Shown piece after piece: positions 1-64,000 of a stretch of 64,000 nucleotides of DNA (positions within the stretch are counted from its first letter, which is position 1; every line of letters starts with the position of its first letter). Below the pieces are notes generated by a model, which saw nothing but the letters and a program-made list of their open reading frames with translations, had not been told where the DNA came from and did not search any database. The translations under genes and the position numbers were made by a program. Source of the DNA: Asanoa siamensis (GTDB lineage Bacteria; Actinomycetota; Actinomycetes; Mycobacteriales; Micromonosporaceae); assembly GCF_016862555.1 (NCBI RefSeq), contig NZ_BONE01000011.1:1-64000 (forward strand), written 5' to 3'.

Positions 1-879
1 ACGATCACCTTGCCGGCAACGGGAATGGCTACGCCGAGCAGCGGCGCGAACCAGAACTGCTCAAGGGTCTGCTACACGAACTCTCCTCAACTCGACGCGA
101 TCTTGGCGGTCGAGCCGATGCGCGACGACTCAATTCGAACGAAACAGCCCCTGCTGCCACCCACGCGGTGAGAGCGGTGGGTCGGCTGAGTCCGTTGGCT
201 AGCGGCGCCTCGGGACATCAGTGGCCCAATTACTGGCCTCCCTATGAGGGATTGCCTTCCTCGAGGGCTAACACCAGCCTGCGGAGCATTCCCACGAGAT
301 CAGTAATGCGCGAAAGGCCCTGCGATCTGTTCCAGCCACGAGCCACGAGCGGGGTAGGGCACCCCGCCACCGTGTTGGCGATGGTGAGCGAACCTTCCGA
401 CATCTTTGCCGCGGGCATTTGCACGTGTTCCTGGGGGCGCTCCAGCAGATCGTCAGGGACCAGCACCGATGCGGCTACCTACGCGACCGGCAATTCGTCC
501 GGAAACAGCGACCTGGAGCGAACCGACTGCGCACGCAGCACTGCGCACACACGCCGTAGCGCGAAGCTCGTCGCCTCGGGCGACGTCATCGTCAAGCGCC
601 CTCTAGCGCCTCTAGCGCCTCCCCGCGTATCTCAAGCGGCTGCCGTATCCTTATCCACTCCGCGACACCCCGATCATTCCGATAGAGGCCATGAGTAAAC
701 CGAGCCTCGTCCCGCTCGGCTGAGGAATTCAACTCGCTCAAAGCTCTGCCGTGTGATCGTCCCCGGCGACGAACACCCGACGTAACGAAACCTCAGGGGC
801 AGAACGCGAGATAGGGCTTGCCCGCGCTGAACGCCGTGCGCAGCTCGGTCTCCCAGGTGATCCGGCCGTCGTCGTGGGC
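1..879. other. No confident gene; low-coding leading region
   Basis: No convincing gene is seen here. One forward frame stays open from base 3 to 698, but its translation is rich in Ser, Arg and Thr and shows no domain. A reverse frame at 242-466 would give a 74-residue peptide with a more protein-like look (it contains AGCPTPLVARGWNRS and TDLVGMLRRLV), but it has no clear ribosome site and a stop just upstream of its start. It may be a decayed gene or a very small gene. The stretch could hold the 3' end of a gene that starts before the window. No tRNA, terminator or repeat was recognised. Confidence 0.4.
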
Positions 880-1365
880 TCAGCTCATCATCCAGAGCGT
901 CGTGGCCGCGCCCGGGTGGAAGTGGCGGGCGCCCAACTGGGAGACCAGGGCCGGGGAGGCGCGTTCGGCGCTCAGGACCACCGTGTTGATCATTCTGGCT
1001 GCCCACTGCGTCGCCGCGTGGTTGATCCAGTCGATCGGTTCCAGGGGGATCAGCAGCTTGGCCAGCACCGAGGCGCGGTCGCGGTCGCCGGGGATCACCT
1101 GGTAGCTGCCGAAGACCGCTTCCTGGTTGAGGGCGTTCACCCGTTCGTAGCATTTCTCGTCGAGCCAGAACTCCGTCGCCAGGCCGCAGGTCAGCGACAG
1201 GAACGGGTCCTGCTGCGCGCCCAGCTTCGGCGCCAGCAACGAGACCGTGGCGCTGCCGACGATCGCCAGGGCGCGGTGGTCGCCCATCGCGACCTCCTGC
1301 CAGCGACCCGGGTACTGGGCCTCGACCATCGCCTGGGCGAGTTCCATGCCTTCGTCGAGGTTCAT
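880..1365 (-). CDS. Hypothetical protein, 161 residues
   Basis: I do not recognise the family. The protein is soluble, with no signal peptide or membrane segment, and begins with an acidic helix (NLDEGMELAQAMVEAQYPG). It has a mix of helical and hydrophobic segments typical of a compact alpha/beta fold. The ATG at 1363-1365 is preceded on the reverse strand by a GAGGGGA ribosome site at good spacing, which supports this start. It is transcribed away from the RyR-domain gene across a 136-base divergent region that contains a perfect inverted repeat, so the two may share regulation. Function is unknown. It could be an accessory protein of the neighbouring sensor pair, but nothing in its sequence shows this. 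Confidence 0.7.
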   Translation of the reverse strand: MNLDEGMELAQAMVEAQYPGRWQEVAMGDHRALAIVGSATVSLLAPKLGAQQDPFLSLTCGLATEFWLDEKCYERVNALNQEAVFGSYQVIPGDRDRASVLAKLLIPLEPIDWINHAATQWAARMINTVVLSAERASPALVSQLGARHFHPGAATTLWMMS

Positions 1366-1406
1366 CGATTCCCCTCATCGGTGCCTCAGCGCGCGCAGCG
1401 AGTCTC

Positions 1407-1462
1407 CGGTGAGCCGACAGTGATCACAATCCACCGGACGGTCACAGCCGATCGGCTCACCG
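1407..1462. promoter_or_regulatory. Perfect 11-base inverted repeat between divergent genes
   Basis: CGGTGAGCCGA at 1407-1417 is matched exactly by its reverse complement at 1452-1462, with 34 bases between the arms. Within the spacer lies the 8-base palindrome GTGATCAC (1420-1427). The element sits between the divergent 880-1365 gene and the RyR-domain gene starting at 1502. It could be a pair of operator half-sites, a looped repressor site, or a long-loop hairpin in a leader transcript. The assignment as regulatory is inference from symmetry and position. Confidence 0.5.
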
Positions 1463-1501
1463 AAGTGGACGGTGAAGACTGCCGATGCCGGCGGCTAGCA
1501 T

Positions 1502-3223
1502 GTGTCGATGGGGGGTCGCAGCGGTGGGTCCGCGGACGTGCGCCGGCCTCCGGTCGCGCCCGTCTTCTGGCTGACCTTCGCCATCCTCGCGGTGATCTCG
1601 TTCGGCTGCGGGCTGATCGGGCTCGAGCAATATCTCAGCCAGAATCCCGATCTCGGCTACAGCGACCACCCACTGGACGTCCTCTACTACGCCCTCCAAC
1701 TCTTCGTGCTCGGCTCTCCCCCGCTCGACGCCGGCGGCCCGTTCCCGCCGATCCTCGACTTCGCCCGGTTCGCCGCGCCCACCGTCACCGCGTACGCGTT
1801 GATCGAAGCCAGTCGCCTGCTCTTCGCCAGCGAGATCCGCAAGCTCAAGGCCCGCACCGCCCGCGGCCATGTGATCGTCGTCGGCGACAACCTCGTCGCG
1901 ACCACCCTGTCCCGGCGGCTGCGGCAGGCCGGCCACCAGGTGATCATGGTGCCGAGCCGGGCCACGGAGCCCGCGCGGGTCACCGGCGCGGCCCGCGACC
2001 CCGACATCCTGCGCGCCGCCAGCGTCGGCCGCGCCCGGGCCGTCTACGCCTGCACCGACGACAGCGCCGCCAACACCGCGATCGCGCTGGCCGCCGCCCG
2101 GCTTCGCCGCAACGGCACGACCCTGGCGGTGTACGCGCAGGTCGCCGACCCCGAGGTCTGCGCCGCCCTGCAGGCCCGGCTGCTCAGCGCCCCGCCCCGG
2201 CACGGCACCCGCCTCGACTTCTTCAACATCGACGATCTCGCCGCCCGGCACCTGGTGGCCCGCGAGCCCGTCACCGTGCCCGGCGCCCGGCCGCCGACGA
2301 TCGCGATCCTGGGCGCGACGGCGTTCGGGCGCGCCGTCTTGGTGGAACTCGCCCGGCAGTGGCGCATCCGCGACCCGGCCGCCGCGCCGCTGCCGATCGA
2401 GATCATCGACGCCGACGCGACCGCGGCGGTCAACCGCCTCACCGACCGCTACCCGTTCCTGACCAGGATCTGCAAGATCACGCCGCACGACGCCGGCCTC
2501 GAACGGCTGCTCGCCAGCCCGTCCGACGACGGCCCGGTGCCCGACCGTGTGTTCATCTGCTACGACGACGAGCAGCAGGCGCTCAAGGCGGCCCTGACCG
2601 CCGAGCAGGTCTGGCCCGGCGAGCCCGGCTCGGTGGTCGTCCGGCTGGACCGCCTGGCCAGCCTCCGCGAGGCGTTCGACGGTGGCGACCGGGTGCTCGA
2701 TGAGCTGTCCGGCACGCTGCGGCTGTTCGGCGTCGTGCACGCCGCCTGCGACCCGGCGCTGATCGGCGACGACCTGGTCGAGCGGCTGGCCCGGGTGATC
2801 CACGAGCGCTACGTCCTGGACGTGTCGGGCCGCGGCGGCGACACGCCCGCGCTCGTTCCCTGGGAGGACCTGCCCGACCGGCTCAGGCTGACCAACCGCG
2901 CCCAGGCCGAGGACATCGGTCGCAAGCTGCGGGCGATCGGCTGCACGCTCTCGCCGCGCGTCGGTCCCGGGCGGGCGCACACGCTGACCGACGACGAGAC
3001 CGAGCGGCTGGCGGTCATGGAGCACGAGCGCTGGCGGCGCGACCGGGCCGCGCAGGGCTGGCGGTACGCGGCCGAGCGCGACGACGAGCACCGGCTGCAC
3101 CCGGCGATGGCGGCCTGGCCGGCGCTGCGCGACGAGATGCGTAACCGCAACCTCGACGAAATCCGCCAGCTCCCGGCTATTCTCGCGGATGCCGGCTTCA
3201 GGATCGTCCGGCTCCGGGCGTAG
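1502..3223 (+). CDS. Membrane TrkA-N/RyR-domain sensor protein
   Basis: The 573-residue protein has three parts. Residues about 22-44 and 88-110 are membrane helices flanking a short amphipathic segment, a two-helix channel-like layout without a potassium selectivity filter. Two consecutive Rossmann-like TrkA-N/RCK units follow, starting at GHVIVVGDN (about 121) and TIAILGATAFGRAVL (about 266). The C-terminus (about 500-570) matches the RyR domain, with the signature MEHERWRRDRAAQGW. In bacteria, RyR and TrkA-N/KTN units occur in proteins predicted to sense nucleotides or other small ligands, often beside SLOG proteins. A SLOG-type gene follows here after 8 bases, so the two probably form an operon. 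Start is GTG 1502 or ATG 1508; no strong ribosome site decides. Domain calls are firm; ligand and output are unknown. Confidence 0.85.
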   Translation: MSMGGRSGGSADVRRPPVAPVFWLTFAILAVISFGCGLIGLEQYLSQNPDLGYSDHPLDVLYYALQLFVLGSPPLDAGGPFPPILDFARFAAPTVTAYALIEASRLLFASEIRKLKARTARGHVIVVGDNLVATTLSRRLRQAGHQVIMVPSRATEPARVTGAARDPDILRAASVGRARAVYACTDDSAANTAIALAAARLRRNGTTLAVYAQVADPEVCAALQARLLSAPPRHGTRLDFFNIDDLAARHLVAREPVTVPGARPPTIAILGATAFGRAVLVELARQWRIRDPAAAPLPIEIIDADATAAVNRLTDRYPFLTRICKITPHDAGLERLLASPSDDGPVPDRVFICYDDEQQALKAALTAEQVWPGEPGSVVVRLDRLASLREAFDGGDRVLDELSGTLRLFGVVHAACDPALIGDDLVERLARVIHERYVLDVSGRGGDTPALVPWEDLPDRLRLTNRAQAEDIGRKLRAIGCTLSPRVGPGRAHTLTDDETERLAVMEHERWRRDRAAQGWRYAAERDDEHRLHPAMAAWPALRDEMRNRNLDEIRQLPAILADAGFRIVRLRA

Positions 3224-3231
3224 GAGGCCGT

Positions 3232-3702
3232 ATGCCGCGGATCGGTGTCACCGGGCACGTGCGGCTCGCCGATGGGACGGCTGAGCTCGTGTACGCGGCG
3301 CTGAGCGCGACCCTGGCGACCCACGACGGCCCGCTGCACGGGGTGACCTGCCTCGCCGACGGCGCCGACCAGCTCTTCGCGCGCGCGGTGGCCGCCCTCG
3401 GCGGCACGTTCGAGGTGGTGCTGCCGGCGGCCGACTACCGCACCGTGGTCGACGACCGCGAGAGCTTCGACGACCTGCTGGGCAAGGCGATCCGGGTCGA
3501 CTACCTGCCGTACGCGCGATCGGACGCGGCCGCCTACTTCGCCGCCAGCGACGAGTTGCTCAACCGGGTCGACCACCTCATCGCGGTCTGGGACGGCGTC
3601 GCGTCCGACGTGGTCAGCAGCACCGCCCACGTGGTCCGCACCGCCCGCGACCGGGGGCTCCCGGTGACGGTGATCTGGCCGGCAGGTGCACGGCGCGCCT
3701 GA
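3232..3702 (+). CDS. SLOG (LOG/DprA-like) Rossmann protein
   Basis: This 156-residue protein opens with PRIGVTGHVRL, then shows CLADGADQLFARAV (about 40-53) and DHLIAVWDG (about 113-121). This order of a Gly-rich first strand, a GAD-type acidic motif and a late Asp-Gly strand end is that of the SLOG superfamily (SMF/DprA, LOG, TRPM-LSDAT). These proteins bind or process nucleotides, NAD derivatives or related ligands. There is no membrane segment, so it should be cytosolic. The preceding stop and the GGAGG-like GTAGGAGGCC site sit just upstream of ATG 3232, which supports co-translation with the RyR-domain protein. It may make, cleave or sense the ligand read by the RyR protein. That pairing is inferred from family context, not proven. 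Confidence 0.75.
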   Translation: MPRIGVTGHVRLADGTAELVYAALSATLATHDGPLHGVTCLADGADQLFARAVAALGGTFEVVLPAADYRTVVDDRESFDDLLGKAIRVDYLPYARSDAAAYFAASDELLNRVDHLIAVWDGVASDVVSSTAHVVRTARDRGLPVTVIWPAGARRA

Positions 3703-3762
3703 GTTCTGTCCGGTCGCCGACAGGTTTGCCCGTTGTTCATCGAAGTCGGTTCACCATGCGCC

Positions 3763-4335
3763 ATGAACCTCAGTCCACTGGTCATCGCGGTCATCGTGAT
3801 CGCGGTAGTTGCCGTGCTGGTCCTGATCTGGGCCATCCGCACGTTCAACGTCCTGGTCCGCCAGCGCAACCAGGTCCGGGCTTCCTGGGCGCAGATCGAC
3901 GTCCAGCTCAAGCGCCGCCACGACCTGGTGCCGAACCTGGTGGAGACCGTCAAGGGGTACGCGGGCCACGAGCGCGGCACGCTCGACGCGGTCGTCGCGG
4001 CCCGGGCCGGCGCCATGGCCGCCGGCGGCTCGGTCGACCGGCGCGCCGACGCCGAGAACATGCTGACCCAGACGCTGGGCCGGCTCTTCGCGCTCGCCGA
4101 GGCGTACCCGGACCTCAAGGCGAACCAGAACTTCCTCGCGCTGCAGAGCGAACTCGCCAACACCGAGGACAAGATCGCGTACGCCCGGCAGTTCTACAAC
4201 ACGGCCGTGCAGGCGCTGGACAACACCGCCCACTCGTTCCCGAGCCTGTTCGTGGCCGGCGCCACCGGGATCAAGCCGCCGGGCTACTTCCAGGCGTCGG
4301 GCGGCGAGCAGGCCCCGGTCCAGGTCCGGTTCTGA
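3763..4335 (+). CDS. LemA family membrane-anchored protein
   Basis: The 190-residue protein has one N-terminal membrane helix (about 5-24, VIAVIVIAVVAVLVLIWA). A helical LemA domain follows, with the signatures RNQVRASWAQIDVQLKRRHD, LVPNLVETVKGY and a later NTEDKIAYARQFYN. LemA proteins are four-helix-bundle proteins held at the membrane; their biochemical role is not settled. I start at ATG 3763 because it leaves the membrane helix at the very N-terminus. An upstream ATG at 3733 would add ten polar residues. The gene ends 7 bases before a DUF2207-like gene, a partner often found next to LemA, so the two probably act together in the envelope. Confidence 0.92.
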   Translation: MNLSPLVIAVIVIAVVAVLVLIWAIRTFNVLVRQRNQVRASWAQIDVQLKRRHDLVPNLVETVKGYAGHERGTLDAVVAARAGAMAAGGSVDRRADAENMLTQTLGRLFALAEAYPDLKANQNFLALQSELANTEDKIAYARQFYNTAVQALDNTAHSFPSLFVAGATGIKPPGYFQASGGEQAPVQVRF

Positions 4336-4342
4336 CCGAGCC

Positions 4343-6232
4343 ATGTCCCTGACCATCGCGATCGCCGTCGCCGTTGCGGCGACGGCGGCCTGGGCCGGGC
4401 TCTACGGCCTGATCCTCCTGATCACCCGGTCGTCGCTCCCGACGCCGGCACCGGCCACCATGGACCTCGGCCCCGAGCCGCCCGCCGTGGTGAACCTGCT
4501 CGCCAACCGCTGGACCCGCCCCGACGAGGACGCCGCCGAGGCGACCCTGCTGGACCTGGCCGGGCGCCGCTTCTACGAGATCCGGCAGCCGGGGGACGAC
4601 CCGGTGCACAGCACGATCCACCTGCCGGGCACGCCGCCGTCCGACGCCGCGCTGCTGCCGTTCGAGCAACGGATGCTCGGGCGGATCCGGGCGGCGGCGG
4701 TCGGCGGCGTGGTGCCGCTGACCGCGCTGACGTTCCGCGACGCGGGCCAGGCCCGGGGCTGGCGGCGGCGGTTCGACGCCGAGGTGGTCGCCCACGCCCG
4801 CCGGCTCGGCCTGTCCCGCCGCCGGATCAGCCCGGCGCAGGTGGCGCTGCTGACGACCACCGCGCTCGTCCCGTCGCTGGCGATCGCCTTCGCCGTCGGG
4901 CAGCAGATCGAGCGGCACGCCGCGCCGGAGGACAAGGGCGGCGGCTATGCCGCCATGGTCATGCTGACCATCGTCCTGATGTCGACGTTCGGCCTTCTCT
5001 CCGGGCGTTACCGCGGTGACCGGTCGACTCCGGCGGGCCGTGCGGTCGCCGCGCGTTGGCTGGGCGTACGCGACTGGTTGGACGGTCATGACGCGTTCGC
5101 GGACCTGCCGCCGGCCGCGGTGATGGTCTGGGACCGCTACCTCGGGTACGGGGCCGCGGTGCACGTGGCACACGCCGCGACCGCCGCGCTCGACCTCGGG
5201 ATGGGGTCGAGATATCTCGTCTGGTCCTCGTACGGCGGCCACTGGCGCAGGGTCAAGGTGCGCTACCCGCGCGTGCTCGACCGCTACGGCCAGACCACGA
5301 AGACGCTGGTCAAGGGCGGGGTGATCCGCCTGGTGATCGGCGCGGTGCTCGCGGGCGTCGCCCGTACCCTGCCGAACGTGGTGCCGACGGAGCTCGGCCC
5401 GCTGGACAGCTCGTACAGCGGCGACGACATCTCGACCTTCACCTCGCCCACCCGGCTCATCGCGGCGGCGCTGGCGACGCTGTTCATCGTGTGGGGCCTC
5501 TACCGGATCGTCCGCGCGACCGTCGACCACCACACCCCGGTGGAGATCACCGGCGAGGTGCTCTGGATCGAGGTCTGGCGCTCGGCGTCGCAGGGCGAGG
5601 ACAGCCCGTCGATCCCGTGGCTGCACCATTACGCGGTCGACGACGGCACCGCGGACCGCACGGTGGCGTGGGGCCTGCCGTCGGAGTGGTCGGGCCGCTC
5701 GTCCCCCGGCGACGTGGTGCGCTTCTCGGTGCGGCGCTGGAGCCGGCGCGTGGTCGCGCTGACGGTGGTGCGCGAAGGCGGCGGGCGTTCGCTGCACCGC
5801 GGTTTCGACACCACGGACAACACCGACAACCTGGTGCTGGAAGCACTGGGGGAACGCAAGCGCGGGGCGGCGCCGGTCGCGATCCGGGACCAGGCGGCGA
5901 CCGCGGTGCTGTCCGCGGAGGACCTGGCCCGGGCGATCGGCGCCCCGATCAAGGTCCGGGAGATCGGCCCGCTCAACGGGCTGTACGAGACGATGGACGG
6001 CAAGCCGGTCGCCATGATCCAGATGCAGCGCGGCACGATGGCGAAGATGTGGTGGGCGGCGGCGAAGCGCGGCACCCCGGTCCCCGGCATCGGCGACGAG
6101 GCCTTCATGTCGGAAACAGGCGGCGCGATTCGCAAGGGCGACGCGGTGGTCATCCTGGTCCTCCACCGCGGCGGCCGCGTCGCGGCACCGCACCTCCCGT
6201 GGTTGCTCGGCCAGGTCGCGACGCGGCTCTGA
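4343..6232 (+). CDS. DUF2207-like integral membrane protein
   Basis: The 629-residue protein has a membrane helix at the N-terminus (about 4-27), a pair near 175-225, and two more near 325-345 and 370-392. Long soluble parts lie between and after them. The layout of an N-terminal anchor, an extracytoplasmic region and central helices fits the DUF2207 membrane proteins that accompany LemA. The C-terminal third (about 400-629) is soluble and contains a beta-rich stretch. The start ATG 4343 follows the LemA stop by 7 bases, indicating an operon. It converges with the XRE gene, whose stop lies only 4 bases away. Function is unknown; the family assignment rests on layout and neighbour rather than on a catalytic motif. 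Confidence 0.75.
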   Translation: MSLTIAIAVAVAATAAWAGLYGLILLITRSSLPTPAPATMDLGPEPPAVVNLLANRWTRPDEDAAEATLLDLAGRRFYEIRQPGDDPVHSTIHLPGTPPSDAALLPFEQRMLGRIRAAAVGGVVPLTALTFRDAGQARGWRRRFDAEVVAHARRLGLSRRRISPAQVALLTTTALVPSLAIAFAVGQQIERHAAPEDKGGGYAAMVMLTIVLMSTFGLLSGRYRGDRSTPAGRAVAARWLGVRDWLDGHDAFADLPPAAVMVWDRYLGYGAAVHVAHAATAALDLGMGSRYLVWSSYGGHWRRVKVRYPRVLDRYGQTTKTLVKGGVIRLVIGAVLAGVARTLPNVVPTELGPLDSSYSGDDISTFTSPTRLIAAALATLFIVWGLYRIVRATVDHHTPVEITGEVLWIEVWRSASQGEDSPSIPWLHHYAVDDGTADRTVAWGLPSEWSGRSSPGDVVRFSVRRWSRRVVALTVVREGGGRSLHRGFDTTDNTDNLVLEALGERKRGAAPVAIRDQAATAVLSAEDLARAIGAPIKVREIGPLNGLYETMDGKPVAMIQMQRGTMAKMWWAAAKRGTPVPGIGDEAFMSETGGAIRKGDAVVILVLHRGGRVAAPHLPWLLGQVATRL

Positions 6233-6236
6233 GGGT

Positions 6237-7115
6237 TTACGCGAGTGCGGCGGTGTAGTGCCGTTGGTATTTCGCCAGGATCGGCTCGAGGTCGGACGTG
6301 GCACGTGCCTCGAACGCGTCGAAGACGTGCCGGTAGAGGCGGATGTCCGTCGCACTCGTCGAGGTGAGCGAGGTGTTGAAGGTGTCGACGGCGACCGACC
6401 TGTCGTCGAAGATCTCGAAGCCGTGCAGCGCCGGGATGACGGGCTCGGCGCCGGCCGGCACGATCCGGATCGACACGTGCGGGAACTGCGCGCGTACCTC
6501 GAGCAGGCGGCGGAGCTGGCCGAGCATGTGCTCGGGCGGGCAGAAGGTGTTGTCGAGCGTCGCCTCCATCAGCACGAACTGAACCGACCGCTCGTCGTCG
6601 GCGAGAATCTCCTGCCGGGCGATCCGCGCGGCGAGGGCCTCGGTCACCGAGCCGCCGGCGTTGCCGACGTCATCGGGAAGCACGACCTCCTGCATCTGGA
6701 ACACCGAGAGCAGGGCGCGGGCGTACTCGCCGGTCTGCAATAGCCCATGGATGATCGTCGACTCGAATGCCCGGATCACCTGCACGCCGGCTTCGCGCTC
6801 GGCGATCGCGCGTTGGCCGCTGGCGAGCCCGAACGGGTTGGGCGTCCAGTCACTCGGCCGCCGGGCGGCGATCTCGGCGCGGCTCACGAGCTGGTCGACC
6901 AGTGCTTCGCTAGCGCCCAGCGCCCGCGCCAGACGGGCGACGTCGTCGAGCCCCGGCTGCAGGGTGCCGGTTTCGATCCGCGACACCTTGGCCTGGCTCA
7001 TCCCGGCCCGCCGGCCGACGAGGCCACCGCTGAGCCCGCTGGCTCGGCGCAGCCGAGCCAGCACGGCTCCGATGGGCTCGTCAGGATCGATGGAGATGCC
7101 GGGTGGGTCGCTCAC
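6237..7115 (-). CDS. XRE-family regulator with DUF5753 (Scr1-like)
   Basis: The 292-residue protein has an N-terminal helix-turn-helix at about 14-68 (LRRASGLSGGLVGRRAGMSQ, then KVSRIETG). A DUF5753 ligand/partner domain follows, with the typical IIHGLLQTGEYARALL stretch and a C-terminal FNTSLTSTSATDIRLYRHVFDAF. This is the large Scr1-like actinomycete family; members usually act with a small acidic partner encoded next door. The GTG start at 7113-7115 is preceded by a strong GAGGAGG site. The small gene at 7145-7372 lies immediately upstream in the same direction with a 29-base gap. Targets are unknown. The family often controls development or secondary metabolism, so that is the best general guess. 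Confidence 0.9.
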   Translation of the reverse strand: MSDPPGISIDPDEPIGAVLARLRRASGLSGGLVGRRAGMSQAKVSRIETGTLQPGLDDVARLARALGASEALVDQLVSRAEIAARRPSDWTPNPFGLASGQRAIAEREAGVQVIRAFESTIIHGLLQTGEYARALLSVFQMQEVVLPDDVGNAGGSVTEALAARIARQEILADDERSVQFVLMEATLDNTFCPPEHMLGQLRRLLEVRAQFPHVSIRIVPAGAEPVIPALHGFEIFDDRSVAVDTFNTSLTSTSATDIRLYRHVFDAFEARATSDLEPILAKYQRHYTAALA

Positions 7116-7144
7116 GGGGCACCTCCTCGCCGATCAGGATCTCA

Positions 7145-7372
7145 TTACAGCGAATGGAACGCCTCCGCGAGAAGAGCGGCGGGAATCCGCACGAGCCCTT
7201 CGCCGGCCGGAAGCTCCACTCCACTGTTGTCGGCGGTGGTGTAGCCCTGCACCAGGAGGTCACCGTCCGCGGTGCGATAGATGGTGGGGCAACCGCCGGC
7301 GGAGCAGAGGTTGGCCACGACTTCTAACCCCGGGACGCCGCCCGTTGCGGGGGACTCGATCTTCGCGCTCAT
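7145..7372 (-). CDS. Small partner protein of the XRE/DUF5753 regulator
   Basis: The 75-residue protein begins MSAKIESPATGG and ends GLVRIPAALLAEAFHSL. Two cysteines (CSAGGC) and a run resembling a small beta domain (TIYRTADGDLLVQGY) lie between. I choose ATG 7370-7372; an in-frame GTG-type extension to 7417 adds a basic segment without a better ribosome site. It is not a clear DUF397 protein, the usual partner of DUF5753 regulators, but it holds the same genomic place and size. It is probably co-transcribed with the regulator 29 bases downstream. Function inferred only from position. Confidence 0.65.
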   Translation of the reverse strand: MSAKIESPATGGVPGLEVVANLCSAGGCPTIYRTADGDLLVQGYTTADNSGVELPAGEGLVRIPAALLAEAFHSL

Positions 7373-7780
7373 GGCTGGTGACCTTATGCAGCCGTGTGGC
7401 ATAGCGTCAACGATCATTAGCCTTGTACGCCGTACGGGGGTTGGTCCTCTTCAGAGGGTTGCGGTCGCTTGCAATCATCGCCACCATTGCGGACAGTACG
7501 GGTGGGACGGTGGCCGTTCATTCTCTCGGGTGTGGGTCAATTCGCTGGTGGTGAATGATCATGGATTCTTCCCGCATCGAGGAGGACGCTAGACCTTGAG
7601 CGATGTCGCTCCCACAGGTCTGACCCGCCGATCAACCGGGCGCCGTCGCCCGGTGCGGTTGCGGCAGGCGACGGCTGGACCCCGTCACCTACCGCGGCGA
7701 TCGGCGGGACAGACAACCGGACCGTGACAGCAGCGTGGGTCCCCACCGGCGGTTGGCTGTGGGAAGGCCCGCGGGCATCA
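7373..7780. other. Intergenic stretch with one perfect hairpin
   Basis: No gene is seen. The left part should hold the promoter of the small partner/XRE operon. At 7635-7654 there is a perfect 8-base stem (ACCGGGCG/CGCCCGGT) with a 4-base loop, terminator-like but without a T run and with no gene ending beside it. It may be the scar of a lost gene, since the following region is decayed. Confidence 0.5.
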
Positions 7781-8112
7781 GCGGCGGGGGCTCAGCAGTC
7801 GACGCGAACTCACGAAGCTAACCCCTGACGACCCGTCACCGCCCGCCGGCAGGCCGCGCCGAAGACACCCCCGACCGCGGCGCCACCGCCCCGCCCGCCA
7901 GCGTTCCCGCTGCCGCGAACGCAACCCACCGCGAGCGCCGCCCTACCGCCACCGCGGCCACCGGCGGCGCCCGAAACCGCCGACGCGAGCGCTACCGCCG
8001 CTAACCGAAACCGCCGCCGCGAACGCCAGCGCCGCGTTACCGCTCACCGCTGCCGTGAGCGACACCGCTGCCGCTGCCGCAACCCACCGCGGGCCCCGCC
8101 CACCGCGGTCGC
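7781..8112. repeat. Degenerate GC-rich repeat patch (left part)
   Basis: The sequence is built from many imperfect copies of a short motif of the type ACCGCCGCGAGCGC or GCTACCGCCGC (for example CCGCGAACGC, CCGCGAGCGC, GACGCGAGCGCTACCGCC). The same material resumes at 8431-8584, after the transposase remnant. There are no reading frames with protein character. It looks like expanded and mutated low-complexity DNA into which an insertion sequence entered. Copy boundaries cannot be set by eye. Confidence 0.6.
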
Positions 8113-8430
8113 CGCCGCTCTGGGCATCACCCACATCCAACGGGTCATGACCGACAACGCCCTGGCCTACCGCCGCGGCCGCGCCTGGCACCAAGCCCTG
8201 ACCGACCTCGGCGCCCAAGCCCGGTTCACCCGCCGCTACCGACCCCAAACCAACGGAAAAGCCGAACGCTTCAACCGCGCCATGTGCGACGAATGGATCT
8301 ACGCCCGACCCTTCACCACCAACCGAGACCGCGCCGACGCCCTACCTCACACACCTACCACCACCACCGCGGACACACCGGCCAACCACCCATCACCCGC
8401 GTCAACAGCGCTCCTGGTGCTTACAGCTAG
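8113..8430 (+). pseudogene. IS481-type transposase remnant (C-terminal part, frameshifted)
   Basis: The frame reads GITHIQRVMTDNALAYRRG, then RYRPQTNGKAERFNRAM and DEWIYARPF. This is the C-terminal part of the rve integrase core of IS481-family transposases, including the Asp of MTDN and the Glu of GKAERFN. At about 8350 the frame slips. A second frame continues with YHHHRGHTGQPPITRVNSA and a stop at 8428-8430, which is the family's usual C-terminus. The N-terminal half, with the HTH and first catalytic Asp, is missing, and no inverted terminal repeats were found. This is a dead fragment, evidence of past transposition into the repeat-rich patch. Confidence 0.85.
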
Positions 8431-8584
8431 TGCTGTCGCGAGCGCTACCCATCGCGAGTGCCGCCTCACCGCTACCGCGACCGTCACCAGGACCGCCGCC
8501 GCCGCCAACGCCGCCCAGCCGTGAGTGCCGCCGGGCCGCCACCGCTACCGGGACCTCCGCCCACCGCGAGCGCCGCGGCCGGCG
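8431..8584. repeat. Degenerate GC-rich repeat patch (right part)
   Basis: This continues the low-complexity material seen at 7781-8112, with motifs such as GTCGCGAGCGCTACC, CTACCGCGACCG and CACCGCGAGCGCCGC. It lies between the stop of the IS481 remnant and the 3' end of the PIN-toxin gene. The shared composition on both sides of the remnant suggests one original repeat tract split by the insertion, or repeat expansion after it. Confidence 0.55.
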
Positions 8585-8958
8585 TCAGACGGCGAGCGTC
8601 GCCACGTCGTAGCGCATGATCTCCGGGTCGCGCGTCACCACGGTCAGGCCCTCGACGATGGCCTGCGCGACCAACATGCGATCGAAGGGGTCTCGGTGGT
8701 ACGCGGGCAGCCTGCCGGCGAGCGTCGCGTGCGCGCTGGTGATCGGAAGATCCCGAAATCCCATGTCGCATACGCGTTCGGCGGGATCGACAGGACCCTT
8801 GAGCTTGCCGAGATTCTGCTTGATGGCGATTTCCCAGATAGTGACCGGGCTGAGGTAGATCTCGGGATCATGCCGGAGCCGGTCGAGCATCTCGTCGCTC
8901 AACTCGGGGTCGGCTGCCAGGCCCACAGGACGACATGTGTGTCGAGGAGAACGCTCAC
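8585..8958 (-). pseudogene. PIN-domain (VapC-like) toxin, one-base frameshift
   Basis: From a GTG at 8958 the frame reads VSVLLDTHVVLW, the classic N-terminus of a PIN-domain nuclease with its first catalytic Asp. It then runs off frame at about 8920. One base later the correct frame resumes with LAADPELSDEML, SPVTIWEIAIK (second acidic site), DPFDRMLVAQA (third) and TVVTRDPEI. Restoring one G:C pair near 8920-8921 would give a normal 125-codon gene. PIN toxins cleave RNA and are held by a cognate antitoxin; the upstream gene overlaps by 4 bases (GTGA). The frameshift lies in a short C run, so it may be a real inactivating mutation or a base-calling error. Confidence 0.8.
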
Positions 8959-9211
8959 GCCGAAAGCCCGAAGTCCGCGGCGATGTCAGCGTTGGTCTCC
9001 GGCGAGTCCCAGTCGTCGGCGAAGTCGATCTGCCCGGCAAGCGAGCCCACGGCCGCGCGATCGACCGTGCGGCGCAACGGATGATCTTCGCGACAGGAGT
9101 GCCGGCACGATCGATGATGATCTCCTCGCCGCGCTGCACCCGCTCGATGATCCGAGACGGATGCGTCTTCGCGTCGTGCATGTTGAAGTGCTCTGCGGCG
9201 TCGGCAGACAT
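8955..9211 (-). pseudogene. Phd/YefM-type antitoxin, one-base frameshift
   Basis: The ATG at 9211 starts NMHDAKTHPSRIIERVQRGE and DRAGTPVAKII, the DNA-binding and dimerisation half of a Phd/YefM antitoxin. After AKII the frame slips. With one extra C near 9079-9080 it would continue LRRTVDRAAVGSLAGQIDF and end NADIAADFGLSA with a stop at 8955-8957. That C-terminal half is the toxin-neutralising region. The total length fits an 85-residue protein after correction. It overlaps the PIN toxin by GTGA, the normal coupling of such pairs. Both members thus carry the same kind of one-base loss in C runs, which makes either joint decay or a systematic indel error possible. Confidence 0.8.
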
Positions 9212-9295
9212 GGCGGCCCTCCTTGGCTAAGCCGTTAGCTCACCCGGGCGGTCGACGCGAGGCGGCGCCGGGTGAGAGGACGCCGAAGGCACCTG

Positions 9296-9324
9296 AGGCC
9301 CACCAGGCAATGCCTGGCGGGCCT
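9296..9324 (-). terminator. Hairpin terminator 3' of asnB
   Basis: AGGCCCACCAGGCA at 9296-9309 pairs with TGCCTGGCGGGCCT at 9311-9324, 14 bases with one mismatch around a very small centre. It lies 28 bases past the stop of the asparagine synthetase gene (reverse strand) and before the start of the antitoxin gene. There is no T run, as is common in high-GC actinomycetes. Confidence 0.65.
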
Positions 9325-9351
9325 CTGGCAGCGAACGGTTTGACGGACGAT

Positions 9352-11295
9352 TCAGGCGACCATCGAGCCGACGACCGGCTTGGTCAGCAGGGCCGACTGG
9401 TTGCGGGTGATGCCCGGGTCCAGCGTCCGGGCCACGAAGATCGCGTGCCAGATGCAGAAGATCAGGACTGTCCAGACCTTGCGGGAGTTGTCGACCTCGC
9501 CCTTCTTGTGCTCGTCGAGCAGGCGCAGCGCGTAGTTCAGGTCGATCAGGTCCCCGGCCGACGAGTTGGCGATGATCCAGCGCGCCCACTCGTACATCTC
9601 GCCCGCCAGCCAGACGCGGGTCGGGGTCGGGAAGCCCAGCTTCTTGCGGTTGACGATCGCCGGCGGCACCACGCCCTGGAGTGCCTGGCGCATCGCCCAC
9701 TTCGTCGCGTCCGAGCGCGGCGGGAGGCGCAGCTCGACCGGGATCCGGGACGCCACGTCGAAGACCTCGCGGTCCAGGAACGGGACGCGGACCTCCAGCG
9801 AGTGCGCCATCGAGATGCGGTCGGCCTTGACCAGGATGTCGCCGCGCAGCCAGGTGTACAGGTCGATGTACTGCATCTTCGTGACGTCGTCGAGGTCCGG
9901 GACCTCCGCGTAGATCGGCGCCGTCACGTCCGTGTAGCGCACCGACGGGTCGTACCGGCGCAGCAGTGACTGCTTCTCCTCCTCGGTGAACATCCGCGCG
10001 TTGCCGTAGTAGCGCTCCTCCAGCGGCGTCGTGCCCCGCTCGAGGAAGCTCTTGCCCTTCACGCCCTGCGGGATGACCTTGGACATCGCCCGCAGGCCCT
10101 TCTGCATGCCGTCGGGCAGGCCGTTGACCGCCGACAGCGACAAGGGCTCGCGGTAGATCGTGTAACCACCGAAGAACTCGTCGGCACCCTCACCCGAGAG
10201 CACCACGGTCACGTGCTCGGCAGCCTTCTGGGCCACGAAATACAGGGGTACGAGGGCCGGGTCCGCGACCGGGTCGTCGAGGTGCCAGACGATCCGCGGG
10301 AGCGCCTCCATCATGTCCTGCGGCCCGATCTTGGTCGGGATCGTGGTCACCTCGAGGTGCCGCGCCGAGTCCTGGGCGACCTCGATCTCCGAGTAGCCCG
10401 GCACGTCGTACCCGACGGTGAAGGTCAGGATGTTGGGGTTGAACTGCCGTGCCAGCGCGACCACCGCGGTGCTGTCGATGCCGCTGGAGAGGAACGCGCC
10501 GACCGGCACGTCGGAGCGCATGTGCAGGCGCACGCTCTCGCGCAGGGTCTCGCGGATCTCGGTGAACAGGCGCTCCTGGTCGGGGACGGGCGCCGGGTTG
10601 AAGACGGGGCGGTACCAGCGGCGGACCTCGACCGGGTAGCCGGGCACCCAGTTGAGGCACTCGCCCGAGCCGATCCGGGAGATGCCCTGGTGCAGGGTGC
10701 CGGGCTCGGGCACATATTGCAGCGTCAGGTAGTGCGACAGGTTGGCCGTGTCGACGCCCGCGTCGCCGGCGTGCGCGGCGGGCGCGAAGGGGAGCAGCGC
10801 CTTCTTCTCGGAGGCGAGATAGACACCGTCGACGGTCTGGAGATAGAACATCGGCTTGATGCCGAAGTAGTCGCGGGCGCCGAACGCCCGGCGCTCCTGG
10901 CGGTCCCAGATCACGAACGAGAACATGCCGCGCAGGCGGGTCAGCACCTTCTCGCCCCAGTAGTGGTAGCCGGCGACGATCACCTCGCCGTCACCCTGGG
11001 TGGCGAACGTGGCACCGTAGTCGCGGGCCAGCTCCTCGCGCAGCTCGATGTAGTTGTAGATCTCGCCGTTGAAGGTCAGCAGGTAGCGCCCGCCCGCGTA
11101 GGGCAGCGGCTCGTGGCTGAAGGCCACGTCGATGATCGAGAGCCGCTTGTGGGCGAACACCGCGTCCTGCCCGATCACCTCGACGCCGGTCTCGTCGGGG
11201 CCCCGGTGGTGAAGGCTTTCCAGCGCTGCGGCGATCGCGTCGCGGTGGGCGCCGGCCGCGCCGTGCGCACTGAAGAAGGCCAGGATTCCGCACAT
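9352..11295 (-). CDS. asnB: Asparagine synthase (glutamine-hydrolysing)
   Basis: The 647-residue enzyme transfers glutamine nitrogen to an AMP-activated aspartate. The start ATG 11293-11295 gives MCGILAFF, so Cys2 becomes the N-terminal nucleophile of the class II glutaminase domain (residues about 2-210, with RGPDE and NGEIYNY). The synthetase domain carries the PPi loop LSSGIDSTAVVA and GEGADEFFGGY, and later DRISMAHSLEVRVPFLD. An in-frame ATG three codons upstream would bury Cys2 and is rejected. Length fits the longer actinomycete AsnB/AsnH type. It stands alone on its strand, with a hairpin terminator downstream and a divergent peptidase gene upstream. It could serve general asparagine supply or amidation of a cell-wall or secondary-metabolite precursor; general supply is the default. 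Confidence 0.95.
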   Translation of the reverse strand: MCGILAFFSAHGAAGAHRDAIAAALESLHHRGPDETGVEVIGQDAVFAHKRLSIIDVAFSHEPLPYAGGRYLLTFNGEIYNYIELREELARDYGATFATQGDGEVIVAGYHYWGEKVLTRLRGMFSFVIWDRQERRAFGARDYFGIKPMFYLQTVDGVYLASEKKALLPFAPAAHAGDAGVDTANLSHYLTLQYVPEPGTLHQGISRIGSGECLNWVPGYPVEVRRWYRPVFNPAPVPDQERLFTEIRETLRESVRLHMRSDVPVGAFLSSGIDSTAVVALARQFNPNILTFTVGYDVPGYSEIEVAQDSARHLEVTTIPTKIGPQDMMEALPRIVWHLDDPVADPALVPLYFVAQKAAEHVTVVLSGEGADEFFGGYTIYREPLSLSAVNGLPDGMQKGLRAMSKVIPQGVKGKSFLERGTTPLEERYYGNARMFTEEEKQSLLRRYDPSVRYTDVTAPIYAEVPDLDDVTKMQYIDLYTWLRGDILVKADRISMAHSLEVRVPFLDREVFDVASRIPVELRLPPRSDATKWAMRQALQGVVPPAIVNRKKLGFPTPTRVWLAGEMYEWARWIIANSSAGDLIDLNYALRLLDEHKKGEVDNSRKVWTVLIFCIWHAIFVARTLDPGITRNQSALLTKPVVGSMVA

Positions 11296-11407
11296 GCCGG
11301 CCATCTTTTCACGTGTCGCCGACCGCCCGGCCGCCTCCCATCGGAATCGGGTCGCGTGGCGGGGTAGCGTGTCGTGGAACGCGATCAATGGGGAGGCGGC
11401 AGCGGTG

Positions 11408-12916
11408 ATGGGTGACGAGACGACCGAGCCCGTGATGAGCGAGAGCACGGCCAAGGTCGAGGCCCACGATCCGGGCTTCCCGCCGAAGTTCCTCGAGTTC
11501 ATGCGCTCCGGCTGGGCCGAGGACTCGCTGGCCGTGCAGCCCTCCACGGGGTCGCCCCGCTACGCGCAGCGACGGGCCGCGCTGTCCGAGCAGTTCCCCG
11601 GCGAGACGCTGGTGATTCCCACCGGGCGGGAGAAGACCCGGGCCAACGACACCGACTACCCGTTCCGCGCGGGCAGCGACTTCGCGTACCTGACCGGTGA
11701 TCTCGACCCCGACAGCGTGCTGGTGCTGCACCCGGTCGGCGACGGGCACGATGCGGTGCTGTACACGAAGCCGCGCAACTCCCGCGAAACGGACGACTTC
11801 TTCCGCAGCCGCGACGGTGAGCTGTGGGTCGGCCGCCGGGCGACGCTGACCGAGAAGACCTCCGAGCTGGGCGTCGAGACGGCGGTCCTGAGCGACCTGT
11901 GGCCGACGCTGGCCGACTGCGCGCCGCGCCGCACGCGGGTGCTGCGGGGCTTCGACCCGGAGGTGGACGCGGCGGTGCTGCCGTGGACCGAACGGGACGA
12001 GAAGGACCAGAAGGCACGGGACGGGCGTACGCGGGACCAGGAGCTGGCCACGGCGATCGCCGAGCTGAAGCTGGTCAAGGACCCGTGGGAGATCGAGCAG
12101 CTCCAGGACGCGATCGACGCGACGGTTCGCGGCTTCGAGGACGTCGCCCGGGTGCTGCCGGCCGATCGCGGGGTCCGGGAGCGGCTGATCGAGGGCGTCT
12201 TCGGCCTGCGGGCCCGCTACGAGGGCAACGACCTGGGCTACAGCTCGATCGTCGGCGCCGGCCGGCACGCCACGATCCTGCACTGGATCCGCAACGACGG
12301 CATGACGGTGCCGGGCGAGCTCCTGCTGATGGACATGGGCGTCGAGAACCGCAACCTCTACACCGCGGACGTCACGCGTACGGTCCCGGTCTCGGGCAGG
12401 TTCAGCCCGCTGCAGCGCGACGTGTACGACATCGTCCACCGCTCGCAGCAGGCGGGCATCGACTTCATCAAGCCGGGCGTGAAGTTCGAGGACATCCACC
12501 TGACCTGCATGCGCGTGCTGGCCGAGGGGCTGGCCGACCTCGGCGTGCTCCCGGTCAGCGTCGACGAGGCGATGGACCCGACCTCCACGATCTACCGCCG
12601 CTGGACGCTGCACAGCTTCGGCCACATGCTGGGCATCGACGTCCATGACTGCTCGCAGGCCCGCAAGGAGAACTACCGCGACGGCGTGGTGGCGGAGAAC
12701 TACGTGCTCACGGTCGAGCCGGGCCTCTACTTCCAGGCCGAGGACGAGCTGGTCCCGGCCGAGCTGCGCGGCATCGGCGTCCGCATCGAGGACGACGTCC
12801 TGGTGACGGCCACGGGCACCCGGGTGATGTCCGCGGGCCTGCCGCGCTCGTCGGCGGAGGTCGAGTCCTGGCTGGACGCCCAGCGCGCCGCCGGGCCGCG
12901 CATCCCGGGCGCCTGA
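11408..12916 (+). CDS. pepP: Xaa-Pro aminopeptidase (aminopeptidase P)
   Basis: The 502-residue metalloprotease removes N-terminal residues preceding proline. The N-terminal AMP_N domain (about 45-190) is followed by a pita-bread catalytic domain. The dinuclear-metal ligands are visible as MDMGVENRNLYTADVTRTVP (two Asp), HSFGHMLGIDVHD (His), TVEPGLYF (Glu) and IGVRIEDDVLVT (Glu). I use ATG 11408, with GGGGAGG a dozen bases upstream; an in-frame start at 11294 would overlap asnB and adds non-conserved sequence. It is divergent from asnB. A strong hairpin follows the stop. The protein is cytosolic, as no signal peptide is present. Confidence 0.94.
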   Translation: MGDETTEPVMSESTAKVEAHDPGFPPKFLEFMRSGWAEDSLAVQPSTGSPRYAQRRAALSEQFPGETLVIPTGREKTRANDTDYPFRAGSDFAYLTGDLDPDSVLVLHPVGDGHDAVLYTKPRNSRETDDFFRSRDGELWVGRRATLTEKTSELGVETAVLSDLWPTLADCAPRRTRVLRGFDPEVDAAVLPWTERDEKDQKARDGRTRDQELATAIAELKLVKDPWEIEQLQDAIDATVRGFEDVARVLPADRGVRERLIEGVFGLRARYEGNDLGYSSIVGAGRHATILHWIRNDGMTVPGELLLMDMGVENRNLYTADVTRTVPVSGRFSPLQRDVYDIVHRSQQAGIDFIKPGVKFEDIHLTCMRVLAEGLADLGVLPVSVDEAMDPTSTIYRRWTLHSFGHMLGIDVHDCSQARKENYRDGVVAENYVLTVEPGLYFQAEDELVPAELRGIGVRIEDDVLVTATGTRVMSAGLPRSSAEVESWLDAQRAAGPRIPGA

Positions 12917-12932
12917 GCCGCTGACCGACCGG

Positions 12933-12964
12933 CGGAGAGCGAGCGTCCGTGCGCTCGCCCTCCG
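12933..12964. terminator. Bidirectional hairpin terminator
   Basis: CGGAGAGCGAGCG (12933-12945) pairs with CGCTCGCCCTCCG (12952-12964), 13 bases with one mismatch and a 6-base loop. It lies between the convergent pepP gene and the small membrane gene at 12996-13214, so it can serve both. Confidence 0.75.
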
Positions 12965-12995
12965 TGGGATCGCGTCGGTCGTGAAAGGGGACCCG

Positions 12996-13214
12996 TCAGC
13001 GCAGGAGCGACAGGAAGACCAGCGCGAGGGCCGCTCCGGCCACCAGCACCGCGACCGCGGCCTGCATGAGCGACTTGAGCAGCTCGCCGAACATGGAGAT
13101 CATGGGCTTGACCGCGGTGCCCATCATGACGACGGCGATCGCGACCATCAGGACCGCGACGAAAGCGGTCTGTTCGTTACTTGCGACGGTGTCAAGGGAC
13201 GCTAATCTGGACAT
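12996..13214 (-). CDS. Small two-helix membrane protein
   Basis: The 72-residue protein has two hydrophobic helices, about 18-40 (FVAVLMVAIAVVMMGTAV) and 48-70 (SLMQAAVAVLVAGAALALVFLSL), after a polar N-terminus. A GAGGA ribosome site precedes ATG 13214 at good distance. No family is recognised. Coding character is supported by the hydrophobic pattern, the ribosome site and the terminator placed just after its stop. It is likely an inner-membrane peptide; whether it regulates a partner is unknown. Confidence 0.65.
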   Translation of the reverse strand: MSRLASLDTVASNEQTAFVAVLMVAIAVVMMGTAVKPMISMFGELLKSLMQAAVAVLVAGAALALVFLSLLR

Positions 13215-13391
13215 AGCAGTTCCTCGCTAGGCAAGCAGGCTGCTGATCAAGGGACGCCCTCGGACTCGACCTCCGGGGGCGCCTTGCTGCGCGCGGAGCG
13301 CACCAGAGAAGCCCAGGTAATCCTGTCTGGACACGTGGCGGACCTCGTGGATTACGGGTAGCGATCATGCTAAGCTCCGTTAGCTGATGGT

Positions 13392-13452
13392 TCAGATGAA
13401 CTCATGAACCTTCATCTGATTCCTCACCGTAACCTTCAGATCACACCTGAAG
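13392..13452. promoter_or_regulatory. Stacked inverted repeats upstream of the HTH sensor gene
   Basis: TCAGATGAA (13392-13400) faces its exact reverse complement TTCATCTGA (13411-13419) across 10 bases. Closer to the gene, CTTCAG (13434-13439) faces CTGAAG (13447-13452) across 7 bases. Related TTCATG/TTCAGA words fill the gap, and the patch is clearly less GC-rich than its surroundings. The sites lie 20-80 bases before ATG 13471, where the HTH protein could bind to control its own operon. The operator role is inferred. Confidence 0.55.
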
Positions 13453-13470
13453 CAATGAAGCTGGTGGGAT

Positions 13471-14568
13471 ATGCACGCGACGCCGGGACGTGCTGAAGCC
13501 GCCCGGAGGCTGGCGGCTCGCCTCCTGGAGCTTCGACAGACAGGCCTGTCGAGCGGCGCCGTGCCCCAGACGGAGCTGGCTCGGGCGCTCGGCGTGAAGG
13601 CCCCCTCGGTGTCGTCATGGGAGAGCGCGAGCAAGCCGATCGCGCCACCGGTGGTCCGCATCTCGATCTACGCCCAGTTCTTCGCGACCGAGCGGACGTT
13701 GGCCGACGGGCGTTACCGGCTGCTGGAGGTCGGCGAGCTCGACCCGGCCGAAGAGACCCGCAGGCTCGAGCTCGAGGCGGAACTGCTGGCGATGCGCGCC
13801 GCGAGCCTCGGCGAGACCCTGTCGGACGACGAGCTCTTCGAGGCCGGCCAGTGGAACCCGTGGCGGTTCCCGGACGGGGCCACGGTCACCATCGTCTGTG
13901 CCGAGCTGCCGGAGGCCCTGCGGGGCAACACGAAGTACGCCGACCCGGACGACCCCGACTACATCGACCTCTACACCTACGCTGACCCGGGGACGCTGCT
14001 GGAGCTGCACGGCCACATCCGGGCCACCAACCCGCGCACGCAGGTGAACATCCGCCTGGCGGACCAGATGCAGCCCGACGACTACGCGACGCACCTGGCG
14101 ATCCTGGGCGGCGTCGACCTCAACATGGCCACCCGGCTCGTGCTCGCCGCGGTCCGGCTCCCGGTCGAGCAGCGCTCGTTCTACGACGACGACCCGTCGA
14201 ACGCGGGGTTCGAACTGCACGGCTCCGGCAAGACCCGGCGCTGGACGCCCACGCTCGTCAGCGACCACGGCAAGAAGGTCCTCGTGGAGGACGTCGCCCA
14301 CTATGTGCGCGGGCCGAACCCGTACAACCACGAGCGCACCTTCACCGTGTGCAACGGCATGTTCGGCCGGGGGACCTATGGCGCCGTGCGCGCGTTGACC
14401 GACGCGAACTTCCGTGACCGGAACGCGGCCTTTCTCCAGTCCCGGTTCGACGTGAACCAGCCACACAGCGTCCTCACCCGGGTGCGGATCGCGGGTGGCA
14501 AGGTGCTCACGCCCGACTGGACGGCCGACGACGTCGTGCTGCACGAATGGCCGGCGGCCGCCGCGTGA
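13471..14568 (+). CDS. HTH protein with C-terminal sensor-like domain
   Basis: The 365-residue protein has an XRE-type helix-turn-helix at about 22-62 (PQTELARALGVKAPSVSSWES). A linker rich in Glu and Leu leads to a domain from about 128 onward with VTIVCAELPEALRG, LLELHGHIRATNP, HLAILGGVDLNMATR and a late TVCNGMFGRGTYGAVRALTD. The LGG-type motif and strand/helix alternation suggest a Rossmann-like fold. I recall similar HTH-plus-domain proteins in other actinomycetes but no established function. Its stop overlaps the next gene's start by four bases (GTGA), so the two are translationally coupled. Stacked inverted repeats upstream suggest autoregulation. Confidence 0.8.
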   Translation: MHATPGRAEAARRLAARLLELRQTGLSSGAVPQTELARALGVKAPSVSSWESASKPIAPPVVRISIYAQFFATERTLADGRYRLLEVGELDPAEETRRLELEAELLAMRAASLGETLSDDELFEAGQWNPWRFPDGATVTIVCAELPEALRGNTKYADPDDPDYIDLYTYADPGTLLELHGHIRATNPRTQVNIRLADQMQPDDYATHLAILGGVDLNMATRLVLAAVRLPVEQRSFYDDDPSNAGFELHGSGKTRRWTPTLVSDHGKKVLVEDVAHYVRGPNPYNHERTFTVCNGMFGRGTYGAVRALTDANFRDRNAAFLQSRFDVNQPHSVLTRVRIAGGKVLTPDWTADDVVLHEWPAAAA

Positions 14569-15749
14569 ACCGGCGCGCCACCGGGCACCTGCCCGGGCCG
14601 CCCGTGCACCACGGGACCCACACGAAGCTGTTGCGGCTGGTGCCCGACGTATCCGGGCTGCCGGCGCGGCCGGTCGACGCGATCATCGTGCCGACCGCGC
14701 GCCCGTCCGCCTATCTCCGTTCGGCCATGCAGGTGGCGCACGCGCTCGACAGCCCGCTGTTGGCCCTCTGCAGCAAATACGCGCAGGCGCAGGAGGTCAT
14801 GGACGAGGCCGTCGCCGCGGGCAAGAACGTGATCGCGGTTGACGTGACGCCGGCGGGTGGCCTCCCGGACATGGCGACCTCGAAGCGGCTCGCGGGCACG
14901 CGGTTCGAGCGCAGGACCGACACCAGCTACAAGCGCAACGTCGGCCTCGCGGTCGCGCGCATGTCGGGGTGGCGCAACGTGGTGTTCCTCGACGACGACA
15001 TCGCGGTCGACGATCCCGATCACCTGCTGGCCGCGTCGGCGCTGCTGGAGACGTTCGACGCGGTGGGCCTCGCGAACCACGGGTTCGCCGACAACTCCGT
15101 GGTGTGCCACGCGCGTCGCGCGGTCGGCTACCAGCAGGACAGCTTCGTCGGGGGCGGTGCGATGGCCGTTCCGGCCCACCGTACGAGGTCGTTCTTCCCC
15201 AACATCTACAACGAGGACTGGTTCTTCCTGCTGAGCGCGACGAAGCTCAGCACCGTCGGCGTCACCGGACGCGTCGTGCAGAAGCCCTTCGACCCCTACG
15301 CCGACCCGCGGCGGGCGCGGTCCGAGGAGTTCGGCGACTGCCTGGCCGAAGGCATCTTCGCCCTGCTCGACCAGGGTCGCCGGGTCCAGGACGCCAACGA
15401 GGAGTTCTGGGCGGGCTTCCTGGCGAACCGGCGCGAGCTCGTCGCCGACGTGCTCGCCCGCCTGCCGGAGACCGCGTGCTCCTCGGCGGGCGAGCGGACC
15501 CGCATGATCGAGGCCATGACCGCCGCGCAGGGCCGGCAGAAGTGGATCACGCCGGAGCTCTGCACCAGCTATCTCCGGGACTGGACGCTCGACCGGACCC
15601 GTTGGCAACGCTTCATCGGCGGGCTGCCCACGCTTCCGACCGCGGAGGCGCTCGGGTTCCTGGGCTTCAAGCCCACGGCCGCCGACGCCTACCGGTCCCG
15701 CGGCGTCCCGGCTACAGCTCGTCGATCAGGTCCGCGACCGAGTCGATGA
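14565..15749 (+). CDS. Glycosyltransferase-like protein with DDD motif
   Basis: The protein (about 394 residues) contains VDAIIVPTARP near the N-terminus and NVVFLDDDIAVDD at about 138-150. This is the DXD-type metal/nucleotide-sugar site of GT-A fold glycosyltransferases, preceded by the TSYKRNVGLAVAR stretch usual in GT2-like enzymes. YNEDWFFLL further on resembles the acidic acceptor-side ED motif of such enzymes. No membrane helix is seen. I start at GTG 14565, which gives a 4-base overlap with the HTH gene; ATG 14547 is an alternative. The last 38 bases overlap the convergent HAD gene. Substrate is unknown. Confidence 0.75.
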   Translation: MNRRATGHLPGPPVHHGTHTKLLRLVPDVSGLPARPVDAIIVPTARPSAYLRSAMQVAHALDSPLLALCSKYAQAQEVMDEAVAAGKNVIAVDVTPAGGLPDMATSKRLAGTRFERRTDTSYKRNVGLAVARMSGWRNVVFLDDDIAVDDPDHLLAASALLETFDAVGLANHGFADNSVVCHARRAVGYQQDSFVGGGAMAVPAHRTRSFFPNIYNEDWFFLLSATKLSTVGVTGRVVQKPFDPYADPRRARSEEFGDCLAEGIFALLDQGRRVQDANEEFWAGFLANRRELVADVLARLPETACSSAGERTRMIEAMTAAQGRQKWITPELCTSYLRDWTLDRTRWQRFIGGLPTLPTAEALGFLGFKPTAADAYRSRGVPATARRSGPRPSR

Positions 15750-16491
15750 TGCGGCTCGGGCGGTAGGGGTAGCGTTCCGCCTCCGCGCGGGTGCTGATGC
15801 CCGTCAGCACCAGGATCGTCTCCAGGCCCGCCTCCAGACCGCAGAGGATGTCGGTGTCCATGCGGTCGCCGATCATCGCCGTGCTCTCCGAATGGGCGTT
15901 GATCGTGTTGAGCGCCGAGCGCATCATCATCGGGTTCGGCTTGCCCACGAAGTAGGGCGTGACGCCCGTCGCCTTCTCGATCATCGCGGCCACCGAGCCC
16001 GCCGCCGGGAGGGCGCCCTCGGTCGACGGGCCCGTCGGGTCCGGGTTGGTGCAGATGAAGCGGGCGCCGTCGTTGATCAGGCGGACGGCCTTCGTGATGG
16101 CCTCGAACGAGTAGGTCCGCGTCTCGCCCAGGACCACGTAGTCGGGCGCGTAGTCCGAGAGCACGTAGCCCACCGCGTGCATCGCCGTGGTCAGGCCGGC
16201 CTCACCGATCACGTACGCGGAGCCGCCGGGGCGCTGGTCGGAGAGGAACTGGGCCGTGGCCAGCGCCGCGGTCCAGATCGACTCCTCCGGCACGTGCAGG
16301 TCCATCCGGGCGAGCCGGGCCTGCAGGTCGCGTGGCGTGTAGATCGAGTTGTTGGTCAGCACCAGGAACGGCTTGCCGCTCGCGCGCATCGTGCGGACGA
16401 AGTCCGGCGCACCGGGCACCGGCTGGCCCTCGTGGATGAGCACGCCGTCCATGTCGGTCAGCCAGCTCTCGATCGCCTTGCGGTCGCTCAT
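15712..16491 (-). CDS. HAD-superfamily phosphatase, NagD-like
   Basis: The 259-residue enzyme has the HAD motifs WLTDMDGVLIHEG (motif I, Asp nucleophile), FLVLTNNS (motif II), VGKPNP (motif III Lys) and IGDRMDTDI (motif IV). The C2-type cap lies between motifs II and III. The closest family is NagD/p-nitrophenylphosphatase, which dephosphorylates small sugar phosphates and nucleotides. ATG 16489-16491 overlaps the stop of the ferrochelatase gene by 4 bases, so it belongs to the same leftward operon. Its 3' end overlaps the convergent glycosyltransferase-like gene by 38 bases. Confidence 0.92.
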   Translation of the reverse strand: MSDRKAIESWLTDMDGVLIHEGQPVPGAPDFVRTMRASGKPFLVLTNNSIYTPRDLQARLARMDLHVPEESIWTAALATAQFLSDQRPGGSAYVIGEAGLTTAMHAVGYVLSDYAPDYVVLGETRTYSFEAITKAVRLINDGARFICTNPDPTGPSTEGALPAAGSVAAMIEKATGVTPYFVGKPNPMMMRSALNTINAHSESTAMIGDRMDTDILCGLEAGLETILVLTGISTRAEAERYPYRPSRIIDSVADLIDEL

Positions 16492-17531
16492 GATGACGGT
16501 CTCCTGGCCGGTGGCGTGCAGCAGTCGACGGGGCACGTGTCCCAGGCGGGGAGCGTACCCAGGCGTTGTTTCGAGTCGGCGCCGTCCATCCGCTCCTGGA
16601 CGAGATCGCGCACCATCGCGACGAAGCGCGGGTCGGTGCCGGGGGTCGCCGCGCGTACGAAGTCGAGGTTGCGGCTCTTCGCCGTCGCGGCCGCCTCGTT
16701 GTCGAGGTCCCAGATCACCTCGAGGTGGTCGGAGACGAAGCCGATCGGGCTGACCACCACACCGGTCACGCCGGTGTCGGCGAGCGCGGCCAGGTGGTCG
16801 TTGACGTCGGGCTCCAGCCACGGCACCTGCGGCGGCCCGGAGCGGCTCTGCCAGACCAGGTCCCACGGCAGGTCGGGCGCCGCCGCCGCGGCGACCAGGG
16901 CGGCCGTCTCGCGGAGCTGGGCGACGTAGCGGCCCGGGGGAGCGACGGGCGGCGGGCCCGCGGTCGTGGCCATCGACGTCGGGATCGAGTGGGCGGTGAA
17001 CACCAGCCGGGTCGTCGACCGGCGGGCCGGGTCGAGCGTGTCGAGGGCCGTCCGGACCGCGTCGGCGTGGGGCTCGACGAAGCCCGGGTGGTCGGCGAAG
17101 TGCCGCAGCTTCTCGATCACGGGGGCGCCTTCGCCGACGGTGGCGCGGGCCTTCGTGATGTCCTCGAGGTACTGCCGGCACGACGAGTAGCCGCCGTACG
17201 CGCTGGTCACGAACGCCAGGGCGCGGCGCACGCCGTCGGCCTTCATCGTGGCCACCGTGTCGGCCAGCATCGGATCCCAGTTGCGATTGCCCCAGTAAAC
17301 CGGGAGGGACAGCCCGTTGGCGGCGAAATCGGCACGGATCGCCGCCAGCAGGTCGCGGCACTGCTGGTTGATCGGCGACACGCCGCCGAAGTGGTTGTAG
17401 TGCTCGGCGACCTCGGCGAGGCGTTCCGGCGGGACGCCCCGGCCCCGGGTGACGTTCTCCAGGAACGGAATCACGTCTTCCGGGGCTTCGGGGCCACCGA
17501 ATGAAACCAGGACCAATGCGTCGTACGGCAT
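16488..17531 (-). CDS. hemH: Ferrochelatase (coproporphyrin III type expected)
   Basis: The 347-residue enzyme inserts ferrous iron into a porphyrin. Actinobacterial members act on coproporphyrin III (CpfC). Visible are the N-terminal DALVLVSFGGPE, HYNHFGGVSPIN, FVTSAYGGYSSCRQY, the catalytic-His segment FTAHSIPTSM and the Glu-bearing SDHLEVIWDLDNEA. Cysteines near the C-terminus (TCPVDCCTP) may ligate a 2Fe-2S cluster, as in other actinobacterial ferrochelatases. I use ATG 17529-17531; an upstream in-frame ATG at 17597 would run into fabI. The order fabG-fabI-hemH matches the mabA-inhA-hemZ cluster of mycobacteria. Confidence 0.95.
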   Translation of the reverse strand: MPYDALVLVSFGGPEAPEDVIPFLENVTRGRGVPPERLAEVAEHYNHFGGVSPINQQCRDLLAAIRADFAANGLSLPVYWGNRNWDPMLADTVATMKADGVRRALAFVTSAYGGYSSCRQYLEDITKARATVGEGAPVIEKLRHFADHPGFVEPHADAVRTALDTLDPARRSTTRLVFTAHSIPTSMATTAGPPPVAPPGRYVAQLRETAALVAAAAAPDLPWDLVWQSRSGPPQVPWLEPDVNDHLAALADTGVTGVVVSPIGFVSDHLEVIWDLDNEAAATAKSRNLDFVRAATPGTDPRFVAMVRDLVQERMDGADSKQRLGTLPAWDTCPVDCCTPPARRPSS

Positions 17532-17553
17532 CAGACGATTGTGCCCTGTGCGA

Positions 17554-18336
17554 TCAGATCGACGCGGCCTCGGCTCCCAGTGCGTGATATCCGCCATCGA
17601 CGTGGATGATCTCGCCGGTGGTCGCCGGGAACCAGTCGGAGACGAGCGCGAGCACGGCCCGCGCCGCCGGCTCCTGGTCCTGCAGGTCCCAACCGAGCGG
17701 CGCCCGCCGGGTCCACGCGTCCTCGAACTGCTCGAAGCCCGGGATCGACTTGGCGGCCATCGTGCGCAGCGGGCCGGCCGAGACCAGGTTGCTGCGGATG
17801 CCCTGCTTGCCGAGGTGCAGCGCCAGATATCGCGACGCCGACTCGAGGCCCGCCTTGGCGACGCCCATCCAGTCGTAGACCGGCCACGCCTTGGTCGCGT
17901 CGAAGGTGAGCCCGACGACCGACGAGCCGCGCCGCATCAGCGGCAGGGCCGCCATGGCCAGGGACTTGTAGGAGTACGTGGACACGTGCAGCGCGGTCGC
18001 CACGTCGTCCCAGGTGGTCTCGAGGAAGTTGCCGCCGAGCGCGCTGGCGGGCGCGAAGCCGATCGAGTGCACCAGGCCGTCGATGCCGTCCATGTGCTTG
18101 CCGACCTTCTCGGCCAGCGTCTCGAGGTGCTCCTGGTTGGTCACGTCGAGCTCGATCACCGGCGCCTCGGCGGGCAGCCGCTTGGCGATCCGCTCGACCA
18201 GCGACATGCGGCCGAAGCCGGTCAGCACGACGGTCGCGCCGTTCTCCTGGGCCAGCTTCGCGACCGAGAACGCGATCGACTGGTCGGTGATCACGCCGGT
18301 GACCAGGAGTCGCTTGCCCTCCAGCAGTCCTGCCAC
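17554..18336 (-). CDS. fabI: Enoyl-[acyl-carrier-protein] reductase (NADH)
   Basis: The 260-residue short-chain dehydrogenase-fold enzyme carries out the last reduction of type II fatty acid elongation. It has the InhA/FabI-specific nucleotide motif LVTGVITDQSIAFSVA (residues about 11-26) and FDATKAWPVYDWMGVAKAGLE with the active Tyr and Lys spaced as in InhA. VDGGYHALGA closes the fold. The start is a GTG at 18334-18336 with AGAAAGG upstream. It follows fabG by 30 bases and precedes hemH. FabI/InhA enzymes are the targets of isoniazid and triclosan in other bacteria. Confidence 0.95.
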   Translation of the reverse strand: MAGLLEGKRLLVTGVITDQSIAFSVAKLAQENGATVVLTGFGRMSLVERIAKRLPAEAPVIELDVTNQEHLETLAEKVGKHMDGIDGLVHSIGFAPASALGGNFLETTWDDVATALHVSTYSYKSLAMAALPLMRRGSSVVGLTFDATKAWPVYDWMGVAKAGLESASRYLALHLGKQGIRSNLVSAGPLRTMAAKSIPGFEQFEDAWTRRAPLGWDLQDQEPAARAVLALVSDWFPATTGEIIHVDGGYHALGAEAASI

Positions 18337-18366
18337 GGTGCACGCCTTTCTAGGTTGTGGGAACGC

Positions 18367-19119
<753 letters not shown>

Positions 19120-19120
19120 C

Positions 19121-19179
19121 TACCCGGGGGTACGGCTAATTCGCCTCGCCCGGGTGGCCATCCTCATACCCGGGTATGA
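19121..19179. promoter_or_regulatory. Two TACCC/GGGTA palindromes between fabG and kinase
   Basis: A perfect 16-base palindrome TCATACCCGGGTATGA lies at 19164-19179. A related element, TACCC-GG-GGGTA, lies at 19121-19132; the two centres are 45 bases apart. They sit between the start of fabG (reverse) and the start of the histidine kinase at 19238 (forward). Shared half-site TACCC suggests one dimeric regulator binding both, perhaps the adjacent LuxR-type response regulator or a fatty-acid regulator. Operator function is inferred. Confidence 0.6.
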
Positions 19180-19237
19180 CATCCGGGATGGCTCTCCAGC
19201 GGCACGCGGGGTGTCGTACCCCGCGCGTAGCCTCCGG

Positions 19238-20512
19238 ATGGTGAACGAGAGCGTCGTCGCCACCAGCCTGCGGGAGCTGCGCCGGGTGCTGATCGGCCGG
19301 GATTTCCCGCCGGAGCCCGGCCGGCGTCTGCGCGGCCCGCGCCTGGAGCGGTGGTGGCTGCGCTGGCGCTCGCTGGTCGTGCCCCTGCTGCTGCTCGGCG
19401 TGCTCGGGCTCGGCGCCGCGGCGGCGAAATACCTCGAAGACAACCGCGGCACGACCGCCGCGGTCGCCGCGATCGTCGGCTACGCGACGACGCTGCCGGT
19501 GCTGTTCGCCTTCCACCGGCCCCTGCTGGCCTGGCGGCTCGCGTACGGGATGCTGTTCGTGGGTGTGCTGGACGCCCTGCCCACGGAGTCGTGGCCATGG
19601 AACCCGGTGCAGATCGTCTTCTTCCTGATCATCCTGCTGTCGCTGGCCCTGCGTGCCGACACCGGCGTGGCGGCCTGGGCCGGCGGGCTCACGCTGATCC
19701 CGGTGTTCCTGCTCGTCAACACCGCCAACGCGTGGGGCGTCTCGATCCTGTTCCTGCTCATGCTGATCCTCGGCAACCAGGTGCACCGCTGGCGGCTCAA
19801 CCAGCGGCGGCTCAGCGAGCGGCTGGCCGAGCAGGAGGAGCTGTCCGAGCTGGAGAAGGCCCGTCGCGCGGTGCTCGAGGAACGCACCCGGATCGCCCGC
19901 GAGATGCACGACGTGGTCGCCCACCACATGTCGATGATCGCCGTGCAGGCCGAGACGGCGCCGTTCCGACTACCCGAGATCGACGACCCCGTGCGCCAGG
20001 AGTTCGCGTCGATCGCGGGCTCGGCCCGGGCGGCGATGGTCGACATGCGCCGCCTGCTCGGCGTGCTGCGCAGCGAAGGGCCCGCGCTGACCGCGCCCCA
20101 GCCCGGGCTGGCCGAGGTCGCCGAGCTCGTCGAGGCAACCCAGCGGGCCGGTGTCCGGGTCAGCCTGCACGGCACCGTCCCCGAGGCGACGGGGCCGGTC
20201 GCGCTCGCGGCCTACCGGATCGTGCAGGAGGCGCTGGCCAACGCCGCCCGGCACGCGCCGGGCGCCATGGTGCGGGTCGCGGTGACCGGCGACGCCACCG
20301 CGGTGGCGGTGCGGGTGGAAAACGACGCGCCGGCCGACGACACCGCCCCGACCGGCGACGGCGAGGGGCACGGGATCGCGGGCATGCGCGAGCGGGTCAC
20401 GCTGCTCGGCGGCACCTTCGAGGCGGGCCCTACGGTGTTCGGAGGGTTCGCGGTCGCGGCGACGCTGCCGGCCACGAGCGTCGACCCGATCCCGGAGGGG
20501 CAGGCGGTGTGA
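19238..20512 (+). CDS. Two-component sensor histidine kinase (NarL-partner type)
   Basis: The 424-residue membrane kinase has about six hydrophobic segments between residues 45 and 180. A coiled linker ([16 protein letters not shown]) leads to a HisKA_3 dimerisation domain with phospho-acceptor His near residue 224 ([17 protein letters not shown]). The HATPase_c domain shows [14 protein letters not shown] (N box) and [13 protein letters not shown] (G box). There is no extracytoplasmic loop of size, so it probably senses within the membrane. I start at ATG 19238; in-frame codons further upstream overlap fabG. The response regulator follows with a 4-base GTGA overlap. Confidence 0.93.
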
Positions 20513-21174
20513 TCAAGGTCCTGATCGCGGACGACCAGGCGATGGTCCGCGAGGGCTTCGGCGCGCTGCTCGCGGCACAGCACGACATGCTCGTGGTCGG
20601 CGCGGCCGCCGACGGGGCGCAGGCGGTCACGGAGGCCCGCCGGCTCGACCCCGACGTGGTGCTGATGGACATCCGGATGCCGGTGCTCGACGGCCTGGGC
20701 GCCACCCGGCAGCTGCTCGACGGCCGCCCGGCGGGCAGCCCGCCGCGGGTGCTGGTGCTGACCACGTTCGACCTCGACGACTACGTCTACGAGGCGCTGC
20801 GGGCGGGCGCGAGCGGCTTCCTGCTCAAGGACGCGCCGGCCGCCGACCTCGTGCACGCGGTGCGCGTCGTGGCCGGCGGCGAGGCGCTGCTCGCGCCGTC
20901 GGTGACCCGGCGGCTGATCGAGGAGTTCGCCGCCCGCCCGGGCCCGGCCCGGCCACGCCCGACCGCGTTGGCCGCGCTGACGCCCCGGGAGACCGAGGTG
21001 CTGCGGCTGATCGCCCGCGGCCGCTCCAACCAGGAGATCGCGGCGGAGCTGGTGGTCGCCGAGCAGACCGTGAAGACCCACGTGGGCCGGATCCTGGCCA
21101 AACTCGCGCTGCGCGACCGCGCGCAGGCCGTGGTGCTGGCGTACGAGACGGGTCTGGTCGCCGCGGGGGAGTAG
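20509..21174 (+). CDS. NarL/FixJ-family response regulator
   Basis: The 221-residue regulator has a receiver domain, [15 protein letters not shown] with the acidic pair, [13 protein letters not shown] with the phospho-acceptor Asp near residue 54, [19 protein letters not shown] and LLKDAP with the conserved Lys. The C-terminal LuxR HTH reads [20 protein letters not shown] and [15 protein letters not shown]. Start is GTG 20509, overlapping the kinase stop. The pair is a complete NarL-type system; targets are unknown, with the palindromes upstream of the kinase as a possible autoregulatory site. Confidence 0.94.
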
Positions 21175-21248
21175 CCCCGGTCAGCCTCAGGTAGCACGGG
21201 CAAGACCACGCTGCGGTACGACGATTCGGCACCGTCCACACCGGCATC

Positions 21249-22130
21249 GTGCGGCACATGATGCGACGGACACTTCTCCTCGGCGGCGTCGCCGCGACGT
21301 TCGGTGTCGGCCTGCTGGTGCCGGGGCCGGCTCCGGCGGTCGCCGCGCCCGCGGCGGGCCCGACCCCGGTTCTGGCCTACCAGGCGACGGCGGCGGCGAT
21401 GCGTGCGACGGGCGGGGCGTACGCGGGTTGGACGGGCCGGCACTTCCTCACCTTCGACCCCCGCGGCGACGGCACGGCGGTGGAGGTGGTCGGGGACCTC
21501 ACGACCGCGGACCGGATCGCGGTCATCGTGCCCGGGGTCGACAACACGCTGGCGAACTTCACGACCGGTCTGGGCGGCGTGCCCCGCCGGGCGCCGGCGA
21601 CGCAGGCGCGATCGTTGGCGGCGGCCGCCGACCCGGCCGTGCGGACCGCGGTCGTGGCCTGGCTGGGCTACGACCCCCCGGAGGGGGTCGGGCTGGAGGC
21701 GGCCCGCGAGGTCCGGGCGCGGGCCGGCGCCCGCGACCTCGCCCTGTTCGCGCGGTGGCTCGCGGACCGGCGGCCGGACGCCCGGATCACGCTGATCGGG
21801 CACAGCTACGGCGCGGTCGTCGTGGGCCTGGCCGCACCGTCGTTGCCGCCGCAGGTGACCGCGCTGATCGCGCTGGGCGCCCCGGGCATGGGCGCCGACG
21901 ACGTGGCCGACCTGCGCACCGGGGCGAGGGTCTACGCGGCGCTGGCACCGACCGACTGGGTCCGGCGCATCCCGCAGGTGCGGCTGCTCGGGTTGGGCCT
22001 GGGCACACGCCCGGCGGACAGCTCGTTCGGCGCGACGGCCCTGCCGACGACGGGCGTCGAGGGCCATGATTTCTACCTCTCACCGGGCACGGCCTCGTTG
22101 GCCGCGGTCGCCGCGGTGGTGACCCGATGA
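21249..22130 (+). CDS. Exported alpha/beta hydrolase, DUF1023-like
   Basis: The 293-residue protein begins with a signal peptide of about 33 residues (MRRTLLLGG, hydrophobic core, ending PAVAAPAAG; twin Arg before the core suggests possible Tat export). The hydrolase domain has VAVIVPGVDNTLANF-like strands, WLGYDPPEG and the nucleophile elbow LIGHSYGAVV, with a final GVEGHDFYL His. DUF1023 members are actinomycete serine hydrolases of unknown substrate. Its stop overlaps the following acyltransferase gene by 4 bases, so both are probably made together. The in-frame second ATG (21261) would trim four residues. Confidence 0.88.
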   Translation: MRHMMRRTLLLGGVAATFGVGLLVPGPAPAVAAPAAGPTPVLAYQATAAAMRATGGAYAGWTGRHFLTFDPRGDGTAVEVVGDLTTADRIAVIVPGVDNTLANFTTGLGGVPRRAPATQARSLAAAADPAVRTAVVAWLGYDPPEGVGLEAAREVRARAGARDLALFARWLADRRPDARITLIGHSYGAVVVGLAAPSLPPQVTALIALGAPGMGADDVADLRTGARVYAALAPTDWVRRIPQVRLLGLGLGTRPADSSFGATALPTTGVEGHDFYLSPGTASLAAVAAVVTR

Positions 22131-23692
22131 GGGGGCGGGGGCACCTGCGCGCGGTGGGGGCGGGCCCGGCTTCGCTCGGCGGCAGGCCGACGGCGCCGCC
22201 GCCGCGGGACACCGGCATCGACGCGGTCCGGGCCATCGCGATTGCCGGGGTGGTCGTCGGCCACTGGCTGGTCACGGCGCTCGTCATCGAGGACGACGGG
22301 GCGCTGGGGGTCCTGAGCCCACTGGCGGCGCTGCCCGCCTTCCAGCCGGTGAGCTGGCTGCTGCAGACACTCGGGCTGTTCTTCCTCGCAGGCGGCTACG
22401 CGGCGGCAGCTTCGGCAGCCCGCCGCCGCACCACGGCGTCGGAAGTCGGTCATCGATCGCCGGCATCGGACGGCGGGCGTCTGTCTGCGGTGTCTGCGGT
22501 CGGGCGTCGGGCTGCGGCCTTTAACGGCGGGCGGCGGTCGGCAGCATCGGACGGTGGGCGTCGGGCGGCGGTCTTGGAGGCCGGGCGTCGGTCTGCGGCG
22601 TCGGAGGTCGGGAATCGGTTCGCGGTCCTGGACGTCACGACAGCGGCCCATTTACCCGCCTCCCGAACCTGGAGCGCCCCCGCGTCGGCCGGCCGCGCCC
22701 GCGGTTGGTGGCGTCGGGTGCGACTGCCGCGGCGCGTTCGGGCCTTGGCTGGCCCCGTAGGCGCGCTGCTCGGCCTGCTCGCCCTCGCGCTGGCGGCTGG
22801 CGCCCTGGCCGGCGTACCCGAGGAAACCTTGCGTACCGCCGGCAAACTCGTGATAAGTCCACTGTGGTTCCTGTTGCCGTTCCTCGTCCTGACCGCCGTC
22901 GTCAAGCCCATCGCCCGCACGGTCGACCGGTTCGGTCCCGCACCGCTGGCTGTCGCGGCCGCAACCGTCGTGCTCGCGGCCGACCTCGGCTACGGCTGGC
23001 TGCCCACCACCCTCTTCGCCGCCTGGGCCGTGCCGTTCGTGCTCGGCGTCGCCCTCGCCCAAGGCAGGCTCCGCGGCCGGAAAACCGGCTGGGCCCTCCT
23101 CACCGCCGGCGCCGCCGCCGTGGTCGTGCTGGTCTTCGTCGCCGGCTACCCGGCCAGCGCCGTCGGCGTCCCCGGCGCCGGACGCTCCAACCTGGACCCG
23201 CCCTCACTGGCCGCCGTAGCACTAGCCGTCGCCCAGGCCGGCGCGGTGCTCCTGCTCCTCCCACGCCTGCGCCGCCTCGGCACCCGCCGCCCCGTGCGCG
23301 CGGTCAACGACGCCGCGCTGCCGATCTACCTGTGGCACCAGGCGACCATGATCTCCGTCACGGTCGCGGGAGCATGGCTCGCCGGGCACCTGCCGGGCCT
23401 GTTGACGGCGCCCGACGGCTACGCCTGGGCCGCCGCCCGGCTGGCCTGGCTTCCCGTGTTCGCCGCCGCGCTCCTGCTGGTCGTCCGCGTCGCCTCGAGG
23501 CGTCCGATGCCCGGCCGGCCGGCCCGACCAATTCGGACGGTCGCTGACCAACCTTCCGGCCAATGTCACGTCGACGCCGGGCGGGGGATAGAATCAGCGA
23601 CGGTTCGTGTGCCCGGCCGACGTCTGGAGGTGATCGCCGTGCGAGACAGCGATCCTCCGAGTCGCAGCCGGGCCGCCGTCCGGTCCCGCTGA
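22127..23692 (+). CDS. Acyltransferase-3-like membrane protein with repeat insert
   Basis: The 521-residue polytopic protein starts its membrane part with GIDAVRAIAIAGVVVGHWLV, the first helix and histidine typical of acyltransferase-3 (acetyl/acyl transfer to exported glycans). About nine to ten helices follow, ending with LPIYLWHQATMISV and a final helix near 440-455. Between the second/third helix (LGLFFLAGGYAAAAS) and the next helix lies a basic insert of seven 9-residue repeats (residues about 104-166). A polar tail of about 60 residues ends the protein. Coupled by a 4-base overlap to the upstream hydrolase. Function and acceptor are unknown. Confidence 0.8.
   Translation: MRGRGHLRAVGAGPASLGGRPTAPPPRDTGIDAVRAIAIAGVVVGHWLVTALVIEDDGALGVLSPLAALPAFQPVSWLLQTLGLFFLAGGYAAAASAARRRTTASEVGHRSPASDGGRLSAVSAVGRRAAAFNGGRRSAASDGGRRAAVLEAGRRSAASEVGNRFAVLDVTTAAHLPASRTWSAPASAGRARGWWRRVRLPRRVRALAGPVGALLGLLALALAAGALAGVPEETLRTAGKLVISPLWFLLPFLVLTAVVKPIARTVDRFGPAPLAVAAATVVLAADLGYGWLPTTLFAAWAVPFVLGVALAQGRLRGRKTGWALLTAGAAAVVVLVFVAGYPASAVGVPGAGRSNLDPPSLAAVALAVAQAGAVLLLLPRLRRLGTRRPVRAVNDAALPIYLWHQATMISVTVAGAWLAGHLPGLLTAPDGYAWAAARLAWLPVFAAALLLVVRVASRRPMPGRPARPIRTVADQPSGQCHVDAGRGIESATVRVPGRRLEVIAVRDSDPPSRSRAAVRSR
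22436..22624 (+). repeat. 27-base coding minisatellite, seven copies
   Basis: Seven in-frame units of 27 bases code for ASEVGHRSP, ASDGGRLSA, VSAVGRRAA, AFNGGRRSA, ASDGGRRAA, VLEAGRRSA and ASEVGNRFA, followed by a partial VLDV. The consensus is A-S-(D/E)-x-G-R-R-(S/A)-A. The units diverge enough to be old but keep exact 27-base length. The repeat lies in a cytosolic or external loop of the acyltransferase-3-like protein. Confidence 0.9.
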
Positions 23693-23855
23693 CTCAGCCG
23701 CGACCCGACGACAGCCAGAATTCGCCTGCCGGCAGCCGCCGCGCCGTGTCCCCGTACGACCGGGGCCGGCCCCGGTGCGCCGCCGTCCGGCTGCGACTCT
23801 CCTCCGCCGCGATTCCGCAACCCCAGAAGTCCCACCGTCGCATCGGAGTGTCGTG

Positions 23856-23945
23856 ATGAACCGTCGTTACGTGGCCCCGCTGGGCTTCACCCTGGCCGCC
23901 CTCTGGGTCTTCGTCATCGCCATGCTGGTCAACAACACCAACTGA
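23856..23945 (+). CDS. Very small single-helix membrane protein (29 residues)
   Basis: ATG 23856 opens a 29-residue peptide, MNRRYVAPLGF then TLAALWVFVIAMLVNNTN, ending in a TGA at 23943-23945. It has a basic N-terminus, one hydrophobic helix of about 18 residues and a polar tail. GGAG lies ten bases upstream (CATCGGAGTGTCGTG). It falls between the acyltransferase gene and the convergent VWA gene. The amphipathic design supports a real membrane peptide; no family is recognised. Conservation in relatives would settle it. Confidence 0.6.
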   Translation: MNRRYVAPLGFTLAALWVFVIAMLVNNTN

Positions 23946-23954
23946 CCAGGCCCG

Positions 23955-24905
23955 TCAGGGCAGGCGCGACGACCAGACCAGGCTGAGGCCCGCGGCCAGC
24001 AGACCGAAGAGCAGCGCGAACCCCGCGTACCAGTGGGTGACCTCGCGCGGCTCGACCCGGTGGCCGATCGAGCTGCCCATGTCCTCGTAGACCCGCTTCA
24101 GCTCCGACGCCGTCGCCGCCTCGTAGAAGAAGCCGCTCGTCGTCTCCGCGAGCTGTGCCAGCGACAACCGGTCGACCGGCACCCGCTGGAGCTGGCCGCC
24201 GATGTCGACCGTGCCGTTGTCGGTGCCGAACGCGATCGTCGACACCGGCACGTTGGCGGCCTGCGCGGCGCTCGCCGCCTCCTCCATCGGCCGCCCGGCC
24301 GTGCGGAAGCCGTCGGAGAGCAGCACGATCCGGGCCGGCGGGATGCCTTCCGCGCCGTCGGCCGGGACCGAGCGGATCGCCTCCAGAGACGTGAACACGG
24401 CCTCGCCCGTCGCGGTCGCCTCCGCGAGCGTCAGCCCGTCGATCGCCGAGGTGACCGCCGAGCGGTCCTTGGTCGGCGGCACGAGCACGTTGGCCGACTT
24501 CGCGAACGAGACCAGACCCAGGTTGTAGGTCGGCGGCAGCTCCTGCACGAACTGCTTCGCCGCCACCTGCGCCGCCTCCAGGCGGGTCGGCGCGACGTCG
24601 CTGGCCTCCATCGACAGCGACACGTCGATGGCGAGCATGATGGTGGCCCGCTCGAGCGGCAGCTCGCGGTCGATCGACGGCCGGGCCATCGCCAGTGCCA
24701 GGCCGAGCAGGCTGAGCAGCAGCGCCCCCGCCGAGACGTGCTTGCGCCAGCCCATGCCGCGCGGCGCCAGCGTCTTGAGCAGGTCGACGTTGGTGAACCG
24801 GATCGCGTAGTCGCGCCGGCGCAACTGCCGCCAGACGTAGGCGGCGGCCACGAGCACCACCGGCACGACGGCCAGCAGCCACCACGGTTGCAGGAAACGG
24901 ATCAT
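23955..24905 (-). CDS. VWA-domain membrane protein (BatA-like)
   Basis: The 316-residue protein has two N-terminal membrane helices (about 8-24 and 57-75), a von Willebrand A domain with the MIDAS motif LAIDVSLSMEASD at about 88-100, IVLLSDGF (threonine/Asp loop) and a C-terminal helix (about 290-310). Such proteins sit in the membrane and bind ligands through a metal ion. It overlaps the DUF58 gene start by 4 bases, and the order moxR-DUF58-VWA is the standard MoxR operon. In other bacteria these operons assist assembly or stress tolerance of enzyme complexes; the exact client here is unknown. Confidence 0.92.
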   Translation of the reverse strand: MIRFLQPWWLLAVVPVVLVAAAYVWRQLRRRDYAIRFTNVDLLKTLAPRGMGWRKHVSAGALLLSLLGLALAMARPSIDRELPLERATIMLAIDVSLSMEASDVAPTRLEAAQVAAKQFVQELPPTYNLGLVSFAKSANVLVPPTKDRSAVTSAIDGLTLAEATATGEAVFTSLEAIRSVPADGAEGIPPARIVLLSDGFRTAGRPMEEAASAAQAANVPVSTIAFGTDNGTVDIGGQLQRVPVDRLSLAQLAETTSGFFYEAATASELKRVYEDMGSSIGHRVEPREVTHWYAGFALLFGLLAAGLSLVWSSRLP

Positions 24906-25906
24906 CGTGTCGTACCCCGGGTGCGTGCGTGTCGCTGTGCGGCGACGAACCTGACGATGTCGAGGAGCCAGTCGGAGTCGGTGCGCAGCCGCAGGTGCTG
25001 GGCCCCGGCGGCGCGCAGCGCGTAGGCGATCGCGGACCGCTGTGCGGCGGCGCCGGCCGCGTACCGGGCGCGCAGCTTCGCGTCGCCCGTGTAGACCTCG
25101 TGCAGCGCGCCCGTCTCCGGGTCGGCGAGCACGAGCACGCCGACGTCGGGCAGTTCCAGCTCACGCGGGTCGACGACCTCGATCGCGAGCACGTCGTGCC
25201 GGACCGCCAGCTTGCGCAGCGGCCGGCCCCAGTCGTCCGGCGGAGCCAGAAAATCGGAGATCACCACGGCCAGACCCCGGCGGCGCGGTGGGCGGTTGAG
25301 CATGTCGACGAGGGCACCCAGGTCGGTTCTTCCCGGTTTGATGGGGGTACGCGCGACCGCGCGCAACAAACCCTGGGCCTCCTTGCGCCCGGGCCGGGCC
25401 GGCAGCCGCACGGTGCTGCCGCCGCCGGTGCCGACCACGGCGCCGATCCGGTTGCCGCCCCGCACCGAAAGATGGGTGACGGCGGCCGCCGCCGCGACGG
25501 CCAGGTCGCTCTTGAGCATCCGCGCGGTGCCGAACGACAGGCTGGCCGACAGGTCGATGGCCAGCCAGGTCTCCAGCTCGCGGTCGGCCACGGTCTGCCG
25601 GGTGTGCGGCACGGTCGTGCGGGCGGTGACCGGCCAGTCCATCCGCCGCACGTCGTCGCCGGGGCGGTATTCGCGCGACTCCCCGGGCTCGGTGCCCGGC
25701 CCCGGCAGCAGCCCGATGTAGTCACCCTGGAGCAGCCCGTCGAGCTTGCGGGTGATCAGCAGCTGGAGCCGCGACAGCACCTGCTCGGCCCGCGCGGTCG
25801 CCACCCCGCCGGCCGCGCCGTGGGTGCCGGCGGTGTCCGCCATCCGGTCGGCGCTCGTGCGGCCGGAGCCGGAGCGCGGCGGACCAGGGTCGGCGGGGGC
25901 GGTCAC
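24902..25906 (-). CDS. DUF58 domain protein
   Basis: The 334-residue soluble protein has the DUF58 hallmark GESREYRPGDDVRRMDW (about 84-100), then a VWA-like half with WLAIDLSASLSFG and LAVVISDFLAPPDDW. DUF58 proteins are near-constant companions of MoxR ATPases and VWA proteins. The first 35 residues are polar and Gly/Pro-rich. It overlaps both neighbours by four bases, so the three proteins are translationally coupled. It is thought to link the ATPase to the membrane VWA partner. Confidence 0.92.
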   Translation of the reverse strand: MTAPADPGPPRSGSGRTSADRMADTAGTHGAAGGVATARAEQVLSRLQLLITRKLDGLLQGDYIGLLPGPGTEPGESREYRPGDDVRRMDWPVTARTTVPHTRQTVADRELETWLAIDLSASLSFGTARMLKSDLAVAAAAAVTHLSVRGGNRIGAVVGTGGGSTVRLPARPGRKEAQGLLRAVARTPIKPGRTDLGALVDMLNRPPRRRGLAVVISDFLAPPDDWGRPLRKLAVRHDVLAIEVVDPRELELPDVGVLVLADPETGALHEVYTGDAKLRARYAAGAAAQRSAIAYALRAAGAQHLRLRTDSDWLLDIVRFVAAQRHARTRGTTR

Positions 25907-27048
25907 GGCAGGTGACCCGGCCAGGCGCCGGCGGTCTGCTGCGGTGGCTGCGGTGGCGGCGGCGCCGCCTGCTGCCGGGGCGCCACCGACGGCAGCGGCA
26001 CGGCGGTCATCAGCCGCGCGACGATGTGGTCAGCCGGCACGTCGTCGGCCAGCGCGTCGTAGCTGAGCACCAGCCGGTGGCGCAGGATGTCGGGCGCGAT
26101 GTCCTGGACGTCCTGCGGCAGCACGTAGTCCCGGCCGCGGAGCAGGGCCAGCGCCCGGGCCGCCCGGACGATGCCGAGCGAGGCGCGCGGGCTCGCGCCG
26201 TATTGAATGAGCTGGGCGACGTCCGGCACCCCCGAGTCGGCCGGGTTGCGGGTGGCGAGCACCAGCCGGACCGTGTAGTCGACCAGCGCGTTGTGCACGA
26301 ACACGCCGTCGGCCTTGGCCTGCAGCATGACGAGGTCGGCCGGGCTGAACACGACGGCCGGCTCGGGCGGCTTGACGCCCATCCGGTAGACGATCTCGCG
26401 CTCCTCGGCGTCGGTCGGGTAGCCGACCAGGATCTTCATCAGGAACCGGTCGCGCTGGGCCTCGGGCAGGGGGTAGACGCCCTCCTGCTCGATCGGGTTC
26501 TGGGTGGCCATGACCAGGAACGGGTTGGGGACCCGGTGGGTCTCGCCGCCGATCGACACCTGCTGCTCGGACATCACCTCGAGCAGCGCCGACTGGACCT
26601 TGGCCGGCGCCCGGTTGATCTCGTCGGCGAGCAGGAAGTTGACGAACACCGGCCCGAGCTCGACGTCGAACTTCTCGCTCGACTGGCGGTAGATCCGGGT
26701 GCCGACCAGGTCGGCGGGAACCAGGTCGGGGGTGAACTGGATCCGGGAGAAGGTGCCGCCGACGACGGTGGCCAGCGTCTCGACGGCGAGCGTCTTGGCC
26801 ACACCGGGCACGCCCTCCAGCAGGCAGTGACCGCGGGCCAGCAGCGCGACGAACATCCGCTCGACCATCCGGTCCTGGCCGACGATCACCCGCTTGACCT
26901 CGAACAGGGCCCGTTCCAGCAGCGTCGCGTCCTGGGCGGGGGTCGTCGTGGCCGGCGGGTCACCGGGCTGCCCACCGGTCGGCATGACCGGCCCCGCGCC
27001 GTTGGCGGCGTCGGGTCGCGGAGCGTCGGGTGCGGTCGGCTGGGCCAC
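25903..27048 (-). CDS. MoxR-family AAA+ ATPase
   Basis: The 381-residue ATPase has Walker A LLEGVPGVAKTLA, Walker B FLLADEINRAP, sensor-1 FLVMATQNPIEQEG and the C-terminal lid with ASPRASLGIVRAARALALL. MoxR ATPases act as chaperone-like remodelers for metal-centre or surface complexes. I start at GTG 27046-27048 because GGAGG lies just upstream (CTCCAC on the plus strand) and the region before it is not conserved in character. The first 55 residues and the last 25 are Pro/Gln/Ala-rich and disordered. It is the first gene of the operon with DUF58 and VWA. Confidence 0.93.
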   Translation of the reverse strand: MAQPTAPDAPRPDAANGAGPVMPTGGQPGDPPATTTPAQDATLLERALFEVKRVIVGQDRMVERMFVALLARGHCLLEGVPGVAKTLAVETLATVVGGTFSRIQFTPDLVPADLVGTRIYRQSSEKFDVELGPVFVNFLLADEINRAPAKVQSALLEVMSEQQVSIGGETHRVPNPFLVMATQNPIEQEGVYPLPEAQRDRFLMKILVGYPTDAEEREIVYRMGVKPPEPAVVFSPADLVMLQAKADGVFVHNALVDYTVRLVLATRNPADSGVPDVAQLIQYGASPRASLGIVRAARALALLRGRDYVLPQDVQDIAPDILRHRLVLSYDALADDVPADHIVARLMTAVPLPSVAPRQQAAPPPPQPPQQTAGAWPGHLP

Positions 27049-27260
27049 GGGTCCTCCACAGTCGCGTGAATCGGCGTACCTCATTCTGGTAGCCGAACCT
27101 GGGAACGCGCTCAGTTTGTCGGTGCGGCGCCGGGCGCGCCGCAACAAAGCCTTGCATGCCGCGCCGCGCGCCGTGTGGGCAGAACCGGATTCCGCTGTCC
27201 GCGACGCTCCGGGAGACACCGGTAGACAAAGAGGGGAACGTCACGTGTACGATTCCTCCA

Positions 27261-27292
27261 CGCCGGGCGACTTCCCCCGTGGTCGCCCGGCG
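27261..27292. promoter_or_regulatory. Perfect 11-base stem-loop in the leader of the small zinc-protein gene
   Basis: CGCCGGGCGAC (27261-27271) pairs exactly with GTCGCCCGGCG (27282-27292) around a 10-base loop TTCCCCCGTG. It lies 27 bases before the small gene at 27319 and 213 bases from the start of moxR. It is too far from any gene end to be an ordinary terminator, so it may be a leader structure or attenuator, or a palindromic protein site. It is followed by TCATCTCTTT, a weak pyrimidine run. Confidence 0.45.
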
Positions 27293-27318
27293 CTCATCTC
27301 TTTCGTAGACTTCGCCCG

Positions 27319-27516
27319 GTGGATGCCGAGCTCGAGCCCGTGTGCTCCGCCAAGGGCTGCCGGCGGGAAGCCGCCTACGAGATCCGGTGGAACAACCCGA
27401 AGATCCATCCGCCCGAGCGGCGGAAGGTCTGGCTCGCCTGTGCGGAGCACCGCGAGAGTCTCGCCGACTTCCTCGACCGACGCGGCTTCCTTCGCGAGGT
27501 GGCGCCCTTCCGGTGA
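27319..27516 (+). CDS. Small zinc-binding protein (acetone-carboxylase-like annotation)
   Basis: The 65-residue protein has a CSAKGC pair near the N-terminus and a CAEHRE motif near residue 41, together a likely four-ligand zinc site. Between them lies EIRWNNPKIHPPERRKVWL. Very similar small proteins are widespread in actinomycetes, often labelled acetone carboxylase without evidence. It is cytosolic and lies 18 bases upstream of a PH-domain gene, so co-transcription is likely. The start is ATG 27319; an upstream GTG at 27316 is possible. Confidence 0.8.
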   Translation: MDAELEPVCSAKGCRREAAYEIRWNNPKIHPPERRKVWLACAEHRESLADFLDRRGFLREVAPFR

Positions 27517-27534
27517 TCCCCTACCCTCATAGGG

Positions 27535-28047
27535 GTGGATATCGCCGCTGCCGGGCCGACCAGCCCTCTCGAGCCCTGGCCCGACACCGTCGACTGGCAG
27601 CCCGTCTCGCGCGACCTCATCTGGGTCGAGCTGATCCGCTGGGGCATGGGCGCCGCGGCCATGTTGATCCCGCTGGGCATCCTCTGGGGCATCTTCGGGG
27701 TGTGGCCGCTCGGCCTCGCCTTCGTCGTCGTACTCGTGCTGATGCTCTGGCGGTTCTGGTCGATCTTCCGGGCCGTGCGCGCCTGGGGGTACGCCGAGCG
27801 CGACCACGACCTGCTGGTCCGGCACGGCCTGGTGGTCCGCCGGCTGTCGATCGTCCCGTACGCCCGGATGCAGTTCGTCGACGTCAGCGCCGGTCCGCTG
27901 GAGCGCGCGTTCAACCTGGCCACCGTCCAGTTGCACACCGCCGCGGCGGCCAGCGACGCGCGGGTGCCCGGGTTGCGCCCGACCGAGGCGTCCCGGCTGC
28001 GTGACCGGCTGACCGCGCTCGGCGAAGACCGGGCCGAGGGGCTGTAG
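27535..28047 (+). CDS. Bacterial PH-domain membrane protein (YdbS-like)
   Basis: The 170-residue protein has two adjacent membrane helices (about 37-55 and 58-78) followed by a bPH_2 domain with LLVRHGLVVRRLSIVPYARMQFVDVSAGPLERAFNLATVQ split over residues 95-135. This layout is that of YdbS. The start is a GTG at 27535. The following gene, two bases after the stop, encodes the larger YdbT-type partner, so they form an envelope pair. In Bacillus the YdbS/YdbT pair protects against a competitor's antimicrobial; the role here is unknown. Confidence 0.9.
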   Translation: MDIAAAGPTSPLEPWPDTVDWQPVSRDLIWVELIRWGMGAAAMLIPLGILWGIFGVWPLGLAFVVVLVLMLWRFWSIFRAVRAWGYAERDHDLLVRHGLVVRRLSIVPYARMQFVDVSAGPLERAFNLATVQLHTAAAASDARVPGLRPTEASRLRDRLTALGEDRAEGL

Positions 28048-28049
28048 CG

Positions 28050-29453
28050 GTGGAGGTCATCGGCGAAGAGCCCCGGCGCCGGCTCCACCCGCTGAGCCCG
28101 TTGCTGCACGGCGCCAAGGCGCTCGTGGTGATCGTCGTGGCGCTCTCCTGGCAGACGCTGCGCGAGGTCGGCCTCGGGTTCTTCGCGCTCATGGTGCTGG
28201 TCGTGGTGATCGGCGCGGTGATCATGTCGGTGGTGAGCTGGTACAACACCGGTTACCACGTCGTCGGGCACGAGCTTCGGGTGTACGAAGGCCTGCTGTG
28301 GCGGCGCACCCGGGCGATCCCGCTCGAGCGACTGCAGTCCGTGGAGGTCGTCCGCCCGCTGCTGGCGCAGGTCACCGGGCTCGCCGAGCTCCGCCTCGAG
28401 GTGGTCGGCGGCGGCAAGACCGAGGCGCCGCTGGCCTATCTGTCGGTGGCCGACGCGACCGTGCTGCGCGACCGGCTGCTGGCCATCGCGCGCGGGGTGT
28501 CCGACGTCGTCCCCGCCGAGGGAGCCGCGCCGGTGGTGGGGCCGTCGCGCGTACCCGGTGATGGCCCTGTGCTGCTCGCCGTGCGTAACCGGGACCTGGT
28601 GATCAGCCAGCTCCTCACGCCGCAGGCCCTGTTCCTGCCGATCGGTGTCGCGTTCGTGGTGGTGCAGTTCGCGTTCGACCCCTCGTGGTCGTTCATCGGC
28701 GTCGCGAGCACGCTGACCGCGATCGCCGGTGTGCTGCTGCAGCCGGTGCGGCGGGTGCTCAGCGACTGGAACTTCCGGCTCCGGCACGGCGACCGGGCGC
28801 TGCGGCTGCGGTTCGGGCTGCTCGAGACGCGGTCACAGACGGTGCCGGTCGACCGGGTGCAGGGCGTGACCGCGACCTGGCCGCTGCTCTGGCGCGGGCA
28901 CCGCTGGCTGCGGCTGACCCTCGACGTGGCCGGGGTGGCCGGCCAGGACACCAGCGGTGGGGGCAACGAGACCGACCGCCTGCTGCCGGTGGGTACGGCC
29001 GACGAGGCGGAGCGGGTCGCCGGCATCGTGCTGCCCGGGGTGCGACTGGACGCGCTCGCGTTCGTGCCGCCACCGCCGCGGACCCGGTGGTTCCATCCGC
29101 TGGCCCAGCCCCGGCTCGGCGTGACGCTGACCGACCGGATCGTGGCGACCCGCGACGGACTGTTGACCCGGACCGTGCTGATGGTCCCGTATGCCCGGAT
29201 CCAGAGCGTACGCGTGGTCCAGGGGCCGCTGCAGCGGCTGCTCGGGGTCGCCACCGTCTACGCCGACACGGCGCGCGGGCGGTCGGCGGCGCTGCGGGAC
29301 CGCGACCTGGCCGAGGCGTGGCGGCTCGCCGACGACCTGGCCCGGCTCGGCCGGGCGGCACGGGCGGCCGCGCCCGACCGCGGCGGCGCGGTGGTCGTGC
29401 CGGCGCAGACCGTCGACCCGGCGGCGCCGCCGTTGCCCCAGCCCTCGGGCTGA
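28050..29453 (+). CDS. Bacterial PH-domain membrane protein (YdbT-like)
   Basis: The 467-residue protein carries three bPH_2-type segments: about 65-150 (LRVYEGLLWRRTRAIPLERLQ), 250-330 (LRLRFGLLETRSQTVPVDRVQ) and 360-440 (VATRDGLLTRTVLMVPYARIQ). Membrane helices precede the first two (about 23-65 and 190-232). The repeated LL.R...IP..R.Q core is diagnostic. The GTG start follows the YdbS-like gene by two bases. The C-terminal 30 residues are Ala/Pro-rich. Expected to form a membrane complex with the upstream protein. Confidence 0.9.
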   Translation: MEVIGEEPRRRLHPLSPLLHGAKALVVIVVALSWQTLREVGLGFFALMVLVVVIGAVIMSVVSWYNTGYHVVGHELRVYEGLLWRRTRAIPLERLQSVEVVRPLLAQVTGLAELRLEVVGGGKTEAPLAYLSVADATVLRDRLLAIARGVSDVVPAEGAAPVVGPSRVPGDGPVLLAVRNRDLVISQLLTPQALFLPIGVAFVVVQFAFDPSWSFIGVASTLTAIAGVLLQPVRRVLSDWNFRLRHGDRALRLRFGLLETRSQTVPVDRVQGVTATWPLLWRGHRWLRLTLDVAGVAGQDTSGGGNETDRLLPVGTADEAERVAGIVLPGVRLDALAFVPPPPRTRWFHPLAQPRLGVTLTDRIVATRDGLLTRTVLMVPYARIQSVRVVQGPLQRLLGVATVYADTARGRSAALRDRDLAEAWRLADDLARLGRAARAAAPDRGGAVVVPAQTVDPAAPPLPQPSG

Positions 29454-29528
29454 GCAGCGCATCCATGGTTGTCCACAGGTTGGCGGGGCTCGTAGCCTGA
29501 GCGTGGCGGAGCGCCTACGCTGTGGGTC

Positions 29529-29945
29529 ATGGAGCAGCAAGCGGACGCGCCCTTCGCACCGGGCCTGAGCTCGCGGGTGGAGCTGACCGTGACCGACTCC
29601 GACACCGCGCAGGCGGTCGGCTCCGGCGACGTGCCGGTGCTGGCCACGCCGCGGGTGCTGGCGTTGGTCGAGGCCGCGACCGTCGCCGCCACGGCGACCC
29701 GCATGCCCGCCGGCATGACGACGGTCGGCACCCGGGTCGAGCTCGACCACAAGCTACCCACGGCCATCGGCCGCACGGTCTACGCGGTGGCCCAGCTGGC
29801 CAAGGTGGACGGTCGCAAGCTCCTCTTCGAGGTGACGGTCAGCGACGGCCCGGGCAGCGACTCCGCCGTGGTGGCCGAGGGCCGGGTCGAGCGGATGCTG
29901 CTCGACCGCCACCGCTTCGTCGAGCGGGCCGTCGGCGAGTCATGA
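29529..29945 (+). CDS. Hotdog-fold thioesterase, FlK-like
   Basis: The 138-residue protein is a single hotdog domain: VELTVTDSDTAQAVGSGDVPVLATP, then ALVEAATVAATATRMPAGMTTVGTRVELDH and FEVTVSDG. This pattern matches fluoroacetyl-CoA thioesterase-like proteins, which hydrolyse short acyl-CoA. The catalytic Thr/Glu/His set is plausible here (ALVEAA Glu, ELDH His). It overlaps the MBL gene by 4 bases (ATGA). The true substrate cannot be read from the sequence; the family name should not be taken to mean fluoroacetate resistance. Confidence 0.85.
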   Translation: MEQQADAPFAPGLSSRVELTVTDSDTAQAVGSGDVPVLATPRVLALVEAATVAATATRMPAGMTTVGTRVELDHKLPTAIGRTVYAVAQLAKVDGRKLLFEVTVSDGPGSDSAVVAEGRVERMLLDRHRFVERAVGES

Positions 29946-30829
29946 GCTCCGCCGCACCGGCGTTCATCGAGATCGCCGACCGGGTCTTCGTGCTGCGCTA
30001 CCCGGTGTTCGACGTCAACGTGACGCTGGTGGTCGGCGACGAGGCGGCCGTCCTGGTCGACACGCTGTCGACCGCCGGCCAGGGTGCCGAGCTGGCCGCG
30101 GCGGCCCGGCGGGTGACCGGCGCGCCCTGGGCGATCGTCAACACCCACCACCATTTCGACCACGCGTTCGGCAACGCGGCGGTGGCGCTCCAGGGGCCGC
30201 CGCGCAGCGAGCCGTTCGCCACCTTCGCCGACCCCGACGCGCCGGCGCCGCCGGAGACGCGGGTCTGGGCCCACGAAGAGGCCGCGCGTCTGCTCGGCCA
30301 CGAGGAGACGGCCCGCCGGGTCGCCTGGGAGGCGGTCCGCGAGTCGCGGCCGGAGCTGGCCGACGAGGTGGCGGGCACGGCGCTGCTACCGCCCAACGAG
30401 CTGGTGCTCACCGACGCGGCCCTCGACCTGGGCGGCCGGGTGGTCACGCTGGCACACTACGGCCGCGGCCACACGGCGGGCGACCTGGTCGTGCACGTCC
30501 CCGACGCCGACGTGGTGGTGGCCGGCGACCTGGTGGAAGAGAGCGGCCCACCGGACTTCGGCGACTCCTACCCCCTGGAGTGGCCGGCCACGGTGGCGGC
30601 CCTGCTCCGCCTGACCACACCGGCGACGGTCGTGGTCCCGGGCCACGGGGCACCGGTGGGCCAGGGCTTCGTCACGGGCCAGCACGAGGAGCTGACGGAG
30701 CTGGAGTGGCTGATCCGCAACGGCCACGCGGAACGCGCGGACATCGAGGCCTTGACCAGACGAGCGCCGTTCGGCGCGGCGGCGCACGCGGCGATCAAAC
30801 GCGCCTACGCGACCCTCGACGGGTCCTGA
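29942..30829 (+). CDS. Metallo-beta-lactamase-fold hydrolase
   Basis: The 295-residue protein shows the metal motif NTHHHFDHAFG (HxHxDH-type), a glycine-rich HTAGDLVVHVP, a GDLVEE with the bridging Asp and VVPGHGAPVG with the final His. The N-terminus (VFVLRYPVFDVNVTLVVGDEAAVLVDT) is the usual MBL sandwich start. Such enzymes hydrolyse thioesters, lactones or related esters. Start ATG 29942 overlaps the thioesterase stop. The pairing with a hotdog thioesterase suggests shared acyl-thioester chemistry, an inference. Confidence 0.92.
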   Translation: MSSAAPAFIEIADRVFVLRYPVFDVNVTLVVGDEAAVLVDTLSTAGQGAELAAAARRVTGAPWAIVNTHHHFDHAFGNAAVALQGPPRSEPFATFADPDAPAPPETRVWAHEEAARLLGHEETARRVAWEAVRESRPELADEVAGTALLPPNELVLTDAALDLGGRVVTLAHYGRGHTAGDLVVHVPDADVVVAGDLVEESGPPDFGDSYPLEWPATVAALLRLTTPATVVVPGHGAPVGQGFVTGQHEELTELEWLIRNGHAERADIEALTRRAPFGAAAHAAIKRAYATLDGS

Positions 30830-30835
30830 CCCCAC

Positions 30836-31345
30836 GTGACCCCGCTGACGGAGGCGGTCGGTCTCTTCGCGACCAGGGAGGCCGGCTGGGACCCGGCGGA
30901 ACTCTCCGCCGAGCTGTCGCGCACGGGGTGGTCCGTCTTCCGGGAGGTCCCCACCCCGTACCCGTCCTGGCTGGCGAAGGACGGGCTGCGCCTCGCGATC
31001 CTCGCGGGATACGAAGGGCTCGGCCGGGTGGCCGTCCAGGTGGCGATCAAGGAATGGGCGGGCGACTGGTCGGCTCCCGAGTCGTCCTCCGAATACGTGC
31101 GCGCGGTCCTGTCGGGTTATCCGGCGCAGATCGACGAAGCGCGGCGGGTGGGCCGCGACCTGATCGCCGCCCTTTCCGCGCATCATGTCGTGGAGCCGGC
31201 GGCGTACGCGCGCGCGGACGAGACCTTCGCGTTCGTGTTCGCGGAGTCCTGGCGGATCGGGCGGGCGCTCCTGATCCTCGGGGTCGAGCACCTCGATCCC
31301 GATGACACACCGATCGAGCTGAACCTGTACGTCCGGCCGGCCTGA
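30836..31345 (+). CDS. Hypothetical protein, 169 residues
   Basis: No family is recognised. The protein is soluble and mixed alpha/beta, with SWLAKDGLRLAILAGYEGLGRV and FVFAESWRIGRALLILGVEHLDPDD as the most ordered parts. It starts with a GTG six bases after the MBL stop, and a hairpin terminator lies just past its own stop, so it is likely the last gene of the thioesterase-MBL operon. Confidence 0.7.
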   Translation: MTPLTEAVGLFATREAGWDPAELSAELSRTGWSVFREVPTPYPSWLAKDGLRLAILAGYEGLGRVAVQVAIKEWAGDWSAPESSSEYVRAVLSGYPAQIDEARRVGRDLIAALSAHHVVEPAAYARADETFAFVFAESWRIGRALLILGVEHLDPDDTPIELNLYVRPA

Positions 31346-31348
31346 GGC

Positions 31349-31374
31349 GCCCGGCGACCGCACGGCCGCCGGGC
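31349..31374. terminator. Bidirectional hairpin terminator
   Basis: GCCCGGCG (31349-31356) pairs exactly with CGCCGGGC (31367-31374) around a 10-base loop. It fills the 39-base gap between two convergent genes, the 30836-31345 gene and the LPMO gene. Confidence 0.75.
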
Positions 31375-31384
31375 ACCCACCGTG

Positions 31385-32494
31385 TCACGAACCGACGCAG
31401 CTGACCGTCGGCAGTGTGTTGGTGCCGCCATGGCTCGCGAGGAAGCCGAAGGTCGTCGTGCCCTCCGGCGCTACGGAGCCGTTCCAACTCACGTTGCGGA
31501 CGGTCACGTTCGTACCCGAGACCGTCGACGAGCCGTTCCAGACCTGCGATATGGACTGGCCGGACGGCCAGGCCCACGACGCTGTCCAGCCGCCGTACGT
31601 CCGGCTGCTGTGGTTCATGATCGTGACCTCGCCCTGGAATCCGCCGCTCCAGCTCCCGATGATCCGGTAGACCGCCATGCAGTCACCGCCCGGGCCGGTG
31701 GTGGGTCCCGTGGTCGGCCCGGTCGTGGGGCCGGTGGTCGGGCCCGTCGTCGGACCCGTGGTCGGGCCCGTCGTGGGGCCGCCGCCGTTCGGGCCGACGC
31801 CCGTCACCTGGCCGTTGCCGCCGTCGAAGACGACGTCGGAGCAGCCGAAGAAGTTCTCGTTGCTGTCGGACCGGACCCAGCGCGAGTAGATCAGATGCCG
31901 CCCGCTCTTGCCCGACGGCAGGTTGCCGCTGAAGTAGTAGTGCCCCTCGTTGGTGCCGACCCCACCGCTCTGCGGCGGGTTGGTCACCGTGAGGAACGGC
32001 GACGACTCCAGGTCGTTCCAGGCCAGCGGCCGGGTCGGGCTCCAGCTGTCCTTGGTGACGTAGAAATAGAACGTACCCGGGTGGTGGGCCCAGTTGCTGT
32101 ACTTGAAGTCGAACCGCGCCCCGGACGTCAGGTGGGTGAGCGGCCAGTCGTTGCGGGCGAGGTTGTAGGCGGCGAAGGTCGGGTTGCCGCCGCTGCACAG
32201 CTCACCGTCGTTGACGAAGCCGACGGTGCGGCCCGCGGCGTCCGAACGGAGGACGCTGAACCAGTTGTAGAGCGGGTTCGTGCCGCCCTGCTGGACCGCG
32301 GCGGTGCAGGCGGGGTTGTTGGGCCGGATGTCGCCCTGCGGCGACAGCCCGTCCTTCCAGCACAGGAAGGTACGGCTGCCCGGTGCCATCGGCGTGCCGT
32401 GGCCCTGCGCGGGCAGTTGGCTGACGACCGACACGAGTCCGGCGGCGAGCACGGCGGCGGCGCCGAGCACCGCCGCCCTGCGGATGAGTCTCAC
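31385..32494 (-). CDS. Secreted lytic polysaccharide monooxygenase (AA10) with CBM2
   Basis: The 369-residue protein is a copper enzyme that cuts chitin or cellulose oxidatively. A signal peptide (residues 1-31, RRAAVLGAAAVLAAGLVSVV then QLPAQG) exposes His32 in HGTPMAPGSRTFLCW as the N-terminal copper ligand. The second His is in SNWAHHPGTFYFYVTKDSW. A (PTTG)n linker of about seven units follows, then a family 2 carbohydrate-binding module (about 267-369) with conserved Trp and the CMAVYRI/SCVGS cysteines. Start is GTG 32492-32494 with GAGGAGCC upstream; longer in-frame starts would bury the signal peptide. The CBM2 fits either chitin or cellulose. It is divergent from a PfkB kinase gene. 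Confidence 0.94.
   Translation of the reverse strand: MRLIRRAAVLGAAAVLAAGLVSVVSQLPAQGHGTPMAPGSRTFLCWKDGLSPQGDIRPNNPACTAAVQQGGTNPLYNWFSVLRSDAAGRTVGFVNDGELCSGGNPTFAAYNLARNDWPLTHLTSGARFDFKYSNWAHHPGTFYFYVTKDSWSPTRPLAWNDLESSPFLTVTNPPQSGGVGTNEGHYYFSGNLPSGKSGRHLIYSRWVRSDSNENFFGCSDVVFDGGNGQVTGVGPNGGGPTTGPTTGPTTGPTTGPTTGPTTGPTTGPGGDCMAVYRIIGSWSGGFQGEVTIMNHSSRTYGGWTASWAWPSGQSISQVWNGSSTVSGTNVTVRNVSWNGSVAPEGTTTFGFLASHGGTNTLPTVSCVGS
31692..31781 (-). repeat. 12-base repeat encoding the PTTG linker
   Basis: About seven tandem 12-base units code for GPTT repeats that join the LPMO catalytic domain to its CBM2. Third-base variation between units shows selection for the peptide rather than recent DNA slippage. 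Confidence 0.85.
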
Positions 32495-32585
32495 GGGTTG
32501 GCTCCTCGGGGAGTCGGCGCGCACGGGCGCGCCGTTGTCGACTCGGGGAGCGCGGGCTCGCGGGCATGCCGCAGCACGCGCATGA

Positions 32586-32600
32586 CCCACCAGTGGTGGG
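32586..32600. promoter_or_regulatory. CCCACCA-G-TGGTGGG palindrome between LPMO and PfkB genes
   Basis: Seven-base arms meet around a single G at 32586-32600. The site lies about 92 bases upstream of the LPMO start and 91 bases upstream of the PfkB start, midway between divergent promoters. A shared sugar-responsive repressor site is a reasonable guess. It is not a DasR-type site by its sequence. Confidence 0.45.
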
Positions 32601-32690
32601 CGGCGCCACCCGCGTGTGCATTGCCCGGCATGGATATGTGACCACGACATGGTGCGCGGCGGCAAGAGCCGCGCTGACAAGATGCACACC

Positions 32691-33623
32691 ATGGGTTATG
32701 CGGTGGTCCTCGGCGAGGCGTTGATCGACCTGCTCGACGGCGAGTGCGCCGGCGAACGGGTGTTCCGGCAGGCGATCGGCGGCGCGCCGTTCAACGTCTC
32801 GGTCGGCGTGGCCCGGCTCGGCGGCGAGGTGTCGTTCGCGGGGTCGGTCGGCGACGACGCGCTCGGCTCCCGGATCGTGGACTTCCTGACCGAGGCCGGC
32901 GTGGGCGGCCGCGCCCTCGTCCGGGTGCCGGTGCCGACCACGCTCGCCGTAGCCACCTTCACCGGCGCCGACCCCGAGTTCCGCTTCTACGGCTCGCCAC
33001 CGTCGTACGCGCTGCTCCGCGACGTCCCACGCGACCTGGTGGCCGGCGCGGCGGTCGTCTACTGCGGGTCGATCGTGCTGCTGCACCCCGAGTTCCTCGC
33101 GGCCGCGCGCACGGTCTGGGCGGCGACCACCGGCCTGCGGGTGTTCGACCCCAACGTGCGCCCGACGCTGCTGCCGACCCCCGCCGACGTCGACGGCCTG
33201 CGTACCGTGGTCGAGGAGTTCGCCGCGACCGCCGACCTCGTGAAGCTCAGCCACGCGGACGCCGCCGTGCTCTATCCCGGCTTGTCGCTGTCGTCGGTGG
33301 CCGGCGACCTGCTCTCGCTCGGCGCGGGCGCGGTCGTGGTCACCCGCGGCCCGGCCGGGGCGCTGGTCGCGGTCGGTGACGACCGGGTCGAGCTGCCGGC
33401 CCCGGTGGTCGAGGCGATCGACGCGACCGGCGCGGGCGACTCGGTGATGGCGGCGCTGATCGCCGGCCTGCTCGCCACCGGGCGTCCGGCCACAGTGGAC
33501 GTCTGGTCACGCCACGTGTCGTACGCGTTGCGGGTTGCCGGGCTCGTCTGCGAGCGACCCGGGGGAGCGGTGGCCATGCCGACCCGGGCGGAGGTGGCGG
33601 CGCGCTACGGTTCGGACGCATGA
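32691..33623 (+). CDS. PfkB-family carbohydrate kinase
   Basis: The 310-residue kinase has the PfkB N-terminal GEALIDLLDG and IGGAPFNVSVGVARLGGEV, and the C-terminal catalytic motif EAIDATGAGDSVMAALIAGLL with the base Asp. VVTRGPAGALV precedes it. The family includes fructokinases; the short GG-APFNV motif fits that group. ATG 32691 is preferred; ATG 32682 adds three residues. It is divergent from the LPMO gene and overlaps the following gene by four bases (ATGA). The sugar cannot be fixed from sequence. Confidence 0.9.
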   Translation: MGYAVVLGEALIDLLDGECAGERVFRQAIGGAPFNVSVGVARLGGEVSFAGSVGDDALGSRIVDFLTEAGVGGRALVRVPVPTTLAVATFTGADPEFRFYGSPPSYALLRDVPRDLVAGAAVVYCGSIVLLHPEFLAAARTVWAATTGLRVFDPNVRPTLLPTPADVDGLRTVVEEFAATADLVKLSHADAAVLYPGLSLSSVAGDLLSLGAGAVVVTRGPAGALVAVGDDRVELPAPVVEAIDATGAGDSVMAALIAGLLATGRPATVDVWSRHVSYALRVAGLVCERPGGAVAMPTRAEVAARYGSDA

Positions 33624-34270
33624 GCCAGTCGTACTTCTCCGACCCGGGCCGGCACGCCGCCCTCCTCGACGACCTGCCCGCCGACCCGACGGTCTTCCCC
33701 GGCGGGCCCGGCCCTGACTGGCGCCGCGTCGCCGATCTGCTCGACGCCGACCAGGAGCGCTGGCCCGGCCGGCCGCTGTCGGAGCCGCGCCCGCGCCCGG
33801 TGGGCGCTTCGAGCAGGGCCACCGCGCTGCTCTCCGTCGCCGCCCTGCGCCGCGGCGGGGTTCCGGCCCGCTGCCGGATCGGCTTCACCAGGGGGTACGC
33901 GCCGGCGGTGGTCGTCACCCGACCCGGCGGGTCGGAGTCCTTCGGGCCGGACGGTTTCGTGCTCGCCGGCGAGGTGTGGCTGGCCTGGCGCGACGGCACG
34001 CTCGACGCGACCCGGTTCGGCGGCGCCGCCGCGGTGCGGGACGCGGTGCTGCGCGACCTCGCGTACGCCAATCGCGACGAACTGCCCTTGTCCGAGACCT
34101 GGGGCCCGATGGGCCCGGACCTGGTCGGCGACCTCGACTTGGTCGACGACCTGGCGGCCCTGCTGGTGGCGGCGTTCCTCCGCGACGACGTGGCCGAGCG
34201 GGAACTGGCCGAGCGCTACGCCAGCGACCACCGCGTCCGCCCGCCGCGCGACCTCGCGCCGGTGGCCTAG
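33620..34270 (+). CDS. Transglutaminase-like protein, degenerate
   Basis: The 216-residue protein has SRATALLSVAALRRGGVPARCRIGFTRGY, the same order (alpha helix then GVPAR.R.GF) found in bacterial transglutaminase-like proteins. It ends like them, with SETWGPMGPDLVGDLDLVDDLAALL. The catalytic His region, usually an acidic HxW/D segment, is not evident (SESFGPDGFVLAGEVWLAW replaces it), and a normal core Cys is not obvious. It may be a non-enzymatic relative. It overlaps the PfkB gene by four bases. Confidence 0.65.
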   Translation: MSQSYFSDPGRHAALLDDLPADPTVFPGGPGPDWRRVADLLDADQERWPGRPLSEPRPRPVGASSRATALLSVAALRRGGVPARCRIGFTRGYAPAVVVTRPGGSESFGPDGFVLAGEVWLAWRDGTLDATRFGGAAAVRDAVLRDLAYANRDELPLSETWGPMGPDLVGDLDLVDDLAALLVAAFLRDDVAERELAERYASDHRVRPPRDLAPVA

Positions 34271-34331
34271 CGAGCCGGCGGGGGCCGAACGGGCGACGCG
34301 CGTGCCGCGGGGTGTCGGCGACAATCCTCCG

Positions 34332-34976
34332 ATGTCCGTTCTCTGCCGGCTCGGCTGGCATCGCTGGAAACCGGCCGGCGACCGCGTCGTCTGCCCACGG
34401 TGCCGGGCGGCGGCGATCGCCCGCCGGCCGGTCCAGATGCGCGTCGTGCTCTGGCTGCTCGCCGGCATCGTCGTCGTCTCGCTGGCCCGGGCGGTGGCGG
34501 CGCTGACGGTCCGGCCGGGCGTGCGGCGGGCCGCGGCCGGCGACCTGATGCGGGACACGCTGGGCCGGACCGCGGTCTTCGACACCCAGGACGTCGTCAC
34601 GTACGGCGTGGTCGCGGGACTCGCGCTCGCCGCCGTGCTGCTGGCGGTGCTGCTCGCCCTGCGCGGTCCGGTGAGCGGGGCCCGCTGGGCGACGCTCGGC
34701 GTGCTCTGCGTGGCGCTGCTCGGCCAGGTGCTCTACATCAGCACCGACCTGGCCGGCACACCGGTGCGGCTGGGCGTCGTGCCGGGCTGGTATCCGCTCA
34801 CCCAGCAGCTCATCGAAGTGGTCCTCCTGCTGGCGTCGGCCGCCGCGCTGACGCTGCTGCTGCACGGATCGGTCCGGGAGTATTTCGAGGAGGGCGTGAC
34901 CGACGCGGACGCGGGCCCGGACGGGTTCGACCGCGCACTCGACGCGGTCCGGCGCCGGCGGGCGGCGCAAGGATGA
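34332..34976 (+). CDS. Zinc-ribbon membrane protein, paralogue A
   Basis: The 214-residue protein starts MSVLCRLGWHRWKP and VVCPRCRAAA, a Cys/His-Cys-x2-Cys zinc ribbon. Four membrane helices follow (about 37-57, 88-112, 118-138 and 156-176) and a charged tail. The neighbour at 35029-35658 has the same plan and clear similarity, so they are tandem duplicates. Function is unknown; a zinc ribbon plus helices suggests a membrane-bound regulator or assembly factor. Confidence 0.8.
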   Translation: MSVLCRLGWHRWKPAGDRVVCPRCRAAAIARRPVQMRVVLWLLAGIVVVSLARAVAALTVRPGVRRAAAGDLMRDTLGRTAVFDTQDVVTYGVVAGLALAAVLLAVLLALRGPVSGARWATLGVLCVALLGQVLYISTDLAGTPVRLGVVPGWYPLTQQLIEVVLLLASAAALTLLLHGSVREYFEEGVTDADAGPDGFDRALDAVRRRRAAQG

Positions 34977-35028
34977 CCGGCCGGGAACGCGGGGCCGCCG
35001 CGCGGCGTACCGGCGACGGTCTTTCGTC

Positions 35029-35658
35029 ATGACGCTCGTCTGCCGGCTCGGCTGGCACCGCTGGGTCCGCGACGCCGGCCAGGTCCGCTGCTCGCGCTGC
35101 CGCCTGGTCGCGCTCACGGCACGGCCGGTCCAGGTGCGGATCCTGTGGTGGCTGCTGGTCGCCGCCGTCGCGGTGTCGCTGACCCGGGCCGTGCTCGCGC
35201 TCGACGTGCGCCCGGCGGTCGAGGCGCTGGCCTCGGGCGGATCGACGAACGAGACGATCCGCGACGCCCAATCAATGATCAACTACAGCTTGTACGCGGG
35301 TCTGGCCCTGGCCGCCGCGCTCGCCTTCCTGCTGGTCGCGCTGCGCGGCCCCCTGACCTGGGCGCGCTGGACGACGGTCGCCGTCCTCGGCACGGCCCTG
35401 GTGGGCCAACTGGTGAACGGCGCGCTCGACCGCTCGGTCCGCCCGCTGCTGCAGGGCATCGTGCCGGAGTGGTTCCCGTTCACGCAGGACTGCCTGGAGT
35501 TGGCCCTGCTGGCGCTCACGGCGGCCGTGGTGTTCCTCTTCCTGCGCCCGGCGAGCAGGGAGTACTTCGACGACGGCCTGGGCGACCTCGACGTCCGCGA
35601 GGAGGACGACCTCGACCGGGCGCAGCGGGCCGTCCGGCGCCGCCGAACTTCGAGCTGA
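35029..35658 (+). CDS. Zinc-ribbon membrane protein, paralogue B
   Basis: The 209-residue protein repeats the plan of its neighbour: MTLVCRLGWHRWVRD, VRCSRCRLVAL, four membrane helices and an acidic tail ending DRAQRAVRRRR. CRLGWHRW and RPVQ(M/V)R are shared exactly with paralogue A. The 52-base gap between the two genes includes a short basic stretch and no promoter-like break, so they are probably co-transcribed. Confidence 0.8.
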   Translation: MTLVCRLGWHRWVRDAGQVRCSRCRLVALTARPVQVRILWWLLVAAVAVSLTRAVLALDVRPAVEALASGGSTNETIRDAQSMINYSLYAGLALAAALAFLLVALRGPLTWARWTTVAVLGTALVGQLVNGALDRSVRPLLQGIVPEWFPFTQDCLELALLALTAAVVFLFLRPASREYFDDGLGDLDVREEDDLDRAQRAVRRRRTSS

Positions 35659-35727
35659 CCCGCGCGCCACCTCCGCCCGCCGTCGATGGTCTAAGCAGAT
35701 GACGACGGCGATGGATGGAGGTGGCAG

Positions 35728-36225
35728 GTGGACGGGGAAGCCGACCTGCGGGCGATCTATCTGGCGTCGGCGGGCCGCCTCGTCGCCGTGCTCTACGGCC
35801 TCACCGGCGACTTCGCCGAGGCCGAGGACGCGGTGCACGAGGCGTTCGCCCGCGCGTTGAGCCGGCCGGGCCAGCTGCGCCGGGTCGACAGCCCGGAGGC
35901 GTGGCTGCGCACGGTCGCGATGAACATCGCCCGGACCCGGTGCCGCCGGCGGCTGCTGCTGGAGCGGATCATCCATTCCGGACGGTTGCGGCGGCCGGAG
36001 AGCACGCCGCCGATCTCGGCCGACCGGGTGGCCCTGGCCGAGGCCATGCAGGCGGTGCCGCGGCCGGTCCGGGAATGCCTGGTGCTGCACTACATCGCCG
36101 ACCTCACCATCGCCGACGTGGCCGCGGCGCAGCAGTGCAGCGTGGAGGCCGTCAAGTCGCGCCTGCTGCGCGGCCGGCGCGCACTGGCGACCCTGCTCGA
36201 GGACAAGGAGGGGACCCGTGCCTGA
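35728..36225 (+). CDS. ECF-type RNA polymerase sigma factor
   Basis: The 165-residue protein has region 2 (LRAIYLASAGRLVAVLYGLTGDFAEAEDAVHEAFARAL, then AWLRTVAMNIARTRCRR) and region 4 (RPVRECLVLHYIADLTIADVAAAQQCSVEAVKSRL). It lacks region 1 and 3, as ECF factors do. Start is GTG 35728 with GGAGG eight bases before. Its end overlaps the next gene by eight bases; that gene encodes a membrane protein that probably acts as its anti-sigma or output. Confidence 0.93.
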   Translation: MDGEADLRAIYLASAGRLVAVLYGLTGDFAEAEDAVHEAFARALSRPGQLRRVDSPEAWLRTVAMNIARTRCRRRLLLERIIHSGRLRRPESTPPISADRVALAEAMQAVPRPVRECLVLHYIADLTIADVAAAQQCSVEAVKSRLLRGRRALATLLEDKEGTRA

Positions 36226-37366
36226 CCTCGACTTCGCCGGTCTCGCGGAGGAGGCCCGGCAGGCGTTCACGCCCCGCTTCGACGAGGTGCTCCGGCGGTC
36301 CCGCCGCCGGCGGCGCTGGCTCTCCGGGCTGGTGGCACTCGCGGTCGCGGCGGGCGGGGGAGGCCTCGCCGTGGGCCTGGCGGGCGGCGGCGACACGGCG
36401 CCGCCCGACGGGGCGGGTTGGGGCGGTCATCCGCTGGACGCTCCGGCTGTCGGCGACCGGGACCGCCTCTACCAGCTGACCCGGACCTGCGAACCCGGCC
36501 GATGCACCGACCACGTCGCGGTCTCCGACGACCTCGGCACGAGCTGGTCACGCCGGGCGGCGCCGGGGCCCGCCGACACGCAGCACCGGCGCATCCTGCT
36601 CGCGACCGGCTCGACGGCCGTCGTGGCGGCCTACGGTCCGGAGGGCGCGGAAGCGACCTATTGGACCACCGCCGACGCGGGGGTGACGTGGCGGCAGGCC
36701 GGCGCCTCGGCGGGGGCGCCCGACGCGTCCGATCTCCCCGTGTTCGCCGAGGATTCCCGGGTGGTCGCCCTGTCGCCGACAACCGGCCGACTCGCCGCCG
36801 CGCCGGCTCCGTTGCCCCTCGTCCATGCGGCTTTCCCCATCTATGACGGCGGCGGTTGGTGGTTCTTCGGTGCCACCGGAGACGAGACCGTTCCGGGAAG
36901 CGACCCGCCGGCCACGCGCCCCACCCGCCTGGCACTCGCCGTGAGCCGGGACGCCGGACGGTCGTGGGACGTTCGCGCCCTGCCGGGCGACGACGGCTTG
37001 GTCGACGTCACAACCGCGGACGGCGTGCTGGTCTACGCCCTCTATGCCGCGCAGCGGGGTGTCCAGGTGTACGCCAGCCACGACGGTGGTGTCACCTGGA
37101 GCGCGGGGGCGGTCGTGCCGGTCGAGGACCCCCAGGGCGGAGACCTGCTCGCCACGCGGGGCGGGACGTTGTGGCTGTCGACCACCGCCGGCGTGGTCAG
37201 GAGCGCGGACCAGGGCCGGAGCTTCGCACCCGCCGCCCTCGAAGCGACCCAGCTCCTTCGCTTCCACACCTGGTCCGGCGCGTACGTCGCCTCGGTCGAA
37301 TCCGGCGAGCTGGCCGAGAGCTGGCTCTCGACGGACGGCGAGAGGTGGGCCAGGCTGCCCGGCTGA
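36218..37366 (+). CDS. Membrane-anchored Asp-box (BNR) repeat protein, possible anti-sigma
   Basis: The 382-residue protein has an N-terminal cytosolic segment of about 33 residues (LDFAGLAEEARQAF), one membrane helix (about 35-55) and a long external part. That part carries repeated Asp-box motifs: SDDLGTSW, TADAGVTW, SRDAGRSW, SHDGGVTW and SADQGRSF, as in sialidase-type beta-propellers. The cytosolic start overlaps the sigma-factor gene by 8 bases, which suggests control of the sigma factor. A cytosolic helix plus external propeller is an unusual anti-sigma design, but no zinc HxxxC motif is seen, so the role is inferred. Confidence 0.75.
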   Translation: MPDLDFAGLAEEARQAFTPRFDEVLRRSRRRRRWLSGLVALAVAAGGGGLAVGLAGGGDTAPPDGAGWGGHPLDAPAVGDRDRLYQLTRTCEPGRCTDHVAVSDDLGTSWSRRAAPGPADTQHRRILLATGSTAVVAAYGPEGAEATYWTTADAGVTWRQAGASAGAPDASDLPVFAEDSRVVALSPTTGRLAAAPAPLPLVHAAFPIYDGGGWWFFGATGDETVPGSDPPATRPTRLALAVSRDAGRSWDVRALPGDDGLVDVTTADGVLVYALYAAQRGVQVYASHDGGVTWSAGAVVPVEDPQGGDLLATRGGTLWLSTTAGVVRSADQGRSFAPAALEATQLLRFHTWSGAYVASVESGELAESWLSTDGERWARLPG

Positions 37367-37369
37367 CGG

Positions 37370-38338
37370 TCAGAGCGGCCCCTCCGGCGTGCTGCCGAGC
37401 GCGGGCGTCATGCCCGCCGTGAGCTTGTCGATCTCGGCCAGGTCGTCGGCGCTGAGCGCCAGGTCGGCCGCCTGCGCGGCGGCCTCGATGTTGCGGGCGT
37501 GCCGGGCCCCGACGATCGCGACGTCCACCCCGTCCTGGGCCAGCACCCAGGCGACCGCGAGCTGCGCGACCGTCATCGAGCGGCCGGCCGCGAACGCCGC
37601 CAGGTTGTCGACGATCTCCAGGTTGTGGATGAAGTCGTCGCCGGTGAAGGCGCTCGAGCGGGCCCGCCAGTCGTCAGGGTCGAAGCGGGTCGACGCGGTC
37701 ATCGCGCCCGTCAGCAGGCCGCTGCCGAGTGGGCTGTAGGCGAGGACGCCGATGTCGAGGCGCCGCGCGTACGGCAGGATCTCGTCCTGGATCTTCCGCT
37801 GGAACAGGTGCAGCGGCGACTGCAGCGTCTCCACCGGCCGGACCGCCTCGAACGCGGTCAGGTCGGCGACGTCGTAGTTGGACACCCCGACATGCCGGAT
37901 CTTGCCCGCGTCGACGAGCTCCTGCAGCGCGGTCGCGGTCTCCTCGGCCGGCGTGTCCGGGTCCGGCCAGTGCACCTGGTAGAGGTCGATGTAGTCGACG
38001 CCCAGCGCCCGCAGGCTCGACTCGACACCCTTGCGCAGGTACGCCGGCCGGGCGTCACGGGTCCGCTCGCCCTCCGGGTCGATGCCGCCCTTCGTCGCCA
38101 GCACGATCGACGCGCGGTCGCTGCGGAGCTGGTCCCGCAGGGCGCGGCCGAGCAGCTCCTCCGACGTGCCGTACCCGTACCCCTGTGCGGTGTCGAAGAG
38201 ATTGATGCCCAGCTCGTACGCCCGCCGGATCGTGGCGACGACGCCCGAGTCGTCGAAGCTGCCCCAGTCGCCGCCGAGCTGCCACGTGCCGAACGCGATC
38301 CGGGACACCGCCAGGCCGGAGCGCCCGAGTTCCGTCAT
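37370..38338 (-). CDS. Aldo/keto reductase
   Basis: The 322-residue NADPH-dependent reductase has the AKR catalytic set: FDTAQGYG (Asp and Tyr), VLATKGG (Lys) and YQVHWPDPD (His). RHVGVSNYD and VAIVGARHARNIEA complete the (beta/alpha)8 signatures. It reduces a small carbonyl compound of unknown identity. I start at ATG 38336-38338; ATG 38344 adds two residues. The stop lies three bases from the convergent Asp-box gene. It is divergent from a short-chain dehydrogenase gene. Confidence 0.93.
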   Translation of the reverse strand: MTELGRSGLAVSRIAFGTWQLGGDWGSFDDSGVVATIRRAYELGINLFDTAQGYGYGTSEELLGRALRDQLRSDRASIVLATKGGIDPEGERTRDARPAYLRKGVESSLRALGVDYIDLYQVHWPDPDTPAEETATALQELVDAGKIRHVGVSNYDVADLTAFEAVRPVETLQSPLHLFQRKIQDEILPYARRLDIGVLAYSPLGSGLLTGAMTASTRFDPDDWRARSSAFTGDDFIHNLEIVDNLAAFAAGRSMTVAQLAVAWVLAQDGVDVAIVGARHARNIEAAAQAADLALSADDLAEIDKLTAGMTPALGSTPEGPL

Positions 38339-38471
38339 CCGCATTCGTCCAGCCCACACCCGTACGCGCGGGCGCACCGGTCGTTCCGCCCGAATGAGAA
38401 GCAGATCACCCGCCAACGCGGCGTCCGATCGGCGCCAGATTTCGGGGCCGCGCCCGGCCAGGCTGGTCGTC

Positions 38472-39230
38472 ATGGACAAGGTTCTCGACGGCAAGGTTCT
38501 CGATGGCAAGGTCGCCCTGGTCACGGGCGGCGGACGAGGGATCGGCGCGGCGGTCGCGGCGCGCCTGGCACGGGAGGGTGCGGCCGTGGTGCTGACCTTC
38601 CAGCGTGACGAGGCGCGCGCGGCGGGCGTCGTCGCGGAGATCACGGGTGCGGGCGGTCGGGCGGCCGCGGTACGCGTCGACAGCGCGGACGCGGTCGCGC
38701 TGGTCGCCGCGGTCGACGAGGCCGCGGCGCGGATGGGGCGGTTGGACATCCTGGTCAACAACGCCGGCGCGTTCCTGCTCGGCCCGTTCGGCGAGCTCGG
38801 GCGGGCGGAGTTCGACGAGACGGTGGCGGTCAACGTGCGGGCGCCGTTCCTGGCCGCGCAGGCCGCGGTCCGGCACATGGCGGCCGGCGGGCGGATCATC
38901 AACATCGGCAGCAACGTGGCGGAGCGCGCGGTCTTTCCGGGCTTCGCGCTGTACGCGATGAGCAAGACCGCCATGATCGGGCTGACCAAGGCGCTCGGGC
39001 GTGAGCTGGGCCCGCGGGCGATCACGGTCAACCTGGTGAACCCCGGGCCGACGGACACGGAGCTCAACCCGGCCGACGGGCCGAATGCCGCGGTTGTCAA
39101 CGGGTTCACGGCGCTCGGGCACTATGCCGAGCCGGCGGACGTGGCGGCGGCGGTGGCGTTCCTGGCCGGGCCTGGCGGCCGGTACATCACGGGCGCCACG
39201 GTCAATGTGGACGGTGGCTTCACCATCTGA
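38472..39230 (+). CDS. Short-chain dehydrogenase/reductase
   Basis: The 252-residue protein has VTGGGRGIGAAVAA, ILVNNAGAF, INIGSN (catalytic Ser) and YAMSKTAM (Tyr-x3-Lys), then VNPGPTDTELNPADG. It is a classical NAD(P)-dependent reductase of the 3-ketoacyl type; the substrate is unknown. The N-terminus contains a small duplication, VLDGKVLDGKV, from an 18-base tandem copy. It is divergent from the aldo/keto reductase, and the two may be controlled together. Confidence 0.92.
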   Translation: MDKVLDGKVLDGKVALVTGGGRGIGAAVAARLAREGAAVVLTFQRDEARAAGVVAEITGAGGRAAAVRVDSADAVALVAAVDEAAARMGRLDILVNNAGAFLLGPFGELGRAEFDETVAVNVRAPFLAAQAAVRHMAAGGRIINIGSNVAERAVFPGFALYAMSKTAMIGLTKALGRELGPRAITVNLVNPGPTDTELNPADGPNAAVVNGFTALGHYAEPADVAAAVAFLAGPGGRYITGATVNVDGGFTI

Positions 39231-39294
39231 TTCGCGTACGGCGGCCCGCTCCTGGCTCCTCCGGCCGGGGGCGGGCTTTGTCGTGTAAAAGATT

Positions 39295-39353
39295 CTCGAC
39301 ATGAAGTAAAAGATGCGCTACTTTCGTGGTGTCAAAGATTCCTTACATGTCGA
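39295..39353. promoter_or_regulatory. AT-richer leader with inverted TCGACATG/CATGTCGA and AAAGATTC repeats
   Basis: TCGACATG at about 39295-39302 faces CATGTCGA at about 39346-39353. Two direct copies of AAAGATTC occur in the same interval, near 39288 and 39331, and TAAAAGAT words lie between. This region is far less GC-rich than the coding DNA and is the only obvious promoter area for the membrane/XRE pair that follows. It is a likely operator for the XRE protein. Confidence 0.55.
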
Positions 39354-39364
39354 GGAGTGGGGTC

Positions 39365-39793
39365 ATGACCCTGGAGCAGAGACGGGCCTGGATCAGACTG
39401 GTGGTCGCCGTTCTCGGCTATGCCGTCTATCTCGTCGTGGTGCTGGGCCGGGCGGCCGGCGAGCCACTGGCCTCGGTCTCCTACGGCGGCCCGCTGCTCT
39501 GGACCGTCGGCGGGGCGATCGCGGCCGCCATCCTGGCCGAGATCGCGTTCGCGGTCGCCAACCCCCGCGCCTCGCAGCTCAAGGACGACCGCGACCGGGA
39601 GATCGGCCGCCTCGGCGACCAGGCCGGCCACCCGTTCGTCGTGATCGGCGCCGTCGCCGCCATGCTGATGGCGATCGTCGACTGGGCGCCGTTCTGGATC
39701 GCCAACGTGATCTACCTGTGCTTCGTGCTCTCCGCGGTCGTCGGCGGCATCGCCAAGGTCGTCGTCTACCGCGGCAGCGTGCCCGAATGGTGA
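39365..39793 (+). CDS. Small multi-helix membrane protein paired with XRE regulator
   Basis: The 142-residue protein has four membrane helices (about 10-28, 40-60, 83-101 and 108-126). A GAGGAGTGGG site lies just before ATG 39365; an earlier in-frame ATG at 39326 would start in the repeats. Its stop overlaps the XRE gene by seven bases. Such small membrane proteins with XRE partners (YozG type) often act as anti-regulators or toxin-like membrane parts; this is inference from the pairing. Confidence 0.75.
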   Translation: MTLEQRRAWIRLVVAVLGYAVYLVVVLGRAAGEPLASVSYGGPLLWTVGGAIAAAILAEIAFAVANPRASQLKDDRDREIGRLGDQAGHPFVVIGAVAAMLMAIVDWAPFWIANVIYLCFVLSAVVGGIAKVVVYRGSVPEW

Positions 39794-40008
39794 AGCCGAC
39801 CCGCGTCACCAACCGCATCCGCGCGCTGCGGTTCGCGCACGACGAGATGACCCAGGCCGACCTCGCCGACCGGATCGGCGTGACCAGGCAGACCCTCATC
39901 GCCATCGAGCAGGGGCGTTATTCGCCGTCGCTGGAGATGGCCTTCCGCATCGCCCGCGTGTTCAAGGTGCCGCTCGACGACGTCTTCCAATACCCCGAGG
40001 AGACCTGA
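39787..40008 (+). CDS. Small XRE transcriptional regulator (YozG-like)
   Basis: The 73-residue protein is almost only a helix-turn-helix: MTQADLADRIGVTRQTLIAIEQGRYSPSLEMAF split across residues 19-52, with the typical FKVPLDDVFQYPEE tail. This is the small YozG/Cro type. It overlaps the membrane protein gene by seven bases and the next alcohol dehydrogenase by one base (TGATG), so a three-gene operon is likely. Binding to the upstream repeats is expected. Confidence 0.9.
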   Translation: MVKPTRVTNRIRALRFAHDEMTQADLADRIGVTRQTLIAIEQGRYSPSLEMAFRIARVFKVPLDDVFQYPEET

Positions 40009-40982
40009 TGAAGGCGATCGCCCAGTCCGGGTACGGCCCGGCCTCCGTGCTCTCGCTGCGGTCCGTGCCGGAGCCGACGATCCGCCCGTCCGAGGTGCTG
40101 GTCGCGGTTCGGGCGGCGGGCGTCGATCCGGGTGTGTGGATCAACATGACCGGTCAGCCGTACGCGGCGCGGGTCGCTTTTGGTCTGACCAAACCCAAGG
40201 TCGCGGTGCGCGGCCGGGCGCTGGCCGGCGTCGTTTCCGCGGTGGGTTCGGCCGTCCGGGGTTTCGCGCCCGGCGACGAGGTGTACGGCACGACCGGCAG
40301 CGGCAGCTTCGCGGAATTCGCCGCCGTGCCGTCGGCGCGGCTCGCCCGAAAGCCGAATGGTCTGACCTTTTCCCAAGCGGCCGCGGTGCCGATATCCGCC
40401 GTCACGGCGCTCGTTTCGGTCCGCGACGGCGCAAAGGTCCGGCCGGGCCAGCGGGTGATGGTGATCGGCGCCGCCGGGGGCATCGGCGCGTACGCGGTGC
40501 AGTTGGCGAAGGCGGCCGGCGCGACTGTGACGGGTGTCTGCTCGACCGGCAAGGTGGCGCTGGTCCGCTCGCTCGGCGCGGCGGAGGTCATCGACTACAC
40601 GGCGGAGGAGGTGGACCGCGACGGCCCGGTACACGATGTCGTCATCGACACGGCGGGCTGCCGGGCGCTGTCACTGCTCCGCAGGGCAACGACACCGCGG
40701 GGCACGGTGCTCCTGGCGGGCGGCGGGCATGATGCGGGCGGGTTGCTCGGGGGCTACACGCGCCAGTTGCGGGCACCGTTCGTGTCGCTGTTCAGCAGCC
40801 AACGCGTCACGGGGGTGGCGGCTGGGGAGCGCGCCGAGTATTTGGAGGCGCTGACGCCGCTGCTCGAGGACGGCACGATCCGCCCGGTGATCGACAGGGT
40901 CTATCCACTGGCGGAGGCACCGGACGCGATCCGCTACCTCGCCGAGGGCCACCCCGCGGGCAAGGTCGTCGTGACGATCTAG
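40008..40982 (+). CDS. MDR-family NADPH oxidoreductase (quinone-reductase-like)
   Basis: The 324-residue protein has the MDR start MKAIAQSGYGPASVL, a nucleotide-binding VMVIGAAGGIGAYAVQLAKAAGATV and a C-terminal GKVVVTI. No zinc ligands are visible, so it belongs with the zinc-free quinone oxidoreductase branch. Start overlaps the XRE stop by one base. The substrate is unknown; the operon with an XRE regulator and membrane protein suggests a stress or detoxification role. Confidence 0.9.
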   Translation: MKAIAQSGYGPASVLSLRSVPEPTIRPSEVLVAVRAAGVDPGVWINMTGQPYAARVAFGLTKPKVAVRGRALAGVVSAVGSAVRGFAPGDEVYGTTGSGSFAEFAAVPSARLARKPNGLTFSQAAAVPISAVTALVSVRDGAKVRPGQRVMVIGAAGGIGAYAVQLAKAAGATVTGVCSTGKVALVRSLGAAEVIDYTAEEVDRDGPVHDVVIDTAGCRALSLLRRATTPRGTVLLAGGGHDAGGLLGGYTRQLRAPFVSLFSSQRVTGVAAGERAEYLEALTPLLEDGTIRPVIDRVYPLAEAPDAIRYLAEGHPAGKVVVTI

Positions 40983-41226
40983 GTCAAGCTGGCGCCGGCG
41001 GCGCGCGCCCGGGGATGCTGGCGCGGCGGCCGCGCCCCACGCGGGACGTCACAGCGATCCGCGACGGTGTGGAGCCCGCTTGGCTGGGCTGGCTTTGCTC
41101 AGGCTTCGAAGTTCCGGACAACCAGGGTTGCGTGCCCGTGGAGAGCTGCGCGGTGCTCCGCCGGTACAGGTCGGACCGCCACCGGTCGGCCAGGCCGTCG
41201 TGCACGGACGGTGGCGGTCGGCCAGG

Positions 41227-41314
41227 CCGTGGTGCATGAGCGGCCGCCGGTGGTCACGCCGTGGTGCATGAGCGGCCGCCGGTGGTCACGCCGTGGTGCA
41301 TGAGCGGCCGCCGG
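41227..41314. repeat. 32-base tandem repeat in a non-coding gap
   Basis: A 32-base unit beginning CCGTGGTGCATGAGCGGCC repeats with starts at 41227, 41259 and 41291, about 2.75 copies, nearly identical. A worn copy precedes it (CCGTCGTGCACGGACGG). It lies inside the 426-base gap (40983-41408) between two convergent genes, and nothing else recognisable lies in that gap. The units contain the inverted GCGGCCGC core. There is no spacer variation, so it is not CRISPR. Confidence 0.85.
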
Positions 41315-41408
41315 CGCGGCCGGCATTGCGGCGAGCCGCAGTGTGGCGGCGGTCCAGAACGCCGCCTGTGTCTCCCCGACCCGGGTTGGCGCGCTGCTTC
41401 GTCACGGC

Positions 41409-42299
41409 TCAGCTCGGGGCTTCGAACTCCCAGAGGATGAGGGCAGGTGTGCCGTGGAAGGCCGCGCGTTGCGCCGCCGGGGCGATCGGGTGCAGCGACC
41501 ATGGCCAGCCCTCCCACGGGCCTGGGTCGAGGTCGTCGCGTAGGCCCGTGGGTGCCTCCCCGATGGTCATCTTCGGCTCGATGCAGCGCCGTACCGTCAG
41601 GCCCAGGGGTAGGGCGGCGTCCAGGTAGTCGGCGGCGCGGTGGCGGTAGGCCGGTAGGAAGCCCCGCTCGCCGTTCGCGAGCACGACGCGGGGCACCGAA
41701 CCCAGCGCCACGAGTTCCTGGTGGACGTCGGAGACGATCAGGCGGCCGCCGGGTCGCAGGACGCGGGCGAACTCGCCGAAGACCGGCTTCAGGTCGGCGA
41801 CGTGGGTCAGGGCCAGGGTGCAGAGCACCAGGTCGGCGGAGTCGTCGTCGAGCGGCAGTGCGTGGAGGTCACCGTGCGTGAACTCCGCTGCCGGCACCCG
41901 GGTGCGGGCCCTGGCCAGCATGTCGGGGGAGCTGTCGACGCCGATCACCCGGTGGCCGAGCGCGGTGAGCCGTTCGCTGTGCCGCCCGGTGCCGCAGGCG
42001 GCGTCGACAGCGACACCGGCGGGCAGCGGGTCGACGATCTCCCGGAGGATCGCCTCCTCCATCGGGAAGAGCCCGTTGCCCGGCTCGTCGTAGGTCGCGG
42101 ACCAGACCTCGTACCCGCGCACGGTGTCCGTGCGGACCCCGCTCACCGGCTCGGTGTCGAGCGCCGGATCGTCCAGCAGCCGGCGGATCTCGGCGATCCG
42201 GTCGGAGGCGAACTCGGCGTCGTGGTCCTCCGTGAACGCCCGCAGCAGGGCAACGCCTTCGAGGCCGAGGAGGTAGCCGAGCGGACGCTGGTAGAGCAT
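41409..42299 (-). CDS. SAM-dependent methyltransferase (class I)
   Basis: The 296-residue protein has the class I motif VAVDAACGTGRHSERL, a HRVIGVDSSPDML second strand, and a VLRPGGRLIVSDVHQE post-motif typical of ubiquinone/MenG-type methyltransferases. An N-terminal segment of about 60 residues is extra and carries no recognisable domain. The acceptor is unknown. It is divergent from the DinB-type enzyme and sits beyond the 32-base repeat region. Confidence 0.9.
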   Translation of the reverse strand: MLYQRPLGYLLGLEGVALLRAFTEDHDAEFASDRIAEIRRLLDDPALDTEPVSGVRTDTVRGYEVWSATYDEPGNGLFPMEEAILREIVDPLPAGVAVDAACGTGRHSERLTALGHRVIGVDSSPDMLARARTRVPAAEFTHGDLHALPLDDDSADLVLCTLALTHVADLKPVFGEFARVLRPGGRLIVSDVHQELVALGSVPRVVLANGERGFLPAYRHRAADYLDAALPLGLTVRRCIEPKMTIGEAPTGLRDDLDPGPWEGWPWSLHPIAPAAQRAAFHGTPALILWEFEAPS

Positions 42300-42372
42300 G
42301 CGCTGACCGTATCGGCGGGCTCCGGATGATCACCATCGATTAATGTCGTACCCCCGTGATGCACTTCTGACC

Positions 42373-43125
42373 ATGGAGAACTCGCGCTTCCTCGACTGCC
42401 TCGCCGCCGATTTCGCCCGGCTCCGGGCGGTCGCCCAGCTCGATCCGGCCGGCGCGGTGCCGACCTGTCCGGGCTGGACGGTCGCCGACCTGACCCGCCA
42501 CGTCGGCGAGGTCTACCTCCACAAGACCATGGCCATTCGCGACGGTGTCGAGCCCGAGCAGTGGCCGCCGGCCGAGCTGGCCGCCGAGGAGCCGCTATCC
42601 CTGCTCGACCGGGCCTACGCCGAGCTACGCGGCGAGCTGACGACACGCGACCCGGCGGAGCGGGCGGGCTCCTGGTACGCGCCGGATCCCACGGTCGGTT
42701 TCTGGATCCGCCGGATGGCGCAGGAGACCGTGATCCACCGCGTCGACGCCGAGCTCGGGGCGGGCCAGCCGGTCGCGCCGATCCCCGCCGACCTCGCCGT
42801 CGACGGGGTCGACGAGCTGCTGAAGGTGTTCGTCGCCTACTGCGTGGGCGAGTGGACCAGCTCGTTCAAGGAGGTGCTCGACGGGTCGCCGGGGCGCACG
42901 TTCGCACTCCGCACCGACGGGGCGGCCTGGACGGTCCGCACGGCACCGGGCACGTTCACGGTCGACGACGGCGACGCGCGGGCGGTCGACGTGACGATCA
43001 GCGGTCCGCCGGCTGCGTTGTTGCGCTGGGTGTGGCACCGGCAGCCCGGCGCCGAGGTGACGGTAACGGGGGCGGCGGAGGCGCTCGACGAGCTACACGG
43101 CTGCATCACCATCGCCACCCAGTAG
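42373..43125 (+). CDS. Maleylpyruvate isomerase-like mycothiol-dependent enzyme
   Basis: The 250-residue protein has the MDMPI N-terminal domain: VPTCPGWTVADLTRHVGEVYLHKTMAI, with Trp and His typical of the DinB/MDMPI fold, and RMAQETVIHRVDAE with another metal His. A C-terminal sterol-carrier-like domain (about 165-250) ends HGCITIA. Family enzymes use mycothiol, found in actinobacteria, in isomerisation or transfer. I start at ATG 42373; an in-frame ATG at 42343 adds ten residues. Confidence 0.9.
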   Translation: MENSRFLDCLAADFARLRAVAQLDPAGAVPTCPGWTVADLTRHVGEVYLHKTMAIRDGVEPEQWPPAELAAEEPLSLLDRAYAELRGELTTRDPAERAGSWYAPDPTVGFWIRRMAQETVIHRVDAELGAGQPVAPIPADLAVDGVDELLKVFVAYCVGEWTSSFKEVLDGSPGRTFALRTDGAAWTVRTAPGTFTVDDGDARAVDVTISGPPAALLRWVWHRQPGAEVTVTGAAEALDELHGCITIATQ

Positions 43126-43169
43126 GGCCGATCCGGGAACCGGGAGGGAGGTGACCAGGTCCAACGAAG

Positions 43170-44057
43170 ATGACGAACAGCCTGCGCCGCCTCGTGGCGG
43201 GCGGCCCCTGCGTGGTCCTGCTGGCCGGGTTGCTGGTGGCCTGCGTCGCGGAGCCGCCTGGGGACCGGCGGGGCGCGGCGGCCGGGCCTGGTGACTCGCC
43301 GGCGCCCAGCGGCTCGCCCGCGCCTGGCTCGTCCGACCAAGGTTCGTCCGGGCCTGGCTCGTCCGGATCGGGCTCGTCCGGATCGGGCTCGTCCGGATCG
43401 GGCTCGTCCGGATCGGGCTCGTCCGGATCGGGCTCGTCCGGGCCGGGCTCGTCCGGGCCGGGCGGCGCGTCGGACCCCGGCTCGCTCGACCTGCACCGGT
43501 CAGGCGACCTCGGCTTTTACGCGTCGTTCAACATGGACGGTCCCGACTGGGCCGAACACTTCGGCACCCTCGACGAGGGCGCACGCGCCTCGACGGTCGT
43601 GGTGGTCGCCAAGGCGGTCGACGTGGTCGTGACGCGGATGTTCCAGGGCGAGGTCGCGGAGGACCGCTTCCCGATGATCGGCGTGGTCCTCCAGCCGACG
43701 GACGTCGTGGCGGGCGCACTACCGCCGGGGTTCAGCGACCGGCTCACGGTCGAGTTCGTCGGCAGCGGCGCAACCGACGACGAACAGATCGCCACACTCC
43801 GCCGGCGCTTGCCGGCGCAGCAGGGCCTCTGGTTCCTCCGCCGCAAGGGCGACCCGGCACCAGGCGCCTCCCCGGTGCCGGTGGCACCGCGGGAACGCGA
43901 CTACTTCCGCACGATCTCGCCACAGGGCCTGTTCGTCCAAGGCAACGACCGTGTCGAAACACCACTCACCAGGGAGGGCGATGGCGAAATGGCCGCGGAG
44001 GGCCGCACCTACCGCCGCCTCAGCCAACTGGTCGCGCTGGTCCGCGGCATCAGATAG
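43170..44057 (+). CDS. Secreted lipoprotein with Gly-Ser repeat linker
   Basis: The 295-residue protein has a signal peptide with an LVAC lipobox (residues about 22-26), so it is probably lipidated at Cys25. A Pro/Gly/Ser linker of about 60 residues built from GSSGS units follows. A folded domain starts near residue 108 (DLGFYASFNMDGPDW) and includes STVVVVAKAVDVVVTRM and LTVEFVGSG. No family is recognised. It would sit outside the cell membrane with the domain held away by the linker. Confidence 0.82.
   Translation: MTNSLRRLVAGGPCVVLLAGLLVACVAEPPGDRRGAAAGPGDSPAPSGSPAPGSSDQGSSGPGSSGSGSSGSGSSGSGSSGSGSSGSGSSGPGSSGPGGASDPGSLDLHRSGDLGFYASFNMDGPDWAEHFGTLDEGARASTVVVVAKAVDVVVTRMFQGEVAEDRFPMIGVVLQPTDVVAGALPPGFSDRLTVEFVGSGATDDEQIATLRRRLPAQQGLWFLRRKGDPAPGASPVPVAPRERDYFRTISPQGLFVQGNDRVETPLTREGDGEMAAEGRTYRRLSQLVALVRGIR
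43326..43460 (+). repeat. 15-base repeat encoding GSSGS/GSSGP
   Basis: Nine 15-base units; five in a row (43356-43430) are identical at the DNA level, ggctcgtccggatcg. The flanking units differ at a few bases (GSSDQ, GSSGP). Identity of the middle units suggests recent slippage in the linker of the lipoprotein. Confidence 0.9.
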
Positions 44058-44327
44058 GGCCCGGTCCCAACCGGCGCGGGATTCGCGGAGTCGCCGTCGT
44101 CGCGCCGCTGCGGGGCCGGTTTCGGGCAGTGTTCGCGCGGCGCGGACCAGTGCGTGGGCGCTGTCATCTCGGCGCTGCGGCGTCGGTTGCGGCGGCGGCG
44201 TGTCCGTGACGGGGGCCGGGACCGGCGCGACGCTGCCGTCGTGTCGGCGGTGCGGCGTCAGGTCAGGGCGGCGTCCGCGGTCAGTGCGGAAAGGGGTAGG
44301 CAGCTGCGGTCGAGTCGAGGCGAGCCG
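44058..44327. other. Convergent gap without recognised features
   Basis: The 270 bases lie between the 3' ends of two convergent genes. Short frames here are arginine- and serine-rich and not gene-like. No clear terminator hairpin could be assigned by eye, although GC-rich inverted words are present. Confidence 0.4.
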
Positions 44328-45110
44328 CTAGATGAGCGGGGCGTTGCAGGCCGCGACCAGAGCACCCCGGCACGCCGCCGCCAGTGGGCGTAGGGCGGCG
44401 TCGCGCGCCTGCGCCTCGAAGCCGTTGACCGCGCCGCCCGGGGCGACCTCGTCGGCCAGCGCCAGCACCCGGTCGAGCACGTTCGCGCGGGCGAACAAGC
44501 GCCGCGCCCGCGGCTCGAAGCCCGGCGGCAGCTCGTTGGCGCTGTCCGGCTTGCGGATCGCGGCCAGCGCACCCGCCAGTTCCGGGCGCCACTGGGCGAT
44601 GTCGAGCCGGGCCAGGGTGTTCGTCGCCTCCGCGAGCAGCAGGTTCAACTCGCCCTCCGCCTCCGAGACCGTGAGCGGCACCGGGGTCGGGGCGTCAACA
44701 GGCAGGGGGAAGCACCGCCACAGCACCGTCTCGAACGTCATGCCCGAGCCTGAGGTGTGCGAGCGGACCTCCGGGATCAGACCCAGCGAGCCCGCGATCA
44801 CCGCCTCGCCCGCGACCAGCGCCGCGCCCGTGAACTCGCCCGGGCCCGGCAGGCCGCGCGGGTCGCCGGGCACCGGCAGCACCAGGCGGATCTGGTCGGG
44901 CGTCAGCTTCGAGAACGCGGTCAGGCCCTCGCGCAGCGGCACGTCCATCCAGGTGCCGGGCGCGTCGGCGACGAGATGCTCCTCGCCGAGCGACACCTCG
45001 TCGGCGACCTCGTCGTAGGGCACCAGGCCGGCACGCCACGAACGTACCCAGGCCACGAGCCGGCTCGACCGGCGCGTCGCGAGGGTGGTGGCACCCGCTG
45101 CGGTGGACAT
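44328..45110 (-). CDS. Conserved actinobacterial protein of unknown function
   Basis: The 260-residue protein is soluble, with ordered parts YDEVADEVSLGEEHLV, LRLVLPVPGDPRGLPGP, VLWRCFPLP and a helical C-terminal half ending LRPLAAACRGALVAACNAPLI. It resembles uncharacterised actinobacterial proteins I have seen near DUF3097 genes but with no known role. I start at ATG 45108-45110; an in-frame ATG at 45182 adds 24 residues of doubtful character. It is divergent from the DUF3097 gene. Confidence 0.7.
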   Translation of the reverse strand: MSTAAGATTLATRRSSRLVAWVRSWRAGLVPYDEVADEVSLGEEHLVADAPGTWMDVPLREGLTAFSKLTPDQIRLVLPVPGDPRGLPGPGEFTGAALVAGEAVIAGSLGLIPEVRSHTSGSGMTFETVLWRCFPLPVDAPTPVPLTVSEAEGELNLLLAEATNTLARLDIAQWRPELAGALAAIRKPDSANELPPGFEPRARRLFARANVLDRVLALADEVAPGGAVNGFEAQARDAALRPLAAACRGALVAACNAPLI

Positions 45111-45272
45111 GCAGGAAAGGGTACGTGCTGTGCGCGCCGCTGTCTCGATCGTGCGACCACCGGTACCCGCGAGGAATACCACACCGGGCCGACCTGGACA
45201 GGTGGTTCGGAACAGGCGAAGACGGCGCGTCGGGCGCGGGCGGTGACGCGTGGGCGGCTAACGTCCGGACGC

Positions 45273-46091
45273 ATGTATGGGGAGGACGTGCTCGCGGGGG
45301 ACTGGCGGCGCCGCAAGGTGACGCCCGAGGTGGACGCCGAGCCCGACCTGGTCGTCGAGGACGCCGACTCCGGCTTCTGCGGCGCCGTGGTCGGCTTCGA
45401 GATGGGCGCCGTCGTGCTCGAGGACAGATTCGGCAAGCGCCGCAACTTTCCGCTGCTGCCGGCCGCGTTCCTGCTCGACGGCCGGCCGGTGACGCTGCGC
45501 AAGCCGAGCCGGTCGGCGCCCGCACAGAACCAGCACCAGCGGACCCGTACCGCCAGCGGTTCGACAGCCGTCCAGGGCGTGACCGCCCGCGTCGCCCGGG
45601 CCAGCCGGATCTGGGTCGAGGGCATCCACGACGCCGCCCTGGTCGAGCGGATCTGGGGCGACGACCTCCGGATCGAGGGCGTCGTGGTCGAGCCGCTGGA
45701 CGGCATCGACGCGCTGCGCGAGGAGGTCGCCGCGTTCGGCCCCGGCCCCGGTGCCCGGCTCGGCGTGCTCGTCGACCACCTTGTCCCGGGCTCGAAGGAG
45801 AGCCGCATCGTCGCCACGGTGACCTCGCCGCACGTGCTGGTCACCGGCCACCCGTACGTCGACATCTGGCAGGCCGTCAAGCCCGCCGCGGTCGGGATCA
45901 GGGAATGGCCCGTGGTGCCACCGGGACGCCCGTGGAAGGAGGGCATCTGCGCGGCCCTCGGCGTCGCCGAACCGGCCGACATGTGGCGCCGCATCCTCGG
46001 CACGGTCCGCTCCTACAAGGACGTCGAGACCCCGCTGATCAACTCGATGGAACGCCTGATCGACTTCGTGACGGCCGCCGACGGCGGCTGA
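45273..46091 (+). CDS. DUF3097 protein with Toprim-like motif
   Basis: The 272-residue protein matches DUF3097, an actinobacterial family of unknown function. It has RIWVEGIHDAALVERIWGDDL (about 111-131), VVEPLDGID, LGVLVDHLVPGSKESR and a C-terminal WPVVPPGRPWKEGIC. The glutamate in EG-x-DA followed by the DHL acidic segment resembles the catalytic pattern of Toprim domains (topoisomerases, primases, OLD nucleases). That resemblance is my reading, not an established assignment. Start ATG 45273. It has no membrane part. Confidence 0.85.
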   Translation: MYGEDVLAGDWRRRKVTPEVDAEPDLVVEDADSGFCGAVVGFEMGAVVLEDRFGKRRNFPLLPAAFLLDGRPVTLRKPSRSAPAQNQHQRTRTASGSTAVQGVTARVARASRIWVEGIHDAALVERIWGDDLRIEGVVVEPLDGIDALREEVAAFGPGPGARLGVLVDHLVPGSKESRIVATVTSPHVLVTGHPYVDIWQAVKPAAVGIREWPVVPPGRPWKEGICAALGVAEPADMWRRILGTVRSYKDVETPLINSMERLIDFVTAADGG

Positions 46092-46100
46092 CGACGGCGG

Positions 46101-47444
46101 CTAGACCCCGAGCCGGTCCGGGTGCCGCGTGAAGATGAAGGTCGCGATCTCCAGGGCGACCGGCACCCCGTGCTCGTCGCGCCGGACCGTCAGCACCTCG
46201 CCGTCGTTGGGCCCGCCACGCCCGCGCCAGCGGTCGAGCCCCTCGGTCGCGAACCGGGTCGGCTTCGGCGCCCCGACCTTGAGCTGCCGCAGCACCAGCT
46301 CGCCGGACGCGTCGTCCCAGCCCAGGTCGTACTCGATGCCCATCCACCACCAACGGCCCGTCAGCGGTGCCAGCGGCGGCGGGGGCGCGCCGGCCGGGCG
46401 CCACGGTGCGGGCGCTTCCGGCTCGCGGTCGAGCACGTCGGTCAGCACCTCGCGGCCGAGCTGCCCGATCGAGCCTTCCCGGAAGCTGTACGCGTTGGCG
46501 AAGCCGACCACCCCGGTGCGCGACGGCCGGTGCACGGCGAGACAGGCGACGTAGCCGGGCATCGAGCCGCCGTGGCCCACGTAGACCCGCTCGCCGACGC
46601 GGTACAGCTCCAGCCCCAGCCCGTGCCCCGACGTCCAGGCCTCCAGGTCGCTGATCACCACCGGCGCGCACATCTCGGCCAGCGTGTCGGGCGCGAGCAC
46701 CTCCGGGCGCGGCGCCGCGAGGAACGCCGCCCAGTGCGCGAGATCGGCCACTGTGGACCAGAGCTGACCGGCGGGCGCCATCGCACCGGTGTCGGTCCGC
46801 GGTTCCTCACGCAGGGTTCCGGACCACGGGTGTACGACATAGCCGCGGGCGAACGGCTCCACCGGGTGGTAGGTCGTGGCGCGCATACCCAGCGGGTCGA
46901 ACAGCCGCTTGTTCAGCAGCGTCGTCCAGTCCTCACCGGTCACCCGGCGCAGCACGGCGCCGAGCAGCCCGTACGCCAGATTGGAGTAGTGGTAGGTGCG
47001 GTGCGGCGGGAACGCCACCTTGTCGGGGGTGAGGCCCGCGAGCAGCGCGTCGATGTCGTCGCCCTCGTGCCGCTCCCACCACGAGCCCTCCGGCTCCCGC
47101 TGCAGGCCCGCGGCGTGCCCGAGCAACTGGCGCAGCGTGACCCCGCCGACGGGGGTGCCGGGCAGGTGCCGGTAGAGCAGGTCGTCGAGCGCCAACCGGC
47201 CCTCGTCGCGCAGTTGCAGCACCAGCACGGCCGTCATCGTCTTCGAGATCGACCCGATCCGGTAGCGCGTCTCGGGGCCGGGGCGCGGGTCGCCGGCCGC
47301 CGCCGGCGCGCCCGCGATCGCCACGTGCGCCAACTCGCCGTCGCGGACGACGCCCAGCGAGATCGCCGGGACCCGGCCGGCCGCCTGGGCGCGGGCGACG
47401 GCGGTGTCGACCGAGCGGGCGGTCTCGGGCAGCAAGGACGTCAT
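46101..47444 (-). CDS. Beta-lactamase-fold serine hydrolase (class C-like esterase)
   Basis: The 447-residue protein has the SxxK motif in RIGSISKTMTAVLVL, a YSN motif in YHYSNLAYGLLGAVL and a later HGGSMPGY (KTG/HGG equivalent), the set of the class C beta-lactamase/penicillin-binding esterase family. A DUF3471-like C-terminal domain (about 360-447) follows. No signal peptide is evident, so it may act in the cytosol or be exported another way. The substrate could be an ester or a peptide; antibiotic hydrolysis is not implied. Start ATG 47442-47444. Confidence 0.9.
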   Translation of the reverse strand: MTSLLPETARSVDTAVARAQAAGRVPAISLGVVRDGELAHVAIAGAPAAAGDPRPGPETRYRIGSISKTMTAVLVLQLRDEGRLALDDLLYRHLPGTPVGGVTLRQLLGHAAGLQREPEGSWWERHEGDDIDALLAGLTPDKVAFPPHRTYHYSNLAYGLLGAVLRRVTGEDWTTLLNKRLFDPLGMRATTYHPVEPFARGYVVHPWSGTLREEPRTDTGAMAPAGQLWSTVADLAHWAAFLAAPRPEVLAPDTLAEMCAPVVISDLEAWTSGHGLGLELYRVGERVYVGHGGSMPGYVACLAVHRPSRTGVVGFANAYSFREGSIGQLGREVLTDVLDREPEAPAPWRPAGAPPPPLAPLTGRWWWMGIEYDLGWDDASGELVLRQLKVGAPKPTRFATEGLDRWRGRGGPNDGEVLTVRRDEHGVPVALEIATFIFTRHPDRLGV

Positions 47445-47572
47445 CTCGGCTGGCTCCCTCGGGGCTGGCGGGCGGCGGTTCCGGAGGGTCAACGGCTCCT
47501 ATGGACCCGACGTTACCGTCGTGCGACCCTTGCACAGTCGCAATGGGTGCGCCGCCGTGACACGATCGATGT

Positions 47573-48046
47573 GTGGATGTCGTTCTCTGGGTCGTTCTGG
47601 GAGTCGTGCTCGCGGTGGCGGAGATGTTCACCGCGACCCTTTTCCTGTTGATGATCTCGGTGGGCGCGCTCGCGGCGGGCGCCGCGGCGGCGTTGGGCGC
47701 ACCCGCGATCGTGCAGGCGATTGTTTTCGCCGCCGTGTCGGGCCTGACCGTGTTCGCGGTGCGCCCGATCATCCAGCGGCACCGGCTTTCGGCCCTGGAG
47801 ACCAACTCCGCGCCGATCGGGCTGGAAGCCTTCGAGGGTTCGAGCGCACTGGTGCTCGAACAGGTCGACGCCGACCAGGGCGTTGTCAAGATCGACGGAG
47901 AGACGTGGCGGGCCCGCGCGTACGACAGTCATCAGGTCTTCAAACCCGGTGAGCGGGTACGCGTCATCGAGGTCAAGGGCGCGACCGCCATGGTGTGGCG
48001 GGACGATGCGACAGACGGGGACAACACCGGAGAAAAGGTGAACTAG
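47573..48046 (+). CDS. NfeD-family membrane protein
   Basis: The 157-residue protein has two to three membrane helices (about 4-22, 28-50 and 53-66) and a C-terminal OB-fold NfeD domain with GLEAFEGSSALVLEQV and GETWRARAYDSHQVFKPGERVRVIEVKGATAMV. NfeD proteins are partners of stomatin-type SPFH proteins, the next gene, and support membrane microdomains. Start GTG 47573; two bases separate the stop from the next gene. Confidence 0.93.
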   Translation: MDVVLWVVLGVVLAVAEMFTATLFLLMISVGALAAGAAAALGAPAIVQAIVFAAVSGLTVFAVRPIIQRHRLSALETNSAPIGLEAFEGSSALVLEQVDADQGVVKIDGETWRARAYDSHQVFKPGERVRVIEVKGATAMVWRDDATDGDNTGEKVN

Positions 48047-48048
48047 GG

Positions 48049-49167
48049 ATGGACATTGCCATTTGGGTCGTGATCGCGGCGGTCGTACTCGTCGCGGTGA
48101 TCACGATCGCACGCTCGGTGCGGATCGTGCCGCAGCAGCGGATGGACGTCGTCGAGCGTCTGGGCAAATACAAGCGGACCCTGTCGCCGGGCCTCAACCT
48201 CCTGGTGCCCTTCATCGACGCGGTACGCACCAAGGTCGACATGCGGGAGCAGGTGGTCAGCTTCCCGCCCCAGCCGGTGATCACGTCCGACAACCTGGTC
48301 GTCTCCATCGACACCGTGCTCTACTTCCGGGTCGTCGACCCGGTCCGGGCCACCTACGAGATCGCCAACTTCCTGCAGGCCATCGAGCAGCTCACCGTGA
48401 CCACGCTGCGGAACGTGATCGGCTCGCTCGACCTGGAGAAGGCGCTGACGAGCCGCGAGGAGATCAACCGGCACCTGTCCGGTGTGCTCGACGAGACCAC
48501 CGGCCGGTGGGGCATCAAGGTCACCCGTGTCGAGATCAAGGCGATCGAGCCGCCGCCGAGCATCCGCGACTCCATGGAGAAGCAGATGCGCGCCGAGCGT
48601 GACCGGCGCGCCGCGATCCTCAACGCCGAGGGCCACAAGCAGGCCCAGATCCTCACGGCCGAGGGTGAGAAGCAGGCGGCGGTGCTGCGGGCCGACGGTG
48701 ACCGGCAGTCGCGGATCCTCCAGGCCGAGGGTCAGGCGAAGGCCATCCGCACGGTGTTCGACGCGATCCACACGGCCAACCCGAGCCAGAAGGTGCTGGC
48801 GTACCAGTACCTGCAGGCGCTGCCGCAGATCGCCAACGGCTCCGCCAACAAGGTCTGGATCGTGCCGACCGAGCTGACCAAGGCCCTGGAGGGCATGGGC
48901 GGCGCGCTGGGCGGGCTGGCCAACATGGTCGGTGACCAGCCGACCCAGGCGGTCGACTCCGGCGCCGTCGAGCGCGAGGCCGACGAGGCGGCGAAGGCCG
49001 CCGCGGAGGCGGCGGCTGAGGTCAATCACGAGGTACGCGCGGCGGAGGAGCAGGTCTCCTCGTCGAGCGGGCCGGGCCTGCCGCGGGAGACGCCGGGCAT
49101 CACCGCCGGCGAGCCGGTGCCACCGTCCACCGTGCTCGGCGAGGAGCGCCCGCCCGAGCGCGCCTGA
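48049..49167 (+). CDS. SPFH/stomatin (band 7) membrane protein
   Basis: The 372-residue protein has a membrane helix (about 4-24), an SPFH domain (VRIVPQQRMDVVERLGKYKRT, then VVSIDTVLYFRVVDP) and a long coiled coil of ILNAEGHKQAQILTAEGEKQ-type heptads (about 185-240). The C-terminus is Glu/Pro-rich. Together with NfeD it forms the conserved stomatin/NfeD operon. Flotillin-like scaffolds organise membrane microdomains and proteolysis. The stop is followed by a strong terminator. Confidence 0.94.
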   Translation: MDIAIWVVIAAVVLVAVITIARSVRIVPQQRMDVVERLGKYKRTLSPGLNLLVPFIDAVRTKVDMREQVVSFPPQPVITSDNLVVSIDTVLYFRVVDPVRATYEIANFLQAIEQLTVTTLRNVIGSLDLEKALTSREEINRHLSGVLDETTGRWGIKVTRVEIKAIEPPPSIRDSMEKQMRAERDRRAAILNAEGHKQAQILTAEGEKQAAVLRADGDRQSRILQAEGQAKAIRTVFDAIHTANPSQKVLAYQYLQALPQIANGSANKVWIVPTELTKALEGMGGALGGLANMVGDQPTQAVDSGAVEREADEAAKAAAEAAAEVNHEVRAAEEQVSSSSGPGLPRETPGITAGEPVPPSTVLGEERPPERA

Positions 49168-49179
49168 CCGTTCCTTTCG

Positions 49180-49213
49180 AAAGGGCCTCGCCGCGGCGGG
49201 GTCCTTTTGTTTT
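49180..49213 (+). terminator. Rho-independent terminator after the NfeD/stomatin pair
   Basis: AAAGGGCCTCGCC (49180-49192) pairs with GGCGGGGTCCTTT (49195-49207) through 11 standard pairs and two G/T wobbles, then a T-rich end CCTTTTGTTTTC. This is one of the few classical terminators in the window, placed 12 bases after the stop. Confidence 0.85.
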
Positions 49214-49355
49214 CGGCGATCCAACGCGAGGGACCCTCGCAAGCTGTCACGATTCGCATAGGTAACGCACGGTCACCCTAAGGTCACGGGCGCCTTCCGC
49301 GTGCCCGCCGCCCGGGTGATCGTGGTCCGTTCCGGCGAGAATCGAGGTGACGGCG

Positions 49356-52061
49356 ATGGGTCACGTGGCGAAGCACTCCGCCGGCGCGGGGTCCAACCGG
49401 GACCGTTCCGCGTCGCCGGGCAAGCCGGGGGAGCCCGCGGAGGCACCGGCCGATCCGGTCGCGGTCAGACCGGACGAGCCCGGCGACCACCCGGACGACC
49501 CGGCCGGCTCGGTGGTGGTCGAGCCGATCGACCGCACCGACCGTACGGTGCTGCGCCCGACCGTGCCGGGCCGCGCGGCCCGGCGCTGGTGGCAGTTCGG
49601 CCGCGGCGAACCGGAGGGCCCACGGCCGACCTCACACGCGGCCGGCGCACGCGCGAGGGCCGACGAGGGCGCGGCGGCGTCGCGCGGTCGCGCCGAGGAT
49701 CCCGAGCGGTCGGCCCGCGGTGGGCGCTCCACGTCGGAGCGACCCGAGGCCGGGCGTGGCGAACCGGCGGGGCGGCACGGCCGCTCTGACGGCGAGGCCC
49801 CGTTCCGCTGGCGACCGGCGGGCTCGGACGGCGCCAACCAGCCGTCGACGTGGCGCGGCGCGAACCGCGGCTCATCGACGTCGGACCAGGCGGCTGGCAG
49901 CGGTGCCGAGAGGGCACGGGACTCGGCCGAGCCGTCGGCCACGCGCCGCGGCAGCGACCGCGCTGACGCGGGTGACAGCGTGACCGGGCGCACCTACGCG
50001 AGTCGCCCGGCAGCCGCGACGGACGACCAGGCGGACCCTGGCCGGGCCCGTCCGGGCGCAGGCGACCGAGACAGCTCGGACAACGGACCGGGACGGACGT
50101 CCGCCGGCCGCTCGTCGGCCGGTAGGGACCGCTCGTCGGCTGGTAGGGACTCCGGGGCCGAGTCGGGGCGGGATCGTGGGGATTCGTCACCCGGGAGGTC
50201 CTCGGGTCGCTCGTCGGCCGGTAGGAGCGCCGAAGCCGAATCGGCGCAGCGCCCGTTCGCGGGCACCGGCGAAGCGGTGGCTCGTGTGTCGGCCGGTCCG
50301 AGCGATGGCAGCGGGCCGCGGACCTACGCGAGCCGTGCGGCCGAGGACGATGGCGACCGCGGCGAGGCTGGGCGGACCTACGCCAGCCGGGCGGCGGCCG
50401 CTGGTGGCGACGGCGCGGAGGCCGGTGTCGACGGTGTGAAGCTCGAGGAGGGGCAGCGGTCCAGCCTGCGTCCGAGCGCGACCGGGACCCCGACCTACGA
50501 GGGCATGGGCATCGAGGACACCGCCGTGCTGCCGAAGATCGGGGATGCGCTGCAGACGCAGCGGATCTGGACCACGCGGGTCGAGCCGGACGAGGACGAG
50601 CGCGAGCCAGAGGACGAGAGCAAGAAGAAATCCGGCAAGAAGATCAGCGTGACCGCGCTGACGGACGTCGGCATCAAGCTTCTGCCGGAGCTCGAGCCGG
50701 GCGCGCCCGAAGGCCCGGTGACGAACGCCCGGTGGGCGGCCCTGGTCCGGTCGGCCGCGCGCCGGCTGATCTGGTGCCTGCCGGCCGCGGGCGTGGTCGC
50801 CGCGGCGGCGTCGATCGGGGCGATGGTGGGCGGCGGTCCGGCCCACTACCTCAGCGGTGCGTCGCCGTTCCGGCTCTTCGCCTGGGTGACCAGCGTCTGG
50901 CTGGGCATGACCGCGATGGTCTGCCTGGTCGGCGTCATGGCCGCGGTACGCAGCCGGGGCACGGCCCTCCTCGGCCTCCTGCTCGGCATCCTGGGCGGCG
51001 TCTCGATGCTGATGTTCGCCGCGGTACCACCCGCCACCCCCATGTGGGGCCTGAGCGCCAAAACCCTGGCCCTGTCCTGCGCCGGCATCTACAGCGCCGG
51101 CTGGATGGCGATGGGCTGGGCGGTCTTCCGCTCCCGCATGTTCACCCGCGGCGACGGGCTGATGCTCGTCCTCGCCGGTCCGATGATCGGTATCGCCGGG
51201 CTCTGGATGTCGCCCTTCCACACCGCCGGTGCGCTGCTGCTCTCCGCGGCGGGTCTCGGCATCGCCTGGAAGTCCGGCAGTACGCTCCGCGCGGTCCGCG
51301 CCGGCCGCGCCGAGCCCCCGGCCCCGCCCCTGGAGCTGGCCGAGATCCGCCCGCGCCGCCGCGACAAGCCGCCGAAGGCACCGAAGCCGTCCAAGCGTGC
51401 GAAGCGCGCCAAGGCCCGCGCCGACGCGAAGGCGGCCAAGACCAGGAACAGCGCCACAACAGCCGGGGCCCGCCGTGACGGCGCCGGCGGGGACGGGGCC
51501 GGCAAGGGCACCGCTGGCAAAGTCGGCCCAGGTGCGGACGGCTCTGCCTGTGACGGTGCCGGCAGGACCGGCGCGGGCGCGGAGGGTGCCAGAGGTGGCG
51601 CAGGCAAGGGCCGGTCAGGCGCAGGTCTGGGCGAGCCTGCCCGCGACGGTGACCGCCGGGACGGGCACGTGCCGAGCCGCGCCGCGGGCGACGGACCGAC
51701 GGGCAGGAGCCCGTGGGCCGACCCGAACTCGGTCGCCGTGGACGCCAACCCCACGACCCCGAGCCTCAGGTCCGCGACCCCGGATCCGAAGGACAGCCGG
51801 GACTCCAAACGCACCGACGGCAAAACAAAGCCGGAGCGTACGGGCTGGTTCGGCCGCAGGTCGTCGAAGGCACCGAAGACCCCGACCGCGTCCGACCACC
51901 CGACAGCAACGAAGCCGCACCAAGACCAGAAGACGGCCCACACCGCCAAGGACGAGAACCCACCGACGGCCTCGCGCCGACCGGGCAAGCGCCGCCTCCG
52001 TCACGGGGCCGAGACCAGGGAGACCAACCCGCCGTCGTCCGACCGCGACCGCAAGCGCTGA
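49356..52061 (+). CDS. Large membrane protein with long disordered flanks
   Basis: The protein of about 901 residues is mostly low complexity, rich in Arg, Ser, Ala, Gly, Asp. Residues about 465-660 hold five or six membrane helices (for example LIWCLPAAGVVAAAASIGAM and MTAMVCLVGVMAAV). Before them lies a 450-residue disordered region with three RTYASR motifs (about 49989-50006, 50319-50336 and 50373-50390). After them a basic and then Thr/Pro-rich tail of about 240 residues ends the chain. Start may be ATG 49356 or GTG 49347. No family recognised. A terminator precedes and a long hairpin follows it. Confidence 0.8.
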   Translation: MGHVAKHSAGAGSNRDRSASPGKPGEPAEAPADPVAVRPDEPGDHPDDPAGSVVVEPIDRTDRTVLRPTVPGRAARRWWQFGRGEPEGPRPTSHAAGARARADEGAAASRGRAEDPERSARGGRSTSERPEAGRGEPAGRHGRSDGEAPFRWRPAGSDGANQPSTWRGANRGSSTSDQAAGSGAERARDSAEPSATRRGSDRADAGDSVTGRTYASRPAAATDDQADPGRARPGAGDRDSSDNGPGRTSAGRSSAGRDRSSAGRDSGAESGRDRGDSSPGRSSGRSSAGRSAEAESAQRPFAGTGEAVARVSAGPSDGSGPRTYASRAAEDDGDRGEAGRTYASRAAAAGGDGAEAGVDGVKLEEGQRSSLRPSATGTPTYEGMGIEDTAVLPKIGDALQTQRIWTTRVEPDEDEREPEDESKKKSGKKISVTALTDVGIKLLPELEPGAPEGPVTNARWAALVRSAARRLIWCLPAAGVVAAAASIGAMVGGGPAHYLSGASPFRLFAWVTSVWLGMTAMVCLVGVMAAVRSRGTALLGLLLGILGGVSMLMFAAVPPATPMWGLSAKTLALSCAGIYSAGWMAMGWAVFRSRMFTRGDGLMLVLAGPMIGIAGLWMSPFHTAGALLLSAAGLGIAWKSGSTLRAVRAGRAEPPAPPLELAEIRPRRRDKPPKAPKPSKRAKRAKARADAKAAKTRNSATTAGARRDGAGGDGAGKGTAGKVGPGADGSACDGAGRTGAGAEGARGGAGKGRSGAGLGEPARDGDRRDGHVPSRAAGDGPTGRSPWADPNSVAVDANPTTPSLRSATPDPKDSRDSKRTDGKTKPERTGWFGRRSSKAPKTPTASDHPTATKPHQDQKTAHTAKDENPPTASRRPGKRRLRHGAETRETNPPSSDRDRKR

Positions 52062-52071
52062 CCACGAGACC

Positions 52072-52112
52072 CGGGCACAGCCGCGCCGCCCACCCGGCGC
52101 CGGCTGTGCCCG
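52072..52112. terminator. Long bidirectional hairpin terminator
   Basis: CGGGCACAGCCGCGCCG (52072-52088) pairs with CGGCGCCGGCTGTGCCCG (52095-52112) with a single bulged C, around a 6-base loop. It lies between the convergent 904-residue-type membrane gene (ending 52061) and the reverse-strand gene ending at 52129. Confidence 0.85.
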
Positions 52113-52128
52113 CCTCGTGCCGCAGCCG

Positions 52129-52797
52129 TCAGAGCTCGCGTGTGGAGCGCAGCGCCTCGGGCGACAGCAGATGTTCGCCGCCCTCGCCCGCCGTGTGGAT
52201 CCGCCAGTAGTGCGGAGCGATGGCGTCCGGCTCGGCGTCCGTGGCCAGCGGGACGTGCGCCGCGTACACCCCTTTGTCCGCCAGCGCGTCGTGCAGGTTG
52301 AGGACCCAGTTGCGCAGCGCCGCGCAGGCCATCCCGACGTTGCCCATCGCCGGCGCGGGCGTCACCGCGTGCGGGCCCGTCGTGTACAGCAGCGTGCCCG
52401 TGCCGCGTTCCAGCATCCCGGGCAAAACCTGGCCGGTCGCCGTGATCGCGCCGTGCACGTAGAAGTCGAAGTGCGGCTGCACGTTGGCCACGCTCACGTC
52501 CAGCGGGCCCGCCAGCACCAGCCCCGGCTCCGGCCCGCGCGGCGCCGGCGAGAACTCCAGCACCTCGACCGGGTCGTGGTTGGCGGCGATCTCCTTGAAA
52601 GCGTCCACCAGGGACGGTCGGTCCATGATGTCCGCCGGATAGCCGGCCGCGTCCACACCCGGCAGCCCGGCCACCAGCGAATCCAATGTGGACCGGCTGC
52701 GGGCGATCAGCGCGACCGAGTACCCCTGCGCGCCGAACACCCGGGCGATCGACAGTCCCAGCCCCGGACCCGCGCCGACGATCGCCAGAGTGGGCAT
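52129..52797 (-). CDS. Atypical short-chain dehydrogenase-like protein
   Basis: The 222-residue protein has a Rossmann GAGPGLGLSIARVFGAQGY, DIMDRPSLVDAFKEI and a Ser/Thr-like LLYTTGPHAV stretch. The expected Tyr-x3-Lys is absent (NVGMACAALRNWV takes its place), so it may bind a nucleotide but not reduce in the usual way. It is transcribed with the upstream MDR oxidoreductase, separated by six bases. Could be an inactive relative or one with another catalytic residue. Confidence 0.8.
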   Translation of the reverse strand: MPTLAIVGAGPGLGLSIARVFGAQGYSVALIARSRSTLDSLVAGLPGVDAAGYPADIMDRPSLVDAFKEIAANHDPVEVLEFSPAPRGPEPGLVLAGPLDVSVANVQPHFDFYVHGAITATGQVLPGMLERGTGTLLYTTGPHAVTPAPAMGNVGMACAALRNWVLNLHDALADKGVYAAHVPLATDAEPDAIAPHYWRIHTAGEGGEHLLSPEALRSTREL

Positions 52798-52803
52798 GGC
52801 GGA

Positions 52804-53724
52804 TCAGCGCCGTGTGTCGACGACGAGCTTGCCGAGCTTGTGGTTGCCGAAGTCGGCCAACGCCTGCGGCGCCTCGGCCATCGCGTACGTGTGGGTGATC
52901 GGCACCCGCAGCGTGCCCGACGCGATCGCGTCCAGGATCGTGCTCAGCGCCTCCGGGGTCGCGGTCGGCATCACCGGCGTGACCGTGATGTCGGAGCGAC
53001 CGACGGCCGTCGTCGAGGCGCCGAGCGCCGACGAGAGGCGCCCACCCGCCGGGAGCAGCGCGGCGAGCGCCGTGGCATCACCGGCGGCGTGCACGATCGC
53101 GGTGAGGCCGGACGGTGCGGAGAACCCGCCGTCGGTGTAGTCCAGCGTCTCGTTGGCACCCAGCCCGCGGACGAACTCGGTCGGCTCGCCGGGACGCGCG
53201 GTCGCGTAGACCGTGGCTCCCAGGGAACGCGCGAACTGCAGGGCGTACGCGCCGACGCCGCCCGTCGCGCCCGCGACCAGCACGGTGTCCGACGGCGTCA
53301 GGGCCAGCGCGTCGACCAGCGCCTTCGCGGTGAGGGCGGCCAGGCCCGCGGCGGCCGCCTGCTCCTCGGTGATGCCCTCCGGCAGCGGAGCCACGCTGCG
53401 AGCGTCGAAGATGATCGTGTCGGCCAGCGCCCCGCGGGCCAGCGTCATGCCGGTGATCACGCCGGCCACCCGGTCCCGGGGCCGGATCGTCGCGACGCCG
53501 GGCCCGACCCGTTCGACGGTGCCCGCGAAGTCACGGCCGAGGATGACCGGGAAACGATGGGGTACGGAGTCCCAGAGTTGTCCCGATCCGGTCGCGGCGT
53601 CGATCCCGTTCAGTGACGCCGCCTCGACCGCCACCCGGATCTGCCCCGGGCCGGGGTTGGGCACCGCGACGTCCAGGACAGCGGGACTCTGGTCGCGCCC
53701 GGCGACCGCCAGTGCTCGTGCCAT
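52804..53724 (-). CDS. Zinc-free MDR oxidoreductase (quinone reductase family)
   Basis: The 306-residue protein has the MDR N-terminal fold and the nucleotide motif DTVLVAGATGGVGAYALQFARSLGATV at about 148-174. No zinc Cys set is seen. It reduces a quinone or enone with NADPH, by family. The gene is divergent from a TetR regulator with a perfect operator palindrome in the shared gap, so TetR control is likely. It probably forms an operon with the atypical SDR downstream. Confidence 0.92.
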   Translation of the reverse strand: MARALAVAGRDQSPAVLDVAVPNPGPGQIRVAVEAASLNGIDAATGSGQLWDSVPHRFPVILGRDFAGTVERVGPGVATIRPRDRVAGVITGMTLARGALADTIIFDARSVAPLPEGITEEQAAAAGLAALTAKALVDALALTPSDTVLVAGATGGVGAYALQFARSLGATVYATARPGEPTEFVRGLGANETLDYTDGGFSAPSGLTAIVHAAGDATALAALLPAGGRLSSALGASTTAVGRSDITVTPVMPTATPEALSTILDAIASGTLRVPITHTYAMAEAPQALADFGNHKLGKLVVDTRR

Positions 53725-53742
53725 CGCGAGACCACCTCACCT

Positions 53743-53808
53743 AACCGGGGGATTGTCCCTGCTTAGCTCCTTCTGCGACGCTAGCACGACCGGGGAACGA
53801 TCCCCGGT
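53743..53808. promoter_or_regulatory. TetR operator pair (perfect and degraded palindrome)
   Basis: ACCGGGGA-ACGA-TCCCCGGT at 53789-53808 is a perfect 8+4+8 inverted repeat, 21 bases before the tetR start. A second, weaker copy lies at about 53743-53762 (ACCGGGGGATTGTCCCTGCT, 14 of 20 positions shared). Both lie between the divergent tetR and MDR genes. Confidence 0.8.
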
Positions 53809-53829
53809 TGCCGCCGTAAGGTATCTGCC

Positions 53830-54435
53830 ATGTCTCCCGGAAGCTTGCGGGCCGACGCCGAGCGCAATCGCCGACAACTCGTGGACGCCGCCCGCGCCAT
53901 CTTCGCGGCCCGCGGCCTGGACGCGCCGCTGGACGACATCGCCCGCCGCGCCAAGGTCGGCAACGCCACCCTCTACCGCCGGTTCCCCCGCCGCCGCGAC
54001 CTGGTCGGCGCCGTCTTCGTCGAGCCGCTGCGCGAGGTGGTCGCCGCCGCCCGGTCGGCGCTCGACGACCCCGACCCGTGGTCGGCCTTCGCGCGCCACC
54101 TGACCTATCTGTGCGAGCTGCAGGCCACCGACCGGGCGCTGGCCGAGCTGCTCACCGCGCGGATGTCCGAAGTGGACGAGCTGGACGACCTGCGGGACAT
54201 CGCCTTCGACTACCTCACCGCGCTGATCGACCGGGCCCGGACGGCCGGGGCGATCCGGGCCGAGGTCGACCACGCCGACGTCGTGCTGATCCTGATGGCC
54301 AACGCCGGCCTCGTGGAGCGCACCGCCACCAGCGCGCCGGACGCCTGGCGCCGGCACCTCGCGTACGTGCTCGACGGGCTCCGCCCGACCTCCGTGCCGA
54401 CCCGGCCACCGCAGGTCGAGGCCGTCCCGGGTTAA
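53830..54435 (+). CDS. TetR/AcrR-family transcriptional regulator
   Basis: The 201-residue regulator has the TetR N-terminal helix-turn-helix: LVDAARAIFAARGLDAPLDDIARRAKVGNATLYRRFPRR, spread over residues about 17-55, then a helical ligand-binding part. It probably represses the divergent MDR-SDR operon by binding the palindrome described above. The inducing ligand is unknown. A SpoU methyltransferase gene follows after 24 bases in the same direction. Confidence 0.93.
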   Translation: MSPGSLRADAERNRRQLVDAARAIFAARGLDAPLDDIARRAKVGNATLYRRFPRRRDLVGAVFVEPLREVVAAARSALDDPDPWSAFARHLTYLCELQATDRALAELLTARMSEVDELDDLRDIAFDYLTALIDRARTAGAIRAEVDHADVVLILMANAGLVERTATSAPDAWRRHLAYVLDGLRPTSVPTRPPQVEAVPG

Positions 54436-54459
54436 GGCCCGCCGACGACCAGGCGGAGA

Positions 54460-55269
54460 ATGGCCCGCGTGCCGGTCACCGTGATCACCGACCCGGGCGA
54501 CGAGCGGCTGGGCGACTACCGCGCGCTGACCGACGTCGAGCTGCGTACCCGCTGGGAACCCCCGCACGGCCTGTTCATCGCCGAGGGGGAGTTGGTGCTG
54601 CGCCGCGCCCTGCGCGCCGGCTACCGGCCCCGCTCGTTCCTCGTCGACGAGAAGCGCGTCGACCAGCTCGGCGACCTGGCGGACATCGCGCCCGTCTACG
54701 CCGGCGGCCAACCCGTGCTGGAGCAGGTGACCGGGTTCCACGTGCACCGCGGCGTGCTGGCCAGCTTCCACCGCCGCCCGCTGCCCCACCTCGACGCGAT
54801 CCTCGCCGGCGCCCGCCGCCTGGCCGTCCTGGAGGACATCAACAACCACACCAACGTCGGCGCGATCTTCCGCGGCGCGGCCGCGCTCGGCGTCGACGCG
54901 GTGCTGCTCTCGCCGACCTGCGCCGACCCGCTCTACCGCCGCAGCGTCCGGGTGAGCATGGGCGAGGTCTTCGCCGTGCCGTACGCGACGCTGGCGCCCT
55001 GGCCCGAAGCGCTGACCCGGCTCAAGGACGCCGGCTTCACCGTGATCGCGATGACCCCGGGCGTCGACACCGTCCCGCTGCAGCGCCTCACGGAAAGCCA
55101 GCGCGCGAAGGCCGCCCTGCTGCTCGGCGCCGAGGGCCCGGGCATCACCCCGGGCGCGATCCGGGCCAGCGACGTGCGCGTCGCCATCCCGATGCGCCGC
55201 GGCGTCGACTCGCTCAACGTCGCGGCCGCCGCCGCCGTCGCCTTCTGGGAGCTCGGTCGGGACGACTAG
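54460..55269 (+). CDS. SpoU/TrmH-family RNA 2'-O-methyltransferase
   Basis: The 269-residue SPOUT methyltransferase has an N-terminal substrate-binding part (FIAEGELVLRRALRAGYRP) and a knotted catalytic part with NNHTNVGAIFRGAAALG, LLGAEGPGI and IPMRRGVDSLNVAAAAAVAFWEL, the three SpoU motifs. It methylates ribose in rRNA or tRNA with SAM. The target nucleotide cannot be told. It converges with murL, overlapping the stop by 4 bases. Confidence 0.93.
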   Translation: MARVPVTVITDPGDERLGDYRALTDVELRTRWEPPHGLFIAEGELVLRRALRAGYRPRSFLVDEKRVDQLGDLADIAPVYAGGQPVLEQVTGFHVHRGVLASFHRRPLPHLDAILAGARRLAVLEDINNHTNVGAIFRGAAALGVDAVLLSPTCADPLYRRSVRVSMGEVFAVPYATLAPWPEALTRLKDAGFTVIAMTPGVDTVPLQRLTESQRAKAALLLGAEGPGITPGAIRASDVRVAIPMRRGVDSLNVAAAAAVAFWELGRDD

Positions 55270-56609
55270 GAGGGCAGCAGCTTCGCGTAGGTCGCCGGCA
55301 CGAAGTGCGGCCCGCCCGGCGTGAACACCTCGGAGTCGGACGCCGCCGCCCACGCCTCGGCCGGCACCGCCGCGACCAGCGCCGTCACCACCGGCGTCCC
55401 GGACCAGGCCGGCTGCCGGGCCAGCAGCCCGAGCGCGACCAGCGACTCCTCGACCTCGCCGACGCATTCGAAGGGCTTGTGCCCGTCGATGCCGAGGATC
55501 TCGAGGTAGCCCGGGATCTGCGCGGGGTCGGCGAACAGGTCGAGCCCGAAGATCTCGACGAGCCGCGCCGGCGTCATGAACGGCGCCATGGCCAGGTAGA
55601 CGAACCGGCACTTGGGGCAGTGGCCGCACCAGCGGGCGGTCGCGTCCCGCAGCTTGAACGCCTGGTTGCAGCTCGTCACCACGCCGTCGTAGCCGGAGAA
55701 GCCCGCGAACAGCTTGGCGATGTGCAGTTCGGAGAGCGTACGCAGCAGCGAGAAGTAGGGGTCGACCAGCCCGGCGTGGGCGGCCAGCGCGTCCCGCAGG
55801 AGCCCCTCGGCCTCGACGCCCTTCGACCACTGGTGGTTGATCTCGTGACCGTTCCAGATCAGGTTGGGGTCGGACGCCGAACGCTCGTTGGACATCACCA
55901 CCGGCCCCAGCCCGCGCAGGACGGCGGTGGCCACGGCGATCAGCGAGTTGATCGCCGTCACCGGGATGTGCCCGTTGCGGGCCCCGGCGGCGTTCAGCTC
56001 GAGCAGCAGCGGGTCGAGCGTGCGCCGGGCGGCCAGCGCCGGCACGCCCGAGGCCGCGTTGACGGCCTCGATGATCCGGTTGGGGTTGACGGAGAACGGC
56101 ACGGGGTCGAACCCGCCACCGCGCAGCGTCTCCAGCGTGACGATCGAGTCCTTGCCGCCGCCGACGGCCGACAGCGGCCGCCCCTCGGTCAGCTCGGGCG
56201 CCGGCGCGGCGACCGTGGCGAGCCCCGGCGCGTCCGGCACCAGCGACAGCACGTGCGGCAGGTCGTTGCGGTACGCGTACTCCGCGAGCCCCTTGGTGTA
56301 GACGGCGGTGACGTAGTCGAGCACCGGGCCGGAGACGGGCGCGGGCAGCTCGATCCGCGGCGGCGCGGCCGCCTTGTAGTAGCTGACCCCGGCGACCAGG
56401 TGGAGCAGCGAGAGGACCTGCCGGAACGCGGCCAGCCGGGCCTGCGACGGCGCGACCGCCGGCACCGGGAAGGTGACGGTCTCGGTGAACGACAACGTGC
56501 CGGCCGGCCCGTCGAGCTCGTAGCCGAAGGTCGCCACGCCGGTGGCGGCGTCGTAGGACGTGGACGGGAACCGGAAGACCGCCATCTGGCCGAGCTGCTC
56601 GTTGCGCAC
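55266..56609 (-). CDS. murL: UDP-MurNAc-L-Ala-L-Glu epimerase
   Basis: The 447-residue enzyme matches MurL, known from Xanthomonas oryzae and actinomycetes: it turns UDP-MurNAc-L-Ala-L-Glu into the D-Glu form using ATP. It has a PP-loop-like SAVGGGKDSIVTLE near residue 150, GHIPVTAINSLIAV, IWNGHEINHQWSKGVE and a late RWCGHCPKCRFVYLAM metal motif. The GTG at 56607-56609 is the best start, since murD2 lies divergently and its ribosome site begins at 56655. The direct divergent pairing with murD2 makes the assignment strong. Confidence 0.9.
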   Translation of the reverse strand: MRNEQLGQMAVFRFPSTSYDAATGVATFGYELDGPAGTLSFTETVTFPVPAVAPSQARLAAFRQVLSLLHLVAGVSYYKAAAPPRIELPAPVSGPVLDYVTAVYTKGLAEYAYRNDLPHVLSLVPDAPGLATVAAPAPELTEGRPLSAVGGGKDSIVTLETLRGGGFDPVPFSVNPNRIIEAVNAASGVPALAARRTLDPLLLELNAAGARNGHIPVTAINSLIAVATAVLRGLGPVVMSNERSASDPNLIWNGHEINHQWSKGVEAEGLLRDALAAHAGLVDPYFSLLRTLSELHIAKLFAGFSGYDGVVTSCNQAFKLRDATARWCGHCPKCRFVYLAMAPFMTPARLVEIFGLDLFADPAQIPGYLEILGIDGHKPFECVGEVEESLVALGLLARQPAWSGTPVVTALVAAVPAEAWAAASDSEVFTPGGPHFVPATYAKLLPS

Positions 56610-56667
56610 ACGCCATACTAGGTCGGCGCCCGCCACCGGGCCGCCCGACACCACGAGGAGCACGCGC

Positions 56668-58005
56668 ATGAGGCTGGCCGACCTGCAGGGACGCCGGGTC
56701 GCCGTGTGGGGCACCGGGCGCGAGGGCCGGGCCGCCGTCGTCGCGATCGCCGCCCAGCGACCGGCCGACCTGGTCGCGGTCGACGACAGCGGCAACTTCC
56801 TCAGCCTCCCCTGGGAGGGCGAGCTGGCCGCCGCGGCGCCGCTCACGGATCGTTACGAGGCGCTCGCGGAGGCCGATGTCGTCGTGCGCTCCCCGGGCAT
56901 CCCGCAGACCCACCCGTGGATGGTCCGGCTCCGGGCGGCCGGGGTGACCGTCACGCAGGGCACCGCGCTGTGGATGGCCGACCATGCCGACCGTACCGTC
57001 GGGGTCACCGGCAGTAAGGGCAAGAGCACCACGTCGAGCCTGGTCAGCCACCTGCTCACGGCCGTCGGCCGGCCCAACCTGTACGGCGGCAACATCGGTG
57101 TGCCGGTGCTCGACCTGCCCGGCGACGCCGACCAGTACGTGCTGGAGCTGTCCAGCTACCAGTGCTCGGACCTGACCGTCTCGCCGGCCGTCGCCGCCGT
57201 CACCGCGCTCTTCCCGGAGCACCTCGACGCGCACGGCGGCGAGGAGGAGTACTACCGCGACAAGCTCAACATCGTCGCCCACGGACCGAAAGCGATCATC
57301 TACAACGCCGCCGACCCGCGCCTCGCCCCGCGCCTGCGCGACCGGCCCGAGGCGATCGCCGCGAACGTGGCGGGCGGCTTCCGGATCGAGGCCGAGGACG
57401 TCGTCGCTCCCGACGGCACGAGACTGTTCCCCCGGGCGGCGCTCAACCTTCCCGGTCGGCACAACGCCGGCAACCTGTGCGTGGCCCTCGCGGTGCTGAC
57501 CGCGCTCGGCATCGACTGCGTGACCCGGGCCGACGAACTCCGGGAAGCCGCCAGGACCTTCCAGCCGCTGCCGCACCGGCTCGCCGAGATCGCCGACCCG
57601 TCCGGCCTCACGTTCGTGGACGACACGCTGGCGACCAGCCCGCACGCCACGACACACGCGATCGACGCGTACGAGGGCAGGCCGTTGACCGTGATCGTCG
57701 GCGGCAACGACCGGGGCGTCGACTACACCGTGCTCCGCGACCACCTCGAACGGCTCGACGCCATCACGGTGCTCGGCATCCCCGACAGCGGGCCGCGGAT
57801 CGTCGACGCGCTCAAGGGCCTCGACACCGTACGCGCCGAGGTCGTCGAGGATCTGGACGCCGCCGTCCGCCGCGCCCGCGAGCTGACCCCGGCCGGTGGC
57901 GTCGTGCTGCTCTCGCCCGGCGCGCCGAGCTACGGCCGCTTCCGCAACTTCGAACACCGCAGCCAGGCGTACGCGGAAGCGATCAAGGAAAGCGCACCCG
58001 TCTGA
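56668..58005 (+). CDS. murD2: UDP-MurNAc-L-alanine--L-glutamate ligase
   Basis: The 445-residue Mur ligase adds L-glutamate, not the usual D-glutamate, to UDP-MurNAc-L-alanine; MurL then epimerises the product. It has the P-loop TVGVTGSKGKSTTSSLVSHLL, the LELSSYQCSD, FPEHLDAHG, NAGNLCVALAVL and FVDDTLATSPHA motifs of Mur ligases. An N-terminal Rossmann unit (WGTGREGRA) precedes them. GAGGAG lies just before ATG 56668. The L-Glu specificity is inferred from the divergent murL partner and family similarity. Confidence 0.9.
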   Translation: MRLADLQGRRVAVWGTGREGRAAVVAIAAQRPADLVAVDDSGNFLSLPWEGELAAAAPLTDRYEALAEADVVVRSPGIPQTHPWMVRLRAAGVTVTQGTALWMADHADRTVGVTGSKGKSTTSSLVSHLLTAVGRPNLYGGNIGVPVLDLPGDADQYVLELSSYQCSDLTVSPAVAAVTALFPEHLDAHGGEEEYYRDKLNIVAHGPKAIIYNAADPRLAPRLRDRPEAIAANVAGGFRIEAEDVVAPDGTRLFPRAALNLPGRHNAGNLCVALAVLTALGIDCVTRADELREAARTFQPLPHRLAEIADPSGLTFVDDTLATSPHATTHAIDAYEGRPLTVIVGGNDRGVDYTVLRDHLERLDAITVLGIPDSGPRIVDALKGLDTVRAEVVEDLDAAVRRARELTPAGGVVLLSPGAPSYGRFRNFEHRSQAYAEAIKESAPV

Positions 58006-58044
58006 CGAGGCCCACGAGGCCGCACGGTGTGCTAGACCGTGAGG

Positions 58045-59343
58045 ATGACGAGCACCGACGACCTGCTGGCCCGGCACCGTGCCGTTATGCCGAGCTGGAT
58101 GCCGCTCTACTACGCCGAACCGCTCGAGATCGTGTCCGGGTCCGGGCGGCGGGTGACCTGCTCCGACGGCCGCACCTATCTGGACTTCTTCGGCGGCGTG
58201 CTGACGACCATGGTCGGGTACGCGATCCCGGAGATCACGCAGGCCGTGGAACGCCAGCTACGCACCGGCGTGGCGCACACCTCGACGCTCTACCTGATCC
58301 GGGCGCAGGTCGAGCTGGCCGAGAAGATCGCGAGGCTGTCCGGGATCCCGGACGCGCGGGTGTTCTTCACCAACTCGGGCACCGAGGCCAACGAGGCCGC
58401 GCTGCTGATGGCGACCAACCACCGCCGGTCCAACCAGATCCTCGCGGTGCGCAACAGCTACCACGGCCGGTCGTACGCCGCGATGGGCATCACCGGCCAC
58501 CGCGGCTGGTCGGCGAGCTCGCTCAACCCGCTGCAGGTGAGCTGGCTGCACTCGGGCGACCGGCTGCGCGGGCTGCTGTCCCGGCTCGGTGACGACGAGC
58601 AGGTCGACGCGGCCGTCGACGATCTCCGCGAGGTGCTGGCGACGCAGACCGCCGGTGACGTGGCCGCGCTGATCGCCGAGCCGGTGCAGGGCGTGGGCGG
58701 GTTCGTGGCCGGCCCCGACGGGCTGTTGGGCGCGCTGAAGAAGGTGTTGGACGAGACGGGCATCCTGCTCATCTCCGACGAGGTGCAGACCGGCTGGGGC
58801 CGCACGGGCGACCACTTCTGGGGCTACCAGGCGCACGGCGTAGTGCCTGACCTGCTCACCTTCGCCAAGGGCATCGGCAACGGGTTCGCCCTGGCCGGCG
58901 TGGTCGGCCGGGCCGACGTGATCAACCAGGTGCCGGCGACGTCGTTCTCCACGTTCGGCGGCAACCCGATCTCGACGGCCGCCGGCAACGCGACCCTCGA
59001 CTACGTGCTCGACCACGACCTGCAGGCCAACGCGGCCCGGGTCGGCGCGATCCTGCGCGACGGCCTGACGGAGGCGGTCGGCGACAACCCGATCGTCGGC
59101 GAGATCCGCGGCCGGGGCCTGATGCTCGCGATCGAGTTGGTCCAACCGGGCACCACCGTGCCCGACGTGCCGGCGACGTTGCGCGTCTTCGAGGAGTGCC
59201 GCAAGGGCGGGCTGCTCGTCGGTAAGGGCGGTCTCTACAACAACGTGCTGCGGATGGGCCCGCCGCTGACGCTGACCGAGGACGAGGCCCGCGAAGCCCT
59301 GGAGATCCTGGTCAACGCCATCCGCGAGGCAAGCGCCGCCTAG
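58045..59343 (+). CDS. Class III PLP aminotransferase
   Basis: The 432-residue enzyme has the class III motifs: FFTNSGTEANEAALLMAT, ISDEVQTGWGRTG, LLTFAKGIGNGFALAGVVG with the PLP Lys, and TFGGNPISTAAGNA. The closest general types are alanine-glyoxylate/beta-alanine aminotransferase (AGXT2-like) and acetylornithine-type enzymes; the exact substrate is not determined. The start is ATG 58045 (a GTG at 58039 is possible). It follows murD2 by 39 bases and ends before a strong terminator. Confidence 0.9.
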   Translation: MTSTDDLLARHRAVMPSWMPLYYAEPLEIVSGSGRRVTCSDGRTYLDFFGGVLTTMVGYAIPEITQAVERQLRTGVAHTSTLYLIRAQVELAEKIARLSGIPDARVFFTNSGTEANEAALLMATNHRRSNQILAVRNSYHGRSYAAMGITGHRGWSASSLNPLQVSWLHSGDRLRGLLSRLGDDEQVDAAVDDLREVLATQTAGDVAALIAEPVQGVGGFVAGPDGLLGALKKVLDETGILLISDEVQTGWGRTGDHFWGYQAHGVVPDLLTFAKGIGNGFALAGVVGRADVINQVPATSFSTFGGNPISTAAGNATLDYVLDHDLQANAARVGAILRDGLTEAVGDNPIVGEIRGRGLMLAIELVQPGTTVPDVPATLRVFEECRKGGLLVGKGGLYNNVLRMGPPLTLTEDEAREALEILVNAIREASAA

Positions 59344-59383
59344 GCTCTGGCCTGCGGGTCAGGGCCTCCGTTACCGCGTCGAG

Positions 59384-59415
59384 AACCCCGTCGGTGCAGG
59401 CTGCCGGCGGGGTTT
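59384..59415 (+). terminator. Hairpin terminator after the aminotransferase gene
   Basis: AACCCCGTCGG (59384-59394) pairs with CCGGCGGGGTT (59404-59414) with one wobble; a short T end (TTT) follows. It separates the aminotransferase gene from the amino-sugar operon. Confidence 0.8.
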
Positions 59416-59433
59416 CGCGTGGGTGTCGGCGCG

Positions 59434-59520
59434 TAACAGTTTGAAAACTTCACCCAAAGTCTTGACACAGAGGGGGCTTCAGTAAGAACTTTTACCACTA
59501 ACAGTTAACACTCTTTTCCG
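59434..59520 (+). promoter_or_regulatory. Promoter/operator region of the RpiR-Ngc operon
   Basis: This AT-rich island contains TTGACA (59462-59467) as a -35 candidate with a weak TAAGAA-type -10 about 15-16 bases on. TAACAGTT occurs twice, at 59434-59441 and 59499-59506, and AGTTT-GA-AAACT is an inverted repeat at 59438-59449. The repeats bracket the promoter, as expected for RpiR-type control. The transcription start is not determined. Confidence 0.7.
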
Positions 59521-59532
59521 AAAGGCGGTCCC

Positions 59533-60462
59533 ATGATCGAGCGCGAGGCCGACTCGACCGCCACCGCGGTCGTCGATGCCTCGCCCGCCGACGGGGTCCT
59601 GCTCCGGGTGCGCGCGGGCCTTCCCGAGTTCACCGGCGCGCTGCAGCGGGTGGCCGAGCAGGTGCTGGCCGACCCGGCCGCCGCGGCCCGCGCGACCATC
59701 GTCGAGCTGGCCGAGCGCAGCGGCACCTCGCCCGCGACGATCACCCGGTTCTGCCGGGCGCTCGGCTTCGACGGCTACGCCGACCTGCGCCTCGGCATCG
59801 CCGCGGAGACCGGCCGGGCCCGCTCCGCCGGCTGGACGTTCGACATCGGCCGCGAGATCCAGCCGACCGACCCGCTGGACCGCGTGCTCGGCCAGATCAT
59901 GGCCGCCGACACCCGGGCCATGCACGACACCGCCGCGCTGCTCGACCTGGCCGAGGTGGAGCGCGCCGCGGACGCGATCGCGGCCGCCACCCGGGTCGAC
60001 ATCTTCGGCGCCAGCGGCAGCGCCCTGGTCGGCGAGGAGATGCAGTTCAGCCTCCACCGCATCGGCGTCGCCGCGTGGGCCTGGACCGACGTCCACAACG
60101 GACTCGCCAGCGCGGCGCTGCTGCGCCCGGGCGACGTGGCGCTGGGCGTGAGTCACAGCGGCGCCACCCGGGAGACGATCGAGATGCTCGCCGAGGCCGG
60201 CAGCCGGGGCGCGACCACGGTCGCGCTGACGAGCTTCCCGCGCTCGCCGCTGGCCGAGCTCGCCGACATCGTGCTGCTGACCGCCGCGCAGGCGACCACG
60301 TTCCGGCCGGACGCGCTCTCGGCGCGGCACCCGCAGCTGGTGGTGCTCGACCTGCTCTACATCGCGGTCGCGCAGCGCACCCACGACCGCGCGCACGCGT
60401 CGTTCCAGCGCACCGCGCAGGCGGTCGACGGCCACAAGACGGCGAAGGGGGCGGCGCTGTGA
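59533..60462 (+). CDS. MurR/RpiR-family regulator with SIS domain
   Basis: The 309-residue protein has an N-terminal HTH_6 domain (about 18-95: AGLPEFTGALQRVAEQVL, then SGTSPATITRFCRALGFDGYADLRL) and a SIS sugar-phosphate-binding domain (about 135-290: RVDIFGASGSALVGEEMQF, GVSHSGATRETIEMLAEA). It probably senses an amino-sugar phosphate and controls the transporter operon behind it. ATG 59533 has AAAGGCGG upstream. It overlaps the SIS-enzyme gene by one base (TGATG). Confidence 0.94.
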   Translation: MIEREADSTATAVVDASPADGVLLRVRAGLPEFTGALQRVAEQVLADPAAAARATIVELAERSGTSPATITRFCRALGFDGYADLRLGIAAETGRARSAGWTFDIGREIQPTDPLDRVLGQIMAADTRAMHDTAALLDLAEVERAADAIAAATRVDIFGASGSALVGEEMQFSLHRIGVAAWAWTDVHNGLASAALLRPGDVALGVSHSGATRETIEMLAEAGSRGATTVALTSFPRSPLAELADIVLLTAAQATTFRPDALSARHPQLVVLDLLYIAVAQRTHDRAHASFQRTAQAVDGHKTAKGAAL

Positions 60463-61211
60463 TGGTCTCCGCGCGTGACTACAAGAACGCCGTACTCCCG
60501 CTGCTCGACGGTCTGCTGGACGCCCAGGCCGACGGCCTGGAGCGGGCCGCGGACCTGATCGCCGGGAGCCTGCGCGCCGGGGGAGTGCTGCAGGCGTTCG
60601 GCGCCGGGCACTCCGCCGCGTTCGCCGCCGACCTGGTCGGCCGGGCCGGCGGCCTGGTGCCCACCAACCGGATCGACCTCCACGACCTCGTGCTGCACGG
60701 CGACGCGCACCGCGACGTGCTCGGCGACCCCAAGCTCGAGCGCGACCCGGAGATAGCGCACCAGCTCTACGCGCTGGCCGGGCCGCAGCCGCAGGACGTG
60801 TTCGTGGTGGCGTCACAGTCCGGGATCAACGGCTCGGTCGTCGAGCTGGCGACCCTGGTGAAGGGGCGGGGTCACCCGCTGATCGCGGTCACCTCGGTGG
60901 CGCACACGAACAGGGTGGCACCCCGCCACCCGTCCGGTCGGCGGTTGGCCGACCTGGCCGACGTCGTGCTGGACAACGGCGCGCCGTACGGCGACGCACT
61001 GCTGCCGACGCACGACGGCGGCACGGTCTGCGCGGTCTCGTCGGTGACCGCTGCGCTCCTCGCGCAGCTGTTGACCGCCGAGGTCGTGCGACGGTTCCAC
61101 CAACACGGAGAGGCGCCCCCTATCTACCTCTCCGCGAACGTCCCCGGTGGGGACGCGCACAACCACGCCCTCGAATCGCGGTACGCCGGGCGCCTCCGGC
61201 GGACCGCATAA
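60462..61211 (+). CDS. SIS-domain protein, UPF0309/NagS-like
   Basis: The 249-residue protein is a single SIS domain with a helical N-terminus: LQAFGAGHSAAFAADLVGRAGGL, VFVVASQSGINGSVVELATLVKGRGHPLIAVTS split over residues about 47-150. Length and pattern match UPF0309. I recall that the Streptomyces coelicolor member NagS dehydrates N-acetylglucosamine 6-phosphate; alignment would test that. The place next to an RpiR regulator and an N-acetylglucosamine importer agrees with an amino-sugar phosphate substrate. Coupled to the upstream regulator by TGATG. Confidence 0.85.
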   Translation: MVSARDYKNAVLPLLDGLLDAQADGLERAADLIAGSLRAGGVLQAFGAGHSAAFAADLVGRAGGLVPTNRIDLHDLVLHGDAHRDVLGDPKLERDPEIAHQLYALAGPQPQDVFVVASQSGINGSVVELATLVKGRGHPLIAVTSVAHTNRVAPRHPSGRRLADLADVVLDNGAPYGDALLPTHDGGTVCAVSSVTAALLAQLLTAEVVRRFHQHGEAPPIYLSANVPGGDAHNHALESRYAGRLRRTA

Positions 61212-61238
61212 CCCCGATCGATGAATCGAGGAGACAAG

Positions 61239-62666
61239 ATGTCGCAACTCCCCGACAGCACGTCGGACCTCAGTCGCCGCAACCTGCTGCGCGGTACCGC
61301 GGCCGCCGGTCTGCTCGCCACCCCCGCCGTCGGCCTGCTCTCCGCGTGTGCCGGCAGCTCCACGGGGGATGACAAGGCCGACACCGGGGCCAAGACCTCC
61401 GACAACCCGCTCGGCGTGGCCGACAGCGGCCAGGTCGAGGTGGTCGTCTTCAACGGCGGCCTCGGTGACGCGTACGCGAAGTTCGACGTGACCGTCTTCA
61501 ACAAGAAGCACGCGAACGTCAAGGTCAACCTGAGCTCGACGCAGAAGATCAAGACCGAGCAGCAGCCGAAGTTCAGCACCACCCCGGCCGACCTGATCAA
61601 CAACGCCGGCGCCGACATCATGGCGCTGGACACGCTGGTCAACGAGGGCGCGCTGACCGAGCTCACGCCGCTGCTGGACGCGCCGAGCTGGGACGACCCC
61701 AACCAGAAGGTCCGCGACACCCTGCTGCCGGGCACCGTCAACGACGGCACGTTCGACGGCAAGGTGTTCGTGCTGAACTACGCGTACACCGTGTTCGGCA
61801 TGTGGTACAACCAGGCGCTGTTCGACAAGAACGGCTGGACCATGCCGACGACCTTCGACGAGTTCTTCGCGCTCGCCCCGAAGATCAAGGCGGCCGGCAC
61901 CGCGCCGTTCGCGTTCGCGGGCAAGTACCCGTACTACATGCGCTGGGCCATCATGAGCTGGATCTGGAAGTCCGGCGGCAAGCAGGCGGTCGTCGACATC
62001 GACAACCTCAAGCCCGGTTGCTGGAAGACCCCTGAGGTGATGGCCGCCCTCGAGGCGACCGAGAAGATCGTCAAGGACGGCTACACGCTGGCCGGCTCGG
62101 CGACGCTGACCCACACCGAGTCGCAGCAGGCGTGGCTCGACGGCAAGGCGGCGATCCTGCCCTGCGGCACCTGGCTCGAGAACGAGATGCGCCAGACGAT
62201 CCCGTCCGGCTTCCAGATGAAGCTCGCCAACTTCTGGGACGTCAGCGCGAACGACAAGGCCAAGGGCGCCGTGTACGCCGGCTCGGGCGAGAACTGGATC
62301 GTCCCGAAGAAGGCGGCCAACGCGGCTGGCGGCATGGAGTTCCTGCGGGCCATGTTCTCCGTCGAGGGCGCCGGCAAGTTCGCGGAGCTGACGAGCTCGC
62401 TCTCCTCGCGGGCCGGTTCGGGCGACAAGGTCACCAACTCGACCGCGCTGGTCTCGGCCGGCGAGGTCATGAAGAAGGCCACGGGCGACCTGGTCTCCTT
62501 CAAGCACCCCGACTGGTACGCCGACGTCGACAAGGCGGAGCAGAACGCGATCGGTGAGCTGATGGCCGGCCGTATGACCGCCGCGAAGTTCGCCGATACG
62601 CTCCAGGCGGCCACGGACAAGGTGGCCGGCGACAGTTCCATCAAGAAGTTCACCCGCGACGCCTAG
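61239..62666 (+). CDS. ngcE: NgcE-type sugar-binding lipoprotein
   Basis: The 475-residue ABC solute-binding protein has a Tat/lipoprotein signal (SRRNLLRGTAAAGLLATPAVG, then LLSAC with the lipid-accepting Cys). Its body resembles NgcE, the N-acetylglucosamine/chitobiose receptor of Streptomyces: VVVFNGGLGDAYAKFDVTVF, LNYAYTVFGMWYNQALF, FAGKYPYYMRW, ILPCGTWLENEM, GDSSIKKFTRD. The start ATG 61239 has GAGGAG six bases before; ATG 61221 lies upstream in frame. Ligand is inferred from similarity and neighbours. Confidence 0.9.
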   Translation: MSQLPDSTSDLSRRNLLRGTAAAGLLATPAVGLLSACAGSSTGDDKADTGAKTSDNPLGVADSGQVEVVVFNGGLGDAYAKFDVTVFNKKHANVKVNLSSTQKIKTEQQPKFSTTPADLINNAGADIMALDTLVNEGALTELTPLLDAPSWDDPNQKVRDTLLPGTVNDGTFDGKVFVLNYAYTVFGMWYNQALFDKNGWTMPTTFDEFFALAPKIKAAGTAPFAFAGKYPYYMRWAIMSWIWKSGGKQAVVDIDNLKPGCWKTPEVMAALEATEKIVKDGYTLAGSATLTHTESQQAWLDGKAAILPCGTWLENEMRQTIPSGFQMKLANFWDVSANDKAKGAVYAGSGENWIVPKKAANAAGGMEFLRAMFSVEGAGKFAELTSSLSSRAGSGDKVTNSTALVSAGEVMKKATGDLVSFKHPDWYADVDKAEQNAIGELMAGRMTAAKFADTLQAATDKVAGDSSIKKFTRDA

Positions 62667-62680
62667 AACGGATAGTCGAG

Positions 62681-63622
62681 ATGCGGCACGGTAAAGCCCG
62701 CTTCATCACGAGTTTCCTGTTCCTGCCGGTGCTGCTGTACGTGTTCTACGTGCTGTGGCCCTACGCGCAGGACATCGGGTACTCGCTGACGAACTGGGGC
62801 GGTTACTCCGACACACAGGAGTTCGTCGGGCTGGACAACTACGTCCGGCTGGTCAAGGACGAGCTGATCCGCAAAGCCTTCTGGCACAGCGTGTTCTTCC
62901 TGGTCACCGTGCCGGTCTTCACGATCGCACTGGCCCTGCTCTTCGCGTTCCTGCTCAATGTGGGCGGACGCGGGAGCAGGGCCGGGGTCCGCGGCGTCTG
63001 GGGCTCCAACGTCTACAAGGTGATCTTCTTCTTCCCGCAGGTGCTCTCGCTCGTGCTGGTCGCCATCATGTGGCAGGCCATCTACCGCGGCGACAGCCAG
63101 GGCCTGCTCAACGGGATCCTGATGAAGATCGGCCTGGTCGACGCCGACAAGCCCCTGCAGTTCGTCGCCGACCCGACGCCTTTCCTCGGCGTACCCACCG
63201 TGCTCTGGTTCCTGCTCCTGATCGCGGTCTGGGGCGGCACCGGTTTCTACATGGTGCTGTTCTCCGCGGCGATGCAGTCGATCCCCAAGGACATCTTCGA
63301 GGCCGCGACGCTCGACGGGGCCAGCCGGATCAGCGCGTTCTTCCGGATCACGCTGCCGCTGCTGCGCGACTCGGTCTCGGTCGCCTGGGTCTACCTCGGC
63401 TTCATCGCCCTCGACATGTACGCGCTGGTCTACGTCATGACGCCCAGCCAGGGTGGGCCTGACCACGCGAGCGAGGTGTTCGCGTCGGTCATCAACTTCA
63501 CCGCGTTCAACAAGGGCCAGTTCGGCTACGCCTGCGCGATGGCCGTCGCCCTCGGCATCTTCACCCTGCTGCTGGCCGCCGTGCAGCTGCGGGTCACCCG
63601 CCGCGAGCGGATCGAGTACTAG
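62681..63622 (+). CDS. ngcF: NgcF-type ABC sugar permease
   Basis: The 313-residue MalF/UgpA-type permease has about six membrane helices and the EAA loop FEAATLDGASRISAFFRITLPLLRD spread over residues about 205-230, which contacts the ATPase. It starts MRHGKARFITSFLFLPVLLYVFYV. It follows ngcE by 14 bases and precedes the second permease by 8. With no ATPase gene here, a shared MsiK-type ATPase is expected. Confidence 0.92.
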   Translation: MRHGKARFITSFLFLPVLLYVFYVLWPYAQDIGYSLTNWGGYSDTQEFVGLDNYVRLVKDELIRKAFWHSVFFLVTVPVFTIALALLFAFLLNVGGRGSRAGVRGVWGSNVYKVIFFFPQVLSLVLVAIMWQAIYRGDSQGLLNGILMKIGLVDADKPLQFVADPTPFLGVPTVLWFLLLIAVWGGTGFYMVLFSAAMQSIPKDIFEAATLDGASRISAFFRITLPLLRDSVSVAWVYLGFIALDMYALVYVMTPSQGGPDHASEVFASVINFTAFNKGQFGYACAMAVALGIFTLLLAAVQLRVTRRERIEY

Positions 63623-63630
63623 GAGTCGGC

Positions 63631-64000
63631 ATGAGTACGGTTACTACGCCACCCTCGGCGGGCACCGTCGGCGTGGCCGCCCCGCAGCCCGACCGGCGGC
63701 GCGCGAAGGACGGCTCCTCGCTCGGCGACGTCGCGGTCAGCGGCTTCTCCCACCTCTTCCTGCTCGTGTGGGGCGCGATGGTGGTGCTCCCGCTGCTGTG
63801 GGTGGTGGTCTCCTCGTTCAAGACCGACCAGGAGATCATCCGCAAGCCGCTCTCGCTGATCCCCGAGGGCCTGCACTGGGGCAACTTCTCGCGGGCCTGG
63901 ACCAACGGCCACTTCACCGACGTCTTCCTCGACACGGTGATCATCGTGGGCGGCGGCGTGTTCCTCACGATGCTGCTCGGCTCGATGGCCGCGTACGTGC
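63631..64000 (+). CDS. ngcG: NgcG-type ABC sugar permease (cut by window end)
   Basis: ATG 63631 opens a frame without stop to the window end (about 123 codons): a 35-residue polar N-terminus, a first membrane helix (HLFLLVWGAMVVLPLLWVVV) and SSFKTDQEIIRKPLSLIPEGL, followed by the periplasmic ARAWTNGHF-like turn and the second helix (VGGGVFLTMLLGSMAAYV). This is the MalG/UgpE-type start, the partner of NgcF. The EAA loop lies beyond the window. Confidence 0.9.
   Translation, partial: MSTVTTPPSAGTVGVAAPQPDRRRAKDGSSLGDVAVSGFSHLFLLVWGAMVVLPLLWVVVSSFKTDQEIIRKPLSLIPEGLHWGNFSRAWTNGHFTDVFLDTVIIVGGGVFLTMLLGSMAAYV

Follow-up and report, generated by a model that had tools for sequence, protein, structure and literature searches.

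A RyR domain on a channel-like RCK protein encoded beside a SLOG-fold protein in Asanoa siamensis: a possible nucleotide-gated channel

Introduction

Animal ryanodine receptors (RyRs) are very large Ca2+ channels that are not known to carry RCK domains, and whether cADPR acts on them directly is an old and debated question. Repeat12 (R12) is one among their many domains; human R12 binds ADP and AMP-PCP via Trp881, Arg885 and Arg896 (RyR1 numbers), nucleotide binding being undetectable by ITC when no drug is present (PMC12627627). Domains of this type also occur in phages. A preprint of May 2026 reports that 2'/3'cADPR is bound or cleaved by RyR domains from phages: the soluble viral protein RyDEP, which degrades or soaks up cADPR, acts on the ribose through H75 and D117, holds the adenine with W78 and the phosphates with H100, and six of eight RyDEP homologs tested bind 2'/3'cADPR, with cleavage in none of them (PMC13232231).

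Two-helix pores with a re-entrant helix that feed RCK units are found in GsuK, MthK and Slo. TRPM2 ties a SLOG-like module to an ion channel within one chain, without a RyR domain, and Thoeris combines the SLOG protein ThsA with the TIR protein ThsB. Here we describe a locus of the soil actinomycete Asanoa siamensis (the first 64,000 nucleotides of contig NZ_BONE01000011.1, hereafter the window) at which a RyR-type domain is part of a small bacterial channel-like protein, encoded beside a SLOG gene and, in relatives, beside TIR genes.

Results

The first of the two genes, an open reading frame of 573 aa at 1502..3223 on the plus strand (P1), had been read in a first-pass annotation as two membrane helices, two TrkA-N units and a C-terminal RyR domain, and Pfam, the AlphaFold model and fold matches agree with this architecture. 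Translation more likely starts at the in-frame ATG at 1508, yielding 571 aa, because two related loci (L003 and L006) carry an in-frame stop four codons before the matching ATG. Tandem Rossmann/RCK units (residues about 122-258 and 265-422; 1865..2767, plus strand) are supported by Pfam TrkA_N on the first unit (5.2e-10, residues 124-220, above cut-off), by fold, and by profile matches to TrkA (8.6e-17), GsuK (9.5e-15) and MthK (4.2e-5). The best RCK structure matches include GsuK and TrkA with ADP, NAD and ATP, and the P1 model matches GsuK and Slo1 across the membrane and RCK parts together. Behind these units follows a RyR/Repeat12-like domain (residues about 424-573; 2771..3220, plus strand), identified by Pfam (PF02026, 1.1e-13, residues 500-568; 51.7 bits against a gathering cut-off of 27.4), by sequence match and by fold, the predicted model having the Repeat12 clamshell.

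Is the membrane part a pore? In the AlphaFold model, a helix M1 (residues 18-47; 1553..1642), which coincides with a hydropathy peak, is followed by a short pore helix (57-70) with a loop at the filter position (71-82; together 1670..1747) and by an inner helix M2 with its linker to the RCK units (83-119; 1748..1858), all on the plus strand and the latter two also traced in alignment rows. Hydropathy is strong in the first membrane helix only; it is moderate in the inner helix (mean 1.06 over 84-108), which holds charged residues. Among 91 distinct P1 rows, some of them partial, 88 contain the pore stretch, and all 88, distant lineages included, keep Q66-L67-F68 (QLFVL in 67) as well as R89, while E102 and R105 are each kept in 81. 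None of the 88 has a GYG or GFG filter; P1 itself reads VLGSPP where a K+ channel has TVGYG, and the filter loop varies across relatives. The earlier description of a channel-like membrane part lacking a potassium filter thus stands, and in these rows the stretch shows pore-like constraint, yet without a K+ filter. The missing TVGYG and the added C-terminal RyR domain set P1 apart from GsuK, MthK and Slo. We know of no RyR domain in the plant nuclear channels CASTOR/DMI1, whose pore sequence also differs from that of P1.

Candidate ligand-pocket residues of the RyR domain are H508, W511, R515, R526, H533 and N550 (3023..3151, plus strand), named by alignment position and, for their putative roles, after two reports (PMC13232231, PMC12627627). 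H75, W78 and H100 of RyDEP correspond to H508, W511 and H533 at identical spacing, so that P1 keeps three of the four RyDEP ligand residues; at the fourth, N550 replaces the catalytic Asp, and the glycosidase dyad of H75 and D117 becomes H508 and N550. This mapping draws on spacing, PDB alignments and a phmmer match of residues 507-548 to residues 75-116 of PDB chain 35tm, ungapped but at E 0.1, the chain being presumably RyDEP. P1 therefore shares with RyDEP the PF02026 domain and the pocket spacing, and differs from it by N550 and the channel-like part (PMC13232231). With animal R12 it shares the fold, the H/W/H pocket of repeat 1 and the Asn at the phage catalytic-Asp position; in PDB alignments, RyR2 repeats carry Asn and a Bacteroides-type R12 chain carries Asp at the position matching N550.

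The second gene (3232..3702, plus strand) encodes a stand-alone SLOG-fold protein of 156 aa (P2). It begins 8 bases behind P1, and its likely ribosome-binding site, GGAGG at 3223-3227, overlaps the P1 stop codon TAG (3221-3223); P2 is probably made from the same message as P1. The initial assignment of this gene as SLOG-type is borne out by fold comparison, in which the Rossmannoid SLOG fold is clear and YpsA and DprA, not LOG, come closest, and was not recoverable from sequence libraries. No named SLOG family of Pfam scored above cut-off (the best, YpsA, at E 0.016 in 4 of 32 members) and none of NCBIfam matched; placing P2 in a named family by sequence was accordingly rejected. Against the PDB, the window's P2 had no sequence match at E up to 1, and the P2 profile gave unrelated or marginal matches only. 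An hhalign comparison with five YAcAr proteins returned 2.5% probability (RCK control 0.1%). LOG phosphoribohydrolases carry the motif PGGxGTxxE; in P2, the residue three positions after T131 is Thr, Val or Ala in all 32 aligned proteins, never Glu.

How widely is the pair kept? Among 200 genomes of Micromonosporaceae, typed with the 60 best P1 rows (34 weaker ones dropped) and 123 P2 rows (11 weaker ones dropped), we found 60 long P1 places, spread over 58 genomes, and 123 P2 places, spread over 107. P2 lies directly 3' of P1 on the same strand at 45 of the 60 long P1 places, so the compact two-gene unit noted in the first pass, with its 8-base gap, came through the neighbourhood survey that might have dissolved it. 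Conversely, at 78 of the 123 P2 places no P1 gene stands immediately in front. The pairing is not mere synteny, because called neighbours other than P1 and P2 mostly differ between genera. P1 is present in all six Asanoa genomes sampled. Across the phylum, P1 with RCK occurs in at least 7 of 396 genomes, the window's included (E 1e-20; three candidates scored per genome), and P2 in at least 12 of 396 (E 1e-8); since few candidates per genome were scored, both counts are lower bounds. A pattern-based scan of genome contigs found 58 loci, which belong to Micromonosporaceae and to Myceligenerans/Promicromonospora.

Mobile elements gave little. P1 had no match in the plasmid collection and P2 none in phages; in phages the RyR domain of P1 matched weakly (E 0.04 or worse among the 30 of 74 matches listed). 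P2-like SLOG genes do occur on actinomycete plasmids (25 records, 22 of them Streptomyces), and in the three such regions viewed (L250, L251 and L252) there was neither a P1 beside them nor any telling neighbour. At 28 loci with P2 and no P1 (22 from the family and 6 from the phylum sample; 27 distinct, as G051 was counted twice), TIR lies within 10 kb at five and RyR or RCK near none.

The neighbourhood survey covered 37 of the 60 P1 places in the family and turned up an association that the first pass had not foreseen. A TIR domain lies within 10 kb at 9 of the 14 loci without adjacent P2, at some on the same strand as P1, and at 2 of the 23 P2-paired loci, 21 being without it. Twenty control regions contained no TIR, no FxsB and one NB-ARC; as they stem from P1-bearing genomes in which P1 is almost always P2-paired, the expectation from TIR counts per genome is the fairer control, namely 0.44 matches for 15 loci and truly somewhat more, because TIR genes cluster. 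These TIR proteins fall into two groups. One is FxsC/FxSxx_TPR of the FxSxx-COOH system, NCBIfam names that apply to the proteins of locus L075 and were extended elsewhere through profiles built from them; the other joins TIR to repeat domains, as in a clear TIR-WD40 protein at L086 and a 984-residue TIR protein with weak propeller matches at L088. At L195, which belongs to a different family of the phylum, the open frames of P1 and TIR share 29 bases; at L196 a TIR protein with PD40 repeats is encoded about 0.7 kb off P1 and convergent with it. FxsB is present within 10 kb at 9 of the 37 family loci against 0 of the 20 controls, and in A. iriomotensis (L101) about 5 kb from P1. Part of the FxSxx association may be shared synteny; we rejected it as functional proof and use only the tight order at L072, L075 and L089, where P1, FxsC and FxSxx_TPR are consecutive on one strand (at L089 with the RyR part of P1 split over two frames). 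The window itself has no TIR, FxsB or NB-ARC anywhere in its 64 kb by home-built profiles. It thus differs from Thoeris, its SLOG being a separate protein and its effector channel-like with no TIR gene beside it, and it lacks the FxsB and FxsC/FxSxx_TPR genes of an FxSxx-COOH locus, although both arrangements have their counterparts beside P1 in relatives, for FxSxx-COOH for example at L075. Its genome has four TIR_2 matches, those listed being on contigs C23 and C120, and two FxsC matches, both below cut-off.

The residue at position 550 was tallied against these neighbourhoods. In 65 distinct P2-paired P1 proteins it is Asn in 51, Cys in 10, Ala in 3 and Thr in 1, and Asp in none. Where P2 is not adjacent, it is Asp in 9 of 11 proteins with TIR within 10 kb (one Asn, one missing), Asp, Ser and Ala in the three with FxsB only, and Asp in 9 of 12 with neither (two Asn, one missing); Asp550 thus stands at 0 of 65 P2-paired against 19 of 24 lettered unpaired proteins. 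On the tree, each trait changes four times and independent pairs are not significant, so we dropped a statistical link between P2 and the loss of Asp550, striking as the counts are, and keep it only as a prediction. In Actinoplanes and its allies, P2 is kept while H508 and H533 are lost (12 of the 65 P2-paired proteins are not HWH), which disfavours one fixed RyR ligand there.

The window starts at the first base of the contig. When it is compared with four other Asanoa-like strains at this locus, the orientation of block 9354-12916 is reversed with respect to the block of P1, P2, LemA and DUF2207 (876-6232); the same holds for 15712-19442 in the two strains with loci long enough to cover it. 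An ORF at 8147-8524 is, by our own reading, transposase-like. A single frame at 8588-9211 on the minus strand holds a Phd/YefM antitoxin (5.4e-7) and then a PIN domain (7.5e-12), that is, antitoxin plus toxin. Downstream of P2 come LemA and DUF2207_C genes, likewise on the plus strand (3763-6232); among the loci compared, the DUF2207-type gene (cluster c12) lies behind P2 in the four Asanoa-like ones, window included, and in no others. A divergent gene of 161 aa without Pfam match (883-1365, minus strand) adjoins P1 in four Asanoa-like loci, again including the window.

Discussion

What might this pair of proteins do? We tentatively favour, at a little short of an even chance, a nucleotide-gated channel that likely answers an ADP-ribose-type signal, with the SLOG protein as a detachable regulatory subunit. 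P1 would be a tetrameric, RCK-gated ion channel without K+ filter, whose RyR clamshell would bind a signal built on an adenine nucleotide, in all likelihood a cADPR-like derivative of ADP-ribose; binding would alter the RCK gating ring and open (or close) the pore, shifting membrane potential or ion content. P2 would read or limit the same signal, presumably in contact with P1, and a TIR protein, which takes the place of P2 beside the channel in some relatives, would be the likely signal maker. The position of the gene beside TIR immune enzymes in these relatives hints that an alarm signal of the ADP-ribose type opens this bacterial channel, possibly for stress or anti-phage purposes. Against this reading count the lack of TIR in the window and near most P2-paired loci, the many P2 places away from P1, the undetectable nucleotide binding of drug-free human R12, the loss of H508 and H533 in Actinoplanes and its allies, and the non-significant tree test. 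The first-pass proposal of an ion-flux or membrane effector gated by a ligand that the SLOG protein makes or reads holds in part. What we observe is the architecture and fold, the kept pocket residues, the pairing of the two genes and the TIR neighbours in relatives; ligand, gating and ion are inferred. A bolder version, possible if doubtful, has a RyR domain on an RCK pore opened by a cADPR-type signal made by TIR, with SLOG acting in trans in a TRPM2-like manner; the Asp form of the RyR domain would also cleave the signal, and the SLOG-paired branch would only sense it. The likeness to TRPM2 lies in a SLOG-like module tied to an ion channel, and its ADP-ribose-bound structures match the P2 fold; TRPM2 is, however, another kind of channel. 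Stand-alone RyR genes of the Asp form occur at the same loci as P1 and TIR-repeat proteins (L083:6258-6758, L084:15696-16385 and L086:6404-6874), and their products are possible signal-degrading partners.

A housekeeping role appears rather unlikely but deserves weight: P1 may sense ATP/ADP or NAD with its RCK and RyR domains, in the manner of TrkA and GsuK, and tune the resting ion balance, with P2 reporting another purine metabolite and no immune role for either. The nucleotide-bound GsuK and TrkA structures among the best RCK matches would fit such an energy sensor, as would the ATP/ADP analogues held by R12 (PMC12627627), the presence of P1 in every Asanoa genome sampled, the P2-paired loci mostly without TIR neighbour and the LemA and DUF2207 genes downstream. 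Against it stand the TIR and FxSxx association in relatives, the patchy spread over the phylum and pocket residues that match those of cADPR-binding phage proteins. P2 could instead produce or break down the ligand enzymatically, as a functional stand-in for TIR rather than as a subunit; turnover by P2 would then account for the loss of the catalytic Asp from the RyR domain of P2-paired channels. We consider this improbable, given the absent PGGxGTxxE motif with no Glu three residues after T131, the closeness to YpsA and DprA rather than LOG, and the non-significant tree test. Nor need P1 conduct at all. The moderate hydropathy and charged residues of the modelled M2, the variable filter loop and the missing K+ filter weigh against conduction; a membrane-anchored RCK-RyR sensor relaying its signal to another protein is nevertheless the least probable of these readings, as Q66-L67-F68 and R89 are kept in every row with the pore stretch, distant lineages included, and GsuK and Slo1 match over the membrane and RCK parts.

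Should the bolder version hold, it would give the debated action of cADPR on animal ryanodine receptors a bacterial precedent and TIR immunity a new class of effector, namely ion flux through an RCK pore. If the nucleotide-gated channel is real, the cADPR-RyR question could be put to the test on a protein of 571 residues, with a set panel of ligands and measurements of flux, the preprint having reported that cADPR isomers can be bound by domains of the RyR type (PMC13232231). The Asn/Asp split at position 550 predicts a sense-only branch and one that may also destroy the signal. None of the literature matches listed describes a RyR-RCK channel from bacteria or its pairing with SLOG or TIR, though Burroughs and colleagues (2015) may cover parts, such as links between RyR and SLOG in bacteria; a term search of the main text of the RyDEP preprint found mention of neither RCK nor SLOG (PMC13232231).

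One further arrangement is seen in a relative rather than in the window. Networks of TPR-S, LSDAT and RelA domains were reportedly described by Burroughs in 2015. They have a parallel in a 902-aa protein of locus L194 (10214-12919), encoded divergently to P1, whose single chain holds RelA_SpoT and RyR above cut-off; TPR-S and the SLOG family LSDAT_prok score slightly under it in this protein. At this locus, a ClpB-like AAA gene follows the P1 gene.
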